64,000 nucleotides of DNA. Origin: Aquilaria yunnanensis. Lineage: Eukaryota; Streptophyta; Magnoliopsida; Malvales; Thymelaeaceae. Below, piece by piece: positions 1 through 64,000 of this stretch; position 1 is the first letter of the stretch, and each line of letters starts with the position of its first letter. Under the pieces are notes generated by a model. That model was not told where the DNA came from. It worked only from the letters and a program-made list of their open reading frames with translations, and ran no database searches. The translations under genes and the position numbers were made by a program. The stretch spans positions 17,483,001 to 17,547,000 of the forward strand of contig CM077594.1 of the NCBI GenBank assembly GCA_039654915.1, given 5' to 3'.

Positions 1-799
1 CTAATAAAATTGCACTTACAACCCTTGCCAGATGATGGTTTGTGAAATTAGAAATGCATTTGTGGAATGAGATTATGATAGTTAAAACTTAAGAATTAGG
101 TTTAGAACTAAAAGACTAAAAACCTCAGTTATATAATTTTCAATTAATAATTATATATGTCATAAATTTTTATATCATTTCAGTTTTTTTACTTAAGTTT
201 AACATAAATTTATTTATATCAATGTTTGCTAATTTTTTTGTAAAAAAATATATTTAGAAACTACAAATATAATTGTTTATAAACATTTTGTAGCTCCTCA
301 ATATAATTTTTTTAAAATTTTTTTTGGCAAATATTAACAATAAAAAACTCAAGTTAAAATTAAATAAAAAAATTGAACTGGTGCAAAGAATTTGAAATAA
401 AGGTAGTAATATATTAACAATTCATGTTGTGTTGGTTCTATATGAAACAAAAAATAACCTAAAAACTGATGATTTTTCAAGGGGTGAAACTAATCCCCGA
501 ATCATAATCTATTGAATTGAGTAAACTCATGGTGTTACTTAATCTATGTTTATCCCAATTTTAGACATTAACCAGAATAACAAATATCGCACCCTCAAAG
601 TGACATAATTTTTTAGTTGAGCCCTTTATCAATCTTGAAGGTTGCTGCACTCGCTAGTCACAACTTCATACACGGTCGATGGTTGCATTTTAAAGTTCGA
701 TTGAAACATTACCATTTTATTTTATTTTTAATTATTCTCACTAATTAAAGTTTCATTTTTTTTATATTGAAATCACCATATTCTAATTTTGTCACTAAT
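1..799. repeat. Direct repeat, copy 1 (non-coding)
   Basis: AT-rich non-coding DNA that matches 3314-4355 nearly base for base by eye, starting at the first base of the window, so the repeat may begin further left. The match stops near 799, where the flanks diverge. This copy lacks the MITE present in copy 2 and so shows the empty site near 410-425. No coding potential is seen. It could be a tandem segmental duplication or part of a degenerate element; I cannot tell which. Confidence 0.75.
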
Positions 800-1007
800 T
801 ATTTAATTTTTTAAGTATTTTACATATGTGTTACCTATTTAACAGATTAATAGGTTACAGTGAATCATGTGGCAACATTTTAATGCTTCTCCATGGGCAC
901 ATCAATCTCATGCTTACCTACCATAGAGTTTTCCATAAAAAAAAACTTATTTTAGACAAAAAGTAAATTAATTTTAGACTTTTAAAGTATAAAATGTCAA
1001 TAAATTG
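800..1007. other. Short AT-rich spacer
   Basis: Unique-looking AT-rich sequence between the direct repeat and the solo LTR. No gene or site recognised. Confidence 0.5.
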
Positions 1008-1012
1008 ACAGT

Positions 1013-2887
1013 TGTAGACTTGTAGCAACATATTTTTAAGAGTTGCCACCATTCAGTTCACACCTAGATCGATTGGATACATGTTATGGTCTACAAGAGA
1101 TTCTAAGACCGTGCGTAAGTTACGCTAAAATAATATTATTATAGCACTGGGGTTCAATTCTTCCCTTCCTACATTCTTGTTTTTTTACCTAATTATTGAT
1201 GAAAATAATTTTTATAAATTTTATCTAGTTATGTTTAATTTTAACTTAATTTCAAATCGTGAATCTTATCAGGTCAACTAGATATGAAATTCTAGATGTC
1301 ATTGAAATCTAAAGATTTTATCAAATTCACCAAAAATTTGAAAAGAATGATCTTGTTCAAAATCGTGAATCTTTTCAGACCAATCGAATTTAAAAAGAAT
1401 AATCCACCTCTAGATTTTATCAAATTCACTAAGAATGGATTCTTGAAAAATTTGTTGAGTATTTTACAATTGTCTAACCAATAATTTTGTGTTATTAAAC
1501 TTTAGATGCATTATGAAAATTAAAATTAAACTATTCTAAAAAAAAAAAAAAAAGGAAGAGATAGACCAAATTAATATCCTACATTGTTCCTCCATGCAAA
1601 TTTAATAACTAAGTTTAATGCAAAACAAATAAACAAAGAATAAACAAAGAATAAAAGCTTTGCTATTAGTGACTAATCTGCAAGAGCAGGAAAACCTTAG
1701 TGATCTAGATGAACGAAATAAAAAGTCCAGGGACTAAACAGGAGTGATACCCAAAAAGAAAAAGGTTTGACTGGGTCAGTCGATGGATCGGGTCGGGCAC
1801 GCGGGTCGAGGGCTGGTTGTGGTCGGGTTCAGCTTCGATTCTCTCGGCGGCGGTGCTTTCGGGACGATCGGGCTGCAGGGCTCGGACGGCGAAGGTAGTG
1901 GAGACTCCCGGAGGTGCGGATGGCCAAAAGCGGTGGTGCCCGGTGGTTGACCGAAGAGGCGACGACGGGATTATAAACGCGAGGTTCTCTTCCTTTCGGC
2001 CTGGCACGAACGACGACAAGAAAACGGCTGGGGGCGGTAGCACAGCGTGGGCCCCAACAAGGGAGTCCGGCTACGACCGTCGGCAGTGGTTGGAATGGTG
2101 TCTGACGGGGGACCCAAAGCTTGGAGGGTGGCAGCAGCTAAAAGAAGTTTAGGGTTTCCGGAAAGGAGGGAGGTGAGACCAGGGACTAAAGCTACAGTTT
2201 GACCTTTTCCGAACTTCCCAGCTTTTTTCTTCCTGATTCTCTTAAATGGTGACCAATATATATTAGTGGAGGCATGAACGTGATTGATAGGGTTTTGAGA
2301 GGGTAAAGCTTATTCAAATTAAATTTAATAAAGTTTAAATAGATGGGATGTTCTCTGACAAAAATATTAGTCCAAGTCTAGAAAAACTTTTGAGTTGCTG
2401 ATATAGCCTCATATTCTATGAGAAATTTCAATTCCACTCAAAACTTTTAGGATTTATCAAATTAACACAAAACTTTATAAAAATGCCAGATTTCATCCAG
2501 AATTTCACTAACTTTTCAGATTTGCCTCAAACTTTTAGGAGTTGGCAGATTTGCCCTAAAATTTTCAATTTTACCTAGAACTTTTTAAAAACCCGCCGTT
2601 TCCACCCAAAATTTTCCCTTTTACCTAAATTGACTATACAAAACCTTTAGGACTCAAAATTAGAGCCTAAACAAAATTAATTCTTATTTCTACCCTAGAT
2701 GACCATTTTAAATTCTTAAAAATTCATAATACAACAAAATCTAAATGCACTTAATCCCACTAACTTCTTAAGCTATAAAAAGACCAAAATGACCAAAATG
2801 ACCCTAAAAAAAAAATGCCTCCTAAACTAAATTTTCTAACATAAAACTAAAGAAAAATTAATACCTAGATAAAATTGGGTGTCAACA
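1013..2887 (-). mobile_element. Solo LTR of a Tat/Ogre-like retrotransposon, minus orientation
   Basis: Read on the minus strand it begins TGTTGACACCCAATTT at 2887, the same start as the LTRs of the 16.7-kb element. Its other end (1021-1130) aligns as a reverse complement with the last ~100 bp of that LTR (for example GTTGCCACC, TCGATTGG and TGGTCT blocks). The flanks carry a 5-bp duplication, ACAGT, at 1008-1012 and 2888-2892. Near 2200-2160 (minus strand) it has the same leader phrase about 'TAGTCCCT' followed by a GC-rich leader. Length 1,875 bp against 2,456-2,565 bp for the other family. A related but distinct family; no internal region remains, so it arose by LTR-LTR recombination. The open frames in 1705-2152 are part of this leader, not genes. 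Confidence 0.75.
1240..1460. repeat. Imperfect ~100-bp tandem duplication inside the solo LTR
   Basis: Two imperfect copies of a segment around 'TCAAATCGTGAATCTT' and 'GATTTTATCAAATTCAC' follow each other. Non-coding. Confidence 0.5.
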
Positions 2888-2892
2888 ACAGT

Positions 2893-3313
2893 TTGGCAAG
2901 TAATCACTTTATATAAGAATAATGCACCATAGTGCATTAAAATTAATAAAAATGAACTCACCCTAACTTTGCTAGACCCAACAAATTTTGATTTTTAAGT
3001 TCTCCCTAGGAGAAAATATTCATTTTCAAAATTTTGAAGGGAAAAAAAAGGACATTGAAAAACAAAGCCCGTAAATGAAATGGACCTTGTAAGTGCCCAT
3101 GATGCTAGAGTCCTAGAGGTGAATATGGTTCGGATTGGTTTAGGTTTCTGATGCAACCGAATCAACTCAGTTTTTTGTTCTAAAATTTTTCTACCCGGCA
3201 AGAGAACTAAGAACTAAAACTGTAAATAACCAAAACCACAGTTCTAAGTTTTTTTATTTTGGTTTTCAAGTTTTTTTTTGTTTATAATATATACCTATGA
3301 TAATACCAAAATC
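2893..3313. other. Intergenic, nothing recognised
   Basis: AT-rich sequence between the solo LTR target duplication and the second copy of the direct repeat. The open frame on the minus strand here has no recognisable domain. Confidence 0.5.
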
Positions 3314-4355
3314 TAATAAAATTACACTTATAACCCTTGCCAGATGATGGTTTGTGGAATTAGAAACGCATTTATGGAATGAGATTGTGATAGTTAAAAC
3401 TTAAGAATTAGGTTTAGAACTAAAAGACTAAAAATCTCTGTTATATAATTTTCAATTAATAATTATATGTCATAAATTTTTACATCATTTCAATTTTTTT
3501 ACTTAAGTTTGACATAAATTTATTTATATAGTATTTGCCAATTTTTTTGTAAAAAATATATTTAGAAACTACAAATATAATTGTTTATAAACATTTTGTA
3601 GCTCCTCAATATAAAATTTTTTAAATTTTTTTTGGAAAATATTAACAATAATAAATTTAGGTTAAAATTAAATAAAAAAATTGAACTGGTGCAAAGAACT
3701 TGAAATAAAGGTAGTAATATATTACTCCATCCGTCCCATATTCTTTACACCATTTGACATTTTCACATAATTTGACTTGAATTTATTCATATTAGTATTT
3801 CTTAGAAAAAAATTTTAAAAAATATATTTAGAAACTATATGTCTTGATTTATCATTTTTATATAAAAGTTCTTTATTTATATACTAAAATTTTGTAAATA
3901 AAAAATTATAAATTAATTACTAAAAAGTGAATGGTGTAAATATTATGAGACAGAGGGAGTAATACATATACCTGAGGTTGATTCATATTGAGTTGATTCT
4001 ATATAACATAAAAAAAAAACTAAAAACTGATGATTTTTCAATGGGTGAAACCAACCCCTCAATTGTAATCTATTGAATTGAGTAAACTCATGGTGTTACT
4101 CAATCTATGCTTACCCCGATTCTAGACATTAACCAGAATAACAAATATCGCATCCTCAAAGTTACTGAATTTTTTAGTTGAGCCCTTTATCAATCTTGAA
4201 GGTGTTTGCACTCGCAAGTCACAACTGAATACACAGTCGATGGTTACATTTTAAAGTTTGATTGAAACATTACCATTTTATTTTATTTTTAATTATTCTC
4301 ACTAATTAAAGTTTCATTTTTTTTATATTGAAATCGCCATATTCTAATTTTGTCC
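3314..4355. repeat. Direct repeat, copy 2 (interrupted by a MITE)
   Basis: Matches 1-799 with scattered substitutions. The difference in length is largely the 235-bp MITE at 3725-3959. The match ends near 'TCTAATTTTGTC', after which the two copies diverge. Confidence 0.75.
3725..3959. mobile_element. Stowaway-type MITE
   Basis: Ends are CTCCATCCGTCCCATA on the left and its near complement ...GAGACAGAGGGAG on the right, flanked by the dinucleotide TA (3723-3724 and 3960-3961), as in Tc1/mariner-related Stowaway MITEs. The inner ends also pair (TTTACACCATT against AATGGTGTAAA). Direct-repeat copy 1 has no element at the equivalent place, which gives an empty-site control. A decayed relative is at 40250-40456. 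Confidence 0.9.
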
Positions 4356-5557
4356 CTTCAAACCTCTGAAGAGAAAAAAAAAAAAAAAAAAAAAAGCTGA
4401 TACGGCAGCACTCTAACTTTCTTCCGCAACTACAAATAAATTTGAAGGTCCAAGGTTCTTTTTTCCGAATTTTAACTTGTTGTGCATTTAAAACTAATTA
4501 GAAAGGGGTTTAGTAATTAATTCTAAACTGACTCACTTTTAACCACTTTGCTTTGTATTGCTTAGTTGGTACGTTAATCTTATTGCTGTAGGTAGAAAAG
4601 ATTACCAAGGAAATATATTAACAATATAATTTAATCATGAAAACGAAGTTGCCACTTGCCAGCGGCCTTGCTAGCAAAAGACTTTGGCGTGTGCAATCGG
4701 ATCCTAGCGAGGAGTGTTAAGCGTAGTTAATTAATCCTGTGCAGTCCGCAGACTTCAGCCAAATACCAGAGCCTAGGACATTACCAGCTTATGAGTTAGG
4801 TTTCAGCCTCGCCCCAATAAGATAAGGCGTAACAACTGTTATTTGTGGTTTGAAGCTCTTAAAGTTTCGAAAAACAAACAGATGTTCTCCAACATTTTAT
4901 AAGTGTCCTTTAATACCCTTGTACTTGTATATGTTCCTGAGTACAAAAAAAAAAAAAGTATGCAAAATCTATTTATCTAAACTCTTATCTAAACTCGTTA
5001 AAATCCAAAAAAAAAAAAAATCTTTTCTGTTTTAATCCTTGTTTAAATTCTCACTATACAAAGTCTATATATATTTTTTTTAATTTTAGCTTCATGTGTA
5101 AAAATGAAAGAACAACATCAATTGCACAAATCAATCACACAAATCTTAATCCTCAGGCCAAACAAACGTATCATCTAAAATGGGTTAGAGGATTTATTTA
5201 CTTTTACAAGGTTAGAAGAAAATCCAAGAAATGCGAATTTGATTGCTGCCAGCACAAGTTTGGGCTCAAAACTCATTTGAGTGTAGCCCATAATGCCTTA
5301 TGTGAACAAAATCTTTTTGTTTTATCAATTTGTTTTCGCCATTTTTTCAATTCCATATTTGTGGTTTCGTTCAATAAAATCTGCACCAATTTTTATTTTT
5401 CTTTTGGAGAAAAAAGCAATATAAAACGTTATATGGAGTATATTTGTTGTAAATATATCTAATTAAATATGTCACATTCACATATCTTTGTGCATAGATC
5501 GCCATAAGGAAAATTACCTGTTATGTATCATCTAAGAAAATTTTACCAGCAACACAA
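4356..5557. other. Intergenic / 3' flank of the ATL gene
   Basis: AT-rich with poly(A) runs (about 4375-4395). A more GC-balanced patch at 4640-4830 is not a recognised gene. The frame at 5094-5462 has no known domain and AT-rich composition typical of chance frames. The last ~100 bases probably hold the ATL 3' UTR. Confidence 0.5.
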
Positions 5558-6139
5558 CTACTGTCTCTCCAGGTCCTGTGCGTCTCCTCCTATGGGCGGA
5601 GCACTAGGCTGAACCCTAGTGTCCGCAGGCTTGACCTCGTGCTGAACCCTCTCCGGCTGAGCCCCGGTGCGACATATCGGACAAGTGGTATGCGAGCTGA
5701 GCCACTTGTCTATACAATCCGCATGAAACAAGTGCTTGCAATTCGGCAACAGCCGGACCCTCGCACCACCCGCTACAAGGCTCAAGCAGACCGAGCACTC
5801 CATCTGCTCGCCCCCACCACCATCGAGCCCTTTCTCAGGGGCGTACTCGAATGTCGGCAGTGAAGCGATGACTGAAGAGTTGAGCCCCGGAGGCGCTTGC
5901 GGCGGTGGCTCTGGGTAAACTGGAAAGGTAATCGCCGGGTCGATGGGCAAGACCTGGGAGGCCAGAGAGTTGAGGAAGGCGAGGCGGCGGCGCTCTTGGC
6001 GCTTGGCAAGATATCTGGCGTAGAAGTGGAGGAGGATCAGCAGCATGACGACGATGAAAAGAGAGAAGATGGCGGCGATCATGATCCTGCGCCCGAGTCC
6101 CGGGAAACCTTCGTCATCGTGATCATCTGGACCCATCAA
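5558..6139 (-). CDS. ATL-family RING-H2 ubiquitin ligase (E3)
   Basis: Intact intronless 193-residue protein, usual for the plant ATL family. One membrane segment lies at residues ~18-39, followed by a basic stretch (KRQERRR, 46-52). The family GLD-like motif is GLNSSVIASLPTF (85-97). The RING-H2 finger spans 115-156 with ligands C115, C118, C134, H136, H139, C142, C153, C156 and the family tryptophan W146. ATL proteins are membrane-anchored E3 ligases that receive ubiquitin from an E2; many are rapidly induced in defence or stress, but the substrate cannot be read from sequence. The N-terminus is acidic (DDHDDE). The start is the first ATG of a GC-rich frame. The gene is head-to-head with the 16.7-kb retrotransposon, whose left end is 343 bp from the ATG. 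Confidence 0.93.
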   Translation of the reverse strand: MMGPDDHDDEGFPGLGRRIMIAAIFSLFIVVMLLILLHFYARYLAKRQERRRLAFLNSLASQVLPIDPAITFPVYPEPPPQAPPGLNSSVIASLPTFEYAPEKGLDGGGGEQMECSVCLSLVAGGARVRLLPNCKHLFHADCIDKWLSSHTTCPICRTGAQPERVQHEVKPADTRVQPSAPPIGGDAQDLERQ

Positions 6140-6482
6140 TGTTAAAGTTATTAATTCGTTTTTCCGTGATCAGCTATGTGGGTGTTGGTTTTTTTAACTT
6201 TAGGTTGTTAATGTGGATCGATTCTTTGATTGTGGAGACTTGGAAAGTGGTAGAGTTGGAGAAAATTTTCAAGGGGCGACATTTGTTTCTATGAGATTTG
6301 ATTGACTTTTTAAGTGGGCGACTGCGATATTGCGTCTTATGCAAGTTGGTGTTTGGCCAATTGTCCAAAGGAAAAAATGTCCTTGACTTCTTACCTTATA
6401 GAAACTTGAAGCGTTCGCACTTCATAATTATCAAACACTACCAAATACGTACAAGTTGGTGACCTATTCCTCCATATGTATT
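6140..6482 (-). promoter_or_regulatory. Remaining proximal upstream region of the ATL gene
   Basis: Only 343 bp separate the ATL start codon from the retrotransposon. The sequence that once lay further upstream now starts at 23,224, on the far side of the insertion. No clear TATA box could be assigned. Bases 6478-6482 (GTATT) are one copy of the target duplication. Confidence 0.55.
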
Positions 6483-6989
6483 TGTTGACACCCAATTTCG
6501 TCCGGGTGTTTTAAAATTTTGAAAAAAATTTTATTAAAAAAAATTAATTTTAAAAAAATATATATTACTATTATTATTAAAAAAAATTTAATTAGTTTAA
6601 AATATATATTTTTTTTTTTTGTGAAAATTTGATTTAAAATGATATATGTGTGAATATGTGTATGTTTGAAATAAAATAAAATTTCATGAAAAAAATGACA
6701 AAAAATTAAAAGTTTGAGGTAAAAATGACAAAATTGAGAAGTTTCGGAAAAAATTGACAAATTCTAAAAGTTCCAGGAGCATTTGGTAGTTTGTCACATA
6801 AAATTTCGAGCCTGCCGACGTTTTTGGCTCCAATTGACAGAAAACGACAAAATTGTCAAAATCAGAAGCTTCAGGAACTTATCCAGAGGCTGAGAGACGT
6901 AAAGGACTAAAATTGTCATTTTACCAATTTAAAAGATAAGTTTGAAATTTTTTATTAATTTATCCATCAACAGTTCAGCTAAACTTCCT

Positions 6990-6999
6990 CTATAAATAG
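6990..6999 (+). promoter_or_regulatory. TATA box of the 5' LTR promoter
   Basis: CTATAAATAG, followed by a C-run and a leader, is conserved in all three LTRs (21269-21277 and 56958-56966). The start of the genomic RNA (R) is expected about 30 bases downstream. Confidence 0.75.
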
Positions 7000-7429
7000 C
7001 CCCCCAAATTTTGTGCTGAACACAGAGAAAAATAGAAAGAAAAGCTTAGAGCTCCGTTTTTAAAATAGAAAAAATTACAGCCTTAGTCCCTAGCTCTCCT
7101 TCCTTTCCTCAGAAAATCTCAAAACTTTTCATTTTGACGATTAAGCCATCTTCTTCCCCCCCGCCCTCTGTTTCCATTTCTCAGAATTCAGAATTTAAAA
7201 TCAAGGGTACAACTCTCATTTAATCCTTCATCTTTTCAATTTCTTTCACTTTGGTCACTAACTTTGTATTTTATTCTTGCAGAATTAATTACTAACCCTT
7301 TTAATTTTTACTTGTTTGTTTATTATTTGTTTATTACTAACCCCTTTTTTTATTGTTGTTATTAACTTACTAACAACTAACTTTTAATACTATTATTGTT
7401 ACTAACCTTTTAATTTTTGCATTATTACT

Positions 7430-7795
7430 AACTTTTATAATTGTTGTTAACAATTAATTAACTTTTATTATTGTTGTTAATTAATTAATTTAATTAACTT
7501 GGCTAACTTTTATTATTGTTGTTAATTAATTAATTTAATTAACTTGGCTAGCTTTTTATTATTTTTGTTAATTAATTAATTTAATTAATTTGGCTAACTT
7601 TTTATTTATTGTTGTTAATTAATTTAATTAACTTGGCTAACTTTTTACTGTTGTTAATTAATTAATTTAATTAACTTGGCTAACTTTTTATTATTGTGGT
7701 TAATTAATTAATTTAATTAACTTGACTAACTTTTTATTATTGTTGTTTAACAATTAATTTAATTAACTTTGCTAACATTTATTATTATTATTAAA
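7430..7795 (+). repeat. AT-rich ~48-bp minisatellite in the LTR
   Basis: Six to seven imperfect units built on TTGTTGTTAATTAATTAA and ACTTGGCTAAC. The same array is at 21720-22075 and, with extra units, at 57470-57910, which explains much of the greater length of the third LTR. Confidence 0.85.
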
Positions 7796-8576
7796 GTGGA
7801 TGGCCAAAAAGCCCCACTTTATTATTATTAATTTTTTTCTTTATATAATTTTTTTATTTAATTCACCTTTACCCTTTACTAATTAATAAATAAATGAAAA
7901 TTAAAAGAAGATTATTTTGTAATTAATTATTAAGGCTAATAAAAATTATTTTTAAAAAAGCCAATTATTTTTATTTTTATATACATGTTTTTAATTCTTT
8001 AAAGATAACAAAAAGTTAAAATTAATTTTAATAGTTATTTTTATCCAGTAAAAATAATAAAAAAATAAAAATAAAACCTGTTTAAAAAAATACATGAAAA
8101 TTAAGACTTTATATTTTACTGATTTATTTAAAATATAACTTTTAAATCCACTAAAATAATAAATATTTTTCATTAAACAAGAAAACAAAAAGAAAATTAA
8201 AACAAGATAAGAAAAAGATAAGAAAGATAAGAAAAAGATAATAAAGATAAGAAAGATAAGATAAGATAAGAAAGATAAGAAGGAAAAGAAAGAAAAGAAA
8301 GAAAAATATAGAAAATAAAAATTTTTAGATTATTAATGAATCTAAAAATTCTATAACAAAAAGAATTACGAATTAGTAATTAAACTAATAATTAATTCCA
8401 TAAAAATAAGAATTAAATAATTAACTATAAATTAAATCAACTTACATATCCGGATGATCCGTCAGGATCTGCGGTTTAAAAAAAATATCACCCTTTTAAT
8501 TAAATAAATTAAATAAAAAAAAAGATAAAAATCCATATTTACAATATGGATTAAATTATTTAAAAGTTCACCAAAT

Positions 8577-8668
8577 TCCGTGTCCAAATGACTCGGCAGA
8601 GTCCATGGTTCGGAATCAAAAATCTTCCGTGTCCAAATGACTCGGCAGAGTCCATGGTTCGGAAGTAT
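8577..8668 (+). repeat. Doubled ~46-bp motif in the LTR
   Basis: Two near-identical units of 'CCGTGTCCAAATGACTCGGC' plus 'AGAGTCCATGGTTCGGAA'. Also doubled in the other two LTRs (22860-22950 and 58675-58762). Function unknown. Confidence 0.8.
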
Positions 8669-8941
8669 AAAATTTCATACAAATTAATTAATTTAAAAAT
8701 CCACATTTCGACTAATCCAGTTAAAATTTCTAATTTTGAAAATTAACTGAGAATTATTTAAAAGCAAAGCAAAACAAAATTAAAATCAACTAAGGTGCCA
8801 ATTTTTGGGCGTTTTAACAAAGTTGTTTTAACGTAACCGTACTCCCGATCCCCGAACTCTCGCAGACCAATTTTAAGGTGACCAATCGACCTAAGAAAAC
8901 TGATTGGTGGCGACTCCCGAAAACCCGACGTTGCCACAGCT

Positions 8942-8959
8942 TGGCGACTCCGCTGGGGA
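8942..8959 (+). promoter_or_regulatory. Primer-binding site, fits tRNA-Arg
   Basis: TGGCGACTCCGCTGGGGA, three bases after the LTR. TGG pairs with the tRNA CCA end, and CGACTCC pairs with the GGAGTCG acceptor strand that I recall for plant tRNA-Arg(ACG). A tRNA-Arg primer is reported for Ogre elements. Copy C has the same site with one change (59037-59054). Confidence 0.75.
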
Positions 8960-9914
8960 CTCCACGTTAGTGAGTCGAGCCTAAAGTTGATTTGTTTTGA
9001 TTTACTTTGCTTATTATGTGGATTTATATGTTATATTTACTTATTCTAAACATGCATAATGCATTCACAATATGAAGCTCTATACCCGAGCTTCCTTAAA
9101 TCAAACACGATTCTTTCTAAGCGGAATTGGTGTTGTTGTCCTTGAGAGGCCATGGTCTCCAAGCCTTCACCGGTTTCAAAGTAGCAAAGTAGTGTATTGC
9201 CTTCTGAGACGGTTAGTCTCTGCATGGGCCCACGAAAAGCTACGACTCGAATTAATCCATTCCTTACATAAACCCTAGAGGGTAAGGAATCGGGCTGTCA
9301 CTATAATTTAGTGACGGGATTCGGGAACTATCCCTTGCCTTTTTGATAAGCCACCTTATGCATATAGAACTCCCCACTTGACCATAGAACTGACCATAGA
9401 ATTTCTACCATTTTACCAACGCCATAAGCATATCCTTGTTATGTTGTGTTGTTACTCTACACTTTTCTTCGTATGGTTTTAACTTGTTTATCCATAATAC
9501 TTCATGAGTTGTTAATTGCTATTTAACTTATTAATAACCTTATCTTTCTTGTGCAATTATTCTTCATGCATCAAAACCACGCATCAAATTATGCTAACTT
9601 TTTTGTCTTTATAATGACAACTAAAAGTTTTGAAGTTCCACGATAATGGATAAGCAAACTCACTCATCGCATGCATGCATTACATTAATCACGTGCATAT
9701 AAAGTCTGATAAAAACATAATCTCACTTTATGTTGCATGCATCTATTACATCAATCACGTGCATACAAAGTCTGATAAAAACATAATCTCACATTGCATA
9801 CATGCATTCATCACATCAATCATATACGCATAGAATCTAATAAAATAAATATTCCTTTAAAAAGGTAAAATTGGACCTCAACACCGATATTCAACTCGGC
9901 TTCAAACAAGATTA
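8960..9914 (+). other. Leader of copy A between primer site and gag
   Basis: Non-coding leader. It contains three imperfect ~57-bp repeats around 'CATTACATTAATCACGTGCA' at about 9670-9840; copy C has six or seven (59775-60150). The small frame at 9072-9278 is conserved in copy C (59167) but has no recognisable domain and no support as a gene. Confidence 0.6.
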
Positions 9915-11657
9915 ATGGCAGAACAAGCCGAAGGACGTCTTATAGAGATGGAGTCCAAGATAGAAAGTATGGCAGAACAGATGAGACAATTCATGGAACT
10001 AATCAAGGAGAAAGTAACTCAAGTTCCCATCAAAGAAGCACAAGATCCCACTTATCCTCCGGGATTCACTCCGCAACGAGTCTCAGTCCAAGAAAACCTG
10101 TTTCAGGAATCAGGACAGTCTGCTAGTGTTCACCTGAAACAAGACACTGTGTATGAAGAGAAGAAGACACCACCAAAGGAAGAAGGAGAATCTCAAAAAC
10201 TCGAAACAATAGAGAAGAGACTGCGAGCCATTGAAGGAGGTAATATATTCGGATCTCTCTCAGTGGATGACCTCTGCTTAGTGCCAGACGTCATAATCCC
10301 TACGGACTTTAAAGTACCGGATTTCGTAAAATACGATGGAACGAGTGATCCCATCACTCACATCACACTGTTCCTAAGGAGACTACAACCACTCACAAAA
10401 GATGAAAAGGTGTGGATTGCACTTTTTCAGGAAAGTCTCACAAAATCAGCATTGCAGTGGTATCTAAGTCAAGGACCAAGAAACATCAAAACTTGGAATG
10501 ACCTTGCTCAGGCCTTCATCGGCAACTATAAACATGTTATGGACTTGGCTCCGGATCGCCAAACTCTCCAAAACATGGAGAAGAAAAAGCCAGAAACTTT
10601 CAAGGAATATGCCCAACGGTGGAGGGACTTAGCTGCACAAGTTCAGCCACCCATGACAGAAAAAGAAATGGTTACTTTGTTTGTCCAGACACTGAAATAC
10701 CCATATTATGACAAACTCATCGGCAATTCGGCAACTAATTTCTCCGATGTTGTCATGTCTGGAGAAAGGATCGAGCATGGGATTAGGACTGGGAAGATTG
10801 CTGAGTCCTTTAGTGATCCTATGAAAAGAGGAGGACCATCCAGAACAAAAGATGAAGAAGTACAACAAATAGGACGCGAAAGAGGGATTCCCCTCGTAGG
10901 TACTGTGGCTACCGGTCCTCGCCTATCCTATTCTGCTAAAAGGCCCAATTATTATCCTACCAATAGGCCCAATGACTATCCTCCCAATATGCCCAATGAT
11001 TATCCTTCCAATAGGCCTAATGATTATCCTCCCAATAGGCCCAACAATTATCCTCTCAACAGGCCTAATCAGTTACGGCCACCTGTTCCGACTCCTCCAG
11101 TACCCACACGAAGACCAAAAGAAGTTTTTGCACCAATTCCCATGACTTACACTGAGTTGTATCCAAAACTCATAGAAAGTCAACTTATCCGTCCAATTCC
11201 TACAAATCCATTTGGACCCCCATATCCAACGTGGTATGACCCCAACATAACTTGCCCATATCATGATGGCGTTCCAGGCCATGGCTTGGAAAATTGCACA
11301 GCATTGAAACGTATAGTCCAACAATTAATCGAATCAAAGTGGTTGGACTTTTCCGATGAACCGAACGTCACTCACAATCCATTGCCGCCTTATCAAGAAA
11401 AACCAGTCAATATGATAGAAGAACACCGGCTGATGAAAAAGTCAGTCAATGATATCATAACCCCTCTTAAGCATGTATATTCATGCCTTGTGAAAGAAGG
11501 GATTATCATGGGAAAGCCTTCTTTTGGACATGAAGAAGTTGAAGATGAGGAATGGTGCAACTTTCATGACAGTAAGAGTCATTCTATCCAAGAATGCTCA
11601 GAATTCCGTAAGAATCTGCAAAGACTCATAGACTCATCCCAACTTATCGTTTTATGA
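9915..11657 (+). CDS. gag: Retrotransposon Gag polyprotein (Tat/Ogre-like)
   Basis: 580 residues. An N-terminal heptad-like coiled coil (about 1-37) precedes a Retrotrans_gag-type domain at about 130-260 (LQWYLSQGPRNIKTWNDLAQ and RWRDLAAQVQPP are typical). A repeat zone at about 341-387 is made of seven-residue NRPNDYP units. Two knuckle-like motifs follow: C-x2-H-x5-H-x4-C near 446 and C-x2-H-x4-H-x4-C near 546, each followed by a leucine-rich helix. Gag forms the virus-like particle that packages element RNA. The frame ends in a TGA, and gag-like sequence continues 57 codons in the -1 frame. Start chosen at the first ATG, conserved in copy C. Intact here, so copy A may still supply particle protein in cis. 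Confidence 0.93.
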   Translation: MAEQAEGRLIEMESKIESMAEQMRQFMELIKEKVTQVPIKEAQDPTYPPGFTPQRVSVQENLFQESGQSASVHLKQDTVYEEKKTPPKEEGESQKLETIEKRLRAIEGGNIFGSLSVDDLCLVPDVIIPTDFKVPDFVKYDGTSDPITHITLFLRRLQPLTKDEKVWIALFQESLTKSALQWYLSQGPRNIKTWNDLAQAFIGNYKHVMDLAPDRQTLQNMEKKKPETFKEYAQRWRDLAAQVQPPMTEKEMVTLFVQTLKYPYYDKLIGNSATNFSDVVMSGERIEHGIRTGKIAESFSDPMKRGGPSRTKDEEVQQIGRERGIPLVGTVATGPRLSYSAKRPNYYPTNRPNDYPPNMPNDYPSNRPNDYPPNRPNNYPLNRPNQLRPPVPTPPVPTRRPKEVFAPIPMTYTELYPKLIESQLIRPIPTNPFGPPYPTWYDPNITCPYHDGVPGHGLENCTALKRIVQQLIESKWLDFSDEPNVTHNPLPPYQEKPVNMIEEHRLMKKSVNDIITPLKHVYSCLVKEGIIMGKPSFGHEEVEDEEWCNFHDSKSHSIQECSEFRKNLQRLIDSSQLIVL

Positions 11658-11808
11658 TGATGTGAATGTGATCATTAAAGAACAAGAAGTCAATGCTATA
11701 CCGATCTCAAAACCTACTCTTAAGCCGTCAAGTCCCGAGGCCATTCCTCTACAAATCAAACAAAACCGAGGTCAAGCTGCTAGGCCCGATGTGATTGGTA
11801 ATTGAAAG
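11634..11808 (+). pseudogene. Frameshifted gag tail and pol-deletion scar
   Basis: In the -1 frame relative to gag the sequence reads on (SFYDDVNVIIKEQEVNAIPI ... RPDVIGN stop). In full-length Tat elements this is about where protease would begin. Here it stops at 11808 with no protease, RT, RNase H or integrase after it. Copy C has the same end (RPDVIDN stop near 61170), so pol was lost before these copies spread. Confidence 0.65.
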
Positions 11809-13009
11809 TGAAGATTGTGAGCTGGAATTACATTGATTTTGGAAGGGCTCCAAGTCAGATCTGACCTAACAGTCCGCATACATTTTCGAATGACAGGGAA
11901 TCCTTTGAATAAACTTGTATCTTTGAAAGCTTGCAAAAGTAATCTAATAGTAAAAATCTCCTAGATTTAGTCCAGAATCTAGGGTGTAGTCTTTGTTAGA
12001 TGGACACCTGGTATTCTTTCTGGCACAACAAAAAGATGTAATGTGTGCATTCTACCACTTTTTACTAAAATTTCATTTTTACATCCACATATTCTACCAC
12101 TTTTTACCAAAAATTTTATTTTTCTTACATCTATCTCTCACTCTTTGCCATTATACTATCCATTATTACCATCACACTTTACTTTGTAAACAATACTACT
12201 CGTGGGTGAAAATAAAAGTTAAGGGAGATTTGATAGTAATGATCTTCAAAGTGCTACCAAATCTAGTAAGAAGGATTCCAAATGTTGCATCTCAACCCTC
12301 AAAAGGAATTCACAGTGGTTATCAACATCCTTGCAAGAAGTCCGGGGTTAGCTTCCAAAGAAGTTAGCTCTCATATTAAATGACTTCAGTGGCCTCCCAA
12401 TTCTCACAAATGCTCAACACAAGAAAAAGTTCTCAGTCTTACGCAACACAAATTCTCAAAAAAACAAAAAAAAAAAAAAAAGTTCATCCCTTCTATCAAA
12501 TGACAACAAGGGAAAATCCAAAAAAAGAGAGACTGAGAGCAAACACAAGCAAGTAAGGCCACTTGAATCATCTCATTTCAAGAAGGCTATGATCTCGGTT
12601 CTCTGTAACAAAAACTCCGAAAAGGAAAAAGTTCATCCCTTCCACCAAAAAGCCAACAAGGGAAAATTCAAAACCAAAAAGAACTGAGAACAAGCACGAG
12701 CAAGCAAGGCCACTTGAGTCATCTCACTTCAAGAGAGTTATCAAGTATGTTATCACCATAGCTCACACAAAAAAAAACAAAAAAAAAAGAGGAAAAAGGG
12801 CTCAAACTAAAAAAAAAAGAAAGAAAAAAAGTGAGCTATGGATTCTAGACTGAAAACCTGCAAAGGCGGTTTAGAACACAAAAGCAACTTTCAAGCCAAG
12901 CATACATAAAGACCACGATAGTTGGGGGGCAACAGATGAGGTTTAACTTTCTGGAAAGAGTGGCAAGTTTGAGGTCATCACTATTGAGTTTTTCATCATA
13001 ATCAAATTT
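11809..13009 (+). other. Non-coding stretch after gag, with ~145-bp repeats
   Basis: Holds two imperfect copies of an A-rich block ('TTCATCCCTTC', 'CAACAAGGGAAAA', 'GGCCACTTGAATCATCTCA') at about 12480-12610 and 12630-12745, then poly(A)-rich tracts. Copy C keeps the same layout at 61780-62110. No gene is supported. Confidence 0.65.
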
Positions 13010-13455
13010 GCTCACGAGTAGTATTAAAAGACCCTTCTTTCAAACCACTTAAACTTAACTTTCCTCAGACTTATCATCCTCATTCAGCTAAAAGACTATC
13101 ATTGTGAAACTTGTTTCTACCTTATTTAATACTGCTCACGAGTAGTATTAAAAGACCATTCTTTCACACCACTTAAATTTAACTTTCCTTAGACCTAACA
13201 TCCTCATTCAGTTAAAAGACTATCATTGTGAATCATGTTTCTACCTTATTTAATACTGCTCACGAGTAGTATTAAAATACCCTTCTTTCACACCACTCAA
13301 ACTTAACTTTACTCAGACCTAATATTTACCTCTTAATATTATTCTCATTCAGCTAAAAGACTGCCACAAAAAAAAAAAACATTCAAACTTAACTTTCCTC
13401 ACACCTAACATTTACCTCTCGATATCATCCTCATTCAGTTAAAAGGCTATTATTG
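13010..13455 (+). repeat. ~124-bp tandem repeat, 3.5 units
   Basis: Units start with GCTCACGAGTAGTATTAAAA at 13010, 13134 and 13258, with a partial fourth near 13375. Each contains 'CTTAACTTTCCTCAGACCTA' and 'CATTCAGCTAAAAGACT'. Copy C has about 2.5 units at 62471-62785, so the array varies in length between copies. Confidence 0.85.
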
Positions 13456-13646
13456 TGAATCATGTTTCTACCTTATTGCCTTGCACAGTTTATGTCTTCG
13501 AGTTGGAAAGGGAAGAGTGGCAGGATATTTTAATTAAAAATAAAGACCGTAAATTACTTTGTCAAGCTTTGCAAATTGATGAAAGTTTTTCTTTAAGGCC
13601 AAACCATTATTCATTAATGTATGTAGACTTAAAAGTGAGGAGATAG
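13455..13646 (+). CDS. Small 63-residue frame conserved in both element copies; function unknown
   Basis: Reads TVYVFELEREEWQDIL, then QALQIDESFSLRPNHY, ending LKVRR. I do not recognise it. Composition differs from the AT-rich repeats around it and looks protein-like (acidic, aromatic, no low complexity). Copy C has the same frame at 62791-62982. By my count the two differ by three amino-acid changes (S/Y, K/E, Y/C) and four silent changes, which would suggest constraint, but the sample is tiny. It may be the remains of a captured exon rather than a complete gene; no ribosome context helps. Alternative: chance conservation because the copies are close relatives. Confidence 0.4.
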   Translation: MNHVSTLLPCTVYVFELEREEWQDILIKNKDRKLLCQALQIDESFSLRPNHYSLMYVDLKVRR

Positions 13647-14436
13647 CTTGAGTCTTTCTTTAATAAGATGTGGTTCTTGTAAGAGAAATTTACGATCAAG
13701 TGCCATCACAAAGGTCTAGAAATGCTCGACCTTCTGTTAAAGGCGAGGTGATACCTTTTATCCACATAAATACCATATTCAGGGGGCAAAGTAGTCTCTA
13801 CGAAGCGTAAGAGGAATACTGCCAACAAAGAAGGTCAATAGACAAGGGGGCAAGTCTTATGGATCAAAACATGAGTTCAAGGAAGAGCAATCATTCAGAT
13901 TATAACATGGGAATAAGTAAGTGTCGGCACGGTCACAAGAAAAGGGGCAAAGCAGACATTGAAAGTAAAGCCTTTGATGGTATCAAATCCATGACAATGG
14001 ATGAGTACCCGAAAGAGATATAAATTATGAGGCGGGCCAACTTTAAAGAAATTGATGCCAAAATTCAAGAACAAGTAAAAGAAAGCGGGATTTTGAAAAG
14101 AGTTGGGCTTTTGAGGCAATGGACAAGAGCTGGGAAGCATAAAGAGATTCAATGATAGTCCAAGAAGGCCATTACAAAGAGGATCCAGTAAAACAAAGAC
14201 ATAAAGAACTAGATCCATACAAAAAAAAAAAGCCATTAGTTACACATGCTCTGCATTCATGCATTTCATATCATGCATACATAGCCTTTACATAACAAGG
14301 ACCAAACAGGAATCACATTCACATCACAGTTACAGCAATATAAGCTGAGATCTCAATGTCATCAGCTCTTACCAATCTATCACTGGATACACAGCTAATA
14401 TGCGGGACCAACCCGCATCAGGAATTCAAGAATAAA
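13647..14436 (+). other. Non-coding stretch of the element
   Basis: Collinear with copy C 62983-63778. Reading frames are broken by several stops on the plus strand, and the long minus-strand frame (13895-14236) is altered in copy C. It may be decayed 3' pol or 3' UTR; no domain recognised. Confidence 0.5.
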
Positions 14437-14915
14437 GTAGACAATATTGTCAAAAGCTTGGCTACCGATTCAATAATCGAGGCTACACCTGGAAGGATCG
14501 GATTGACGCCAGCTAGTAGTATCCAAGATAAGAGATAGCTATAGCCAAGGATAAGGCAGATATAAAAAAAAAATATAAAATAGACAATATTTTCAAAAGC
14601 CTGGCAATTGATTCAATAATCGAGGCTACACCTGGAAGGATCGGATTGACGCCAGCTAGTAGTAACCAAGATAAGAGATAGTTATAGCCAAGGATAAGGC
14701 AGATATAAAAAAATATATATAAAATAGACAATATTGTCAAAAGCCTGGCAATTGATTCAATAATCGAGGCTACACCTGGAAGGACAGGATTGATGCCAGC
14801 TTAGCAGCATCCAAGATAAGAGATAGTCAAAGATAAGGCAGACATCAAGAAATATTGTCGTTGAAAATTTGTCAAAAGCGGACAATGGATTCAATAATCG
14901 AGGACTGGATCGACG
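14437..14915 (+). repeat. ~143-bp tandem repeat, 3.3 units
   Basis: Units begin at 14437, 14580 and 14724, with a partial one near 14850. The shared core is 'GATTCAATAATCGAGGCTAC' and 'CACCTGGAAGGATCGGATTG'. Copy C shows the first units at 63779-64000. Confidence 0.85.
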
Positions 14916-15081
14916 TCAGCTCGATGGAATATAAAAAATATCTATCACATCAAAATGAAGTAGGATCCACTTTTCCGGTTAAACGGCGGATACGGTACTC
15001 CGTGACTCTCAAGTCGGTTCTCTCAGTTGCCCATAATAACTGATTCCTTCACCTCTTCTTTCTTTTACTTCCCTCTAGAAA

Positions 15082-15630
15082 ATGGATCCTACTCTTTCTG
15101 TCTTACGAAAATATTTTCCTTCTCTCCCAATGAACATTCTCAAAAAGATCTACCAAGTTCGCTGTGAACGATTAAGAGATCTGATGCACAAAGGAATCCC
15201 TGAAGATGTGCGGTGGTTAATCGAAGCCAAGGTTCGTCTGGCATGTGAAATCCCAGAGGCATTTGTGTCTCACATGCCTGGTATAGGCAAAAGCTCTTAT
15301 ACCAAAAAGCGAAGAGCGAAAAGGTTACAAGTCTGCCATAAATGTGGACGGTGGACTTGTAATACTAAATGTCGTTCTTTAGGGATGATTTCTGATAATC
15401 GAGAAGATAAAATACGATTCATTAAGAATAGCCTGAGTAAGGATTCGTTGGATGATATCCAATTGACTCTTGAGACGCATTCTTGTGGATCTGTGCAACG
15501 TGAACTTCTTGGTTTATGGAGCATTTTTCATGAAGAATGAAACCGTTACAGTCCCGGGAATCTGACTGTAAATGACCCTGTTTGCCAGCTTGTAAGAAAA
15601 CTGGATGGGAAGCAAATCCTCGACTCATAG
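15082..15630 (+). pseudogene. Viral-type cysteine-rich nucleic-acid-binding protein, copy 1, broken by a stop
   Basis: First of three tandem paralogs. The open part (15082-15540) encodes 152 residues; a TGA at 15538-15540 replaces the codon found at the same place in copies 2 and 3. After it, the same frame continues with family sequence (NRYSPGN, NDPVCQLVRKLDG) to a TAG at 15628-15630, giving the same 183-codon span as the other two. The central part is intact: KKRRAKR basic patch and C-x2-C-x4-C-x3-C (CHKCGRWTCNTKC). The truncated product might still bind nucleic acid, since the finger is upstream of the break. No obvious TATA box precedes it, unlike copies 2 and 3. The homology call is explained under copy 2. 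Confidence 0.7.
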
Positions 15631-15791
15631 AAGCCGTTAATGCCGTTATTGGACGTAAAACCAGTGGAAGATGTGAGCCACAGTCACAATTACTGTACAT
15701 ACAGTTTGTTATATTTGGAAAAGTTTGCATTTTCTTTTGACAGATGTACATGCTCTCCTAAGTGTAATCGACACGTTATCCATTTCATCGC

Positions 15792-15798
15792 TATAAAT
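15792..15798 (+). promoter_or_regulatory. Putative TATA box of cysteine-rich gene copy 2
   Basis: TATAAAT in GCTATAAATGC, 81 bases before the ATG at 15879. The spacer before it (15640-15790) shares blocks with the spacers before copy 3 and the LOG gene, such as GTCACAATTACTGTACAT. Confidence 0.6.
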
Positions 15799-15878
15799 GC
15801 ATGTTCTTCCAGTCGGTTATCTAAGTTTCCTTCAATAACTAATTCCTTTCCATCATCTCTCAAATTCTTCTCTCATCA

Positions 15879-16427
15879 ATGGATTCTACTCTTTCTACCC
15901 TGCGAAAATACTTTCCTTCTCTTCCAATAAAAGTCCTTAAAAAGATCTACCTTGCTAGATGTGAAAGAATCAGAGTTTTTATGCACAAAGGCATTCCTGA
16001 TAATGTGCGGTGGCTAATTGAAGCTAAGGTTCGTTCAGCTGGTGAAGTTCCAGAAGCGTTCTTTCCCCGTATGCCCGGCTTTGGTAAAAGCGCTTATGCT
16101 AAAAAGCGAAGAGCAAAGAGGCTAGGTGTCTGTCATAAATGTGGACGATGGAATTGTAATACTAAATGTCGCTTTTTAGGATACATCTCCAGAAATCATG
16201 AAGATAAAAGAAAATTCATCAAGAATGGCCTGCGTAAGGAATCTTTGGATGATATCCTATTAACTTTTGAAACACATTCTTGTGAAATAGTGCAATGGGA
16301 AATTATGGATTTATGGTGGACTTTCCAAAAAGAACAAGATCGTTACAGTCTTGGGAATGTGACTTTAAACGACCCTGTTTGTCAGTTTGTAAGAAAACTG
16401 GATGGGAAGCAAATCCCCGACTTATAG
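15879..16427 (+). CDS. Viral-type cysteine-rich nucleic-acid-binding protein (carlavirus NABP-like), copy 2
   Basis: Intact, 182 residues. The N-terminal half is helical and basic (RKYFPSLPIKVLKKIY; VRWLIEAKVRSAGEVPEAFF). The core near 67-110 has G-x-G-K-S-A-Y-A-K-K-R-R-A-K-R, then a four-cysteine finger C-x2-C-x4-C-x3-C, then FIKNGL. This order (glycine-serine-tyrosine-alanine before an arginine cluster, then CxxC, then F-I-x-x-G) is what I recall for the cysteine-rich nucleic-acid-binding proteins of carlaviruses and related Betaflexiviridae, several of which suppress RNA silencing or act in the nucleus. The second cysteine pair is closer here than in the viral family, and the protein is longer at both ends. 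I infer an endogenised viral gene taken up by the retrotransposon. Alternative: an unrelated plant zinc-binding protein with a convergent motif. Confidence 0.65.
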   Translation: MDSTLSTLRKYFPSLPIKVLKKIYLARCERIRVFMHKGIPDNVRWLIEAKVRSAGEVPEAFFPRMPGFGKSAYAKKRRAKRLGVCHKCGRWNCNTKCRFLGYISRNHEDKRKFIKNGLRKESLDDILLTFETHSCEIVQWEIMDLWWTFQKEQDRYSLGNVTLNDPVCQFVRKLDGKQIPDL

Positions 16428-16577
16428 AAGGCATTGAAGCCATTACTGGACATAAATCAGTGGAAGATGAGAGCCACGGTCATGATTCCTGTACATATAA
16501 GCTGTCATTTGTCTTTTCTTTTGACAATAATGTACTTGCTTCTGTAAGTGTAATTAACGCATTATCCCTTTCATCAC

Positions 16578-16585
16578 TATAAATA
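16578..16585 (+). promoter_or_regulatory. Putative TATA box of cysteine-rich gene copy 3
   Basis: TATAAATA, 59 bases before the ATG at 16644, in a position equivalent to the TATA box of copy 2. Confidence 0.6.
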
Positions 16586-16643
16586 TGTGTTAGTTATTTT
16601 CGTTTCCTACAATCACTAATTTCTTTCTTTGCCTCCTTCATCA

Positions 16644-17192
16644 ATGGAGTCTTCTCTTTCCGCCTTACGAAAGTATTTTCCTTCCTTCCCAATAAATGTT
16701 CTTAAAAAGATTTATCAAGCTAGATGTGAACGATTCAGAGTATTTATGCACAAAGGCATCCCTGATAATGTGCGGTGGCTAATTGAAGCTAAGGTTCGTT
16801 CAGCTGGTGAGGTTCCCGAAGCGTTCTTTCCCCGTATGCCCGGCTTTGGTAAAAGCGCTTATGCCAAAAAAAGAAGAGCAAAGAGGCTAGGCGTTTGTCA
16901 TAATTGTGGATGGTGGATTTGCGGCAATAAATGTCGTTCTCCAGGAGTGATCACCAGAAATCGTAATGATAGAATAAAATTCATCAAGAATGGCTTGCGT
17001 AAGGAATCTCTGGAAGATATTCGAGAGGTTCTTGAAGCGCATTCTTGCGGAATAGTGCAATTTGAGGTTGTTGGATTATGGATAATTTTCCAAAAAGAAC
17101 GAGATCGTTATAGTCTTGGGAATCTGACTTTAAACGACCCAGTTTGCCAGTTTGTGAGAAAACTGGATGGGATGCAAATCACCGATTCATAG
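16644..17192 (+). CDS. Viral-type cysteine-rich nucleic-acid-binding protein, copy 3
   Basis: Intact, 182 residues, the same length as copy 2 when started at 16644 (MESSLSAL); an in-frame ATG at 16629 would add five residues but has no counterpart in copy 2. Residues ~31-83 are nearly identical to copy 2 even at silent sites (about 16744-16905), while the finger and C-terminus differ (CHNCGWWICGNKC). That mosaic suggests local gene conversion or a recent duplication with selection on the finger. The finger loop has tryptophans in place of GRW, and the charged segment after it (RNRNDRIKFIKNGL) is kept. All cysteines and the arginine cluster are present, so the product could be functional. Confidence 0.65.
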   Translation: MESSLSALRKYFPSFPINVLKKIYQARCERFRVFMHKGIPDNVRWLIEAKVRSAGEVPEAFFPRMPGFGKSAYAKKRRAKRLGVCHNCGWWICGNKCRSPGVITRNRNDRIKFIKNGLRKESLEDIREVLEAHSCGIVQFEVVGLWIIFQKERDRYSLGNLTLNDPVCQFVRKLDGMQITDS

Positions 17193-17240
17193 AAAGTATT
17201 GAAGCCATTACTGGACGCAAAGCCAGTGAAAGACGAGGAT
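17193..17240 (+). other. Short spacer after cysteine-rich gene copy 3
   Basis: Carries the 'GAAGCCATTACTGGACG' block also found after copies 1 and 2, which marks the repeat boundary of the triplicated gene unit (about 750-800 bp each). Confidence 0.55.
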
Positions 17241-17640
17241 CAAAGTCACGATTACTGTACGTGCTAGCTGTCGCTTTTGGAAATTTTCCTCCCCTTTTGG
17301 TAATAATGTATCCACTCCTGACGTGAACCAAAGTCACGATTACTGTACGTGCTAGCTGTCGCTTTTGAAATCTTCCTCCCCTTTCGGCGATAATGTATCC
17401 ACTCCTGACATGAGCCATAGTCACGATACTGTACATGCTAGCTGCCACTTTTTAAAATTTTCCTTCTCTTCCAACAATCACGTACCTACTCCTGACGTAA
17501 GCTACAGTAGTGACTACTGTACATACTAGCAGCTATTTTGAAAATTTTCCTCCTCTTTTAACGATAGTGTACCCATACCTGACCAGAGTCATACTCGTGA
17601 CTACTGTGAATAGCTGGCAATAATGTATCCATTCTTGAAA
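17241..17640 (+). promoter_or_regulatory. Array of ~86-bp repeats upstream of the LOG gene, possible enhancer
   Basis: Units start near 17241, 17329, 17416, 17502 and 17584 (88, 87, 86, 82 bp and a partial one). Each has 'AAGTCACGATTACTGTACGT' or a variant, then GCTAGCTG, a pyrimidine block and CACTCCTGACGT. TGACG is the core of as-1/ocs-type bZIP sites found in several plant viral and T-DNA promoters; units 1 and 3 keep TGACGT, unit 2 has TGACAT. The same segment occurs once before cysteine-rich genes 2 and 3, so it was amplified only before the LOG gene. A promoter role is inferred. Confidence 0.55.
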
Positions 17641-17669
17641 ATAAAATTATTGCCTTATCTCTTCATCTC

Positions 17670-17680
17670 TATAAATATAT
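17670..17680 (+). promoter_or_regulatory. Putative TATA box of the LOG-type gene
   Basis: TATAAATATAT, 30 bases before the ATG at 17710. A start about 30 bases downstream would leave a leader of only some ten bases. It lies inside the longer open frame that begins at 17623, which argues for 17710 as the true start. Confidence 0.6.
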
Positions 17681-17709
17681 CCTCTTTTCTCACAAGGGTA
17701 AGGATAGGA

Positions 17710-18339
17710 ATGGAGAAAAGCCCAACTCGTAAATCCCGAAGTATTTGTGTATTTTCTGGGGCTTTTCCTGGAAAAGATGAAGAGTATTTAAAAGCAGCCA
17801 ACCATTTGGGTAGAGTATTAGCTGAGCGAAAAATACATTTAGTTTATGGAGGAGGTAGTGTCGGATTAATGGGAGGTGTAGCATCAGCAGCATCTCTAGG
17901 AGGAAGTCAAGTTTTGGGCATTATCCCTGGACCTCTGAAATTTATTTCTGGGGGCACGATTGGAGAAGAATTAGTGATTAAAAATTTGCAAGAGCGTGTG
18001 TTACAAATGCTTTTAAATGCTGATGCTTTTATCGCTCTACCAGGTGGTTTTGGCACATTGGGAGAAGTCTTTCAAATTGCTTCCATGACCCAACTTAATT
18101 TGCATAAGAAACCCATTGGGCTTTTAAATGTTAACAATTTCTTTACAGGTCTGATAGCTTTTATGGATTATGCTATGCAGAAGAATTTCATATCAAGAGT
18201 GGCACGGCGAATCATAATATCCGCAACAACTGCTGAAGAATTGCTAGATAAAATACAAGCTTTTGTTCCTGAACCAGATCCAGCAATGATTCAGATAGAC
18301 TGGACACGACAGTCTTTCCCGACCAGTTCACTCCCATAA
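17710..18339 (+). CDS. LOG-type cytokinin riboside 5'-monophosphate phosphoribohydrolase
   Basis: Intact, intronless, 209 residues, close to the usual LOG length (~200-220). Rossmann-like start SICVFSGAFPG (11-21), nucleotide-binding YGGGSVGLMGGV (46-57), and signature PGGFGTLGE (111-119) with catalytic E119; R96 matches the catalytic arginine of the M-x2-R-K motif, whose lysine is V97 here. LOG enzymes release the free cytokinin base and ribose 5-phosphate from cytokinin nucleotides in the cytosol. The segment LALHKKPIGLLN-like (130-140) and the ARRIIISATTAEEL-like end are also family features. Plant LOG genes have introns, so an intronless copy inside a retroelement suggests capture through RNA, or from a prokaryote or virus. 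It is the last gene before the 3' repeats, in the same direction as gag, with its own TATA box. Confidence 0.9.
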   Translation: MEKSPTRKSRSICVFSGAFPGKDEEYLKAANHLGRVLAERKIHLVYGGGSVGLMGGVASAASLGGSQVLGIIPGPLKFISGGTIGEELVIKNLQERVLQMLLNADAFIALPGGFGTLGEVFQIASMTQLNLHKKPIGLLNVNNFFTGLIAFMDYAMQKNFISRVARRIIISATTAEELLDKIQAFVPEPDPAMIQIDWTRQSFPTSSLP

Positions 18340-18884
18340 TGGTCATCTACTCACCCTGTTGAAGTATTGGGGAAGAAAGAAGCGATCTGATCCGTTTTTC
18401 TTGTCCTTTAGTTTTATTATCAGCATTTTCTTTCGCGTTTCAGTTTTTATTTTCAGGGAATTTCTTTTTTTATAATATAGCTTCGTCCATGCTGATATTA
18501 AAATCATAGGACAACGCCTTTAGGATGGAATGGCTGAGTAAAGAGTAATTTTTATTACTCTTGAGACGCATCCTATTAGGTCTACTAGGCATAACATTTT
18601 GGGGTAGTTAAGCTTTAACCTTATTCGGATGACATATCTCACAAGGGAATCTATATTTACTGAAGAAAATATTAGATGAACCTTGAATATTGATTCCAAA
18701 CATCCGTTCCCTTTACATAATTTGTCAGTGTTATTGTCATCATCAAGATTCACTCGTTTTATCGAAGCCTAATTCTTTGCGCTCGCCTATTATGAAAATT
18801 CACACTTTCGAAGAAAATTATTCCAATTTCAATTGCTTTCATATAAATTTCGCTCGAGGTCCTAAGGAAAGCTCCTTAGCCACA
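18340..18884 (+). other. Spacer after the LOG gene
   Basis: No frame or repeat recognised. A T-rich stretch at 18410-18480 may serve as a 3' end region for the LOG transcript. Confidence 0.5.
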
Positions 18885-19920
18885 AAATCAATTTTCATCA
18901 TCGGGGTTTTAAGGATCGAACCTTTGCCTCGAAAACAATCAATTTTCATCATCGGGGTTTTAAGGATGAGACCTTTGCCTCGAAAACAATCAATTTTCAT
19001 CGTCGGGATTTTAAGGATGGAACCTTTGTCTCGAAAACAATCAACGGTAGGACTGCTCCTAGCGTCGGGGTTTTAAGGATGGAACCTTTGCCTCGAAAAC
19101 AATCAATTTTCATCGTCGGGATTTTAAGGATGGAACCTTTGTCTCGAAAACAATCAACGGTAGGACTGCTCCTAGCGTCGGGGTTTTAAGGATGGAACCT
19201 TTGCCTCGAAAACAATCAATTTTCATCGTCGGGATTTTAAGGATGAAACCTTTGTCTCGAAAACAATCAACGGTAGGACTGCTCCTAGCATCAGGGTTTT
19301 AAGGATGGAACCTTTGCCTCGAAAACAATCAATTTTCATCATCAAGGTTTTAAGGATGGAACCTTTGCCTCGAAAACAATCAATTTTCATCATCGGGGTT
19401 TTAAGGATGGAACCTTTGCCTCGAAAACAATCAATTTTCATCATCGGGGTTTTAAGGATGGAACCTTTGCCTCGAAAACAATCAATTTTCATCATCGGGG
19501 TTTTAAGGATGGAACCTTTGCCTCGAAAATAATCAATTTTCATCATCAGGGTTTTAAGGATGGAACCTTTGCCTCGAAAATAATCAATTTTCATCATCGG
19601 GGTTTTAAGGATGGAACCTTTGCCTCGAAAACAATCAATTTTCATCATCGGGGTTTTAAGGATGGAACCTTTGCCTCGAAAACAATCAATTTTCATCGGG
19701 GTTGTAAGGATGGAACATTTGCCTCGAAAATAATCAATTTTCATCATCAGGGTTTTAAGGATGGAACCTTTGCCTTGAAAAGAATCAATTTTCATCATCG
19801 GGGTTTTAAGGATGGAACCTTTGCCTCGAAAACAATCAATTTTCATCATCGGGGTTTTAAGGATGGAACCTTTGCCTCGAAAATAATCAATTTTCATCAT
19901 CAAGGTTTTAAGGATGGAAC
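18885..19920 (+). repeat. 51-bp tandem repeat array
   Basis: About 20 units of a 51-bp motif around 'GGGGTTTTAAGGATGGAACC' and TTTGCCTCGAAAACAATCAA. Some early units are 62 bp and carry an insert with a short stem, GGTAGGACTGCTCCTAGC. Because 51 is a multiple of three, a long minus-strand frame of 17-residue repeats results (19223-19903); it is not a gene. Arrays just before the 3' LTR are a known trait of Tat-lineage elements and a source of satellites. Confidence 0.92.
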
Positions 19921-20403
19921 CTTTGCCTCGAGATCAATCAATCAATCCGAGGTTTTAAGGATAGAACCTTTGCCTCGAGATCAATCAATCAATCCGGGGT
20001 TTTAAGGATGGAACCTTTGCCTCGAGATCAATTATCAATCCGAGGTTTTAAGGATGGAACCTTTGCCTCGACATCAATCAATCAATTCGAGGTTTTAAGG
20101 ATGGAACCTTTGCCTCGAGATCAATCAATCAATCCGAGGTTTTAAGGATAGAACCTTTGCCTCGAGATCAATCAATCAATCCGGGGTTTTAAGGACGGAA
20201 CCTTTGCCTCGAGATCAATCAATCAATCCGAGGTTTTAAGGATAGAACCTTTGCCTCGAGATCAATCAATCAATCCGGGGTTTTAAGGATGGAACCTTTG
20301 CCTCGAGATCAATTATCAATCCGAGGTTTTAAGGATGGAACCTTTGCCTCGAGATCAATCAATCAATCCGAGGTTTTAAGGATGGAACCTTTGCCTCGAA
20401 AAC
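19921..20403 (+). repeat. 47-bp tandem repeat array (variant of the 51-bp unit)
   Basis: About ten units sharing GGTTTTAAGGATGGAACCTT with the previous array, but with the linker GAGATCAATCAATCAATCCG in place of AAAACAATCAATTTTCATCA. Confidence 0.9.
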
Positions 20404-20655
20404 AAATAATCAATCAATCAGTCCATCTTACAACGATAGGAGCTTTCCTATCGTTAGAGGTTCTAAGGACATTTCCTTAACCTAAAACAAACAATCAATC
20501 CATCAGTCCATCTTACAACGATAGGAGCTTTCCTATCGTTAGAGGTTCTAAGGACCTTTCCTTAACCTCAAACAAATAATCAATCAATCAGTCCATCTTA
20601 CAACAATAGGAGCTTTCCTATCGTTAGAGGTTTTAAGGACCTTTCCTTAAACCTT
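20404..20655 (+). repeat. ~84-bp tandem repeat with a hairpin, 3 units
   Basis: Each unit holds AACGATAGGA-GCTT-TCCTATCGTT, a perfect 10-bp stem with a 4-base loop (the third unit has one stem mismatch), followed by GAGGTTCTAAGGAC and CTTTCCTTAACCT. It is related to the insert in the 62-bp units of the first array. It may fold in element RNA; a role is not known. Confidence 0.85.
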
Positions 20656-20747
20656 ACTGTTTGGGCGGCGAGAACATTCTCAATGCCTACCTAAGCCGGA
20701 CGAAATTTGGTAACGACTTTGCATACATCATGTCCCATGAAGCATGC

Positions 20748-20758
20748 AAAGGGGGGCA
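20748..20758 (+). promoter_or_regulatory. Polypurine tract
   Basis: AAAGGGGGGCAGC runs straight into the 3' LTR start at 20761, the expected place for plus-strand priming. The same LTR start is seen in all copies. Confidence 0.85.
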
Positions 20759-20760
20759 GC

Positions 20761-23223
20761 TGTTGACACCCAATTTCGTCCGGGTGTTTTAAAATTTTGA
20801 AAAAAATTTTATTAAAAAAAATTAATTTTAAAAAAAAATATATTACTATTATTATTAAAAAAAATTTAATTAGTTTAAAATATATATTTTTTTTTTTTGT
20901 GAAAATTTGATTTAAAATGATATATGTGTGAATATGTGTATGTTTGAAATAAAATAAAATTTCATGAAAAAAATGACAAAAAATTAAAAGTTTGAGGTAA
21001 AAATGACAAAATTGAGAAGTTTCGGAAAAAATTGACAAATTCTAAAAGTTCCAGGAGCATTTGGTAGTTTGTCACATAAAATTTCGAGCCTGCCGACGTT
21101 TTTGGCTCCAATTGACAGAAAACGACAAAATTGTCAAAATCAGAAGCTTCAGGAACTTATCCAGAGGCTGAGAGACGTAAAGGACTAAAATTGTCATTTT
21201 ACCAATTTAAAAGATAAGTTTGAAATTTTTTATTAATTTATCCATCAACAGTTCAGCTAAACTTCCTCTATAAATAGCCCCCCAAATTTTGTGCTGAACA
21301 CAGAGAAAAATAGAAAGAAAAGCTTAGAGCTCCGTTTTTAAAATAGAAAAAATTACAGCCTTAGTCCCTAGCTCTCCTTCCTTTCCTCAGAAAATCTCAA
21401 AACTTTTCATTTTGACGATTAAGCCATCTTCTTCCCCCCCCCCCCGCGCCCTCTGTTTCCATTTCTCAGAATTCAGAATTTAAAATCAAGGGTACAACTC
21501 TCATTTAATCCTTCATCTTTTCAATTTCTTTCACTTTGGTCACTAACTTTGTATTTTATTCTTGCAGAATTAATTACTAACCCTTTTAATTTTTACTTGT
21601 TTGTTTATTATTTGTTTATTACTAACCCCTTTTTTTATTGTTGTTATTAACTTACTAACAACTAACTTTTAATACTATTATTGTTACTAACCTTTTAATT
21701 TTTGCATTATTACTAACTTTTATAATTGTTGTTAACAATTAATTAACTTTTATTATTGTTGTTAATTAATTAATTTAATTAACTTGGCTAACTTTTATTA
21801 TTGTTGTTAATTAATTAATTTAATTAACTTGGCTAGCTTTTTATTATTTTTGTTAATTAATTAATTTAATTAATTTGGCTAACTTTTTATTTATTGTTGT
21901 TAATTAATTTAATTAACTTGGCTAACTTTTTACTGTTGTTAATTAATTAATTTAATTAACTTGGCTAACTTTTTATTATTGTGGTTAATTAATTAATTTA
22001 ATTAACTTGACTAACTTTTTATTATTGTTGTTTAACAATTAATTTAATTAACTTTGCTAACACTTATTATTATTTTTAAAGTGGATGGCCAAAAAGCCCC
22101 ACTTTATTATTATTAATTTTTTTCTTTATATAATTTTTTTATTTAATTCACCTTTACCCTTTACTAATTAATAAATAAATGAAAATTAAAAGAAGATTAT
22201 TTTGTAATTAATTATTAAGGCTAATAAAAATTATTTTTAAAAAAGCCAATTATTTTTATTTTTATATACATGTTTTTAATTCTTTAAAGATAACAAAAAG
22301 TTAAAATTAATTTTAATAGTTATTTTTATCCAGTAAAAATAATAAAAAAATAAAAATAAAACCTGTTTAAAAAAATACATGAAAATTAAGACTTTATATT
22401 TTACTGATTTATTTAAAATATAACTTTTAAATCCACTAAAATAATAAATATTTTTCATTAAACAAGAAAACAAAAAGAAAATTAAAACAAGATAAGAAAA
22501 AGATAAGAAAGATAAGAAAAAGATAATAAAGATAAGAAAGATAAGATAAGATAAGAAAGATAAGAAGGAAAAGAAAGAAAAGAAAGAAAAATATAGAAAA
22601 TAAAAATTTTTAGATTATTAATGAATCTAAAAATTCTATAACAAAAAGAATTACGAATTAGTAATTAAACTAATAATTAATTCCATAAAAATAAGAATTA
22701 AATAATTAACTATAAATTAAATCAACTTACATATCCGGATGATCCGTCAGGATCTGCGGTTTAAAAAAAATATCACCCTTTTAATTAAATAAATTAAATA
22801 AAAAAAAAGATAAAAATCCATATTTACAATATGGATTAAATTATTTAAAAGTTCACCAAATTCCGTGTCCAAATGACTCGGCAGAGTCCATGGTTCGGAA
22901 TCAAAAATCTTCCGTGTCCAAATGACTCGGCAGAGTCCATGGTTCGGAAGTATAAAATTTCATACAAATTAATTAATTTAAAAATCCACATTTCGACTAA
23001 TCCAGTTAAAATTTCTAATTTTGAAAATTAACTGAGAATTATTTAAAAGCAAAGCAAAACAAAATTAAAATCAACTAAGGTGCCAATTTTTGGGCGTTTT
23101 AACAAAGTTGTTTTAACGTAACCGTACTCCCGATCCCCGAACTCTCGCAGACCAATTTTAAGGTGACCAATCGACCTAAGAAAACTGATTGGTGGCGACT
23201 CCCGAAAACCCGACGTTGCCACA
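20761..23223 (+). repeat. 3' LTR of copy A
   Basis: 2,463 bp, nearly identical to the 5' LTR. Differences seen include a longer C-run near 21437 (with CGCG), small changes in the A-run near 20830 and a few bases near 22065. It ends TTGCCACA at 23223 and is followed by the target duplication GTATT. Confidence 0.95.
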
Positions 23224-23228
23224 GTATT

Positions 23229-24017
23229 ATTTTTTTTTCCTTTTTACTCAAAGCGGAATTAAAAGAGACGAAATAAGAAATACAAGAGAAAATACCCGTA
23301 AGGTTACACTCTAATTCTGTGATGTAGTGGAAAGATCAGACCAAGAGCCTTTTATAAGGAGCAAAAACTTGCCTTTAATTGCCAGTGAACCATTTGAGAA
23401 AAGAGACTAGAGTGGCAAGATGATAACGTAATGCCCTTGGTAACCTCATCCCATGTTAAGACTTCTGTTTCTTTACAAATACACAGATCCTTTTTTAGGG
23501 TGCATGTGGTTGTTCACAAGACTTGTAACAATAAATTTAGACTCTTGACATTCATCACCACCAGATTGGCTGTAACCAGTTGAATTTTTGTGTTTGGTGG
23601 GAATTTTAGTAAGGTTAGAAAAATTGTCCTCGACACTGATCTACTCAACAGTATTGTGCCCCACATGAGAAAAGGAAATCTCCACATGCATGTCATGGAA
23701 TTGTCTATTTTGTTGATAAGATTTCACATGTATGATCTTCTTCACTTGTATCTTCTTCTTCTTCTTCTTGATGGGTTGATTGTTGCGCTTAAAAGATGAT
23801 AAGGACTTGGTCTAGATCATTTTGTAAGTTCTCCATAGATAACAAAGAACTGCCTTGCACATGGTTTGAATCCTTCTTGAAACTTTTGATCAAGAAACAT
23901 GACTACTTAATTGTGAAGTAATACAAATCAATATTCATCGGAATGATATCTTACTCACAATATCTACAAGTATCCCCTACATTTGTGAATTGAGGTTTTA
24001 AAACTACACAACACATT
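23229..24017. other. Intergenic; former distal upstream region of the ATL gene
   Basis: This DNA was next to 6482 before the retrotransposon landed. Short frames on both strands (23514-23799) show no known domain; a CTT microsatellite is near 23745-23770. Confidence 0.5.
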
Positions 24018-24165
24018 ATGATGGATAAATTTTGGTTGTATCTTGTACCAAGATCAAGTGATCAATTCATAAATGGAGTCGAGAATTTTTTAAATTTTAC
24101 TTTTGACAAATCAGCTAAAGATCGAAAAATTTTGTGTCCTTGTTGGAATTGTTGGAACATGAATC
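24018..24165 (+). pseudogene. CACTA (En/Spm) transposase-associated domain fragment
   Basis: The first ~49 residues of the frame (MDKFWLYLVPRSSDQFINGV, then FLNFTFDKSAK, then CPCWNC) match the pattern of the transposase-associated domain at the N-terminus of plant CACTA transposases: M-D-K-x-W, R-x-S, GV-x2-F, and CPC-x2-C. The rest of the transposase is missing; sequence after it is unrelated serine/proline-rich reading. No CACTA ends were found nearby, so it is a scrap. Confidence 0.65.
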
Positions 24166-25141
24166 TGTGTCCCCTTCCTCTTCCGATCCAGATCTTCTCC
24201 TCAAGCACCACAGCCCTGTCCATCACTTCACCATCCTCTGGTTCGCCAACGTACCCTTGTCTTCCTTTTCCTCATCCTCTCCACCACCCTTCTCCTCTCA
24301 AACGCACTTCCCTTCTTCCCCTCCCTCATGAACTCATCTTCGCTCTCCCCTTCACCCACTTCTACATCCAACACATCATCTCCTCATCCCCCACCTTTTT
24401 CAAGACCTCCAGTCTAGGCCAAATGTGACACGCTCTTCACCATTGTTTCAGCTTTCTGCTCTACACTTCTTTTGACATCAGCATCATTGGCAGATCTTCC
24501 ACTTATATCATCCTTCTCCCCTATGCCTATTGAGATCTTCTCAGCCTTCATCTAGGCAATTGACAAAAAGAGGGAATCTTTGTGGGTTCAGTTGGTGGAC
24601 AACACAGCTACCACTTAAAAGGCATGGACATTTGGACAATACAAAATAAATGAGTGGATGCCTTGATTTAGTAGAACATTTTGAAGGTAAGAGATCAAGT
24701 AGTTTCACACTCTTATTAAAAATCTCTTTCAGCTATCATTTGCAAGAATGATGATATCCATGTAGATGTCATCAGCTCACCATGTTGTAATTCATTCTCC
24801 ACCATTGCGCCACAAAGCCTCATTAGCCTTTGTTGTTCATCATCCTTCATCAGTAGCAATGGCATGATTATTGTGTAATTATAATTGCAGGAGCTAATCA
24901 TACCCTGCCATGGAACGCTTTCCTTTCTGCTATTCTACCATGCAAATTCATAAACCCCTGTATTCCACATTTATTCGCCCTTAATGGGAAGCCATAATTA
25001 CCCAGCAATCGTAACTTCAAATAATGATGACTTCTATCTAAATGCAACTCATCTAATCTAAACTATTCCACGTTGTGCTGCAGCTTCCCTAAGGTGGCCA
25101 TGTTATAACTTTTGAACAACCAACACAGTACCAGAATCACA
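24166..25141. other. Intergenic, degenerate
   Basis: C-rich stretch at 24160-24420 reads as low-complexity serine/proline in two frames; no domain recognised. The remainder has short frames only. Bases 25142-25146 (CTTGT) are the target duplication of the next element. Confidence 0.45.
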
Positions 25142-25146
25142 CTTGT

Positions 25147-28100
25147 TGTCACACCCCACACAGGCCCCAGCCCATGCACACTCTGTGCCTCTCACCAACC
25201 ACTACCCTGAAGGTCCAGAATACTTGGGTCTTTAAGAGTTATCATCAGAGTTTAGTTACCCAACCTTCATTAAGTAGATTATTGGGCATTCTTTTTATTG
25301 GCCTGGGAGGTGGCCCAGGATGTCCCTGCTTATTTTAGACCAAGACCTTGCAGCTTAAGCAAGCCCAACCCATTACTTGCAAAACAAGCAACACTTGCAC
25401 TTTTTCCTTTAAGTGCTTAACTTGTGTGCAATCAAGTGTACTAGTATTATGCATGGCAACAAAGAAGCCCATATCCATTTTCAAGCTTGAAAACACATAC
25501 ATATATGATGATGAGCATTCGGCCAAGTATAGTACACAAGGAAGCCAACATCAAAACATCATGCTGATAGTCATAAAGTCCAAAGAAACTTGGCTAACAT
25601 ACAGCCAACAAGTCCAACATACAAAGTCCACTAAGGCCCAAAATGCATAAGTCCAACATGGGCCCAAAAGTGCTTAAGTCCACAACTCAACAACAACTAC
25701 ATGGCAATCATGCCAAGGATGCAAATGGGCCCAAAACTTGCAACCCAATTCTCACATAGCCCATATGTACACAACTACCCATAATGCTCAAAGGGTACTA
25801 CAAAATGTGCACTATAGGTACAAGTCCAAAAGACCAAGTTATTGGTCTCCAAAGCCCACCAAGTCTCAAATGCCAAAAGCCCACTCAACCAACACCTCCT
25901 AGCTCAAGTCCCACAGCTAATCTCCTGCAAAACTTAATCCATTAAATTCGGCCTACATAAGACCATGGAATAAAATGCACATTTCAAGCCAAGAATTTGT
26001 TGGCACACATACCTTGGATAATAAGTAAACTTGGTACACAAAAACCAAGAAGTCCAAACAGAAGCACAATTACTCAAGCTCTTTACCCTTTCCTGAAAAT
26101 TCAACCAATAAGGGCAGTGAGTTTAAAACTCAGTAAGGATTCACACAACTCCAAAGGAGTTCATATTGTTAAGCATAAGCTTAACCTCCATAATCAAGCT
26201 AGTACCTACATCCAAAGACACAAAGACAAGGAAAATACAATTTGGCCGAAGCCTATATTCAACATATATCAATAATAAGTTGGTTAGCATGCACAATCAA
26301 TCAACAAAAGCACACAAACTCACACACACACCACTTCTTCAATTCGGCCAAAGCCACTAGCAAGTGCTCATGTACAATTTGCACACCATTTCTTCATGAA
26401 ATCATCTCCATTCCCCTCGAGCTCTCAAGTGCTTGATGGATTGGCCAAACCCACCAAGAACTTTACACTTGCCATTCATTGATTAGCTAATCAACCCATT
26501 GAACCATTAATTCCATATTGCCCTTCAAGCATACTAACATCACTTGGCAAATCTTGACCATCAATTAGTAGCTTCAATTACTTGTCATTAATCATGGAAA
26601 ATATACCAAGCACAAGTAATTCATGAATCCTTACCACACTTTTTAGCTTGAGTAAATTCGGCCTTGTTGGATTTCTTCCAAGTTAAGTTTGAAGCTTTAA
26701 TTCCAAGGGTGCTTTGGCTAATTTGTCCAACACAAGCTTGAATGTCTTAATCCAAGCTTCAATCTCCAAGTCCAAGTTACCTTTCATTTTCGGCCATAAA
26801 CACAGCCACCATGAGTTTCACATATCATTCACATAAACTCATGAAATCATCATTTCCATGCCAAAACACCATGAACTCACCAAGAACACTCAAGAACAAA
26901 CATGCACACCATTCGGCCAACTAGTGTTCTTTGGTGGTTTAGCTTCAAACTTTCGGTCCAAGGTTCTCCTAACACAATACGGCCTTCCTTTAGTCAATAT
27001 AACTCTTATTCATGGAAAACATACCATGGATTTAAGTAATCTTGAGCTTTTACCTCAAGAACAAGGCTGAAAATTCTGGACTTGCACAACCGAGCTCCAA
27101 ATCAACATGCAACACCAAGAACACCAAGTAAACTTCAAGAGAACTTCATGAACATGCATGAACATATTCGGCCATGCCTTGTTCCTTCAAGAACAAGCTC
27201 AAATCTTGATGCTCAACAAGGTATCTTCAAGAGTTTTGCTGGAAATTTGGATGTACACTCAAGAACACTCAAGTTTCGGCCAAGAATCAAGATGAACAAA
27301 TGAAGAACAAGCAAGAACATGGAAGAACATGGAAGAGCTTTGTGTTTCGGCCAAGTGCTCTCCAAAACCAACAAAGGCAGCAACTAAATGACAACTCCAA
27401 GGAATGTTTGCTGCATAAGAAGGCCGGCCATCATGTGCTCATTAACAAATCAATTTTTCAGCATATTCCAAGCATATTCCAAGCATATTCTCCCAAGCAC
27501 TAATACCCTTACCTTATTTTATTTGGTCAACAAGTATGGCAGCCACATTAGGACAATTGAATGGAATATTTGCTGCACATAAAGCCGCCACTTCACATGC
27601 CCATTAAACAAACCATTTCCAACTTCCAAGCCTTGCCCATCATGCACTCAACATTATTCCTTCATATTATATTGTATAATTCAAAGCATGGCTGCCAATT
27701 TGGGTGGGAGACAAAGGCGTACAGCCTTCAATTAATTTACTCAAGTTGGCTTAAATGCCAAGGAAATCCCCCAACTAAATTGCATGGCTCTTCCAACCTT
27801 CATTGTTTCCATATTTCCACTTTGGCCACCAAATTCAATGTAATTTCCAGCATTTCTTTTAAATTCTTGGCCCATATGCCAAGTACACAAAATGTGGACA
27901 TAATTGCATTATTATACCATATAAAATTCGGCCATCACACCATTCTTTTAGCAATAATTAATTCCATCTTCCATCATCACCAATAAACAAATCAATCATG
28001 CTCCACCATGAATAAACAATTCATTTCTTTGTCCTAGGTTTACCTTATTTTAATGGCTCCACTAGGCAACTTCCAATATTTTAATAGCTCCACTAACACT

Positions 28101-28554
28101 TCCAATTAATTAATTCAAGTCAAGTTGGCTGCCCATTGACCAAGAGCCACAAAATTGGCTTACCTCCTCTTTAGCCATCTCACAAAATTGCATGGCTGAT
28201 TTTGTCCATCCTTGGTTTGTAGTTTCAATTCCAACACTAGTCCAAGTTTTCAATTGAGTCCTCAAACTTTATTTCTTGCCAAGTCATACATAGTTTTCAT
28301 GTATGTGCAATTTGGCCCATAGTATTGCATAGTTCCATGTTAGTCACTAGTTACCAGTCCAGTTTGGTACTAGAACTTTATTTCATGGCATAGTTCACAT
28401 AGAACTTTTGTATGTGTAATTAAAACACATAATTCACATAGTCTTGTATTCTCATCACTAAGACCATGTTCAAACAAGTCCCTCTTGTATTTAATTTCAT
28501 GTCTTCATCATTCTCTTCTTGGCCATAGCCAAGTGCTAACTGGTGGTCCTGACA
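25147..28554 (-). mobile_element. Solo LTR, 3.4 kb, probably of a Ty3/gypsy chromovirus (Del/Tekay-like)
   Basis: Starts TGTCACACCCC at 25147 and ends GGTCCTGACA at 28554, so the termini form the inverted repeat TGTCA/TGACA. The flanking 5 bp are identical: CTTGT at 25142-25146 and 28555-28559. The interior is non-coding, with the motif TTCGGCC or GGCCGAA repeated at least eleven times between 25500 and 27930. Minus orientation is inferred because the GGGGTGTGACA end is typical of the 3' end of such LTRs. All small frames in this range are chance. Confidence 0.8.
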
Positions 28555-28559
28555 CTTGT

Positions 28560-29641
28560 CCAATACAACATGAAACTCTTTGCCAACAACAAAGCCAAAT
28601 GATGTCACTTTGAATTGAGAACGTGGCAATAGATTGCCACTTTCATGCACTTGAGTGTTCTTTTTATAGATTGTGAAATTTTTATTTGATATCTAAGATT
28701 TAAAACTCGATTCCTCCTTCCCTTCTTTGCCCATGTATATATATATATATTATAAGTGAATTAAATTCTTTATTAAATTTGTCATATGCTAAACATATAT
28801 ACAACAAAAGATAGTTGGGAATACGAAAGGAAAAAGCAAAAATAAGTAGAGGGATTAACAAATGAAGTTAATAATGCACTTCGTCTAACTAACCTTGTCA
28901 TTGTTTTGTGAAATATGCCTAACTAACTTTGTGAATATTGTCGATCATCGATATAATGATGAATCGAAAAGAAATTAATGATATTTGATTGCAAGAGTTG
29001 AAACCTTTATAATGTTTTGTGGGATCGATGATCAACAATAAAAAAGAATAATGAATTTACACTATTCGTGTAATTTCATTATAAAAAAGAAATTGTATCA
29101 TATGGATATTCTATTGTCATCTTCAAGCTGAAGTTAGAATAATGAATTTATGTGCTAACTAATTCATTAAGAATCGTCTTTGAACTAAGAATTTGAGATC
29201 GAATTTGACCTCGATTAGATGAGAAATTTTAAAGAATAAGAGATAGCTATCTCCTATATATAATGGGTAATTCAAATTAGGTTCACTAGATCTCCAATAA
29301 AGACAATACTCTATTTGGAAAAAGCAAAAAAAGCACACATAATCCAAAGGAAATGCTGGCTCAATTTTTAACTAGTTTAATATTATTCACATTAGATCCA
29401 GTCAAAGCAAGTAAGCAGCTAACCAATTTTTCATAACTAAAAGAATATGTAAAAACGAGTTTCGCCTTAAAAACAAATTTGGGTTCGATCGTTGTTAATT
29501 AAATCTTCAACTTTGCCGCGGTTTTACGCAATGGAATGAATGGTGTGTTATTATTATTATTGTTGTTGTTGTTAAGAGATTTTAATTTGCCTATTAACTG
29601 TTACTGTATTATCAGTGAGATGATTAACTATTGTAGTTATG
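28560..29641. other. Intergenic, nothing recognised
   Basis: AT-rich, with an AT dinucleotide run near 28735-28752 and an ATT/GTT microsatellite near 29550-29575. No coding frame with a known domain. Confidence 0.5.
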
Positions 29642-30306
29642 TCTAGTGTTAGGCCTAAATACCCATTCAACCCTTGAACTCGGCTAAACAGGACATCCCC
29701 CCCTTCCCCCCTGCCCCATTGAACTTCAACTTGGTTTAACTTAACCCTTAAATTTACTTAAATAGGTCAGTCGACTCCTTTACTTTGACTGACCCAAGTG
29801 TCGACTGACCCATGCCCATCACTTAATAGGGTTTTCATAGACACTGTTCATCATTGTCTGCCAAGTCACGGGAAATGACAAAATTAGTAATTTGGAGACA
29901 CAAAATAATTTTTAGGGTTATAATTGTAACTTCTGATGAATAATAGGGAGTAAATGAAAGTCTTATTATAATACTATCCCAAACTTCCTAATTGTTCACT
30001 GATTTACGTTGATTTTAGAAATGTTACAAAAAAAAAACTATCTTCTTCCTCAGGACGAGTGGATTCAGCATGGGGCATTACTTCTTGGTGTGGCTAATTC
30101 TCCCTAGTTAGAAAACGAAAGCAAAGGGTATAGATGACTTTGTCTTGCAAGATTTTTAGGCCAATTTTTTTGTCTTATGTTGCTCCAACAATATTCTCCA
30201 TCCTTAAGTTGCTATCGTGACCCTTGACAAGGTTGGGATTTAGGTCGAACTCATCGGCACCATCAATGGCAAGATCAATTTTCGGGTAAAGGTCAAGGGT
30301 TGGGAA

Positions 30307-31723
30307 TATTGGATTTGTTCCATTCATGGCTCACATTTATTTGATTTTGATGATAACAAAACATATTTGTTTTATGTGTTTCAAAGCTTTACCTAAATTG
30401 GTCTTTTATTGATAAAGTTTTGATCTTTGGAAGGAAAATTATTTCATAAGTATATTTGAAGTATTTATGTTGATTCAAGCATTGCTTGTGAAAGGAAGAA
30501 ATCATTTTGGAGAAAAATTCATTGAAGTTTGGAAGTTTGGAAATGAAAAAATCATGGAGCTACAGTTTCAACAAGGTGAAAATGTTTCAATGTGTTGAAA
30601 TTGGAGCCAGTTTTCAAACCTGAGAGCATTTTACTTCTGGATAAGAAAATTATTCGAGTGAAATTTTTTCAACCGGGTGAAACTGGAGTGATTTTTCGAA
30701 CCCGAGAGTATTTTGGTTTTGGAACAGAAAAACACTCGAGTGAAATTTTTTCAACCAGGTAAAACTGGAGCGATTTTTTGAACCCAAGAGCATTTTGGTT
30801 CTGGAACAGGAAAACACTCGAGTGAAAATTTTTCAACTGGGTGAAACATTGATTCCAGACTTGCGCGTGTTTCGATTCAAAAAATCTTTGAAAATTAATT
30901 ATAAATTCATGTCACGTCAGATTTCCACGTGTGTAAAGTGCAGATAGCTCATTAATTACCAATATAGCTGTTGGAGGTCAAACCTTGGATTTTGTTATCA
31001 GACAGAATTTTCAACCGAGTGAAAATATTTCACCCGGATGAAACTGGGCAACAGACGCGGTTTTCTGTCAAATTTGACAGCAATGGTCACCTGCTTTCTT
31101 GGAGACATTTCTGACCTTACCAACGGTTCTTCAACATCTCTTTGGCCCCCAAATAAGCATAAATACACGGACAATCACCTTGGAGATAACTCTTGGCTAT
31201 TAGAAATGAAGATTCATCATCAAATACTCATCAAAGTATTTATCATTTGAGAAAAGAGCCAAGAGTTGTGCTTTCACTTGTATATCTAGCTTGAATGCTA
31301 TTATGTGAGCTTGTGAGTTTATAAACGTTTCAAGTCTTAGAATCTCTTTAGTGTAGAGTGGTTTCTAGTGAGCCTTGAAGAAAACTAGGGAGTGGTTTCT
31401 AGTGAGCATTAAAGAAAACTAGAGATTGGTTGGGTGTGAACCTTGAAGAAAACACCATTGTAATTTTCATAAAGAGATAGTGGAGGAAATTTTAAGTGAG
31501 CAAGCTTGAGGAGAGAACGTAAACTCCGGTTGGTGGAGTTAAACCTCTATAAATCTCGGTGCACTTTTTCCTTGTCTCTATTTATATTTTGCTTTATATT
31601 TTCCTTATCCTTGCTTAGTTTGTTCTTGATTTTTGCTTAAGTAAATTTGGTTATAAAATTTGATTTTGCTAAAGTTTTTAATACAACCAATTCACCCCCC
31701 TCTTAGTTGCACTTGCACCAACA
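30307..31723 (+). mobile_element. Solo LTR, probably Copia-type, inside the MULE
   Basis: Begins TATTGG (TG changed to TA) and ends CCAACA at 31723; flanks GGGAA (30302-30306) and GAGAA (31724-31728) differ by one base. The start region 'TGATTTTGATGATAACAAAA' and the end 'AATTCACCCCCCTCTTAG' are typical of plant Copia LTRs. Contains about three ~90-bp repeats (30580-30850) built on GAGTGAAATTTTTTCAACC. Confidence 0.6.
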
Positions 31724-31742
31724 GAGAAGCAAAGGTCAATTT

Positions 31743-32002
31743 TGTTATGCGCAAATAATCTGAGCACCACAAATATGTGATGATATAGAGCAAAATTATT
31801 ACTCATCTTATTGATAACATGGTTATAAATAGCCTTGCAGACCTAAAGAAGAATACTGCTAAAACAGGAAGACTTTTACCACGCCATGCAACTATGTATG
31901 TGGATAACTAGGAAACAATTAAATGCTAACAACGTTAAAGACAGCCAGCTTATTCTCACAAAGTAAGCCTAATAATCCTAAGATAAGTCCTAACACATAT
32001 CA
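31743..32002 (-). repeat. Copia 3' LTR
   Basis: 260 bp, TGTTATGCGC...ACATATCA as written on the plus strand. It differs from the other LTR at about 8-10% of sites by eye, so this is an older insertion than the 16.7-kb element. Confidence 0.9.
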
Positions 32003-32009
32003 TACGTTC

Positions 32010-33560
32010 CCTTAAACTAGTTATCCAAGAACAATCAGCTTACCTCTGGGAGCTCACATACACCTAAGAGACTACGCAACTTCTGAAACAATTCAATCTT
32101 CAGAGTTTTAGTTAACACATCTACAACTTGATCTTGTGTTACACAATGCACTAATTGAACTGCTCCTTCCCTAGTCAGCTCATGCAGAAAGTGAAAATGC
32201 ACATCAATATGTTTACTCTTTCAATGCATAGCTGGATTATTAGACAGTTTAATTGTTGAGCTATTGTTACAGAAAATGGTTATGCATTCATCTCCATTAT
32301 AGCTAAGTTCCTTCAAAATCTTCTTTAACCTCACCACTTGACAAGCACAGGTAACTGTAGCAAATGAATTCAGCTTTTATTGTAGAGAGTGTCACTATTG
32401 GCTATTTCCGTGAAGACCATAAAACTGCAATTAAACTTAACATGAGAGCATATCCGAAAGTGCTCTTCTAGTCCTCCAAACATCCCGCATAATCACTGTC
32501 AGTATAGGCAGTCAAAACTTTGCTTCCTTCCTTCTTATACAATATGCCAAGGTTAACTGTCCCTTTTAAAAACCTCAGTAACATTTTTGCAACCATAAGA
32601 TGTATTTTCGTAGGCTGTGACATATGCCTACCAATCAAACTTACTGCCTACAACAAATTAGGACAAGCAGAAGTCAAATACATCAAACTTCCAACAAGTT
32701 GCTTGTATAAAGTGCTGTTAACTTCTGATCCATCTTCATCTTTTGCAATTTTGGATCCTGGAACAATGGGATTCTACACTTCATTGCTGTCTTCCTTCCC
32801 AAATCTTCTTAGCACATCCATGGTGTATTTCTTTTGATTGATGAAGATTCTTTCCTTAATATGTTGAACTTTAATTCCGAGAAAAATCTCACTCTTCCCA
32901 AGTCAGTCATAACAAATTCCTTCATCACTTAGCTTTTAAATTTCCTTATCATATGCACATCATCACCAGTGCAAATTAAGTCATCAACATATAGACTTAT
33001 AATTAGAAGCTTAACTTTATGATTTTTCTTCACAAAGAGTGTCTGCTCACTTATGCATTTTTCAAAACCCTCCCGTAAGAAATAACTTTCAATTCGACTA
33101 AACCAAGCCCAAGGTGCTTACTTTAGTCCATATAGGGATTTGACTAGCTTGTAAACTTTGTAAGGCTCTTCTTTTTTTTAATAACTCGTAGGTTGTTCCA
33201 TAAATACATCCTCCTCTAGTTCACCATGCAAGAAGGCTAATTTAATATCAAGTTGGTATATAGTCTAACTTCTTTGAGCTATAAGGGCGGGAATTACTCT
33301 AACAGTGTTTAGCTAAGCCACTAGAACAAATACCTATGAGCAATCAACACTATACTCCTGCACATAGCCTTTTGCTACCAACCGAGCCTTGTATTTTTTA
33401 ACCTCCCCGTACTCATTTAACTTTTTCTTATAAATCCACCTGACTCCAATTCGTTTAGCTCCTTCAGGTAGATTAGTGACAAACCATGTGTCATTCTTCT
33501 TAATAGATTTAATTTCAGAATCCATGGCTTGCGTCTAATGTTTACTTTTGACAGCTTCTT
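32010..33560 (-). pseudogene. Copia reverse transcriptase/RNase H remnant
   Basis: The minus-strand frame 33525-33334 has KKNDTWFVTNLPEGAKRIGV and KARLVAKGY, the start of the RVT_2 domain. Further down, after a frameshift and stops, follow YQLDIKLAFLHGELEEDVF and the catalytic YVDD (32980-32991). The active-site aspartates survive, but the frame does not. RNase H sequence is presumed in 32010-32450 and is too decayed to place motifs. Confidence 0.85.
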
Positions 33561-34017
33561 CAAAACTCATAGGACCCGTACTTGTAAACAAGGCTAGATT
33601 CATATTGATATCTTCATCACACAAATTTGCTCCAGTGATGTAATCTTGCATCCAGGCATGCGCTCTCCTAAGTTTTCCTTCTTTCGAACTTGAACTTGAA
33701 AGGCTAGAAGATTCTTTCCTTACTCATCTTGGAGTTGATGTTCGATACTTGCAAGGCTTGATAAATGCTCATTATGATCATCAGGATCAGCAGAACTAGT
33801 GTCATCTTCATTTTCAAACTCACTCAATACGTTACTTAACTCCATGTCTTCTCCCCATTTTAAGTCTTGTTGTTCATGTTTTTTGGCCTAATCTCATCCT
33901 TTATTTTCTTAAAAAAAAAAAAAACACATAATGCCTAACAATTATTATTATTATTATTTGTGATTGCATTAAACGGTTTATAACCCTTCGATTTTTCACT
34001 TACTCCAAGAAAGATAT

Positions 34018-35420
34018 TGTAGGGTTTCGGGAGCCAAACAAGCGTAGTTAAATATAATCAAAACCCTGTAGGATCCAAGTGAAACGGGGTAAATTGGGTA
34101 TTCAAAATTTTTATACCTAATTTAGTTGAGATCTTTCACCCAACTGTTGAGTCGAATCACAAAACCTAAACAGTTAACATGTTCAAGCTCTATAAGGTAT
34201 CCACATAAGCCTTTCGGGATCACCATGCTTCCACCATGTCTCGGCAGATGCGGTTCTCTTGCGCTCACAGTGCTAACTTGTATCCTCCAAAGAATGACAA
34301 GAGAAGAGTGCGGCTAGAACTTTTGGGAGGCTAGGGCAAGAGCTACAAAATTTTGACTATGTGATGTATTTATAGTTAGACTTAACTTCCAAGTCTATGG
34401 GTTTCAAAGCCCTAATCCAATTAGGCTTTAATTTTATGTTTAATAATGGCTTAACTTTTAGGCCATTTATTAATACGAAATTATCATGAAACCATAACCC
34501 AAATAAATTAGCTCATGCATTCAAATAATCAAAATAGGCTTTATATGTACGACCCAATAGGTTCTTACCACATTGGCAATGATCATAAATCACATTTATA
34601 ATCATAAGTAATGAGCGGTGTCTAATAATATATCATTGCTACCTAAGGACAAGATTATCGGTGATTCGACTAAACCTTTATAATCATTATCCGTATATGT
34701 CATTGTCTCTTTATCCAATATCAAGACTAAGCATGAAACATGGAATGTGTCACTCTCGTACAGCCCAATTTTTGATTTTTTGATTATCGAGTAGACTAAC
34801 TTAAACTGATGACATTGATATCGTATATTAACTCATTTGAGTATGGCCATGCATTTTCTTAGTCTTACTCTATCAAGCGGCTCAAAGATATCATTCCCGT
34901 TACATTGGAGAGATAAATCTCAACTTAATTATAAAAAACCCTCCGCATGATATGTGATATACCCAATGACCTCATTCAAATTCACTCAGTTATGAGCAAC
35001 AAAGGGAAGTATCAAAGTATGTGACTCACATATAAGAAACCTTGATGATCTTAGGTCAAAGGACTACATATATCATGATCACTATGAGAATCACTTATGA
35101 CACTCATATAATGATCCATGTAGCATTCTCATGGTGGGTCGGTCCAGTACACAAGTTCTCCAACTTATACCCATATGTAGACTACATATCTTATATTAGT
35201 TTCCACATATGCTAGTTGTTATGTATTATTGTAACCCGCTCCACGATAATACTAGACTAGGGACATTTAAGAATATCATTATTCTAGGGTTATAATTATG
35301 TTTATTACGTTACCCAGAAACAAAACAACAAACATAATTACTGGATTAATGCCTTAATAAAATATCATGAATCAATGTGCAAAAATACAATCATCTTATA
35401 ATTGGATTTTGGGCACAACA
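34018..35420 (-). mobile_element. Solo LTR inserted in the Copia integrase-RT region
   Basis: It separates the integrase-side end (DAKRTKLEDKNISCI) from the rest of the same motif (FLGVSEKSKGYK). Minus-strand ends are TGTTGTGCCCAAAATCC and CGAAACCCTACA; a TATA box ACTATAAATACATC lies near 34370 on the minus strand. Flanks GATAT (34013-34017) and GATAC (35427-35431) look like a duplication with six extra bases (CTAATA) at the right end, so the right border is uncertain by six bases. Confidence 0.6.
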
Positions 35421-36470
35421 CTAATAGATACAACTGATATTTTTATCTTCCAATTTGGTCCTCTTAGCATCAGGCACATGCACGTGACACACATAGCCAA
35501 ATACTCTGAAATGATTCACATAAGGCTTCATTCCATTCCAAGTTTCATATGGTGTTATGTCCTTTAAGGCAGCAGTTAGGCATCAGTTTAGAACATAAAT
35601 GGACCAATTAACTACTTCAAGCCAAAATGTTCTTAGAACTCCTTTTTCCAACATTATGCATCTTACCATATTCATTACTGTTTGATTCATTCTTTCTACA
35701 ACTCCATTTTATTAAGGAGTGAAGACAGTAGTCAGTTGCCTCCTTATTCCATTCTCCTTGCAAAAAATATCAAACTCACTTGAAGTGAACTCTTTTCCTC
35801 AATCTGTGCATAGACATTTGATACATAGGCTAGTTTTTTTCTCCACATAAGCCTTAAATAGTTTGAAAAGGGGAAAATGCTTCTAATATCTCAGTTAGAA
35901 AGTAGGACAACGCTTTCCAACTAAAGTCATCAATGAAACACAACAAATACTTCTTTTGACTATTAGAGATTGAGGAGATTGGCCTACAAAAATTGGCATG
36001 TATAAGCTTAAGCTTCTGTGAAGCCCTCCATACACTACTTCTTGGTATAAGTTCTCTGTGTTGCTTGCCCTTCAGGCAGTTTGTATATACTACATCTAAA
36101 ACAGAAAATTAAGGCAATCTTTACATAATGTTCTTCTGCTGCAAGGTTTTCATTCCCTTAAGGCTGCTATGCCTGAGTCTACAGTGCCAAAGATGAGCGA
36201 GACTTTGATCAGTTGTATTAAAACAAGTTTCTTGGTGTACCTAAGATTGATGTAGAGACCTAGCCATGAGGACAAACATTCGATTTGCTGTCATTTCTGT
36301 CTGAATACTTTGCCCTTTCTATGGATGATAAATCATGCACTTTTCTGACTAAATTAATATGGCCAGTCCTCTCTCCTACAACTATCCTATGCTTAATAGA
36401 TTTTTTTTCAGTTCAGGCACAAAGAATACTTCAGTAAGAATTTAGTTTGTCCCATTTATCTTCAATTTGA
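35421..36470 (-). pseudogene. Copia integrase remnant
   Basis: The minus strand near 35720-35640 reads NGVVERMNQTVMNMVRCIML, the conserved C-terminal integrase core, preceded by stops. Near 35560-35440 it reads PYVNHFRVFGYVCHVHVPDA, the following conserved block. The gene is full of stops. Confidence 0.85.
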
Positions 36471-36474
36471 CACT

Positions 36475-37137
36475 CTATTTACCAACAAAACTGATTTTTG
36501 TATTATTCCCCAATCTCACCTTTTGCTGAAAGTCTTCATTCAAGTCAGAAAACAAGACCTTATTACCACACATATGATTGCTGAAGCCTGAGTCCAAAAA
36601 CCATAGTTCATCCCTCAATTGTCCAATAGTTTCAGTATGGGTCATTAACAACATCTCATCTTGTTCATCTGTTTTTGCATAGTTTATCATAAGCCACTCA
36701 TATTGATAATGCCCAAGTTTATGACACCTGTAGTATTTAATGATGACTCTGTTGAATGCTTGACGTGCTCTTCCTCTTCCCCTACCTCGAAACGAAATTC
36801 TACCATGACCTCTACTATTTCCAGCAGCTCTTTGTCCATAAGAAACTCTGAGCACTTGTTCTTCATTACTCTGTCTTTGAAATTTTTGTTAATAAACTAT
36901 CAATGAACTTTGCAACTCATCAATGAAAAGCAAATCAATATCTTTGGATTCTTCAATTGTACATACTATGTAATTGAAGTTTTCAGTCCACAATTTCATA
37001 ATTTTTTCCACAACAGTTACATCTTTCATATTCTCACCATTAACACACACCCGGTTGGCTACTGTCATGACTTTTGTAAAATAGTCTGTGATAGTCTCGC
37101 TTGGTTTCATCTCAAGGGTTTCAAAATCTTTGCACAA
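36475..37137 (-). pseudogene. Copia gag and protease remnant
   Basis: The frame 37137-36889 matches a Copia gag (UBN2-type) segment (LEMKPSETITDYFTKV). The frame 36855-36475 has an arginine/glycine-rich stretch, a zinc knuckle with a lost final cysteine (CHKLGHYQYE) and the protease active site WFLDSG. The two frames are separated by stops. Confidence 0.85.
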
Positions 37138-37528
37138 AGCTTGAAGAATCGATCATTTCACCTTTACACTTTCTTCATAGCTTTTTTTCATCGAGTCCTA
37201 GATTTATTTAGAGGTATCTTTTTGCAATATCATCTCCAAAATTATCTTGTCAATTGATTAAAACAAATAGTTCTTTGTCTTCATATTTTTCCACTTCAAC
37301 TCATTGAGTTCCTTTTGTTGTGCTTCATAAGCATAACTCCTTTTGCTGGTTCCTTATAACCAATCTCCACCAGATGCCAATACTTCTTTGACCTGAGAAA
37401 ATTCTCCATGAGCATACTCTAATGGTCATAGTGACGCTCAAACCGAGGAATGACAGGTTGGACTAAGTTTCCCTCACTCGCCATCTTTTCTTCTTCCTTT
37501 CAAAGTCACTCATGATCATTCGCTCGCT

Positions 37529-37540
37529 CTGATACCAGTT
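37529..37540 (-). promoter_or_regulatory. Copia primer-binding site, initiator tRNA-Met
   Basis: Minus strand TGGTATCAGAGC, three to four bases inside the LTR, the standard Copia primer site. Confidence 0.9.
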
Positions 37541-37800
37541 TGTCATGCGCAAATAGTCTGAGCACCACAAATATGTGATGATATAAAGCAAAACTACTAC
37601 TCATCTTATTGATAACATGGTTATAAATAGCCTTGTAGACCTAAACAAGAATATTACTAAAATAGGAAAACTTCTACCACACCATGCAACTCTATACGTG
37701 GATAACTAGGAAACAATTAAATGCTAACCACGTTAAAGGCGGCTAGCTTGTTATCACAAATTAAGCCTAATAATCCTAAGATAAGTCCTAATACATATCA
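37541..37800 (-). repeat. Copia 5' LTR
   Basis: 260 bp, pairs with 31743-32002. Followed by target duplication AATTT at 37801-37805. Confidence 0.9.
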
Positions 37801-38146
37801 AATTTTTTGGTGGAGCCAAGGGTCGAGAGAAGGATGCCCAGAGATTTTGGTTCAAGGATTGAGAAGCAAGATCGATTTTTGGGTGGAGGTCGGCGGTCAA
37901 TTGAGATGCCCAACTTGTTCATAGGTTCGGTTTTTGTTTGATGTAAAAGCAAGAAGGCTAGGTAGAAAATGAGGCAAACGACATCTAGTTTTAGTCCATC
38001 ATATGACACGCACAGTCAGTCAAAGAGGTGGACTAACCCATTTTAACAATTTTAGGGGTTGAGTTAAAGCAAGTTGAAATTCATGAGGTAAAGTGACGTG
38101 GTCACCCAAGTTCAGGGTTGAATAGGTATTTCGACCTTTAATGCTA

Positions 38147-38665
38147 TGGGTCTTGAAAAATTAACCAATTGTACCTTTTACTTTTTAGTGTTAATGATTC
38201 GAGGAAGCTATTTATCATAACCATTTGTTAATATTTTTACTTTTGACATTAAGCATAAATGTTTTTACCATGCAAAGACTAAAGGTGTTCATTTGGTTCG
38301 ATCGGTTTAGAATCGATCCGAATAGAACAATCCAATTAATTTTTGGTTTTTTGTAAATTTAATTCAAACCATCCGAATTACATATTAAAACTGAATCAAA
38401 CTTTCCAAATTATAACTCGGTTTTTTCAATTTTTATTTGACACATCCAAATTATAATTTAGTTTATCCAATTTTTATAATTCAATTTTTTATTAGAACTA
38501 ACACATGGTAAATCAAAAAATAAAATAAAACTTCAAAAAATATGATAAATTTTGATAATATTCCATTTATACCTAAATTTAAGGTTTGATTCATAACACA
38601 TAGACCGAAATTAAACAAAAATAACCTTATATATGTAGGGTTGACAAGTGTAATTATAAAATACG
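38147..38665. other. Intergenic, nothing recognised
   Basis: AT-rich with short imperfect repeats around 'AATTTAATTCAAACC' and 'CCGAATTA' (38290-38480), and related text after the next MITE (38930-39070), where phrases such as 'GTTCATTTGGTTCGATCGG' and 'TGAACACCCCTA' suggest that a longer decayed element with inverted ends may span about 38283-39082. Confidence 0.4.
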
Positions 38666-38667
38666 TA

Positions 38668-38912
38668 CTACATTCGTCTTGCAAAACTTGTCATTTTTAC
38701 TATTCATAACAATTAATTCATGATTTTTTTTCTTTTAAAATTTCTTAAACAAATATAAACTTTTTATATGAAAATAGTACATTAAAGACTCTAATTTATA
38801 AATATATATTTTTTAAATTTTTTTACAATATAAATTAATATGAATATATTTAAATTAAACTTTAGTAAAAAAAAAAAGGTAAAATGACCAATCTTTGTGA
38901 AATTGGTTGGAG
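38668..38912. mobile_element. Stowaway-like MITE
   Basis: Flanked by TA (38666-38667 and 38913-38914). Left end CTACATTCGTCTTGCAAAAC pairs imperfectly with the right end CACAAAGATTGG-type sequence read in reverse (CTCCAACCAATTTCAC), continuing into TTGTCATTTTTAC against TTGGTCATTTTAC. Confidence 0.8.
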
Positions 38913-39512
38913 TATTATTTTTTGGTTTATTCGGTTTTAAGTTTAAGAACCAATGACTGATCCGATAACTAAATAAGAAATTCGATTTTGATCCAATTCA
39001 AATAAAATATTTGAACCATTTTGTCCAATTCAGATAATCTATTGGAATTATTTAGTTTTTATACAAATAGTGAACACCCCTAAAAAAGGATACAATGATG
39101 TTGTAACTATGTAATTAAATATTCAACATTTTAGCTAGGTATTACTACTACATGCACTGGAAATATTGTTCAAGTTTTCTGTACAATATGATGTGGCAAC
39201 TAATTAGTAGATAATCAAATTTAAGTATCTTAAACACACTTTTTGTCAAAGTTTTACTATTTGTCATATTATATTACTGCTATGAAAGGCTATTAGTAAG
39301 TTTGAAATTTTATTACTTGACACTTTTGTTGTACGTGTACCCTTTTAAAAATGTAGGGGTGAAGGTAACTTTAATATAAATCTCACGATGTTAAGCATGC
39401 TATGTTAAGTTTTTAATTCACTCGAAAATACAAAATCATCTATCGTTGTGATTAAAGTTTCTTATCCTGAAAACTGATAAATTTATTAGAGGTGAGCCAC
39501 TTACCATCCGAA

Positions 39513-39586
39513 GGTCCCGTAGCTCAGTCGGTTAGAGCGTTGGTCTTATGAGCCGAAGGTCGCGAGTTCGAGCCTCGCCGGGACCA
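39513..39586 (+). tRNA. tRNA-Ile (anticodon UAU)
   Basis: Cloverleaf of 74 nt without an intron: acceptor GGTCCCG/CGGGACC, D arm GCTC/GAGC, anticodon stem TTGGT/GCCGA (with G-U pairs) and loop CTTATGA giving anticodon TAT, T arm GCGAG/CTCGC with loop TTCGAGC, discriminator A. Internal promoter boxes A (TAGCTCAGTCGG) and B (AGTTCGAGCC) are intact, and a TTTT stop for RNA polymerase III follows near 39593. It decodes AUA. Confidence 0.92.
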
Positions 39587-39599
39587 TCAGTGTTTTATT

Positions 39600-40249
39600 T
39601 TCTAATTTAATTATCTTTCCCTATTGGGTAGTTACATAACACCGCTAGGTTTATGTGAAATTAGAAATTTCTCCCATTTTTTAGAAATCTACATTTTACC
39701 CCTCAAAATAAAAGTAAAATGACATTTTATATTAAAATAGCAAGATAATTGACCATTCAAGCTGTGAAATAACATTAAAATATGACTAGATAGGTTAGCT
39801 TTATGGTAAGACAAGTAGTATACTGTTTAAATTGGACTTTGAAAATTTAATATTTAACAATGTAAAAAATGTTGCTCACGTTTAGGGGTTAAATTATAGG
39901 TTTCTGAAACATGGGGCAAGAATTTAATTTATTATGAACTTTAAGGGTGCTTTTTGTAGTTTAGCTTTTTCCGTTTGAAAATGACAGATCGAGTTTTATG
40001 TATCTATACATTTTATTTTTCAAACAAAAACTAGAAAACGAGATCTAACAGCACATGAAACAGGAAAAAGAAAATGATGTTTTCAGTTATATAAACCAAG
40101 AAAAAAGAGATTGATAAAGAGTTCTATGTCATAAATTCAACAAAAAACAAACGTACATATAACTTTTATTAAAGTACATAAAAATGAGCTGCTCATGCAT
40201 ATACAATACTATTAGAATAAAAAAGGAGGAGAAACTCATAAATAACTAA
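39600..40249. other. Intergenic, nothing recognised
   Basis: AT-rich sequence between the tRNA gene and the next MITE; no frame or site supported. Confidence 0.5.
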
Positions 40250-40456
40250 ATAGGGTTTCAACTAATTTGATTTAAATTTTTTCATATTATTGTTTGTTAG
40301 AAAAAAAATTTAAAAAATACATTTAGTAACTATGGGTCTTGATTTATTATTCATATATAAAGGTTTTTTATTTATATGTTAAAACTTTGAAAATAAAAAA
40401 TTATAGATTAATTGTTGAAAAGTGATGGTATAAAGAATTTGTAACAGATGAAGTAG
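40250..40456. mobile_element. Decayed Stowaway-type MITE related to 3725-3959
   Basis: The interior (TTTGATTTAAATTTTTTCAT, 'GGTCTTGATTTATTATTCAT', 'AAAATTATAGATTAATTG') is collinear with the MITE at 3725. The right end ...AGATGAAGTAG before TA is kept; the left end is mutated. Confidence 0.65.
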
Positions 40457-40673
40457 TAAGTATCTCACTTGCCGCAATAAGATTGACGGTAACAAATTTG
40501 TCATAATGATAAACAATAGTATAAATTTTTTTTTAAGTTATAAATAAATTTGTTTTTATTAATGATTTAATTAGAGAAAAGCTAGGACCAATTCGTTTGT
40601 AATTAACACTCTTTAAGAATGCCTTAATGATGAGTCAGGTTGTTACAAACACCGAGCTCATAGTTGATCTAGT

Positions 40674-41313
40674 TAGAGGTGTTTAGTGGGAAAGGCCGAC
40701 CCCACCCAACCCAAGCCCGGCTTGCGGTCAAAGCCGATCCAGGCCGATCAAAGCCCGGCTTGGCCCAGCCCAGAGAAAGGTAGGCTAGTTATAGGCCTGG
40801 GGGAGGAGGATGTCCTAAGTGAGCCCGGATTGGGGCCTGGGCCCAGGCTTGGCGGGTTAATCTGAACATTTATTCTTCATTTTATTCAAAAAAGTAGGTA
40901 AATTACACTTTAAGGCCCTCCAATGACTCTAGCTTATTTTTTAACCTCAAATTTTATTTTATCAACTCCAACAACTAGTAACAACTAGTTTTTTAGGCCG
41001 TTTTTGTCGACAAAAATGATATCTCTTACAAATAAAAATGCCACTCTAATTTTTTTAGTGTTATTTGATTTTTTTTAATTAATAAAATCTAGTATAGTTG
41101 TGGTGGTCCCTCCTTTAAAAGAAATGATAATGTAAAACTAGTTAAATAAATTTTAATTTTTTTAAAAGAAAAAAGCATGACCCAGGCCCAGGCCTACAAC
41201 CGGCCCGGTCAGGCTCAACATTGCCCAGCCCACCTTCAAGCGGGCCATGCCCAAGGCCTCATCAACCCAGGCCGAGGGCCGGCTACACCAAGTTAGCCCG
41301 CTAAACATACGAA
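40674..41313. mobile_element. GC-rich-ended MITE, probably hAT-type
   Basis: Ends rich in GGCC/GCCC (40695-40860 and 41170-41290) in an otherwise AT-rich area. Outer ends TGTTTAGTGGG and, reversed, TGTTTAGCGGG pair. This resembles common plant hAT-related elements with GGGCCGGGCC ends. No clear 8-bp duplication was found. Confidence 0.5.
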
Positions 41314-42157
41314 AATGGACAAATAAGCTAGCTGTATTACATCATCAACCACACATAAATCTTTAAACGTGTCTTGTACGACCAATACAGCCAACCCTAT
41401 CCGGTCCCTTTTAACACTTTAACGTATGAGTTTTTACTCCAAATGAAATAGTGGTAGATTTTTATTTTTATTTTTATAACCAGAAGCATGAAAAGACCTA
41501 GAAGGGATTAACAGACAATAAAGATGCCGCGTAGAATTTTGGAAGTGATTAGGATATCCTTTCATAAAATGGGGAACGAAACAGTGTTGGCGAATCTGGT
41601 TTGGGCAGCACATCACAATCAAACCGGGTCATTTGTTTGTTCTCCTGTCCTGTCACTCTATTGCCTCTTTGTGTATTGATTTTTCACAGCTACATCACAA
41701 ATCAGACCAACTAACACGTCCACGGAGTACAAAACCCAAACGCACAGCTCTTTCAACCTGGCCGTTGGCCTCCTTGATTGATGAGAGAGGGTAGACCACA
41801 AAGACTTTCTCCTCCCCTTTTATTATTATATATATATTTTTTAATATTTTCTTTTTATTTTCTTGATACAATGGCATACGCGCTCACACCTACACACACA
41901 TATATATATTTACTTCAAATACAAAATTTTTCTTACCTGTTAAGTTGTTAATGAAAGCTAGCTCAGGTAAGTAAGGATCCAATACTTCAAGTCAAAGTAT
42001 TTATATTTGATTTTAGTCATCAAATATCTCTCAATTATAGATGATCTGTTAGCACTTAGCACCATACTAATAAAAGTTAGTTGATTTATGCGTCTAACCT
42101 AACTTAAATTTGAATTCTGTATACTGCTTAATGAGTTCATGAAATTACGCTAATATA
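41314..42157. other. Intergenic, nothing recognised
   Basis: Short frames at 41434-41877 on the minus strand have no known domain. Contains an AT microsatellite near 41820-41850. Confidence 0.5.
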
Positions 42158-42167
42158 ATAATTTGTA

Positions 42168-42677
42168 GGCCCAAAGCCCCTTTTGTCCCCCCAAACTTTA
42201 TGAACTCGGACATTTTGTCCCCTGAATTTTGACTCTGTTCAACTTACTCTTCAAATTTTGCAAACTAGGATTTTTTATCCTTTAATCCGATTAAATGGAA
42301 AGAGTGTGCTAAAATAAAAATAAAACGAGAACTGAATGGATAATTAAATCATTTATTTATTGTTTGACCCTTATGAGCAAACAAAAACTTCAGTTTCATA
42401 TTTGAGATTACTCATCTTTCCCTTATCTTTGCATATAAATTTGTGTTAAGACTTCTTATTATTTTACTCACAAGAGTTAACTATTGGAAAAATAATTTAG
42501 TCAGTCTTTCAATTTTTATTTTAGTTTCATTTTAATACATATTTTTCATTTAATTGAACCGAGGGGGATAAAAGGTTCCAATTTACAAAGTTTGAGGAGT
42601 GAATTAAACTGAGTTAAAGTCTAGGGGGTAAAAGGTCCAAGTTGGCTAAGTTCATGGGATAAAAGGGGCTTTAGGCC
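42168..42677. mobile_element. MULE-type MITE with ~120-bp inverted ends
   Basis: Left GGCCCAAAGCCCCTTTTGTC pairs with the reversed right end GGCCTAAAGCCCCTTTTATC, and pairing continues for over 100 bp. Perfect 10-bp target duplication ATAATTTGTA at 42158-42167 and 42678-42687. Non-coding. Confidence 0.92.
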
Positions 42678-42687
42678 ATAATTTGTA

Positions 42688-43580
42688 TCTTAACATTGTC
42701 GTTTTATGCATTTATTGCTTGGCAGCTGCGGAACCCCGAGAGATGAAGAAACCTGGGAAAATATATCCAGCATTAAAAAAGTTAAAAAAATAAAGGACTT
42801 TTCATTCATCCATGGGGCCATGGCAATCCACATTCCACACCCACCCAACCTTTTATTCCTTCCTTCCGGTCTTTCCTTCCTCTTCACTTCAACTTTATAC
42901 AAATGTTGGCCTTTTCATAACCTTTTTCTTCCCCATAATCCCTCACTGTCTTGTTCAAGTCGAGTGCCTGACTCCACAAGACCCCTTCTGCTGTCTAGTT
43001 GGTATGTTCTTCAGGCCCAGATCTCGTTTTGGTTCGTATTTGTCCCCATGTTTTGTTTGCTTCATTTTTGCCCTGGAATGTGTTAAAAGATGTGATCTTG
43101 GAAATACCCATGTGATGATGCTTGATGTGGACATGTTTAGCTGGGATCTATCGCTAATAGTTAAGTCAACTTCATGGTGCCCAATCCGATTTTGTTCTGC
43201 AGCAACTTCTATGGTACAGTATTTATGCCACGACGTTCGCGTTGTTGCATTACAGTATGTTACAAAATGGTGATCTCATCATTCTAGCACTGTGGTTTTT
43301 ATTTCCGTTCATTAAGGACAAAATTTTAGGGGTGGGACCTGTTTAGAGAATGGAAAAAGTTAATTTCCATGGGAAAGTAGATAAAGTTCTGTGTATAGGT
43401 GATGGAAGCATGTTTGGTTTTGCAAGCAAATAGATTTAAATGCCCTGGCCTGGTTTTGCGCAGGGCTTGACCATTGGAGTTACACTTTATGCTTAAATTT
43501 GTTCCTGAACACCTTTTTCTTTCATATTATTAATGTCAGGGTGTTGCTAAGTTCTTGGCTGCTTTCATTTGACATCAGCA
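42688..43580 (+). promoter_or_regulatory. Promoter and 5' UTR of the IQD gene, with a probable leader intron
   Basis: A TATA-like TTTATACAAATG lies near 42893. A leader intron from 43002 (GTATGT) to 43539 (TAATGTCAG) is predicted, leaving a short second leader exon of 41 bases before the ATG at 43581. The overlapping open frames at 42706-43273 lie in this leader and have no domain. The MITE at 42168 ends about 215 bp before the TATA-like site. Confidence 0.5.
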
Positions 43581-46500
43581 ATGGGATCAGGAGGTTTGTT
43601 CAAGACTATAATTAACCTAAATAAAGCGAAGAACAACGCTTCAAAGAAAGTAAGTTATCTGGCAGGGTATTCCTTTATGCCGACATTGGTATTCTTCAGA
43701 TGCTCTCTTCTGCAATTTAATTGTGTTAAGGTAGCCTAACTGTTAGTGTCGCTTGATGTTCTTCTTTGGCCCATATCCATTTACTCAAAGTCAAGTCTCA
43801 GGTTCGTCGTAAAGGCTTGTTTAACATACAGGATGTCTATTTATTCTCAAAACAAATTAAAAAGGGAAGTGAAAGGGGATCCTCCATGTAACAGCGCAAA
43901 TATCTTAGTCATACATTTCATAGATTGGATAAGAAATTATTTAACTGCCAGCATTTCTTTCCATTAGATTCTGCGGGCTAACTATTGTCTAGAAATATTT
44001 GGGATCTATGTTGTTATATGCATGAATTTGAGGTTGTATGCGTTGATCAGGGTTCAACTGAAAAGTCAGATGGCTTCAAGTGGAAGACCCTCAAAGCAAA
44101 TAATCACTTTGCTAGCAAGTCTACCGGTGGAAAGCTCAACACTCTTGGCATGCCAAATGAGGATGTAGCTGCAACTCGGATACAAACTGCATTTCGGGCA
44201 TATATGGTACCTAATTCCACTGACTATATGCTCTTATCATGAAGAAATGCAAAACTCATTGCAAAATGATAATTATTATGTATTTGTTATATGATTGTTG
44301 ATGTATTTATCAATATATGTTTTAGTAATGTAAAATTGCTGTAGTTTGCTCCTCTGAGAAGTATTTATCAATGTTATGACCAGCTTAGATTTTTTTCACA
44401 TCTTCCTTTTCTTCAAAACTTTCTTTTCATTTCTTCCATGCTGAGAGTATTAAGGCTTCATGGCATCCTAGGAGTGACTTATTCTTTAAGATAGTGGGGA
44501 AAAATTTCACCCCTAAGTGTTTTTTCATATGCCTCAGAGCTTCTTGTCTTGAAACTCAGCTCTCCTAGCATAAATGGCCACAAAGCAACATTCTACGTTT
44601 GTTTACTCCCTGTTCAGAAATCGAGTCTGCAAACCACGATGAGTGAAATACTTTCTACTTCCTAGCTGTTGGTGGTGCGATTACTGAATCTGTTCAGTAT
44701 TTTCTATGATCTCTTGCTGCAGGCCAGAAAGAGTTTTCGTCGCTTGAAACAAACGGCACGATTACAGGCACAGATAAAAAATCTTCCTGTGAAAAAGCAA
44801 GCTAATTCTACATTGCATCATCTCCACACATGGTGCAAAATACAGGAGCAAATCAGAGTCCGACGAGTCTGTATGGTGGTAGAAGGTCAGCTTAAGCAGA
44901 AGAAAGTAGAGAATCAGATGAAACTTGAGGCCAAGCTTCATGATGTAGAGGTTAGATCAAATGCTTGCAGCTCCATATAACTTGCAGTTATTAAAGATTT
45001 CGATAGCATAGGCAGTGTTAATTAGTTTTGGTTTGCTGTACAGTTTGGACGACATCTGCATCTGCAATGAGGCCTCTCTATAATTTCAACACTGCGATAT
45101 GAATAAGTGGACGACATATTGTAGTTTTTGCATGACCATTGTTTTGTGTTATACGATTTACTGTAACTCAAAATGAGTTGCAAGTCTTAGTCTTCCAAGG
45201 TATCTCATTAAGTGGGTTGATGTCTGGACAAGTGAAAAGATGAGGAGTGAGCGTCCTACATAGCCTTGTGTGGGCAACAGATGTGTGAAAAGATTATGGT
45301 GAGAAGCCACCCTCTAAGGATTTTTGGTATGAAGAGAAATGTAAATGGCCATTTTTGGCTTATGACACAAACATAGGCTCTTGGGCAAGAATGAGCATAT
45401 AATTAGCTAAATAAGTCATCTTGCGCATGGCATAGTGTTATATGGTGAGTCTAGGAGCCAAAATGGTAAAATATATCGTATATATGTAATGTTGCACTAG
45501 TGCTGTAATTTTATGACTCCGATTTGCAAAAGGAGGTTGGAAGGTCCAAGGAAAAATTTATAAAACATCCTAAACAGCATAATCTAGACTTAGCACTTCC
45601 ACTTTTCCTTAGTTGAGATGAGGGGGGTAGAAAATGCTAAATGCATGAAACAGATGTTTCATTTTTTCTTTCATGCAGTCTTGAACTAAGTTGTTTTCTT
45701 TGAGTGATTAATCTTTGCTAGCACCTGCAGTAATAAATCATAGCTAGTCCATTAACATGAGAAAACAAATAGATGAGTGGATCTCGTATGATTTGTTTCC
45801 ATAGTTTGTTATGATTTTTTTGATTTGATATATTCATAATTCTTTCCTGTATGTTTCACTTTGGGAATTTGTTAGATGTAAACTTGATGCCTTGCCAGTT
45901 TTGCTGCATCCTTCTCAATAGTTATACTGATGCCAGGTTGAATGGTCTAGCGGTCCTGAAACAAAGGAGGAAGTTCTTACAAGGATACATCAGAGAGAAG
46001 AGGCAGCGGTTAAGCGGGAGAGAGCTATGGCATATGCCTTCTCCCATCAGGTAGTTGAGTTCATTGGCTATTTTCTCGGATAGCCAAAAACTCCTGTCTC
46101 AAATGAGAACAGAATTTAATGAAATTTAAAAACGTTGGGCAACATTTTACTGTGGTTTTCTCTTTTTCCTTCTCACATTCTATATGCATGTAAGATAAAT
46201 TATTGGTATTTTGATAGTTCACAGAAACAAAGACCTGATATACATCAGTTTCATTTATTTTGGAATAAAGAAAATTTTGAAGAAGACGGGGTTGTGATTG
46301 TGTCCTTAAGAACTCTGTTGTCTGCAGGCGAGGGCTAGTTCTAATCACAATGGGTTTAGGAATCATGAACTTGCCAAAGCTAATTGGGGTTGGAGTTGGG
46401 TGGAACGTTGGATTGCTGCTCGCCCATGGGAAAGTCGTCTCCCCACTCAGTCCAACACCCCAGTACTGAAAAACTCAGTTTCACCTTCACCAAAAGCATC

Positions 46501-46738
46501 CAACAACATGAAGAAGGTAAGCAAGCATGCTAGCAAGGTAGGCAGGAGCTCAGTTTCACCATCAACAAAAGCATCAATTCCAGTCAAAGCTCCTCAGTCG
46601 AATGGGAAGGAAACCAAAAAGGCCCGGAGGCTAACTTACCCTGGTGCTGAAAAACCCACTGCTAAAAGCAAAAGCGTTGAGACTGAAGAAACAAACTTGA
46701 GAAAAGAACAGATTCCTTCTTCCAATCTAGGCAATTGA
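43581..46738 (+). CDS. IQ67-domain (IQD) calmodulin-binding protein, 5 coding exons
   Basis: Exons 43581-43649, 44051-44206, 44723-44950, 45937-46050 and 46328-46738 join without a frameshift; all introns are phase 0 with GT-AG ends. The product is 325 residues. The IQ motif I67-Q68-x3-R72-x4-R77 is split by an intron between M75 and A76, the position typical for plant IQD genes. The rest of the IQ67 domain follows (KQTARLQAQI, then RVRRVCMVVEGQLKQKK). Later conserved blocks are QREEAAVKRERAMAYAFSHQ and NWGWSWVERWIAARPWESR. The C-terminus is basic and serine/lysine-rich with a doubled SVSP(S/T) segment. IQD proteins bind calmodulin and act as scaffolds at microtubules, plasma membrane or nucleus, often affecting cell shape. 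Shorter than most IQDs. The start MGSGGLFKTII fits the family (MG-x-G-x-W/L-F-K). Confidence 0.93.
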
Positions 46739-47130
46739 AAAGGTGCCATTTTTGTTTCCCCAGTTTGTTACCAGCTAATAGACAGTCACACGCTCGGATG
46801 TATTCTCTTTGTTTGTTTCGTTTTTTTCCTCCATCTTGTGCTAGAACCAAGTCAGTTTCTGGTTGATTGGTATCCTGTATATGAAAAATTCAAGCTTTTT
46901 AGGATGCAAAGGTTTTAGAGCAGTCTGGGTCTGAGACTAGAGGGCCATTGTTTCAGTTTTCCTGCTTCATATTTGTTCATTTTTGTATCTGTCTGATGTA
47001 AATACTGATGGCTTTTGTTGCAAGTCAATGAAATGAAGCTCCCCATATTTGTTTTCCCAAGTTTGCAGTAGTTATTCCTTTTGTCCCAAGGAAAAGAAAA
47101 CTTAGCCCCCAATGTACTAATGAAGATAAT
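46739..47130 (+). other. 3' UTR and end region of the IQD gene
   Basis: T-rich sequence; possible poly(A) signals near 47022-47036 (CAATGAAATGAAG). No other gene. Confidence 0.5.
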
Positions 47131-47475
47131 TGGGTTTTACTGATGTTAGTTTAGTTAGAGGGCTTGACTAGCATAATTGTAATGGTGATTAGTAGAAATG
47201 TAGAATCATTCTAACAGCGTCATCATTAGTCTGTCATAGCTTATAGTAGTAAAGTTTTAAGTATGCCCATAAAATTATTGATATTTTTACTTTCTCATAA
47301 CATCTTCCACTATGGCTAGTAAATTGACAATTTTATCTACCAATCATGTTTTCTTATCTTATTTTCTAAGCGTAATTTAAATCATATCCTATTAAAAGTT
47401 TCAAAAATGGGAAGGCTTCATGGATGGTAGAGAAAATCCCACTCGACTACTCCTTTATATCTTTGGTCATGTTGA
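47131..47475. other. Intergenic, nothing recognised
   Basis: AT-rich; no coding frame or repeat identified. Confidence 0.5.
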
Positions 47476-47880
47476 GGTGTAAATTGTATGGGTAGTCTTT
47501 GACCTTTAATTATCAATCTATTTTAGCTTTTAACCTGATGACTGTTTTGTTTTTGTGCTAAACCTATTCAATATTATGTTTTGATCTTAAATTTGTTAAA
47601 AATGTTCGTTTTAATCCTCATTGGATGAGATTTGTTAGCTCAGAGTTATTGTACCGTAGTAACTTTTCAAATCACGATTGAAATTATACTGTAACTGTCT
47701 TTCAGTAAATTTATTTTGTATAATAATTTTTTATAGTTAATCAATTATTCCTCTTTGTAAATTGGCCATATTTCATTTGCAAAGGAAAAACCAAATATAA
47801 ATTGCCTATTGATTGTTAGGGAATTATTTTATAGTTTAAATTTATTGAAAAATAGTAGTGGATATTTTGAATTAAAATTT
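47476..47880. repeat. Dispersed repeat, copy 1
   Basis: Aligns with 56075-56460 over about 400 bp (shared blocks such as CCTCTTTGTAAATTG, 'AATTTTTTATAGTTAAT', 'GAGATTTGTTAG' against 'AAAATTTGTTAA'). Non-coding; divergence is high, so it is old. Element class unknown; the repeated 'TTAACCTATT...TTTTGGTC' phrases resemble ends of non-autonomous MULEs. Confidence 0.65.
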
Positions 47881-48423
47881 CAAATTTGTACTAACAATTA
47901 TGCTAAGTTAATGATTTATATCTGGTGAATGATTAAAATGATAAAATTTCAATAGATTTAAAACCAAAATAGAATTATCAATAAGTTCAGCACTAAACGG
48001 TGTTTAGTAAACATACAGTGGCTAAAGGTTGGAGATTTCTTTGAGAAATTTACCCTAATATAAGAAGTTGACAAAAGGGAATATACCAACTTTTTAAAAA
48101 TATTTGGAAAATCCTATTTTGGTGAGTAGCTGCGATTGTGGTCTCTAATCTTATAATTTTTGCGCGATTCTGTCCCACAATCTTGAAGATATAGCAATTT
48201 GGCCTTTTATTTACGGATTCTGAACTATAATCAGTAATTTTTCTGTCATGTAACGGACATGGCTTCATTTGGGAACAGTCAACAAAATCAGTATTTACAG
48301 TTAGATGTTGGAAAAACTATCCTGTACTTTTAATATTAGAAGTATGAAAAAACTATTATAGTCATCAATAGTTTATTCCAATCTTTCAAACTACTTTTAC
48401 ACGTTATTCCTACACAAACCAAA
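47881..48423. other. Intergenic, nothing recognised
   Basis: AT-rich; the minus-strand frame at 48050-48268 has no known domain. Confidence 0.5.
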
Positions 48424-48425
48424 TA

Positions 48426-48781
48426 CTGCCTCTGTCCCATTTTAGTTGAAACATTTCTCTGGGTACGGAGATTAAGGTATATGTAATTTATGTTATTTTT
48501 TTCAATTATAACCATGGAACTAAAATTATTATTATTTTTTATTTTGTGTAGTGAGAGTTTAAATAATTATTAAAAAAGAACAGATTCTTTTTTCGGGTTT
48601 TGTGCAGAGAGAGATTGAGTGAAGATTAAAAAAAGATTTTTTATTGGGTTTTGTATAATAAGAGTTTAAATGGCGGTAAGAGAGTAAATTGATTGTTTAA
48701 AATTTTCTAAAAAAGGAAACGTTTTAACATTTTTTGGACATAAAAAAAAAACATGTTTCAACTAAAATGAGATAGATGAAG
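48426..48781. mobile_element. Stowaway-like MITE, 356 bp
   Basis: Flanked by TA (48424-48425 and 48782-48783). Left end CTGCCTCTGTCCCATTTTAG then TTGAAACATTT pairs with the right end ATGTTTCAACTAAAATGAGA then TAGATGAAG. Confidence 0.85.
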
Positions 48782-48792
48782 TATTTTTTAAA

Positions 48793-49246
48793 GAAAATTA
48801 CAAAAAATTTTCCTGTGATTTGGTCTAATCTACACTTTGCCTCCTTTATTTTAAAAACACTACACTTTACCACCTATTCCATTTACAGTGTCTAACAATA
48901 ATTTCTAAAACCTTAATTTAAACTGTTTAATAACCATATTCCTATAATTTCAAGATTTTTGATATTTTTCCTACAACTAGCTGATTTTTAATTATATTAA
49001 TATACATTTACAGAGAGAAAAATACATTTATAGAAGAAAAAAACTAATAATTTAAAATGTCTATTAATTATAAAAAAAATATTGAAGATGTTGAAATTAC
49101 TGGAAGATGACTATCTTATAGTTTAAATATAATTTTAAAAGTTGTTATCAAATAATATAAAAAATATAATGGGCAAAGTGTAGATTTTTAAAAATAGAGA
49201 AGGTAAACTGTAGGTTAAGACATACCTGAAAGGGTAATTTTAAGTT
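48793..49246. mobile_element. MULE-type MITE with long inverted ends
   Basis: Left GAAAATTACAAAAAATTTTC plus 'CTACACTTTGCCTCC' pairs with the reversed right end GAAACTTAAAATTACCCTTT plus 'CTACACTTTGCCC'. These phrases are typical of common plant MULE MITEs. The target duplication is unclear. Confidence 0.6.
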
Positions 49247-49901
49247 TCCCTATCTTTTATTAACATTGTTGGACATATAAGATAAAACCATCAAGCTCAT
49301 AGTAATGCACAATCATGTGGGCGTCGTATTTTCATTTTACTTTAAAGACTCGTGTACAACATATAGAAAAGGGCTTGTGGTACTTACAAAGATTACAAAA
49401 CCAATCTTGGTCGTCCTTAATGGGAGAGAGACTTCATTGCAATTTTTCAAGATCTTGTGATCCAGTGTTGTTATTGATGAATTTTTTTTTTAATACTCAA
49501 AACCTATATACTACAAATTAAGGGTTTTAAACGGGGAGGGCCTGAGCTTAAGATCAATGAGTAGTGGTGTCCTATTATATTTCTTGCATTTGCCAATTGA
49601 CCAGACAGTACGGGACATTGGTAAAATTGTTTGGCCGTAAGACAAGCTATTGTTAGTATCTATGTTGGACTGTTCTACAGATTGGACAGTAATTATAACA
49701 TAAGTTACATAATCCTTATATTTGGGGTCTTTGCTCTTACTTTCGCTCTATTGTTCTTGGGCTCTCACTTCCGTAACGGTTTGTGTAACTCATGAACTGT
49801 TACACGTTTTCCCGGTTGTACCTTCATTTGGTTTGGTCCCCAATTCGCGATTGCGGAGCCATGCGAAGCCAAATGCATACGATAGTTTGAATTGAACCTC
49901 C
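49247..49901. other. Intergenic and promoter of the Nudix gene
   Basis: No gene recognised. The last ~150 bases are less AT-rich and probably hold the Nudix promoter and 5' UTR. Confidence 0.5.
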
Positions 49902-51631
49902 ATGATCTCAATCCTAAGAAGACTCCCGCTTTCGCGATCCTCACTTCAAGTTCATTCCTCCACAAAACTCATGGATTTGCCGGCGTCTCTCAACGGAGGT
50001 TCGTCGGCGAGGTTACTGGCCTTGGCTCAGCAGCTGCGGCTCTACAAGCCGCCACCCTCTTCTCTTCTCGACGACGCCGACGAGCAGCAAGTGGGGTTTC
50101 AAGAATCTGTGACCCCAATCCCCAGGGACCCAGATAGATTTAGACCCAAGAGAGCTGCGGTCTTGATCTGCCTGTTCGAAGGGGATTCCGGGGAATTGCG
50201 CGTGATTTTGACCAAGAGGTCTTCCGGACTCTCTACTCACTCAGGTTCGTGCGATTTTTCTTTTCTTTGTGTTTGGTTCTGTAAAAACTGACTGGAAGGT
50301 TCCAAGTTGGGTTCTTTGTTGCTGGTGCTTCTACGCTGTTGGTCAGCATTTACTCGATTTCCTGCGTGTTTGATTGATTGATTGATTTGTAGCTCTCCCC
50401 TTTCCCTTTTTTACTTATTTTTAACGGTAAAGAATGAAACTTGTGAATCTTCTGTGATCCCCTTGAAGGAAATGTTGAATTTTCCTTGCTTGTGATTACC
50501 ACCATATATGTATCGATCAGCTTTTGAGGTTTTATTTTTTTCTGCCTTTTTCTTATATTGATGCATTTCTGCAACCATGGTTCCAGGGGAGGTTGCATTG
50601 CCCGGTGGAAAAGCTGAGGAAGGGGACAAAGATGATGCTGACACTGCAACGAGGGAGGCCAAAGAGGAGATTGGATTGGATCCTTCACTAGTAAACATTG
50701 TCACATCTCTAGAACCATTTTTATCGAAGGTATGAGGGAATTCTTCTCATAATTCTTTTTGGAAGTCGAATCCTTCTAAATTAACTTCTGTACAAAATGT
50801 TTGTACCTCAAGTGATTAGTATTGTCAAAATAGAAAAAGCTCTTTTGATGTTAGTTTAAGAATCGGGGTTTATAGAAAATTCAGGAGAAAACCAAGTTGC
50901 TTAATTGATTGGATCATGTCAACTATGAGCACGTATGTTGTTTACAATTGAAGATTCGGTTCGCAGCTTCAGTATCAAACAAAAATTGACTTGGTGCAGT
51001 TTTGCACAGCTATCACCCCTATTTCATTCTGAAGACAAACGGTCCGATCTCTTGAATTAAAAGGAGCTCTTTGTTCATCTGAATGCTGCTCTTTGACCCC
51101 ACTATCACTTAGTTTTTTCCTGTTGTATGAGAAAAGTTTCTTTGTCTGATCTATTTGTAATGGTTGCTTTTGTAGCACCTGCTTCGAGTAGTTCCTGTTA
51201 TAGGCTTACTTACTGACAAGAAAGCGTTCAAGCCTACACCAAATCCTGCTGAAGTGGAGGCTGTGTTTGACGCTCCCCTGGAAATGTTTATTAAGGTTCC
51301 TTTTTTTGTTTTAAAACTTTGTTAGACAATAGTGTGGATATACTTTCTATCATAACTCTTACCAAATCTGACAGTTTTATGGACAATCTGCATGATTGTT
51401 TTTGCTCAGGATGAAAACCGAAGTGTAGAAGAGAGAGAATGGATGGGAAAGAAGTTTCTTATTCACTTTTTTGACTATGAAGTACAGAATAAGAAGTATC
51501 TGATATGGGGTTTAACTGCTGGGGTATTGATAAGGGCTGCCTCGGTAGTCTGCCAGCGGCCACCAGCTTTTCTTGAGCAGAACCCGGAGTTCAATGTTGC
51601 TACTGTTGTAAGCAAAGATACCATCAGTTGA
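49902..51631 (+). CDS. Nudix hydrolase of the CoA pyrophosphatase group (NUDT15/22-like), 4 exons
   Basis: Exons 49902-50244, 50587-50729, 51176-51295 and 51410-51631 join in frame to 275 residues. The N-terminus (MISILRRLPLSRSSLQ) looks like a mitochondrial presequence. The CoA-type signature is VILTKRSSGLSTHSGEVALP (101-120), followed by the Nudix box from G122 to L145 with R137-E138-x2-E141-E142-x-G144; the early box glutamate is D128, and the box is one residue longer than the generic pattern, as in other CoA Nudix enzymes. Such enzymes cut CoA or acyl-CoA to 3',5'-ADP and phosphopantetheine with Mg or Mn. The end LIWGLTAGVLIRAASVV is a family helix. Length matches plant homologs I recall. 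The start at 49902 gives the presequence; M24 is an alternative for a cytosolic form. Convergent with the BAHD gene. Confidence 0.92.
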
Positions 51632-52168
51632 TGAAGTTCCTCCAGAACAGCACATTGGTGATTCAGATAGCTGATAACAAACAACCAACGGCTCTGGAAG
51701 CGAATGTAATATTAGAAAGATGTTTATATATGTCGACTCTGCACAAACTGTTCATTTGCCAGTGAAATTTAGTGAAAATTCACAATATTATTACCCACTA
51801 AGTACTTTATCTGGAAAATGCTGCTGGTGATGCAGAGAACGGCTGGGTGAAGTCAGCCAACTGTTCTCAAACATTCGTTCCCGACGTAATATTAGATTTG
51901 AATTCTTTTCAGTCTCTGCCTTTTGAGTAGGTCTGGTACATTTTTCACTTTCCATGTTACCTCTTCCTGCTTAAAATATAATGGAATCATGATTATACTC
52001 AGGGATGTCATACGTTAAGTAAAAGCGTTTCACTGATAAAGCTAGTGATTAAAATGTTCTAGAGTTCACCTGGAATGCTAGGAAAACCTTTCATTTGATA
52101 ATTAGGGTTATTTGGACGAGAACATCCACAACAGAAGGTAATGAGTGGAGATGAGAAGTTTCTGGGTG
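51632..52168. other. Shared 3' region between convergent Nudix and BAHD genes
   Basis: 537 bp holding both 3' UTRs; no other gene seen. Confidence 0.6.
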
Positions 52169-53577
52169 TCATGACAGCTCAAAATTTCCCCTGCTAAATT
52201 TCTCCATCTCCAGTCTGAAATCAGGCATGGCTCTCTCCCGCAAATTCAGCAACACCTTAAATCCATCTCGCTTTCCCACATTTGGAGAGGAGTAGGGCAA
52301 GAAGAAGCAGGGCTCCACGCTCCCGAGCAAGTTTCTTGAAACGGGCAACAGAGTCACTGGAGCTCCCCAGCCAAAGTCCACCGCTGAGTGGCCTAAATGC
52401 CTCCAGTCTGTGAAACCACTCACTTCCTTTCCAGCCGTGATTCCTTTCCCTGCGTGCAGGTGCTGGAAATCGATGAAGGAACGCACATATTCATCCTTGG
52501 CCATGGCCTTGCTGTGCTTGATCATGTCTGCTGTTCTCCAGATTGGCTGCTCAACTAGGTCTCTTGCACTGAGCTGCACATACATGGGGATGCAGCCATT
52601 GCCCCAGTAGCCTGCTGGCAACGGAGGCTTCACCGTCTTTCGAATGTTGATCGAGTATGCATATTTCACTATTTCATTTCCATCAATCTTGCATGCTCTC
52701 ACCCTGCTTTTGCCATGATTAAGTTGAGCATTGCTGATTTATAATTATGCATTGTAATACAGAGTGTTTCAGCTTACTTGGCTCTCCAGATGAACGCACC
52801 CAATGCTTCAAATGTCGTAAAACTCTGACCACACTTCTCCAACAGAAACTTCTTGAACCAGTCCAACCACTTCTCTTCCACATGGAAGCACTCCCTGACA
52901 ATGCACCCGAGCTGCTGCCCATATGCCTTGGAGCCCTTCTCCAGGCTCAGGAACTCGTTAATTGTGTCCTCCACACAGGGCGGATCTCTTGGACCCAACA
53001 GCTCTGCCCTCTCCCACACCGGTGCCACTGAAATCTGACCCAAGCCTCGAGCCAACTCTGCCACTGCAATGAAGAACTGGGTCCCCCCAACCCCGTCACA
53101 CAGCGCGTGGTGTATGGCTGCCCCAAGAGTAAAACCTCCGCACTTAAACATCGTCACTTGCAAAACACACGGATTAGCCAGAGCCTCCTCTTTCTCTGGT
53201 TCCGGCACCAACTGTTCAACAAAATGCAGCTCTGCCTCATCCAGGTAATTCAGAGACTCCAAAGTGCAATCCACTTCAGCAGTAACAAGTGGGATGCCTT
53301 GGCCCAGGGCACAAGAGAGTTGGTAGTCACCTCCATCGTTCACACAAGTGAGAGTGGCGGCAAGTGGGTAGTAATGTAGGAGGGCGGAGGAGAGGGCGGT
53401 GGAAATGACATGGAAGGGGTGGTGGTGGGTGGTGGTGGCGTTGTAAGCGCGGAGGTAGCGAATGGTGAGTTGGAGGTTGGGGTCAAGATCAAGGAGGGAG
53501 AGACGGAGAAGGTGGTGATCGGAGAAGGGGGCGGCGGAGGGGAGAATGAGAGTGGTGTCTTTGATTTCGACCTGCAT
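52169..53577 (-). CDS. BAHD acyltransferase, 2 exons
   Basis: Exon 1 53577-52778, exon 2 52703-52169; the intron 52777-52704 has GT-AG ends and is phase 2 (codon K267 is split). The 444-residue product has normal BAHD length. The catalytic motif H157-x3-D161 (HHALCDG) and the structural motif DFGWG (376-380) are both intact. The family moves acyl groups from CoA thioesters to alcohols or amines in the cytosol (esters, phenolic conjugates, cuticle components). The start MQVEIKDTTLILPS is a usual BAHD start; substrate cannot be assigned. A histidine/threonine-rich insert (TTTHHHP, 48-54) follows the first strand region. The open reading frames on the other strand over 52410-53622 are shadows of this GC-rich gene. 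Confidence 0.93.
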
Positions 53578-54019
53578 TATTGTTTGATAATGGTGGTTGG
53601 ATTGTTTAATTTGTGGCGCTGAGCAGGAGCATTAAAAAGTGCGAGCTTACCTAACCAAGATAGCTAAAGGAGAGGAAGCTTGCGATGCAAGTTGCTAAGG
53701 GGAGACGTGGAGGATGCCTTGCCTCAATCAATTGTAGTTCCTGTCCCCCTACCGGAATGGTAGAAACACACCCGGAGACGGGGGTCAGGATCGGGTGGTT
53801 TGACTCCCACCTTTCCTACTTCCCCATATAATGTCATTAAAATACTTACTTAAATATTTTTCAGGTCCTGAAAATGCAAGTACTTCACCACATTATAGAA
53901 TATTTGCAACTCTATGTATAGTTATAAACGTGGTGCTTCTGCATACAAAAATATCATAATACCACACTGACACTTTGATTTTTCCATGTAGTTCCACTTG
54001 TTTGTAGGAATGACAAATG
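53578..54019 (-). promoter_or_regulatory. Upstream region of the BAHD gene
   Basis: Contains the probable promoter and 5' UTR; no specific site assigned. Confidence 0.4.
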
Positions 54020-54027
54020 GAGAATAG

Positions 54028-54673
54028 TAGTGGCGAATTTAGAATTTTTGCAAATGGGGTCCATATACATATATAACCATTAAACCCAATATCAAATAAT
54101 GAATCTTATAAATTTGCATATAACATAATGTAATGGTGATAAAAATATTTTTTAGAAGAAACCTTGAAATATGCTCTGATTTGACAAATGTTCTTATCGC
54201 TGATTGAATGACTAAAAAAATATATGAATTATGGAGATGAGTGACATATTTATGTTGTATACAATATAAAAAAAAAAGTTTCATTTTATTCCTTATATAT
54301 ATCTTTCACTTGGTTTATTAACTTTATCTCGTGCTTAATTAGCTTCACAATTTTTCTTATGTTTGAAGTAGACAAAAAAAATTGGCAGAAAATGTTCAAA
54401 ACCTAGATAAGAAAATATATAAAAGTTAAAAGGTTAAGGTAGGACTTTTTTCATTATTCTAATTGTCAGCAGATAAAAAAGACTGACACATTTTTTATCT
54501 TTCTTGAGATAATATGAGTATATTGTTTTTTCCCAATAGATATTATAAAAATTATGAGGGTCTATTAAAAAAATTAAAAGGATCCAATTACTTAATTATA
54601 TACATTTTATTAATATTTTTCTAGAAAAAGAGGATCCATGAACCTCTATATCTTGTACATGCATTTGCCTCTG
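54028..54673. mobile_element. hAT-like non-autonomous element
   Basis: Ends TAGTGGCGAATTTAG and, reversed, CAGAGGCAAATGC match the hAT-type end CAG-x-GGC-x-AAT with small changes. The 8-bp flanks GAGAATAG (54020-54027) and GAAAATAG (54674-54681) differ by one base. Non-coding, AT-rich. Confidence 0.75.
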
Positions 54674-54681
54674 GAAAATAG

Positions 54682-55094
54682 TAGTGAATAACAGTATTTT
54701 ATATTATTTGTTATTATTTTCCATTTATCTTTTTCGCAAACCAACCAAAATATATAACCGCCTAAAACTAGGTAAAAAGAAATCAAAAGACCAATTCATT
54801 TGGAATGGAGGCAAACAAAGCATGTATCTCTTGTGTGCCTTTAACAATGCTCAACTACCATTAAAAGGAAAACGAAAGTTGGACAGACTGAACCGATCGG
54901 CCCATATTATACAGGCCCCAAAAAGAATATAAAGTTTGTTAATGCCAAAAAATAAAATGCTTACTATGGAGTGAGTGTTTCAATATAAAGAATTAAGCGT
55001 GTTAATGTTTCAAGTGAAGCGGTTTTTCCTTGCATATTTCTGTAAGAGGGTACCGACATAGGATTCTACTTCTAAAGTGGAGGCTAAGAGGAAC
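54682..55094. other. Intergenic, nothing recognised
   Basis: The frame at 54684-54932 has no known domain. Confidence 0.5.
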
Positions 55095-55560
55095 TAAGGT
55101 TCTGATTTTGCTTTAGTGGATAGATTTTCTAAAATGACATATTTTATTTTATGCAATAAAACAGATAATGTTGTGCATGTGACTGAATTATTTTTTAGGG
55201 AAGTTGTTAAGACTTTATGGAGTTTTAAGGACTGTAGTCTCGAATCTAGACCCTAAGTTCCTAAGTCACTTTTGGAGGACTTTGTGAGGTACCTTGGCAC
55301 TAAGTTTTTGTTTTCTTCTTTTTGTCACCCACAAATGAATGGAAAAACTAAGGTGACAAATATGATCTATGCTTAGAGCTATCTTTGGTATGAACTTGAA
55401 TTCTTAGGAAGATTGTTTATCTCATATGCAGATTGCTTACAATAAAGCTACACATGCTATTACTGGATTTTCATATTTTGAAATTATATATGGCTTTAAC
55501 CCTTTAACTCCATTGAATCTTTTACCTTTGCTTACTAATGAGGTTCTAGTTTAGATGGCA
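55095..55560 (+). pseudogene. Ty3/gypsy (chromovirus-like) integrase remnant
   Basis: Reads [20 protein letters not shown], then [12 protein letters not shown], then KFLFSSFCHPQMNGKTKVTN, then YNKATHAITGFSYFEIIYGF and NPLTPLNLLPL: the integrase core, CHPQ-x-NG motif and C-terminal blocks in order, broken by stops and small indels. No LTRs were found around it, so it is an isolated fragment; 55600-55740 may continue it. Confidence 0.85.
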
Positions 55561-56074
55561 AAAAGAAGGCTGAAAATGTGAAGAAGTTGCATGAAAAGGT
55601 TAAGTAACAAATTAAGCTAAAAAATTAACAAGCTGCTAAGAACTCTAACCAAGTTCCTCCATTCTGAGGTGACAAGATCTTTAACTAGTCTAGCCAGGGA
55701 AGGGTTGAGATCCATATTTCCTTATAAGGTAGCCATTAATGCTTGAGTCTTAAGATTAAGATGATGATATTTTGTAAGAAAATGCTAAAGGATGTACATA
55801 TTGCTCCTTGGATAACAACAAGGTCTGCTTCAAGGCAATCATACAGTTTTGCCATATTTTTCCATCTTAATTCTTGGAGGAGCATTGGCATTCATCCAAA
55901 GTCAAGCTGCCACTCCAAAGCTTGTCGACTGGCATCAAGTACCACCAACAACAAAAAACTAAGGAGAACCTATTTGATGGCGCTACTTACCTAAGCCCCA
56001 AGTGTGATATAACGGGCTTTGAAGATTGTGACATTAGTGTGTAAAACTTTATTTTTTAGTAAATTTTATGAATG
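55561..56074. other. Decayed sequence after the integrase remnant
   Basis: The frame at 55743-55994 has no recognised domain; it may be degenerate element sequence. Confidence 0.4.
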
Positions 56075-56463
56075 GTTCATAACCTTTAGTCATTGTTTCC
56101 TTTTAATTCTTAACCTATTAAATGTTCTGTTTTGGTCTTAAACCTATTAAAACATTTTATTTTAGTCCTAAATCTATTGAAAACATTTCATTTTAGTGCC
56201 AATTTGATAAAATTTGTTAATTCAAAGTATTTGTCTGATAACAACATTTTATATCATAATTTAAAATATCTGGTAATTATCTTACAATAAATTTAATCTG
56301 TAAAATAATTTTTTTATAGTTAATAAAAAATTTATGTCACCTTTTTTTCCTCTTTGTAAATTGAACTTATTTCATTTAGGAAGAAAAAACTATTAATTTA
56401 AATTGTCTATTTACTGTTAAAAAATATTAAACTATTTAAATTTACTGGAAGACAGTTATCAAA
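56075..56463. repeat. Dispersed repeat, copy 2, target of the copy C insertion
   Basis: Aligns with 47476-47880. Copy C of the 16.7-kb family landed at its right edge; the 5 bp before that LTR are TATTT (56464-56468). Confidence 0.65.
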
Positions 56464-56468
56464 TATTT

Positions 56469-59033
56469 TGTTGACACCCAATTTCGTCCGACCATAAAAA
56501 ATTTTAAAAGAAATTAAATAAAAAAAAATTATTATTTTTATTATTATTATTATTACTAAAAATTTTAATTAGTTTAAAATACATTTTTTTTTTGTTTTTG
56601 TGAAGATTTGATTTAAAATGATATATGTGTGTATTTGAAAGAAAAAAGAAAACTCCAAAAAAATGGCAAAATTTAAAAGTTTGAGGTAAAAATGACAACA
56701 TTAAGAAGTTTCGGAAAAAATTGACAAATTCTGAAAGTTCCAGGAGCATTTGGTAGTTTGTCACATAAAATTTTGGGTCTGCCGACGTTTCTGGCGCAAA
56801 TTGACAGAAAACGACAAAATTGTCAAAATCAGAAGCTTCAGGAACTTATCCAGAGGCTGAGAGACGTAAAGGACTAAAATTGTCATTTTACCAATTTAAA
56901 AGATAAGTTTGAAATTTTTTATTAATTTATCCATCAACAGTTCAGCCAAACTTCCTCTATAAATAGCCCCCCCAAATTTTGTGCTGAACACAGAAAAAAA
57001 TAGAGGAAAAGCTTAGAGCTCCGTTTTAGAAAAAGAAAAAATTACAGCTAAAAGTCCCTGGCTCTCTTCCCTTTTCCCAGAAAAGCCTAAAACTTCAATC
57101 TATTTACATAAACACCATCTTCTTCCTCTTGCTGCCAATTTTTTTTCCCATCCCCGGTCGCCGTTTCCAGTTTTTTTTTTTTTTTTTTTTCACGTTTTTC
57201 GTCCCAGGAAATTCAAAAATTTTAACTTTCAGGTAAAACTCATCTTTAATCCTTCATCTTTTCAATTTCTTTCACTTTGGTCACTAACTTTGTATTTTAT
57301 TCTTGCAGAATTAATTACTAACCCTTTTAATTTTTACTTGTTTGTTTATTATTTGTTTATTACTAACCCCTTTTTTTTATTGTTGTTATTAACTTACTAA
57401 CAACTAACTTTTAATACTATTATTGTTACTAACCTTTTAATTTTTGCATTATTACTAACTTTTATAATTGTTGTTAACAATTAATTAACTTTTATTATTG
57501 TTGTTAATTAATTAATTTAATTAACTTGGCTAACTTTTATTATTGTTGTTAATTAATTAATTTAATTAACTTGGCTAGCTTTTTATTATTGTTGTTAATC
57601 AATTAATTTAATTAATTTGGCTAACTTTTTATTATTGTTGATAATTAATTAATTTAATTAACTTGGCTAACTTTTTATTATTGTTGTTAATTAATTAATT
57701 TAATTAATTTGGCTAACTTTTATTATTGTTGTTAATTAATTAATTTAATTAACTTGGCTAACTTTTTACTGTTGTTAATTAATTAATTTAATTAACTTGG
57801 CTAACTTTTTATTATTGTTGTTAATTAATTAATTTAATTAACTTGACTAACTTTTTATTATTGTTGTTTAACAATTAATTTAATTAACTTTGCTAACATT
57901 TATTATTATTTTTAAAGTGGATGGCCAAAAAGCCCCACTTTATTATTTTTAATTTTTTTGATTTATATAATTTTTTATTTAATTCACCTTTACCCTTTAC
58001 TAATTAATAAATAAATGAAAATTAAAAGAAGATTATTTTGTAATTAATTATTAAGGCTAATAAAAATTATTTTTAAAAAAAGCCAATTATTTTTATTTTT
58101 ATATACATGTTTTTAATTCTTTAAAGATAACAAAAAGTTAAAATTAATTTTAATAGTTATTTTTATCCAGTAAAAATAATAAAAAAATAAAAATAAAACC
58201 TGTTTAAAAAAAATACATGAAAATTAAGACTTTATATTTTACTGATTTATTTAAAATATAACTTTTAAATCCACTAAAATAATAAATATTTTTCATTAAA
58301 CAAGAAAACAAAAAGAAAACTAAAACAAGATAAGAAAAAGATAAGAAAGACAAGAAAAAGAAAAGAAAAGAAAGATAAGAAAGAAAGAAAAGAAAGAAAG
58401 AAAAGAAAGAAAAGAAAAAGAAAAGAAAAGAAAAGAAAGAAAAGAAAGGAAAAATAAAACTAAAAGAAAGATAAAATCAAAAAGAAAGATAAAGAAAGAA
58501 GGAAAAGAATAATAAAATATAAAAAGAAATAAGAAAGATCTTTTAAAGATCATTAACAAAAAATCTAAAATTTTAAAAGACTTACAAAAATAGTAATTAA
58601 AATAACAATTACTTCCATTAAAATAAAAAATCCATATTTACAATATGGATTAAATTGTTTAAATTTCACCAAATTTCGTGTCCAAATGACTCGGCAGAGT
58701 CCATGGTTCGGAATAAAAATCTTCCGTGTCCAAATGACTCGGCAGAGTCCATGGTTCGGAAGTATAAAATTCTATATAAATTAATTACCAAAAATCCACA
58801 TCCAATTAATTCAGTTAAAAATTCTAGATTGAAAATTAACTGAAATTTATTTAAAAGCAAAGCGAAACAAAATTAAAATCAACTAAGGTGCCAATTTTTG
58901 GGCGTTTTAACAAAGTTGTTTTAACGTAACCGTATTCCCGAACCACCGAACTCTCGCAGACCAATATTTAAGGTGACCAATCGACCTAGGTAAACAGATT
59001 GGTGGCGACTCCCGAAAATCCGACGTTGCCACA
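56469..59033 (+). repeat. 5' LTR of copy C
   Basis: 2,565 bp, TGTTGACACCC...GTTGCCACA. More AT-rich minisatellite units than copy A, an expanded GAAA/GATAA purine tract (58320-58540) and a small deletion where copy A has the 8320-8520 segment. TATA box at 56958-56966. Confidence 0.93.
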
Positions 59034-59036
59034 GCT

Positions 59037-59054
59037 TGGCGACTCCACTGGGGA
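59037..59054 (+). promoter_or_regulatory. Primer-binding site of copy C
   Basis: TGGCGACTCCACTGGGGA; one base differs from copy A (G to A at position 11). Confidence 0.75.
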
Positions 59055-59769
59055 GTCCACGTTAGTGAGTCGAGTCTAAAGTTGATTTGTTTTGATTTAC
59101 TTTGCTTATTATGTGGATTTATATGTTATATTTACTTATTCTAAACATGCATAATGCATTCACAATATGAAGCTCTATACCCGAGCTTCCTTAAATCAAA
59201 CGCGATTCTTTCTAAGCGGAATTGGTGTTGCTGTCCTTGTGAGGCCACGGTCTCCAAGCCTTCACCGGTTTCAAAGTAGCAAAGTAGTGTATTGCCTTCT
59301 GAGACGGTTAGTCTCTGCATGGGCCCACGAAAAGCTACGACTCGAATTAATCCATTCCTTACATTAACCCTAGAGGGTAAGGAATCGGGTCGTCACTATG
59401 ATTTAGTGACGGGATTCGGGAACTATCCCTTGCCTTTTTGATAAGCTACCTTATGCATATAGAACTCCCCACTTAACCATAGAACTGACCATAGAATTTC
59501 TACCATTTTACCAACGCCATAAGCACGTCCTTGTTATGCTATCTTGTTGCTCTACACTTTTATTTTCTTCGTGTCTTATATTTATGGTTTTAATTCATTT
59601 TTCCATAATACTTCATGAGTTGTTAATTGCTATTTAACTTATTAATAACCTTATCTTTCTTGTGCAATTATTCTTCATGCATCAAAACCACGCATCAAAT
59701 TATGCTAACTTTTTGGTCTTTATAATGACAACTAAAAGTTTTGAAGTTCTACGATAATGGATAAGCAAA

Positions 59770-60150
59770 CTCACTCATTGCATGCATTCCATTACATTAA
59801 TCACGTGCATATAAAGTATGATAAAAATAATCTCATTGCATGCATTCCATTACATCAATCACACGCATATAAAATCTGATAAAAATAATCTCATTGCATG
59901 CATTCCATTACATTAATCACATGCATATAAAATCTGATAAAAATAATCTCATTGCATGCATTCCATTACATTAATCACGTGCATATAAAGTCTGATAAAA
60001 ACATAATCTCATTGCATACATCCATTACATTAATCACGTGCATATAAAGTCTGATAAAAACATAATCTCATTGCATACATCCATTACATTAATCACGTGT
60101 ATACAAAGTCTGATAAAAACATAATCTCATTTTTCCTACATGCATCCATT
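59770..60150 (+). repeat. ~58-bp tandem repeat in the leader, 6-7 units
   Basis: Units contain 'CTCATTGCATGCATTCCATT' and ACATTAATCACGTGCATATA. Copy A has only about three, so the array expanded or contracted after the copies split. Confidence 0.85.
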
Positions 60151-60253
60151 GCATCAATCACATACACATAGGATCTAATAAAATATACCTTACTTTTAAA
60201 AGGATAAAATTGGACCTCGACACCGATATTCAACTCGGCTCCAAATAAGATTA

Positions 60254-61150
60254 ATGGCAGAACAAATCGAAGGACGTCTCATAAAGATAGAGTCCAAGAT
60301 AGAAAGTATGGCCGAACAAATGAGACAATTGATCGAGCTAATCAAGGCGAAAGCAATTCAAGAAGCACAAGTTCAGCCACCCATGACAGAAAGAGAAATG
60401 GTCACTTTGTTTGTCCAGACACTGAAGTACCTATATTATGACGAACTCATTGGCAATTCGGCAACTAATTTTTCTAACATTGTCATGTCTGGAGAAAGAA
60501 TCGAGCATGAGATTAGGACTGGGAATATTGCTGAATCCTTTAATAATCCTATGAAAAGAGGAGGACCATCCAGAAGAAAAGATGACGAAGTACAACAAAT
60601 AGGATGCGGAAGAAGGATTCCCCTCGTGGATACTGTGGCTATCGGACCTCGCCTATCCTATTTTGCCAATGGGCCCGATAATTACCTTCCAAATAGGCCC
60701 AATGATTATCCTCTGAATAGGCCCAATAATTATCCTCCAAATAGGCCCAATGATTATCCTTCCAATAGGCCCAACAATTATCCTTTTAACAGACCTAATC
60801 AGTCATGGCCACCTGCTCCTACTCCTCCAGTACCTGCACCAAGACCAAGAGAAGTTTTCACACCAATTTCCATAACTTATACCGAGTTATACCCAAAACT
60901 CATCGAAAGACAATTTATCCGTCCAATTCCTACAAAGCCATTCAAACCCCCATATCCAAGGTGGTATGACCCTAACATTACCTGCCCATATCATGATGGC
61001 GTTCCAGGCCATGGCTTGGAAAACTGCATGGCATTGAAGCGTATAGTTCAACAATTAATCGAGTCAAAGTGGTTGGACTTTTCCGATGAGCCAAATGTCA
61101 CCCACAATCCATTGCCGCCTCATCAAGCAAAACCAAGTCCAAGTTGCTAG
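60254..61150 (+). pseudogene. gag: Gag of copy C, internally deleted
   Basis: 298 residues against 580. An in-frame 597-bp deletion removes the residues corresponding to about 44-242 of copy A, that is, most of the Retrotrans_gag domain; the junction lies in the 7-bp word GCACAAG, present at 10038-10044 and 10635-10641 of copy A. A second deletion (about 370 bp) removes the C-terminal knuckle and ends the frame at KPSPSC. NRPNDYP repeats and the first C-x2-H knuckle remain. The frame stays open but cannot make a normal Gag, so this copy would need particles from elsewhere. Confidence 0.85.
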
Positions 61151-62470
61151 GCCCGATGTGATTGATAATTGAAAAGTGAAGATTTCGAGCTAGAATTACA
61201 TTGACTTTGGAAGGCCTCCAAGTCAGATCTGACCTAACAGTTCGCACACATTTTTGAATGACAAGGAATCCTTTGAATAAACTTGTATCTTTGATAGCTT
61301 GCCAAAGTAATCTAATAGTAAAAATCTCCTAGATTTAGTCCAGAATCTAGGGTGTAGTCTTTGTTAAATGGGCACCTGGTATTCTTTTTCTTGGTACAAC
61401 AAAAAGATGTAATGTGTGCATTCTACCACTTTTTACTAAAATTTCATTTTTACATCCACATATTCTACCACTTTCTACCAAAAATTTTATTTTTCTTACA
61501 TCTATCTCTCACTCTTTGCCATTATACTATCCATTATTACCATCACACTTTACTTTGTAAACAATACTACTCGTGGGTGAAAATAAAAGTTAAGGGAGAT
61601 TTGATAGTAATGATCTTCAAAGTGCTACCAAATCTAGTAAGAAGGATTCTAAATGTTGCACCTCAACCCTCAAAAGGAATTCACAGTGGTTATCAACATC
61701 CTTGCAAGAAGTTTGGGGTTAGTTTCCAAACAAGGTAGCTCTCATATTAAATGACTTCAGTGGCTTCCCAATTCTCATAAATGCTCAAAAAAAAAAAAAG
61801 GTTCTCAGTTTTCCGCAACACAAACTCCGAAAAGAAAAAGTTCATCCCTTCCATCAAAAAGCCAACAAGGGAAAATTCAAAACCAAAAAAAAAAAGAGAC
61901 TGAGAGCAAATACAAGCAAGTAAGGCCACTTGAATCATCTCATTTCAAGAAGACTATGATCTCGGTTCTCTGTAACAAAAACTCCGAAAAGGAAAAAGTT
62001 CATCCCTTCCATCAAAAAGCCAACAAGGGAAAATTCAAAACCAAAAAGAACTGAGAACAAGCACGAGCAAGCAAGGCCACTTGAGTCATCTCACTTCAAG
62101 AAAGTTATCAAATATGTCATCACCATAGCTCACAAAAAAAAAAAGGAACAAAAAAAATATATAAAGAAAAACAAAACAAAAAAAAAAAAAAACAAAACAA
62201 AAAAAAAAGAAAGGGAAACAAAAACAAAAACAAAAAAAAGAGAAAGGAAAAAAAGGGCTCAAACTAGAGCAAAAGAAAAAAGATAGAAAAAGTGAGCTAT
62301 GTATTCTAGACTGAAAACCTGCAAAGGCGGTTTAGAAAACAAAAGTAACCCTCAAACCAAGTGTACATAAAGATTACGATAGTTGGGGGGCAACAGATGA
62401 GATCAAACTTTCTGGAAAAGAGTGGCAAGTTTGAGGTCATCACTATTGAGTTTTTCATCATAATCAAATT
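61151..62470 (+). other. Non-coding stretch after gag in copy C
   Basis: Collinear with 11780-13009 of copy A, with A-rich repeats at 61780-62110 and longer poly(A) tracts (62125-62240). Confidence 0.65.
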
Positions 62471-62790
62471 TGCTCACGAGTAGTATTAAAAGACCATTCT
62501 TCCACACCACTTAAACTTAACTTTCCTCAGACCTAACATCCTCGTTCAGTCAAAAGACTATCATTGTGAATCATGTTTCTACCTTATTTAATACTGCTCA
62601 CGAGTAGTATTAAAAGACCCTTCTTTCACACCACTGAAACTTAACTTTACTCAGACCTAATGTTTACCTCTTAATATTATTCTCATTCAGCTAAAAGACT
62701 GCAAAAAAAAAAAAACATTTAAACTTAATTTCCCTCACACCTAACATTTACCTCTCGATATCATCCTCATTCAGCTAAAAGGCTATCCTT
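62471..62790 (+). repeat. ~124-bp tandem repeat in copy C, 2.5 units
   Basis: GCTCACGAGTAGTATTAAAA units at 62472 and 62597, then a partial unit; copy A has one more. Confidence 0.8.
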
Positions 62791-62982
62791 GTGAATCATG
62801 TTTATACCTTATTGCCTTGCACAGTTTATGTCTTCGAATTGGAAAGGGAAGAATGGCAGGACATTTTAATTGAAAACAAAGACCGTAAATTACTTTGTCA
62901 AGCTTTGCAAATTGATGAAAGTTTTTCTTTAAGGCCAAACCATTATTCATTAATGTGTGTAGACTTAAAAGTGAGGAGATAG
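62791..62982 (+). CDS. 63-residue frame of unknown function, copy C ortholog
   Basis: Same frame as 13455-13646, same start, stop and length, with three replaced residues. Not recognised as a known domain. See that entry for the argument for and against coding. Confidence 0.4.
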   Translation: MNHVYTLLPCTVYVFELEREEWQDILIENKDRKLLCQALQIDESFSLRPNHYSLMCVDLKVRR

Positions 62983-63778
62983 CTTGAGTCTTTCTTTAAT
63001 AAGATGTGGTTCTTGTAAGAGAAATTTACGATCAAGTGCCATCACAAAGGTCTAGAAATGCTCGACCTTCTGTTAAATTAAAGGCGAGATGATATCTCTT
63101 TCCACATAAACACCATATTCAGGGGGGCAAAGTAGTCTCTACGAAGCGTAAGAGGAGTACTGCCAACAAAGAAGTTCAATAGACAAGGGGGCAAGTCTTA
63201 TGGATCAAAACATGAGTTCAAGGAAGAGCAATCATTCAGATTATAACATGGGAATAAGTAAGTGTCGGCACGGTCACAAGAAAAGGGGCAAAGCAGACAT
63301 TGAAAGTAAAGCCTTTGATGGTATCAAATCCATGACAATGGATGAATACCCGAAAGAGATATAAATTATGAGACAGGCCAACTTTAAAGAAATTGAGGCC
63401 AAAATTCAAAGAACAAGTCAAAGAAAGAGGATTTTGAAAAGAGTTGGGCTTTTGAGGCAGCGAACAAAAGCTGAAAAGCATAAAGAGATTCAATGATAGT
63501 CCAAGAAGGCCATCACAAAAGAGGATCCAGTAAAACAAAGACATAAAGAATTAGATCCATACAAAAAAAAAAAGCCATTAGTTACACATGCTCTGCATTC
63601 ATGCATTTCATATCATGCATACATAGCCTTTACATAACAAGGACCAAACGGGAAGCACATCCACGGCACAGCTACAACAATATAAGCTGAGATCTCAATG
63701 TCATCAGCTCTTACCAATCTATCACTGGATACACAGCTAATATGCGGGACCAACCCGCATCAGGAATTCAAGAATAAA
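62983..63778 (+). other. Non-coding stretch of copy C
   Basis: Collinear with 13647-14436 of copy A; includes small indels that break any shared frame. Confidence 0.5.
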
Positions 63779-64000
63779 GTAGACAATATTGTCAAAAGCT
63801 TGGCTACCGATTCAATAATCGAGGCTACACCTGGAAGGATCGGATTGACGCCAGCTAGTAGTATCCAAGATAAGAGATAGCTATAGCCAAGGATAAGGCA
63901 GATATAAAAAAAAAATATAAAGTAGACAATATTGTCAAAAGCCTGGCAATTGATTCAATAATCGAGGCTACACCTGGAAGGACAGGATTGATGCCAGCTT
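63779..64000 (+). repeat. Start of the ~143-bp tandem repeat in copy C
   Basis: One full unit and part of another, matching 14437-14800 of copy A with one unit fewer before the window ends. Confidence 0.8.

Follow-up and report, generated by a model that had tools for sequence, protein, structure and literature searches.

A LOG-type frame with a changed base pocket in a young plant LTR retrotransposon: a candidate inherited accessory gene

The window, the whole 64-kb stretch of DNA that was analysed, contains a frame for a LOG-type protein inside a mobile element, which raises the question of what a relative of cytokinin-releasing enzymes is doing there. The initial annotation proposed that the element makes active cytokinin. 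Judged from sequence comparisons, we lean, with a little better than even confidence, towards a different answer: the frame would be an accessory gene that plant Ty3/gypsy elements have inherited, with a re-tuned pocket, and not a recent host capture. Most likely, the accessory cassette to which it belongs is old and acts on the host, and its LOG protein drifted from cytokinin release toward another nucleotide task.

The carrier element and its accessory cassette

A young LTR retrotransposon of 16.7 kb spans positions 6483-23223 of the window, complete with paired TG...CA LTRs, a target-site duplication, a primer-binding site, a polypurine tract and gag. The features of this element, and of a second copy, are given below.

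6478..6482, no strand: target-site duplication GTATT, 5' copy (LTR flanks read directly)
6483..8938, plus strand: 5' LTR, TG...CA, 2456 bp (99.59% identity to the 3' LTR)
8942..8959, plus strand: primer-binding site TGGCGACTCCGCTGGGGA (assigned by position, no tRNA matched)
9915..11657, plus strand: gag, 580 aa (PF03732, E 5.5e-12)
15082..15540, plus strand: carlavirus-type nucleic-acid-binding ORF 1, 152 aa (Viral_NABP 7.1e-07, Carla_C4 1.1e-05)
15784..15798, plus strand: TATA module TTCATCGCTATAAAT upstream of ORF 2
15879..16427, plus strand: carlavirus-type nucleic-acid-binding ORF 2, 182 aa (Carla_C4 3.7e-06, Viral_NABP 3.8e-06)
16570..16584, plus strand: TATA module upstream of ORF 3
16644..17192, plus strand: carlavirus-type nucleic-acid-binding ORF 3, 182 aa (Viral_NABP 3.8e-06, Carla_C4 0.00022)
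17241..17607, plus strand: 87-bp repeat, about four copies, between ORF 3 and LOG
17662..17676, plus strand: TATA module upstream of LOG
17710..18339, plus strand: LOG-type ORF, 209 aa (Pfam, AtLOG3 match, AlphaFold model, family alignment)
18886..20650, plus strand: tandem-repeat tail, a 51-bp unit in about 30 copies, then an 85-bp unit in 3 copies
20748..20760, plus strand: polypurine tract AAAGGGGGGCAGC (assigned by position)
20761..23223, plus strand: 3' LTR, 2463 bp (paired with the 5' LTR)
23224..23228, no strand: target-site duplication GTATT, 3' copy (LTR flanks read directly)
56467..64000, plus strand: second element copy of this type, diverged (the window ends before its cargo region)

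The description of the carrier as a young LTR element was borne out. The two LTRs differ by 3 mismatches and 1 gap opening across 2464 columns, and because they are near-identical this copy must have moved recently. Plant LTR dating uses a substitution rate of 1.3e-8 per site and year, and at this rate the LTR divergence would place the insertion some tens of thousands of years ago. With the LTR boundary set one base further out, the duplication reads TATT instead of GTATT. Pfam identified no pol domain in any of the nine frames of at least 65 aa between gag and ORF 1, where the room is only 3.4 kb, or in six further frames elsewhere inside the element, which would probably depend on pol from a related element. 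Its affinity with Gypsy appears to rest on the type of its gag, which we take to be Ty3/gypsy, and on an integrase found beside a carlavirus-type ORF in another locus (L026, below).

The second copy matches positions 6481-14657 in ordered blocks of 85-96% identity, and its TGTTGACACC begins at 56469. Its gag (60200-61255) is missing residues 37-240 and has stops near the gag end. The repeat tail between LOG and the 3' LTR contains long open frames on both strands, none with a Pfam match above cut-off; an antisense frame there gave weak Pfam matches, every one below cut-off, and was set aside. Elsewhere in the window, a RING-H2 finger frame lies on the minus strand at 5561-6169, and the element was inserted about 0.3 kb upstream of it. 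Two adjacent minus-strand frames at 52172-53631 jointly cover a Transferase domain (PF02458) and are split between 52738 and 52777, by either an intron or a break in the gene. ARAGORN predicted a tRNA-Ile (TAT) at 39513-39586.

The earlier placement of the LOG frame, after gag and before the 3' LTR and reading the same way as the element, stands, but the frame does not directly follow gag: three carlavirus-type zinc-finger ORFs intervene, and the LOG-like ORF closes the cassette. All three of these ORFs score above the curated cut-offs of both families, PF01623 and PF05515. The homology of ORF 1 continues past an in-frame stop to 15624, and the structure model of ORF 2 was poor (pLDDT 65.9, pTM 0.35). 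A protein search with a carlavirus-type ORF gave 159 matches with E values of 1 or less; wherever a species is named for the 120 matches listed, it is a plant. A search for a viral source yielded no relatives of these ORFs in viral_contigs, and none of ORF 2 in plasmids.

The carlavirus-type ORFs are under purifying selection in the element. Each of the six pairwise comparisons of ORFs 1-3 and the L026 homologue gave a dN/dS ratio within 0.215-0.269, with dS values that reach 1.02 and are then near saturation. With the YN00 estimator, the ratios of the three in-window pairs were about 0.13-0.24, and six off-frame controls on three of the carlavirus-type pairs gave 0.75-1.70.

The 15-bp module TTCATCNCTATAAAT is found in three copies in the 64 kb versus 0.09 expected, and none of 100 shuffles reached three, odds that are flattering because the pattern was chosen after the sequences were seen. 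It precedes ORF 2, ORF 3 and LOG and is absent upstream of ORF 1. The copies before ORF 2 and ORF 3 are not independent, because the stretches around them repeat each other. From such modules the cassette genes may be transcribed as units with their own promoters.

A related arrangement was identified in L026 (1-3330), which has an integrase ORF (rve E 2.3e-16, H2C2 E 1.2e-12), presumably of Gypsy type by its motif, with a carlavirus-type ORF about 200 bp behind it. Thus, in another element the carlavirus-type ORFs sit behind pol, where env-like ORFs are also found. L026 is filed as a Candidatus Nomurabacteria MAG and is probably plant DNA that was binned wrongly. The pairing with LOG is not universal, since no LOG was identified in the 983 bp behind the carlavirus-type ORF of L026. 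Elsewhere, the LOG and the carlavirus-type matches, compared by eye, both include contigs of 8723, 4511 and 2128 bp with a common source, and this equality of length is only suggestive of co-location. Little can be read from other size coincidences, such as 905, 1018, 1386 and 1514 bp and a single Xanthoceras chromosome.

The LOG-type protein, its pocket and its tail

The initial annotation reported an intact 209-residue LOG-type frame with the PGGFGTLGE signature and the catalytic Arg and Glu equivalents, and each of these features was recovered. The ORF is uninterrupted. An upstream ATG at 17623 in the same frame would extend the protein to 238 aa; the start at 17710 was preferred because it is supported by the family alignment. 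The window protein matched Pfam Lysine_decarbox (LOG, PF03641) with an E value of 4.9e-30 and 104.8 bits, for a cut-off of 27, and AtLOG3 (2a33) with an E value of 4.1e-51. Its AlphaFold model (pLDDT 85.8) adopts the LOG fold, with chain 2a33_B as the best Foldseek match (E 1.3e-21, rmsd 1.5). Identity to the ten LOG3-like rows of the alignment is 41-44%.

The residues that would hold the substrate were compared with those of CgLOG. Excerpts of the CgLOG study propose Arg99 and Glu122 as the catalytic pair, name Met96, Lys100 and Glu121 as adenine contacts and infer a prenyl site made of Met96, His97, Lys100, Glu125 and Trp129, a site that they describe as the same in AtLOG3, OsLOG and CpLOG (PMC4979012). 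In the window protein, Arg96 and Glu119 occupy the catalytic positions, and none of the six canonical pocket residues (Met, His, Lys, Glu, Glu and Trp) is kept. The counts below refer to the best 120 of 7823 matches to the window protein, with the residue of the window protein in brackets.

Cg Met96 site (L93): Met 91, Ile 27
Cg His97 site (Q94): His 60
Cg Lys100 site (V97): Met/Ile/Leu 115, Lys 4
Cg Glu121 site (G118): Glu 114
Cg Glu125 site (Q122): Gln/His 110, Glu 5
Cg Trp129 site (M126): Trp 116

Among these 120 matches, the catalytic Arg is present in 116 and the Glu in 118 (both in 114), and PGGxGTxxE in 111. The pocket residues are kept to very different degrees: none in 1 match, one in 1, two in 18, three in 56, four in 39, five in 1 and all six in 4 (P0002, P0003, P0071 and P0079). 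The host comparison set, the best 120 matches to AtLOG3, which do not cover the whole range of plant LOG subfamilies, showed neither the Lys nor the Glu replacement (Cg100, Cg125) in any of its 120 proteins, and all six residues were kept in 120 of 120. From the site counts, these two pocket changes are characteristic of almost all of the clade, and further ones were added in the window lineage.

A second difference concerns the C-terminus. An LxLxL sequence no more than three residues from the end was found in 99 of the 120 clade matches listed versus 0 of 120 LOG3-like proteins, none of which has LxLxL anywhere in its last 30 residues, although some of these LOG3-like ends may be artificial and not natural LOG ends, because 22 of the 120 proteins exceed 240 aa. 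In each of the 99 tails, two or more of the six residues preceding LxLxL are Lys/Arg, for example KRKLDLTLRL. The LxLxL pattern is that of the EAR co-repressor motif, and motifs this short turn up easily. The window protein and its best match P0001 both lack it. In most relatives, the tail may tie the LOG-like protein to the TOPLESS co-repressor.

Origin of the frame and competing explanations

P0001 is 90% identical to the window protein over 89% of the query and comes from an 894-bp contig, and the other 119 of the best 120 of 7823 matches are 48-63% identical. A tree of 41 rows split the window protein and 25 chosen matches from 12 LOG3-like plant proteins, AtLOG8 and two bacterial LOGs with a support of 100/96, and with three more rows the clade comprised 29 rows at 99/98. 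Named members come from Reevesia, Diplodiscus, Populus, Parasponia and Orobanche. The clade is spread over several orders and is multicopy in at least one plant, Reevesia pubescens, which contributes at least 34 of the 120 matches listed under 16 different chromosome tags (counted by eye). With such relatives elsewhere, the LOG frame is not a one-off. Members were called TE-type by sequence and not from LTRs around each of them, and the others would also reside in elements. A one-off capture of a host LOG mRNA by the element, which the single uninterrupted frame would suit, is contradicted by both trees and by the low identity to LOG3-like rows, and we regard it as extremely improbable. A close origin from phage or viral LOGs was rejected as well, because a scan of viral_contigs with the LOG alignment gave 25 loci of only 26-33% identity and no close relatives of the window protein.

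Within the clade, the canonical pocket is seen in three rows from Xanthoceras, which are tailless, and in P0079, which bears the tail. In P0077 and the rest the pocket is changed. As the tree is rooted, the tail would be older than the pocket change, since the rows with all six residues branch first and only P0079 among them is tailed. This order depends on the root: the outgroup is a pair of bacterial rows on long branches, whose joining drew a warning from the program. In the Citrus gene model P0234, a carlavirus-type part stands in one protein with a shortened LOG part whose end is LxLxL; PGGxGTxxE is missing from the LOG part, and none of the Pfam scores reaches its curated cut-off. Confidence in the inherited accessory gene is restrained because P0234 lacks this catalytic stretch and because the tree root is weak.

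Two further explanations concern what the window copy does at present. If it were a working LOG, the element would raise active cytokinin in the host cell, and this would agree with the retained catalytic pair and phosphate loop, the fold like that of AtLOG3 and the intact frame. However, the loss of all six adenine/prenyl pocket residues speaks against it, as do excerpts of the CgLOG study in which substituting alanine for AMP-binding and catalytic residues left almost no activity, except in S19A (PMC4979012), with the reservation that alanine is not among the residues seen here and that the prenyl site was itself inferred. On the sequence, the claim that the element makes active cytokinin is doubtful: the catalytic pair is kept and the residues said to hold the substrate are replaced. 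We consider a working LOG unlikely. Alternatively, the copy may be a decaying passenger, intact by chance, unselected and carried by a non-autonomous element, to which we assign a lesser but appreciable chance, below even and above that of the working LOG. Such decay would account for the absent tail, for E118G and W126M at otherwise nearly invariant sites, for the interruption of ORF 1, for the long stem (0.66-0.72 changes per column) that the window protein has in common with P0001 and for the fact that only P0001 among the 120 matches listed also keeps 0 of 6 pocket residues. Yet P0001 agrees with the window protein at five of the six pocket sites and is itself open over 204 aa, with a different end, which argues that the lineage kept a frame, and the LTRs show that this copy moved recently. 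Neutral sequences at such divergence also seldom stay open: in a simulation at 58.7% mean amino acid identity, 0.7% of 1500 runs were stop-free, and 0 of 1500 were stop-free and kept the 29 invariant residues. Because these residues were drawn from an alignment that includes the window protein, the simulation supports selection over the history of the clade and not on the present copy, which may be partly decayed.

Proposed role and comparison with known systems

The inherited accessory gene, the preferred reading, would have the following history and function. The LxLxL tail and then the changed base pocket would have arisen in the clade, on the tree as rooted, while the catalytic Arg/Glu pair stayed. 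The LOG-like protein would still bind, and probably cleave, a nucleoside 5'-monophosphate with a changed base preference. It is probably not simply hormone-making, because the part that holds the cytokinin has changed. The window copy would be a fast-evolving offshoot, and direct cytokinin release by it is unlikely because the tail is absent and more of the pocket has changed. The cassette products may manipulate the host, and the cassette would thereby benefit the element. A more specific proposal, which we put forward as speculation with a rather small chance of being right, is a two-part host-control module. In this module, a virus-type nucleic-acid-binding protein would act with a LOG turned nuclear, TOPLESS-recruiting, nucleotide-binding or -cleaving effector, and the pair would damp hormone or nucleotide-based immune signalling (for example by TIR-made nucleotides) where the element moves; the window lineage would be a derivative in which the tail was lost and more of the pocket was altered.

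These results matter for several reasons. The extra genes of plant LTR retrotransposons are mostly without assigned function, and here a clade of a hormone-pathway enzyme family has specific pocket and C-terminus changes and, in this element, is found beside virus-type genes under purifying selection. Small soluble proteins make an effect of plant retrotransposons on their hosts testable. Also, LOG-like annotations in plant genomes may belong to this clade, for example the poplar 'LOGL10' (P0075).

The LOG cargo itself is not new. It had been held to be undescribed in plant retrotransposons, and this did not survive the literature, as the consulted text of PMC9289625 already reports, for LTR retrotransposons, a YgdH/LOG domain in the consensuses of two Citrus species and, with a filter off, of poplar, which agrees with Steinbauerova 2011 as cited there. 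No description of the carlavirus-type partner, the tail or the pocket change was found among titles and the starts of abstracts, a scope mostly outside subscription papers, and the same titles and abstract starts gave no carlavirus-type proteins joined with plant retrotransposons. The main text of PMC7264820 has neither YgdH nor cytokinin, that of PMC11963269 has neither YgdH nor LONELY, and TOPLESS together with LTR led only to a review on apomixis. A large survey, according to excerpts of PMC6317226, took account of extra ORFs only from 250 codons upward, a threshold at which frames of 182 and 209 codons would be missed.

Compared with AtLOG3 and AtLOG8, the window protein has the same fold, PGGxGTxxE and the catalytic Arg and Glu. 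Its clade differs from both in forming a separate branch, in the replacement of the pocket Lys and Glu in most members and in the LxLxL tail of most matches listed. Like the carlavirus-type cysteine-rich proteins, the ORFs of the element have a basic KKRRAK followed by a Cys-rich part; unlike them, ORFs 2 and 3 have 182 aa and a conserved C-terminal part, and they lie in a retrotransposon. AlkB domains, another enzyme cargo of mobile elements, also occur in some plant viruses. The YgdH elements of Citrus and Populus likewise have a LOG-type domain inside Gypsy-type elements, and the consulted text of PMC9289625 gives its presence only, with no mention of a carlavirus-type partner, a tail, a pocket change or a carrier without pol. 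The same source, in its consulted text, describes orchid Gypsy elements that carry an ORF for an AlkB m6A demethylase active in vitro (PMC9289625). These are likewise large Gypsy elements with an extra enzyme ORF, with another enzyme and in other plants.
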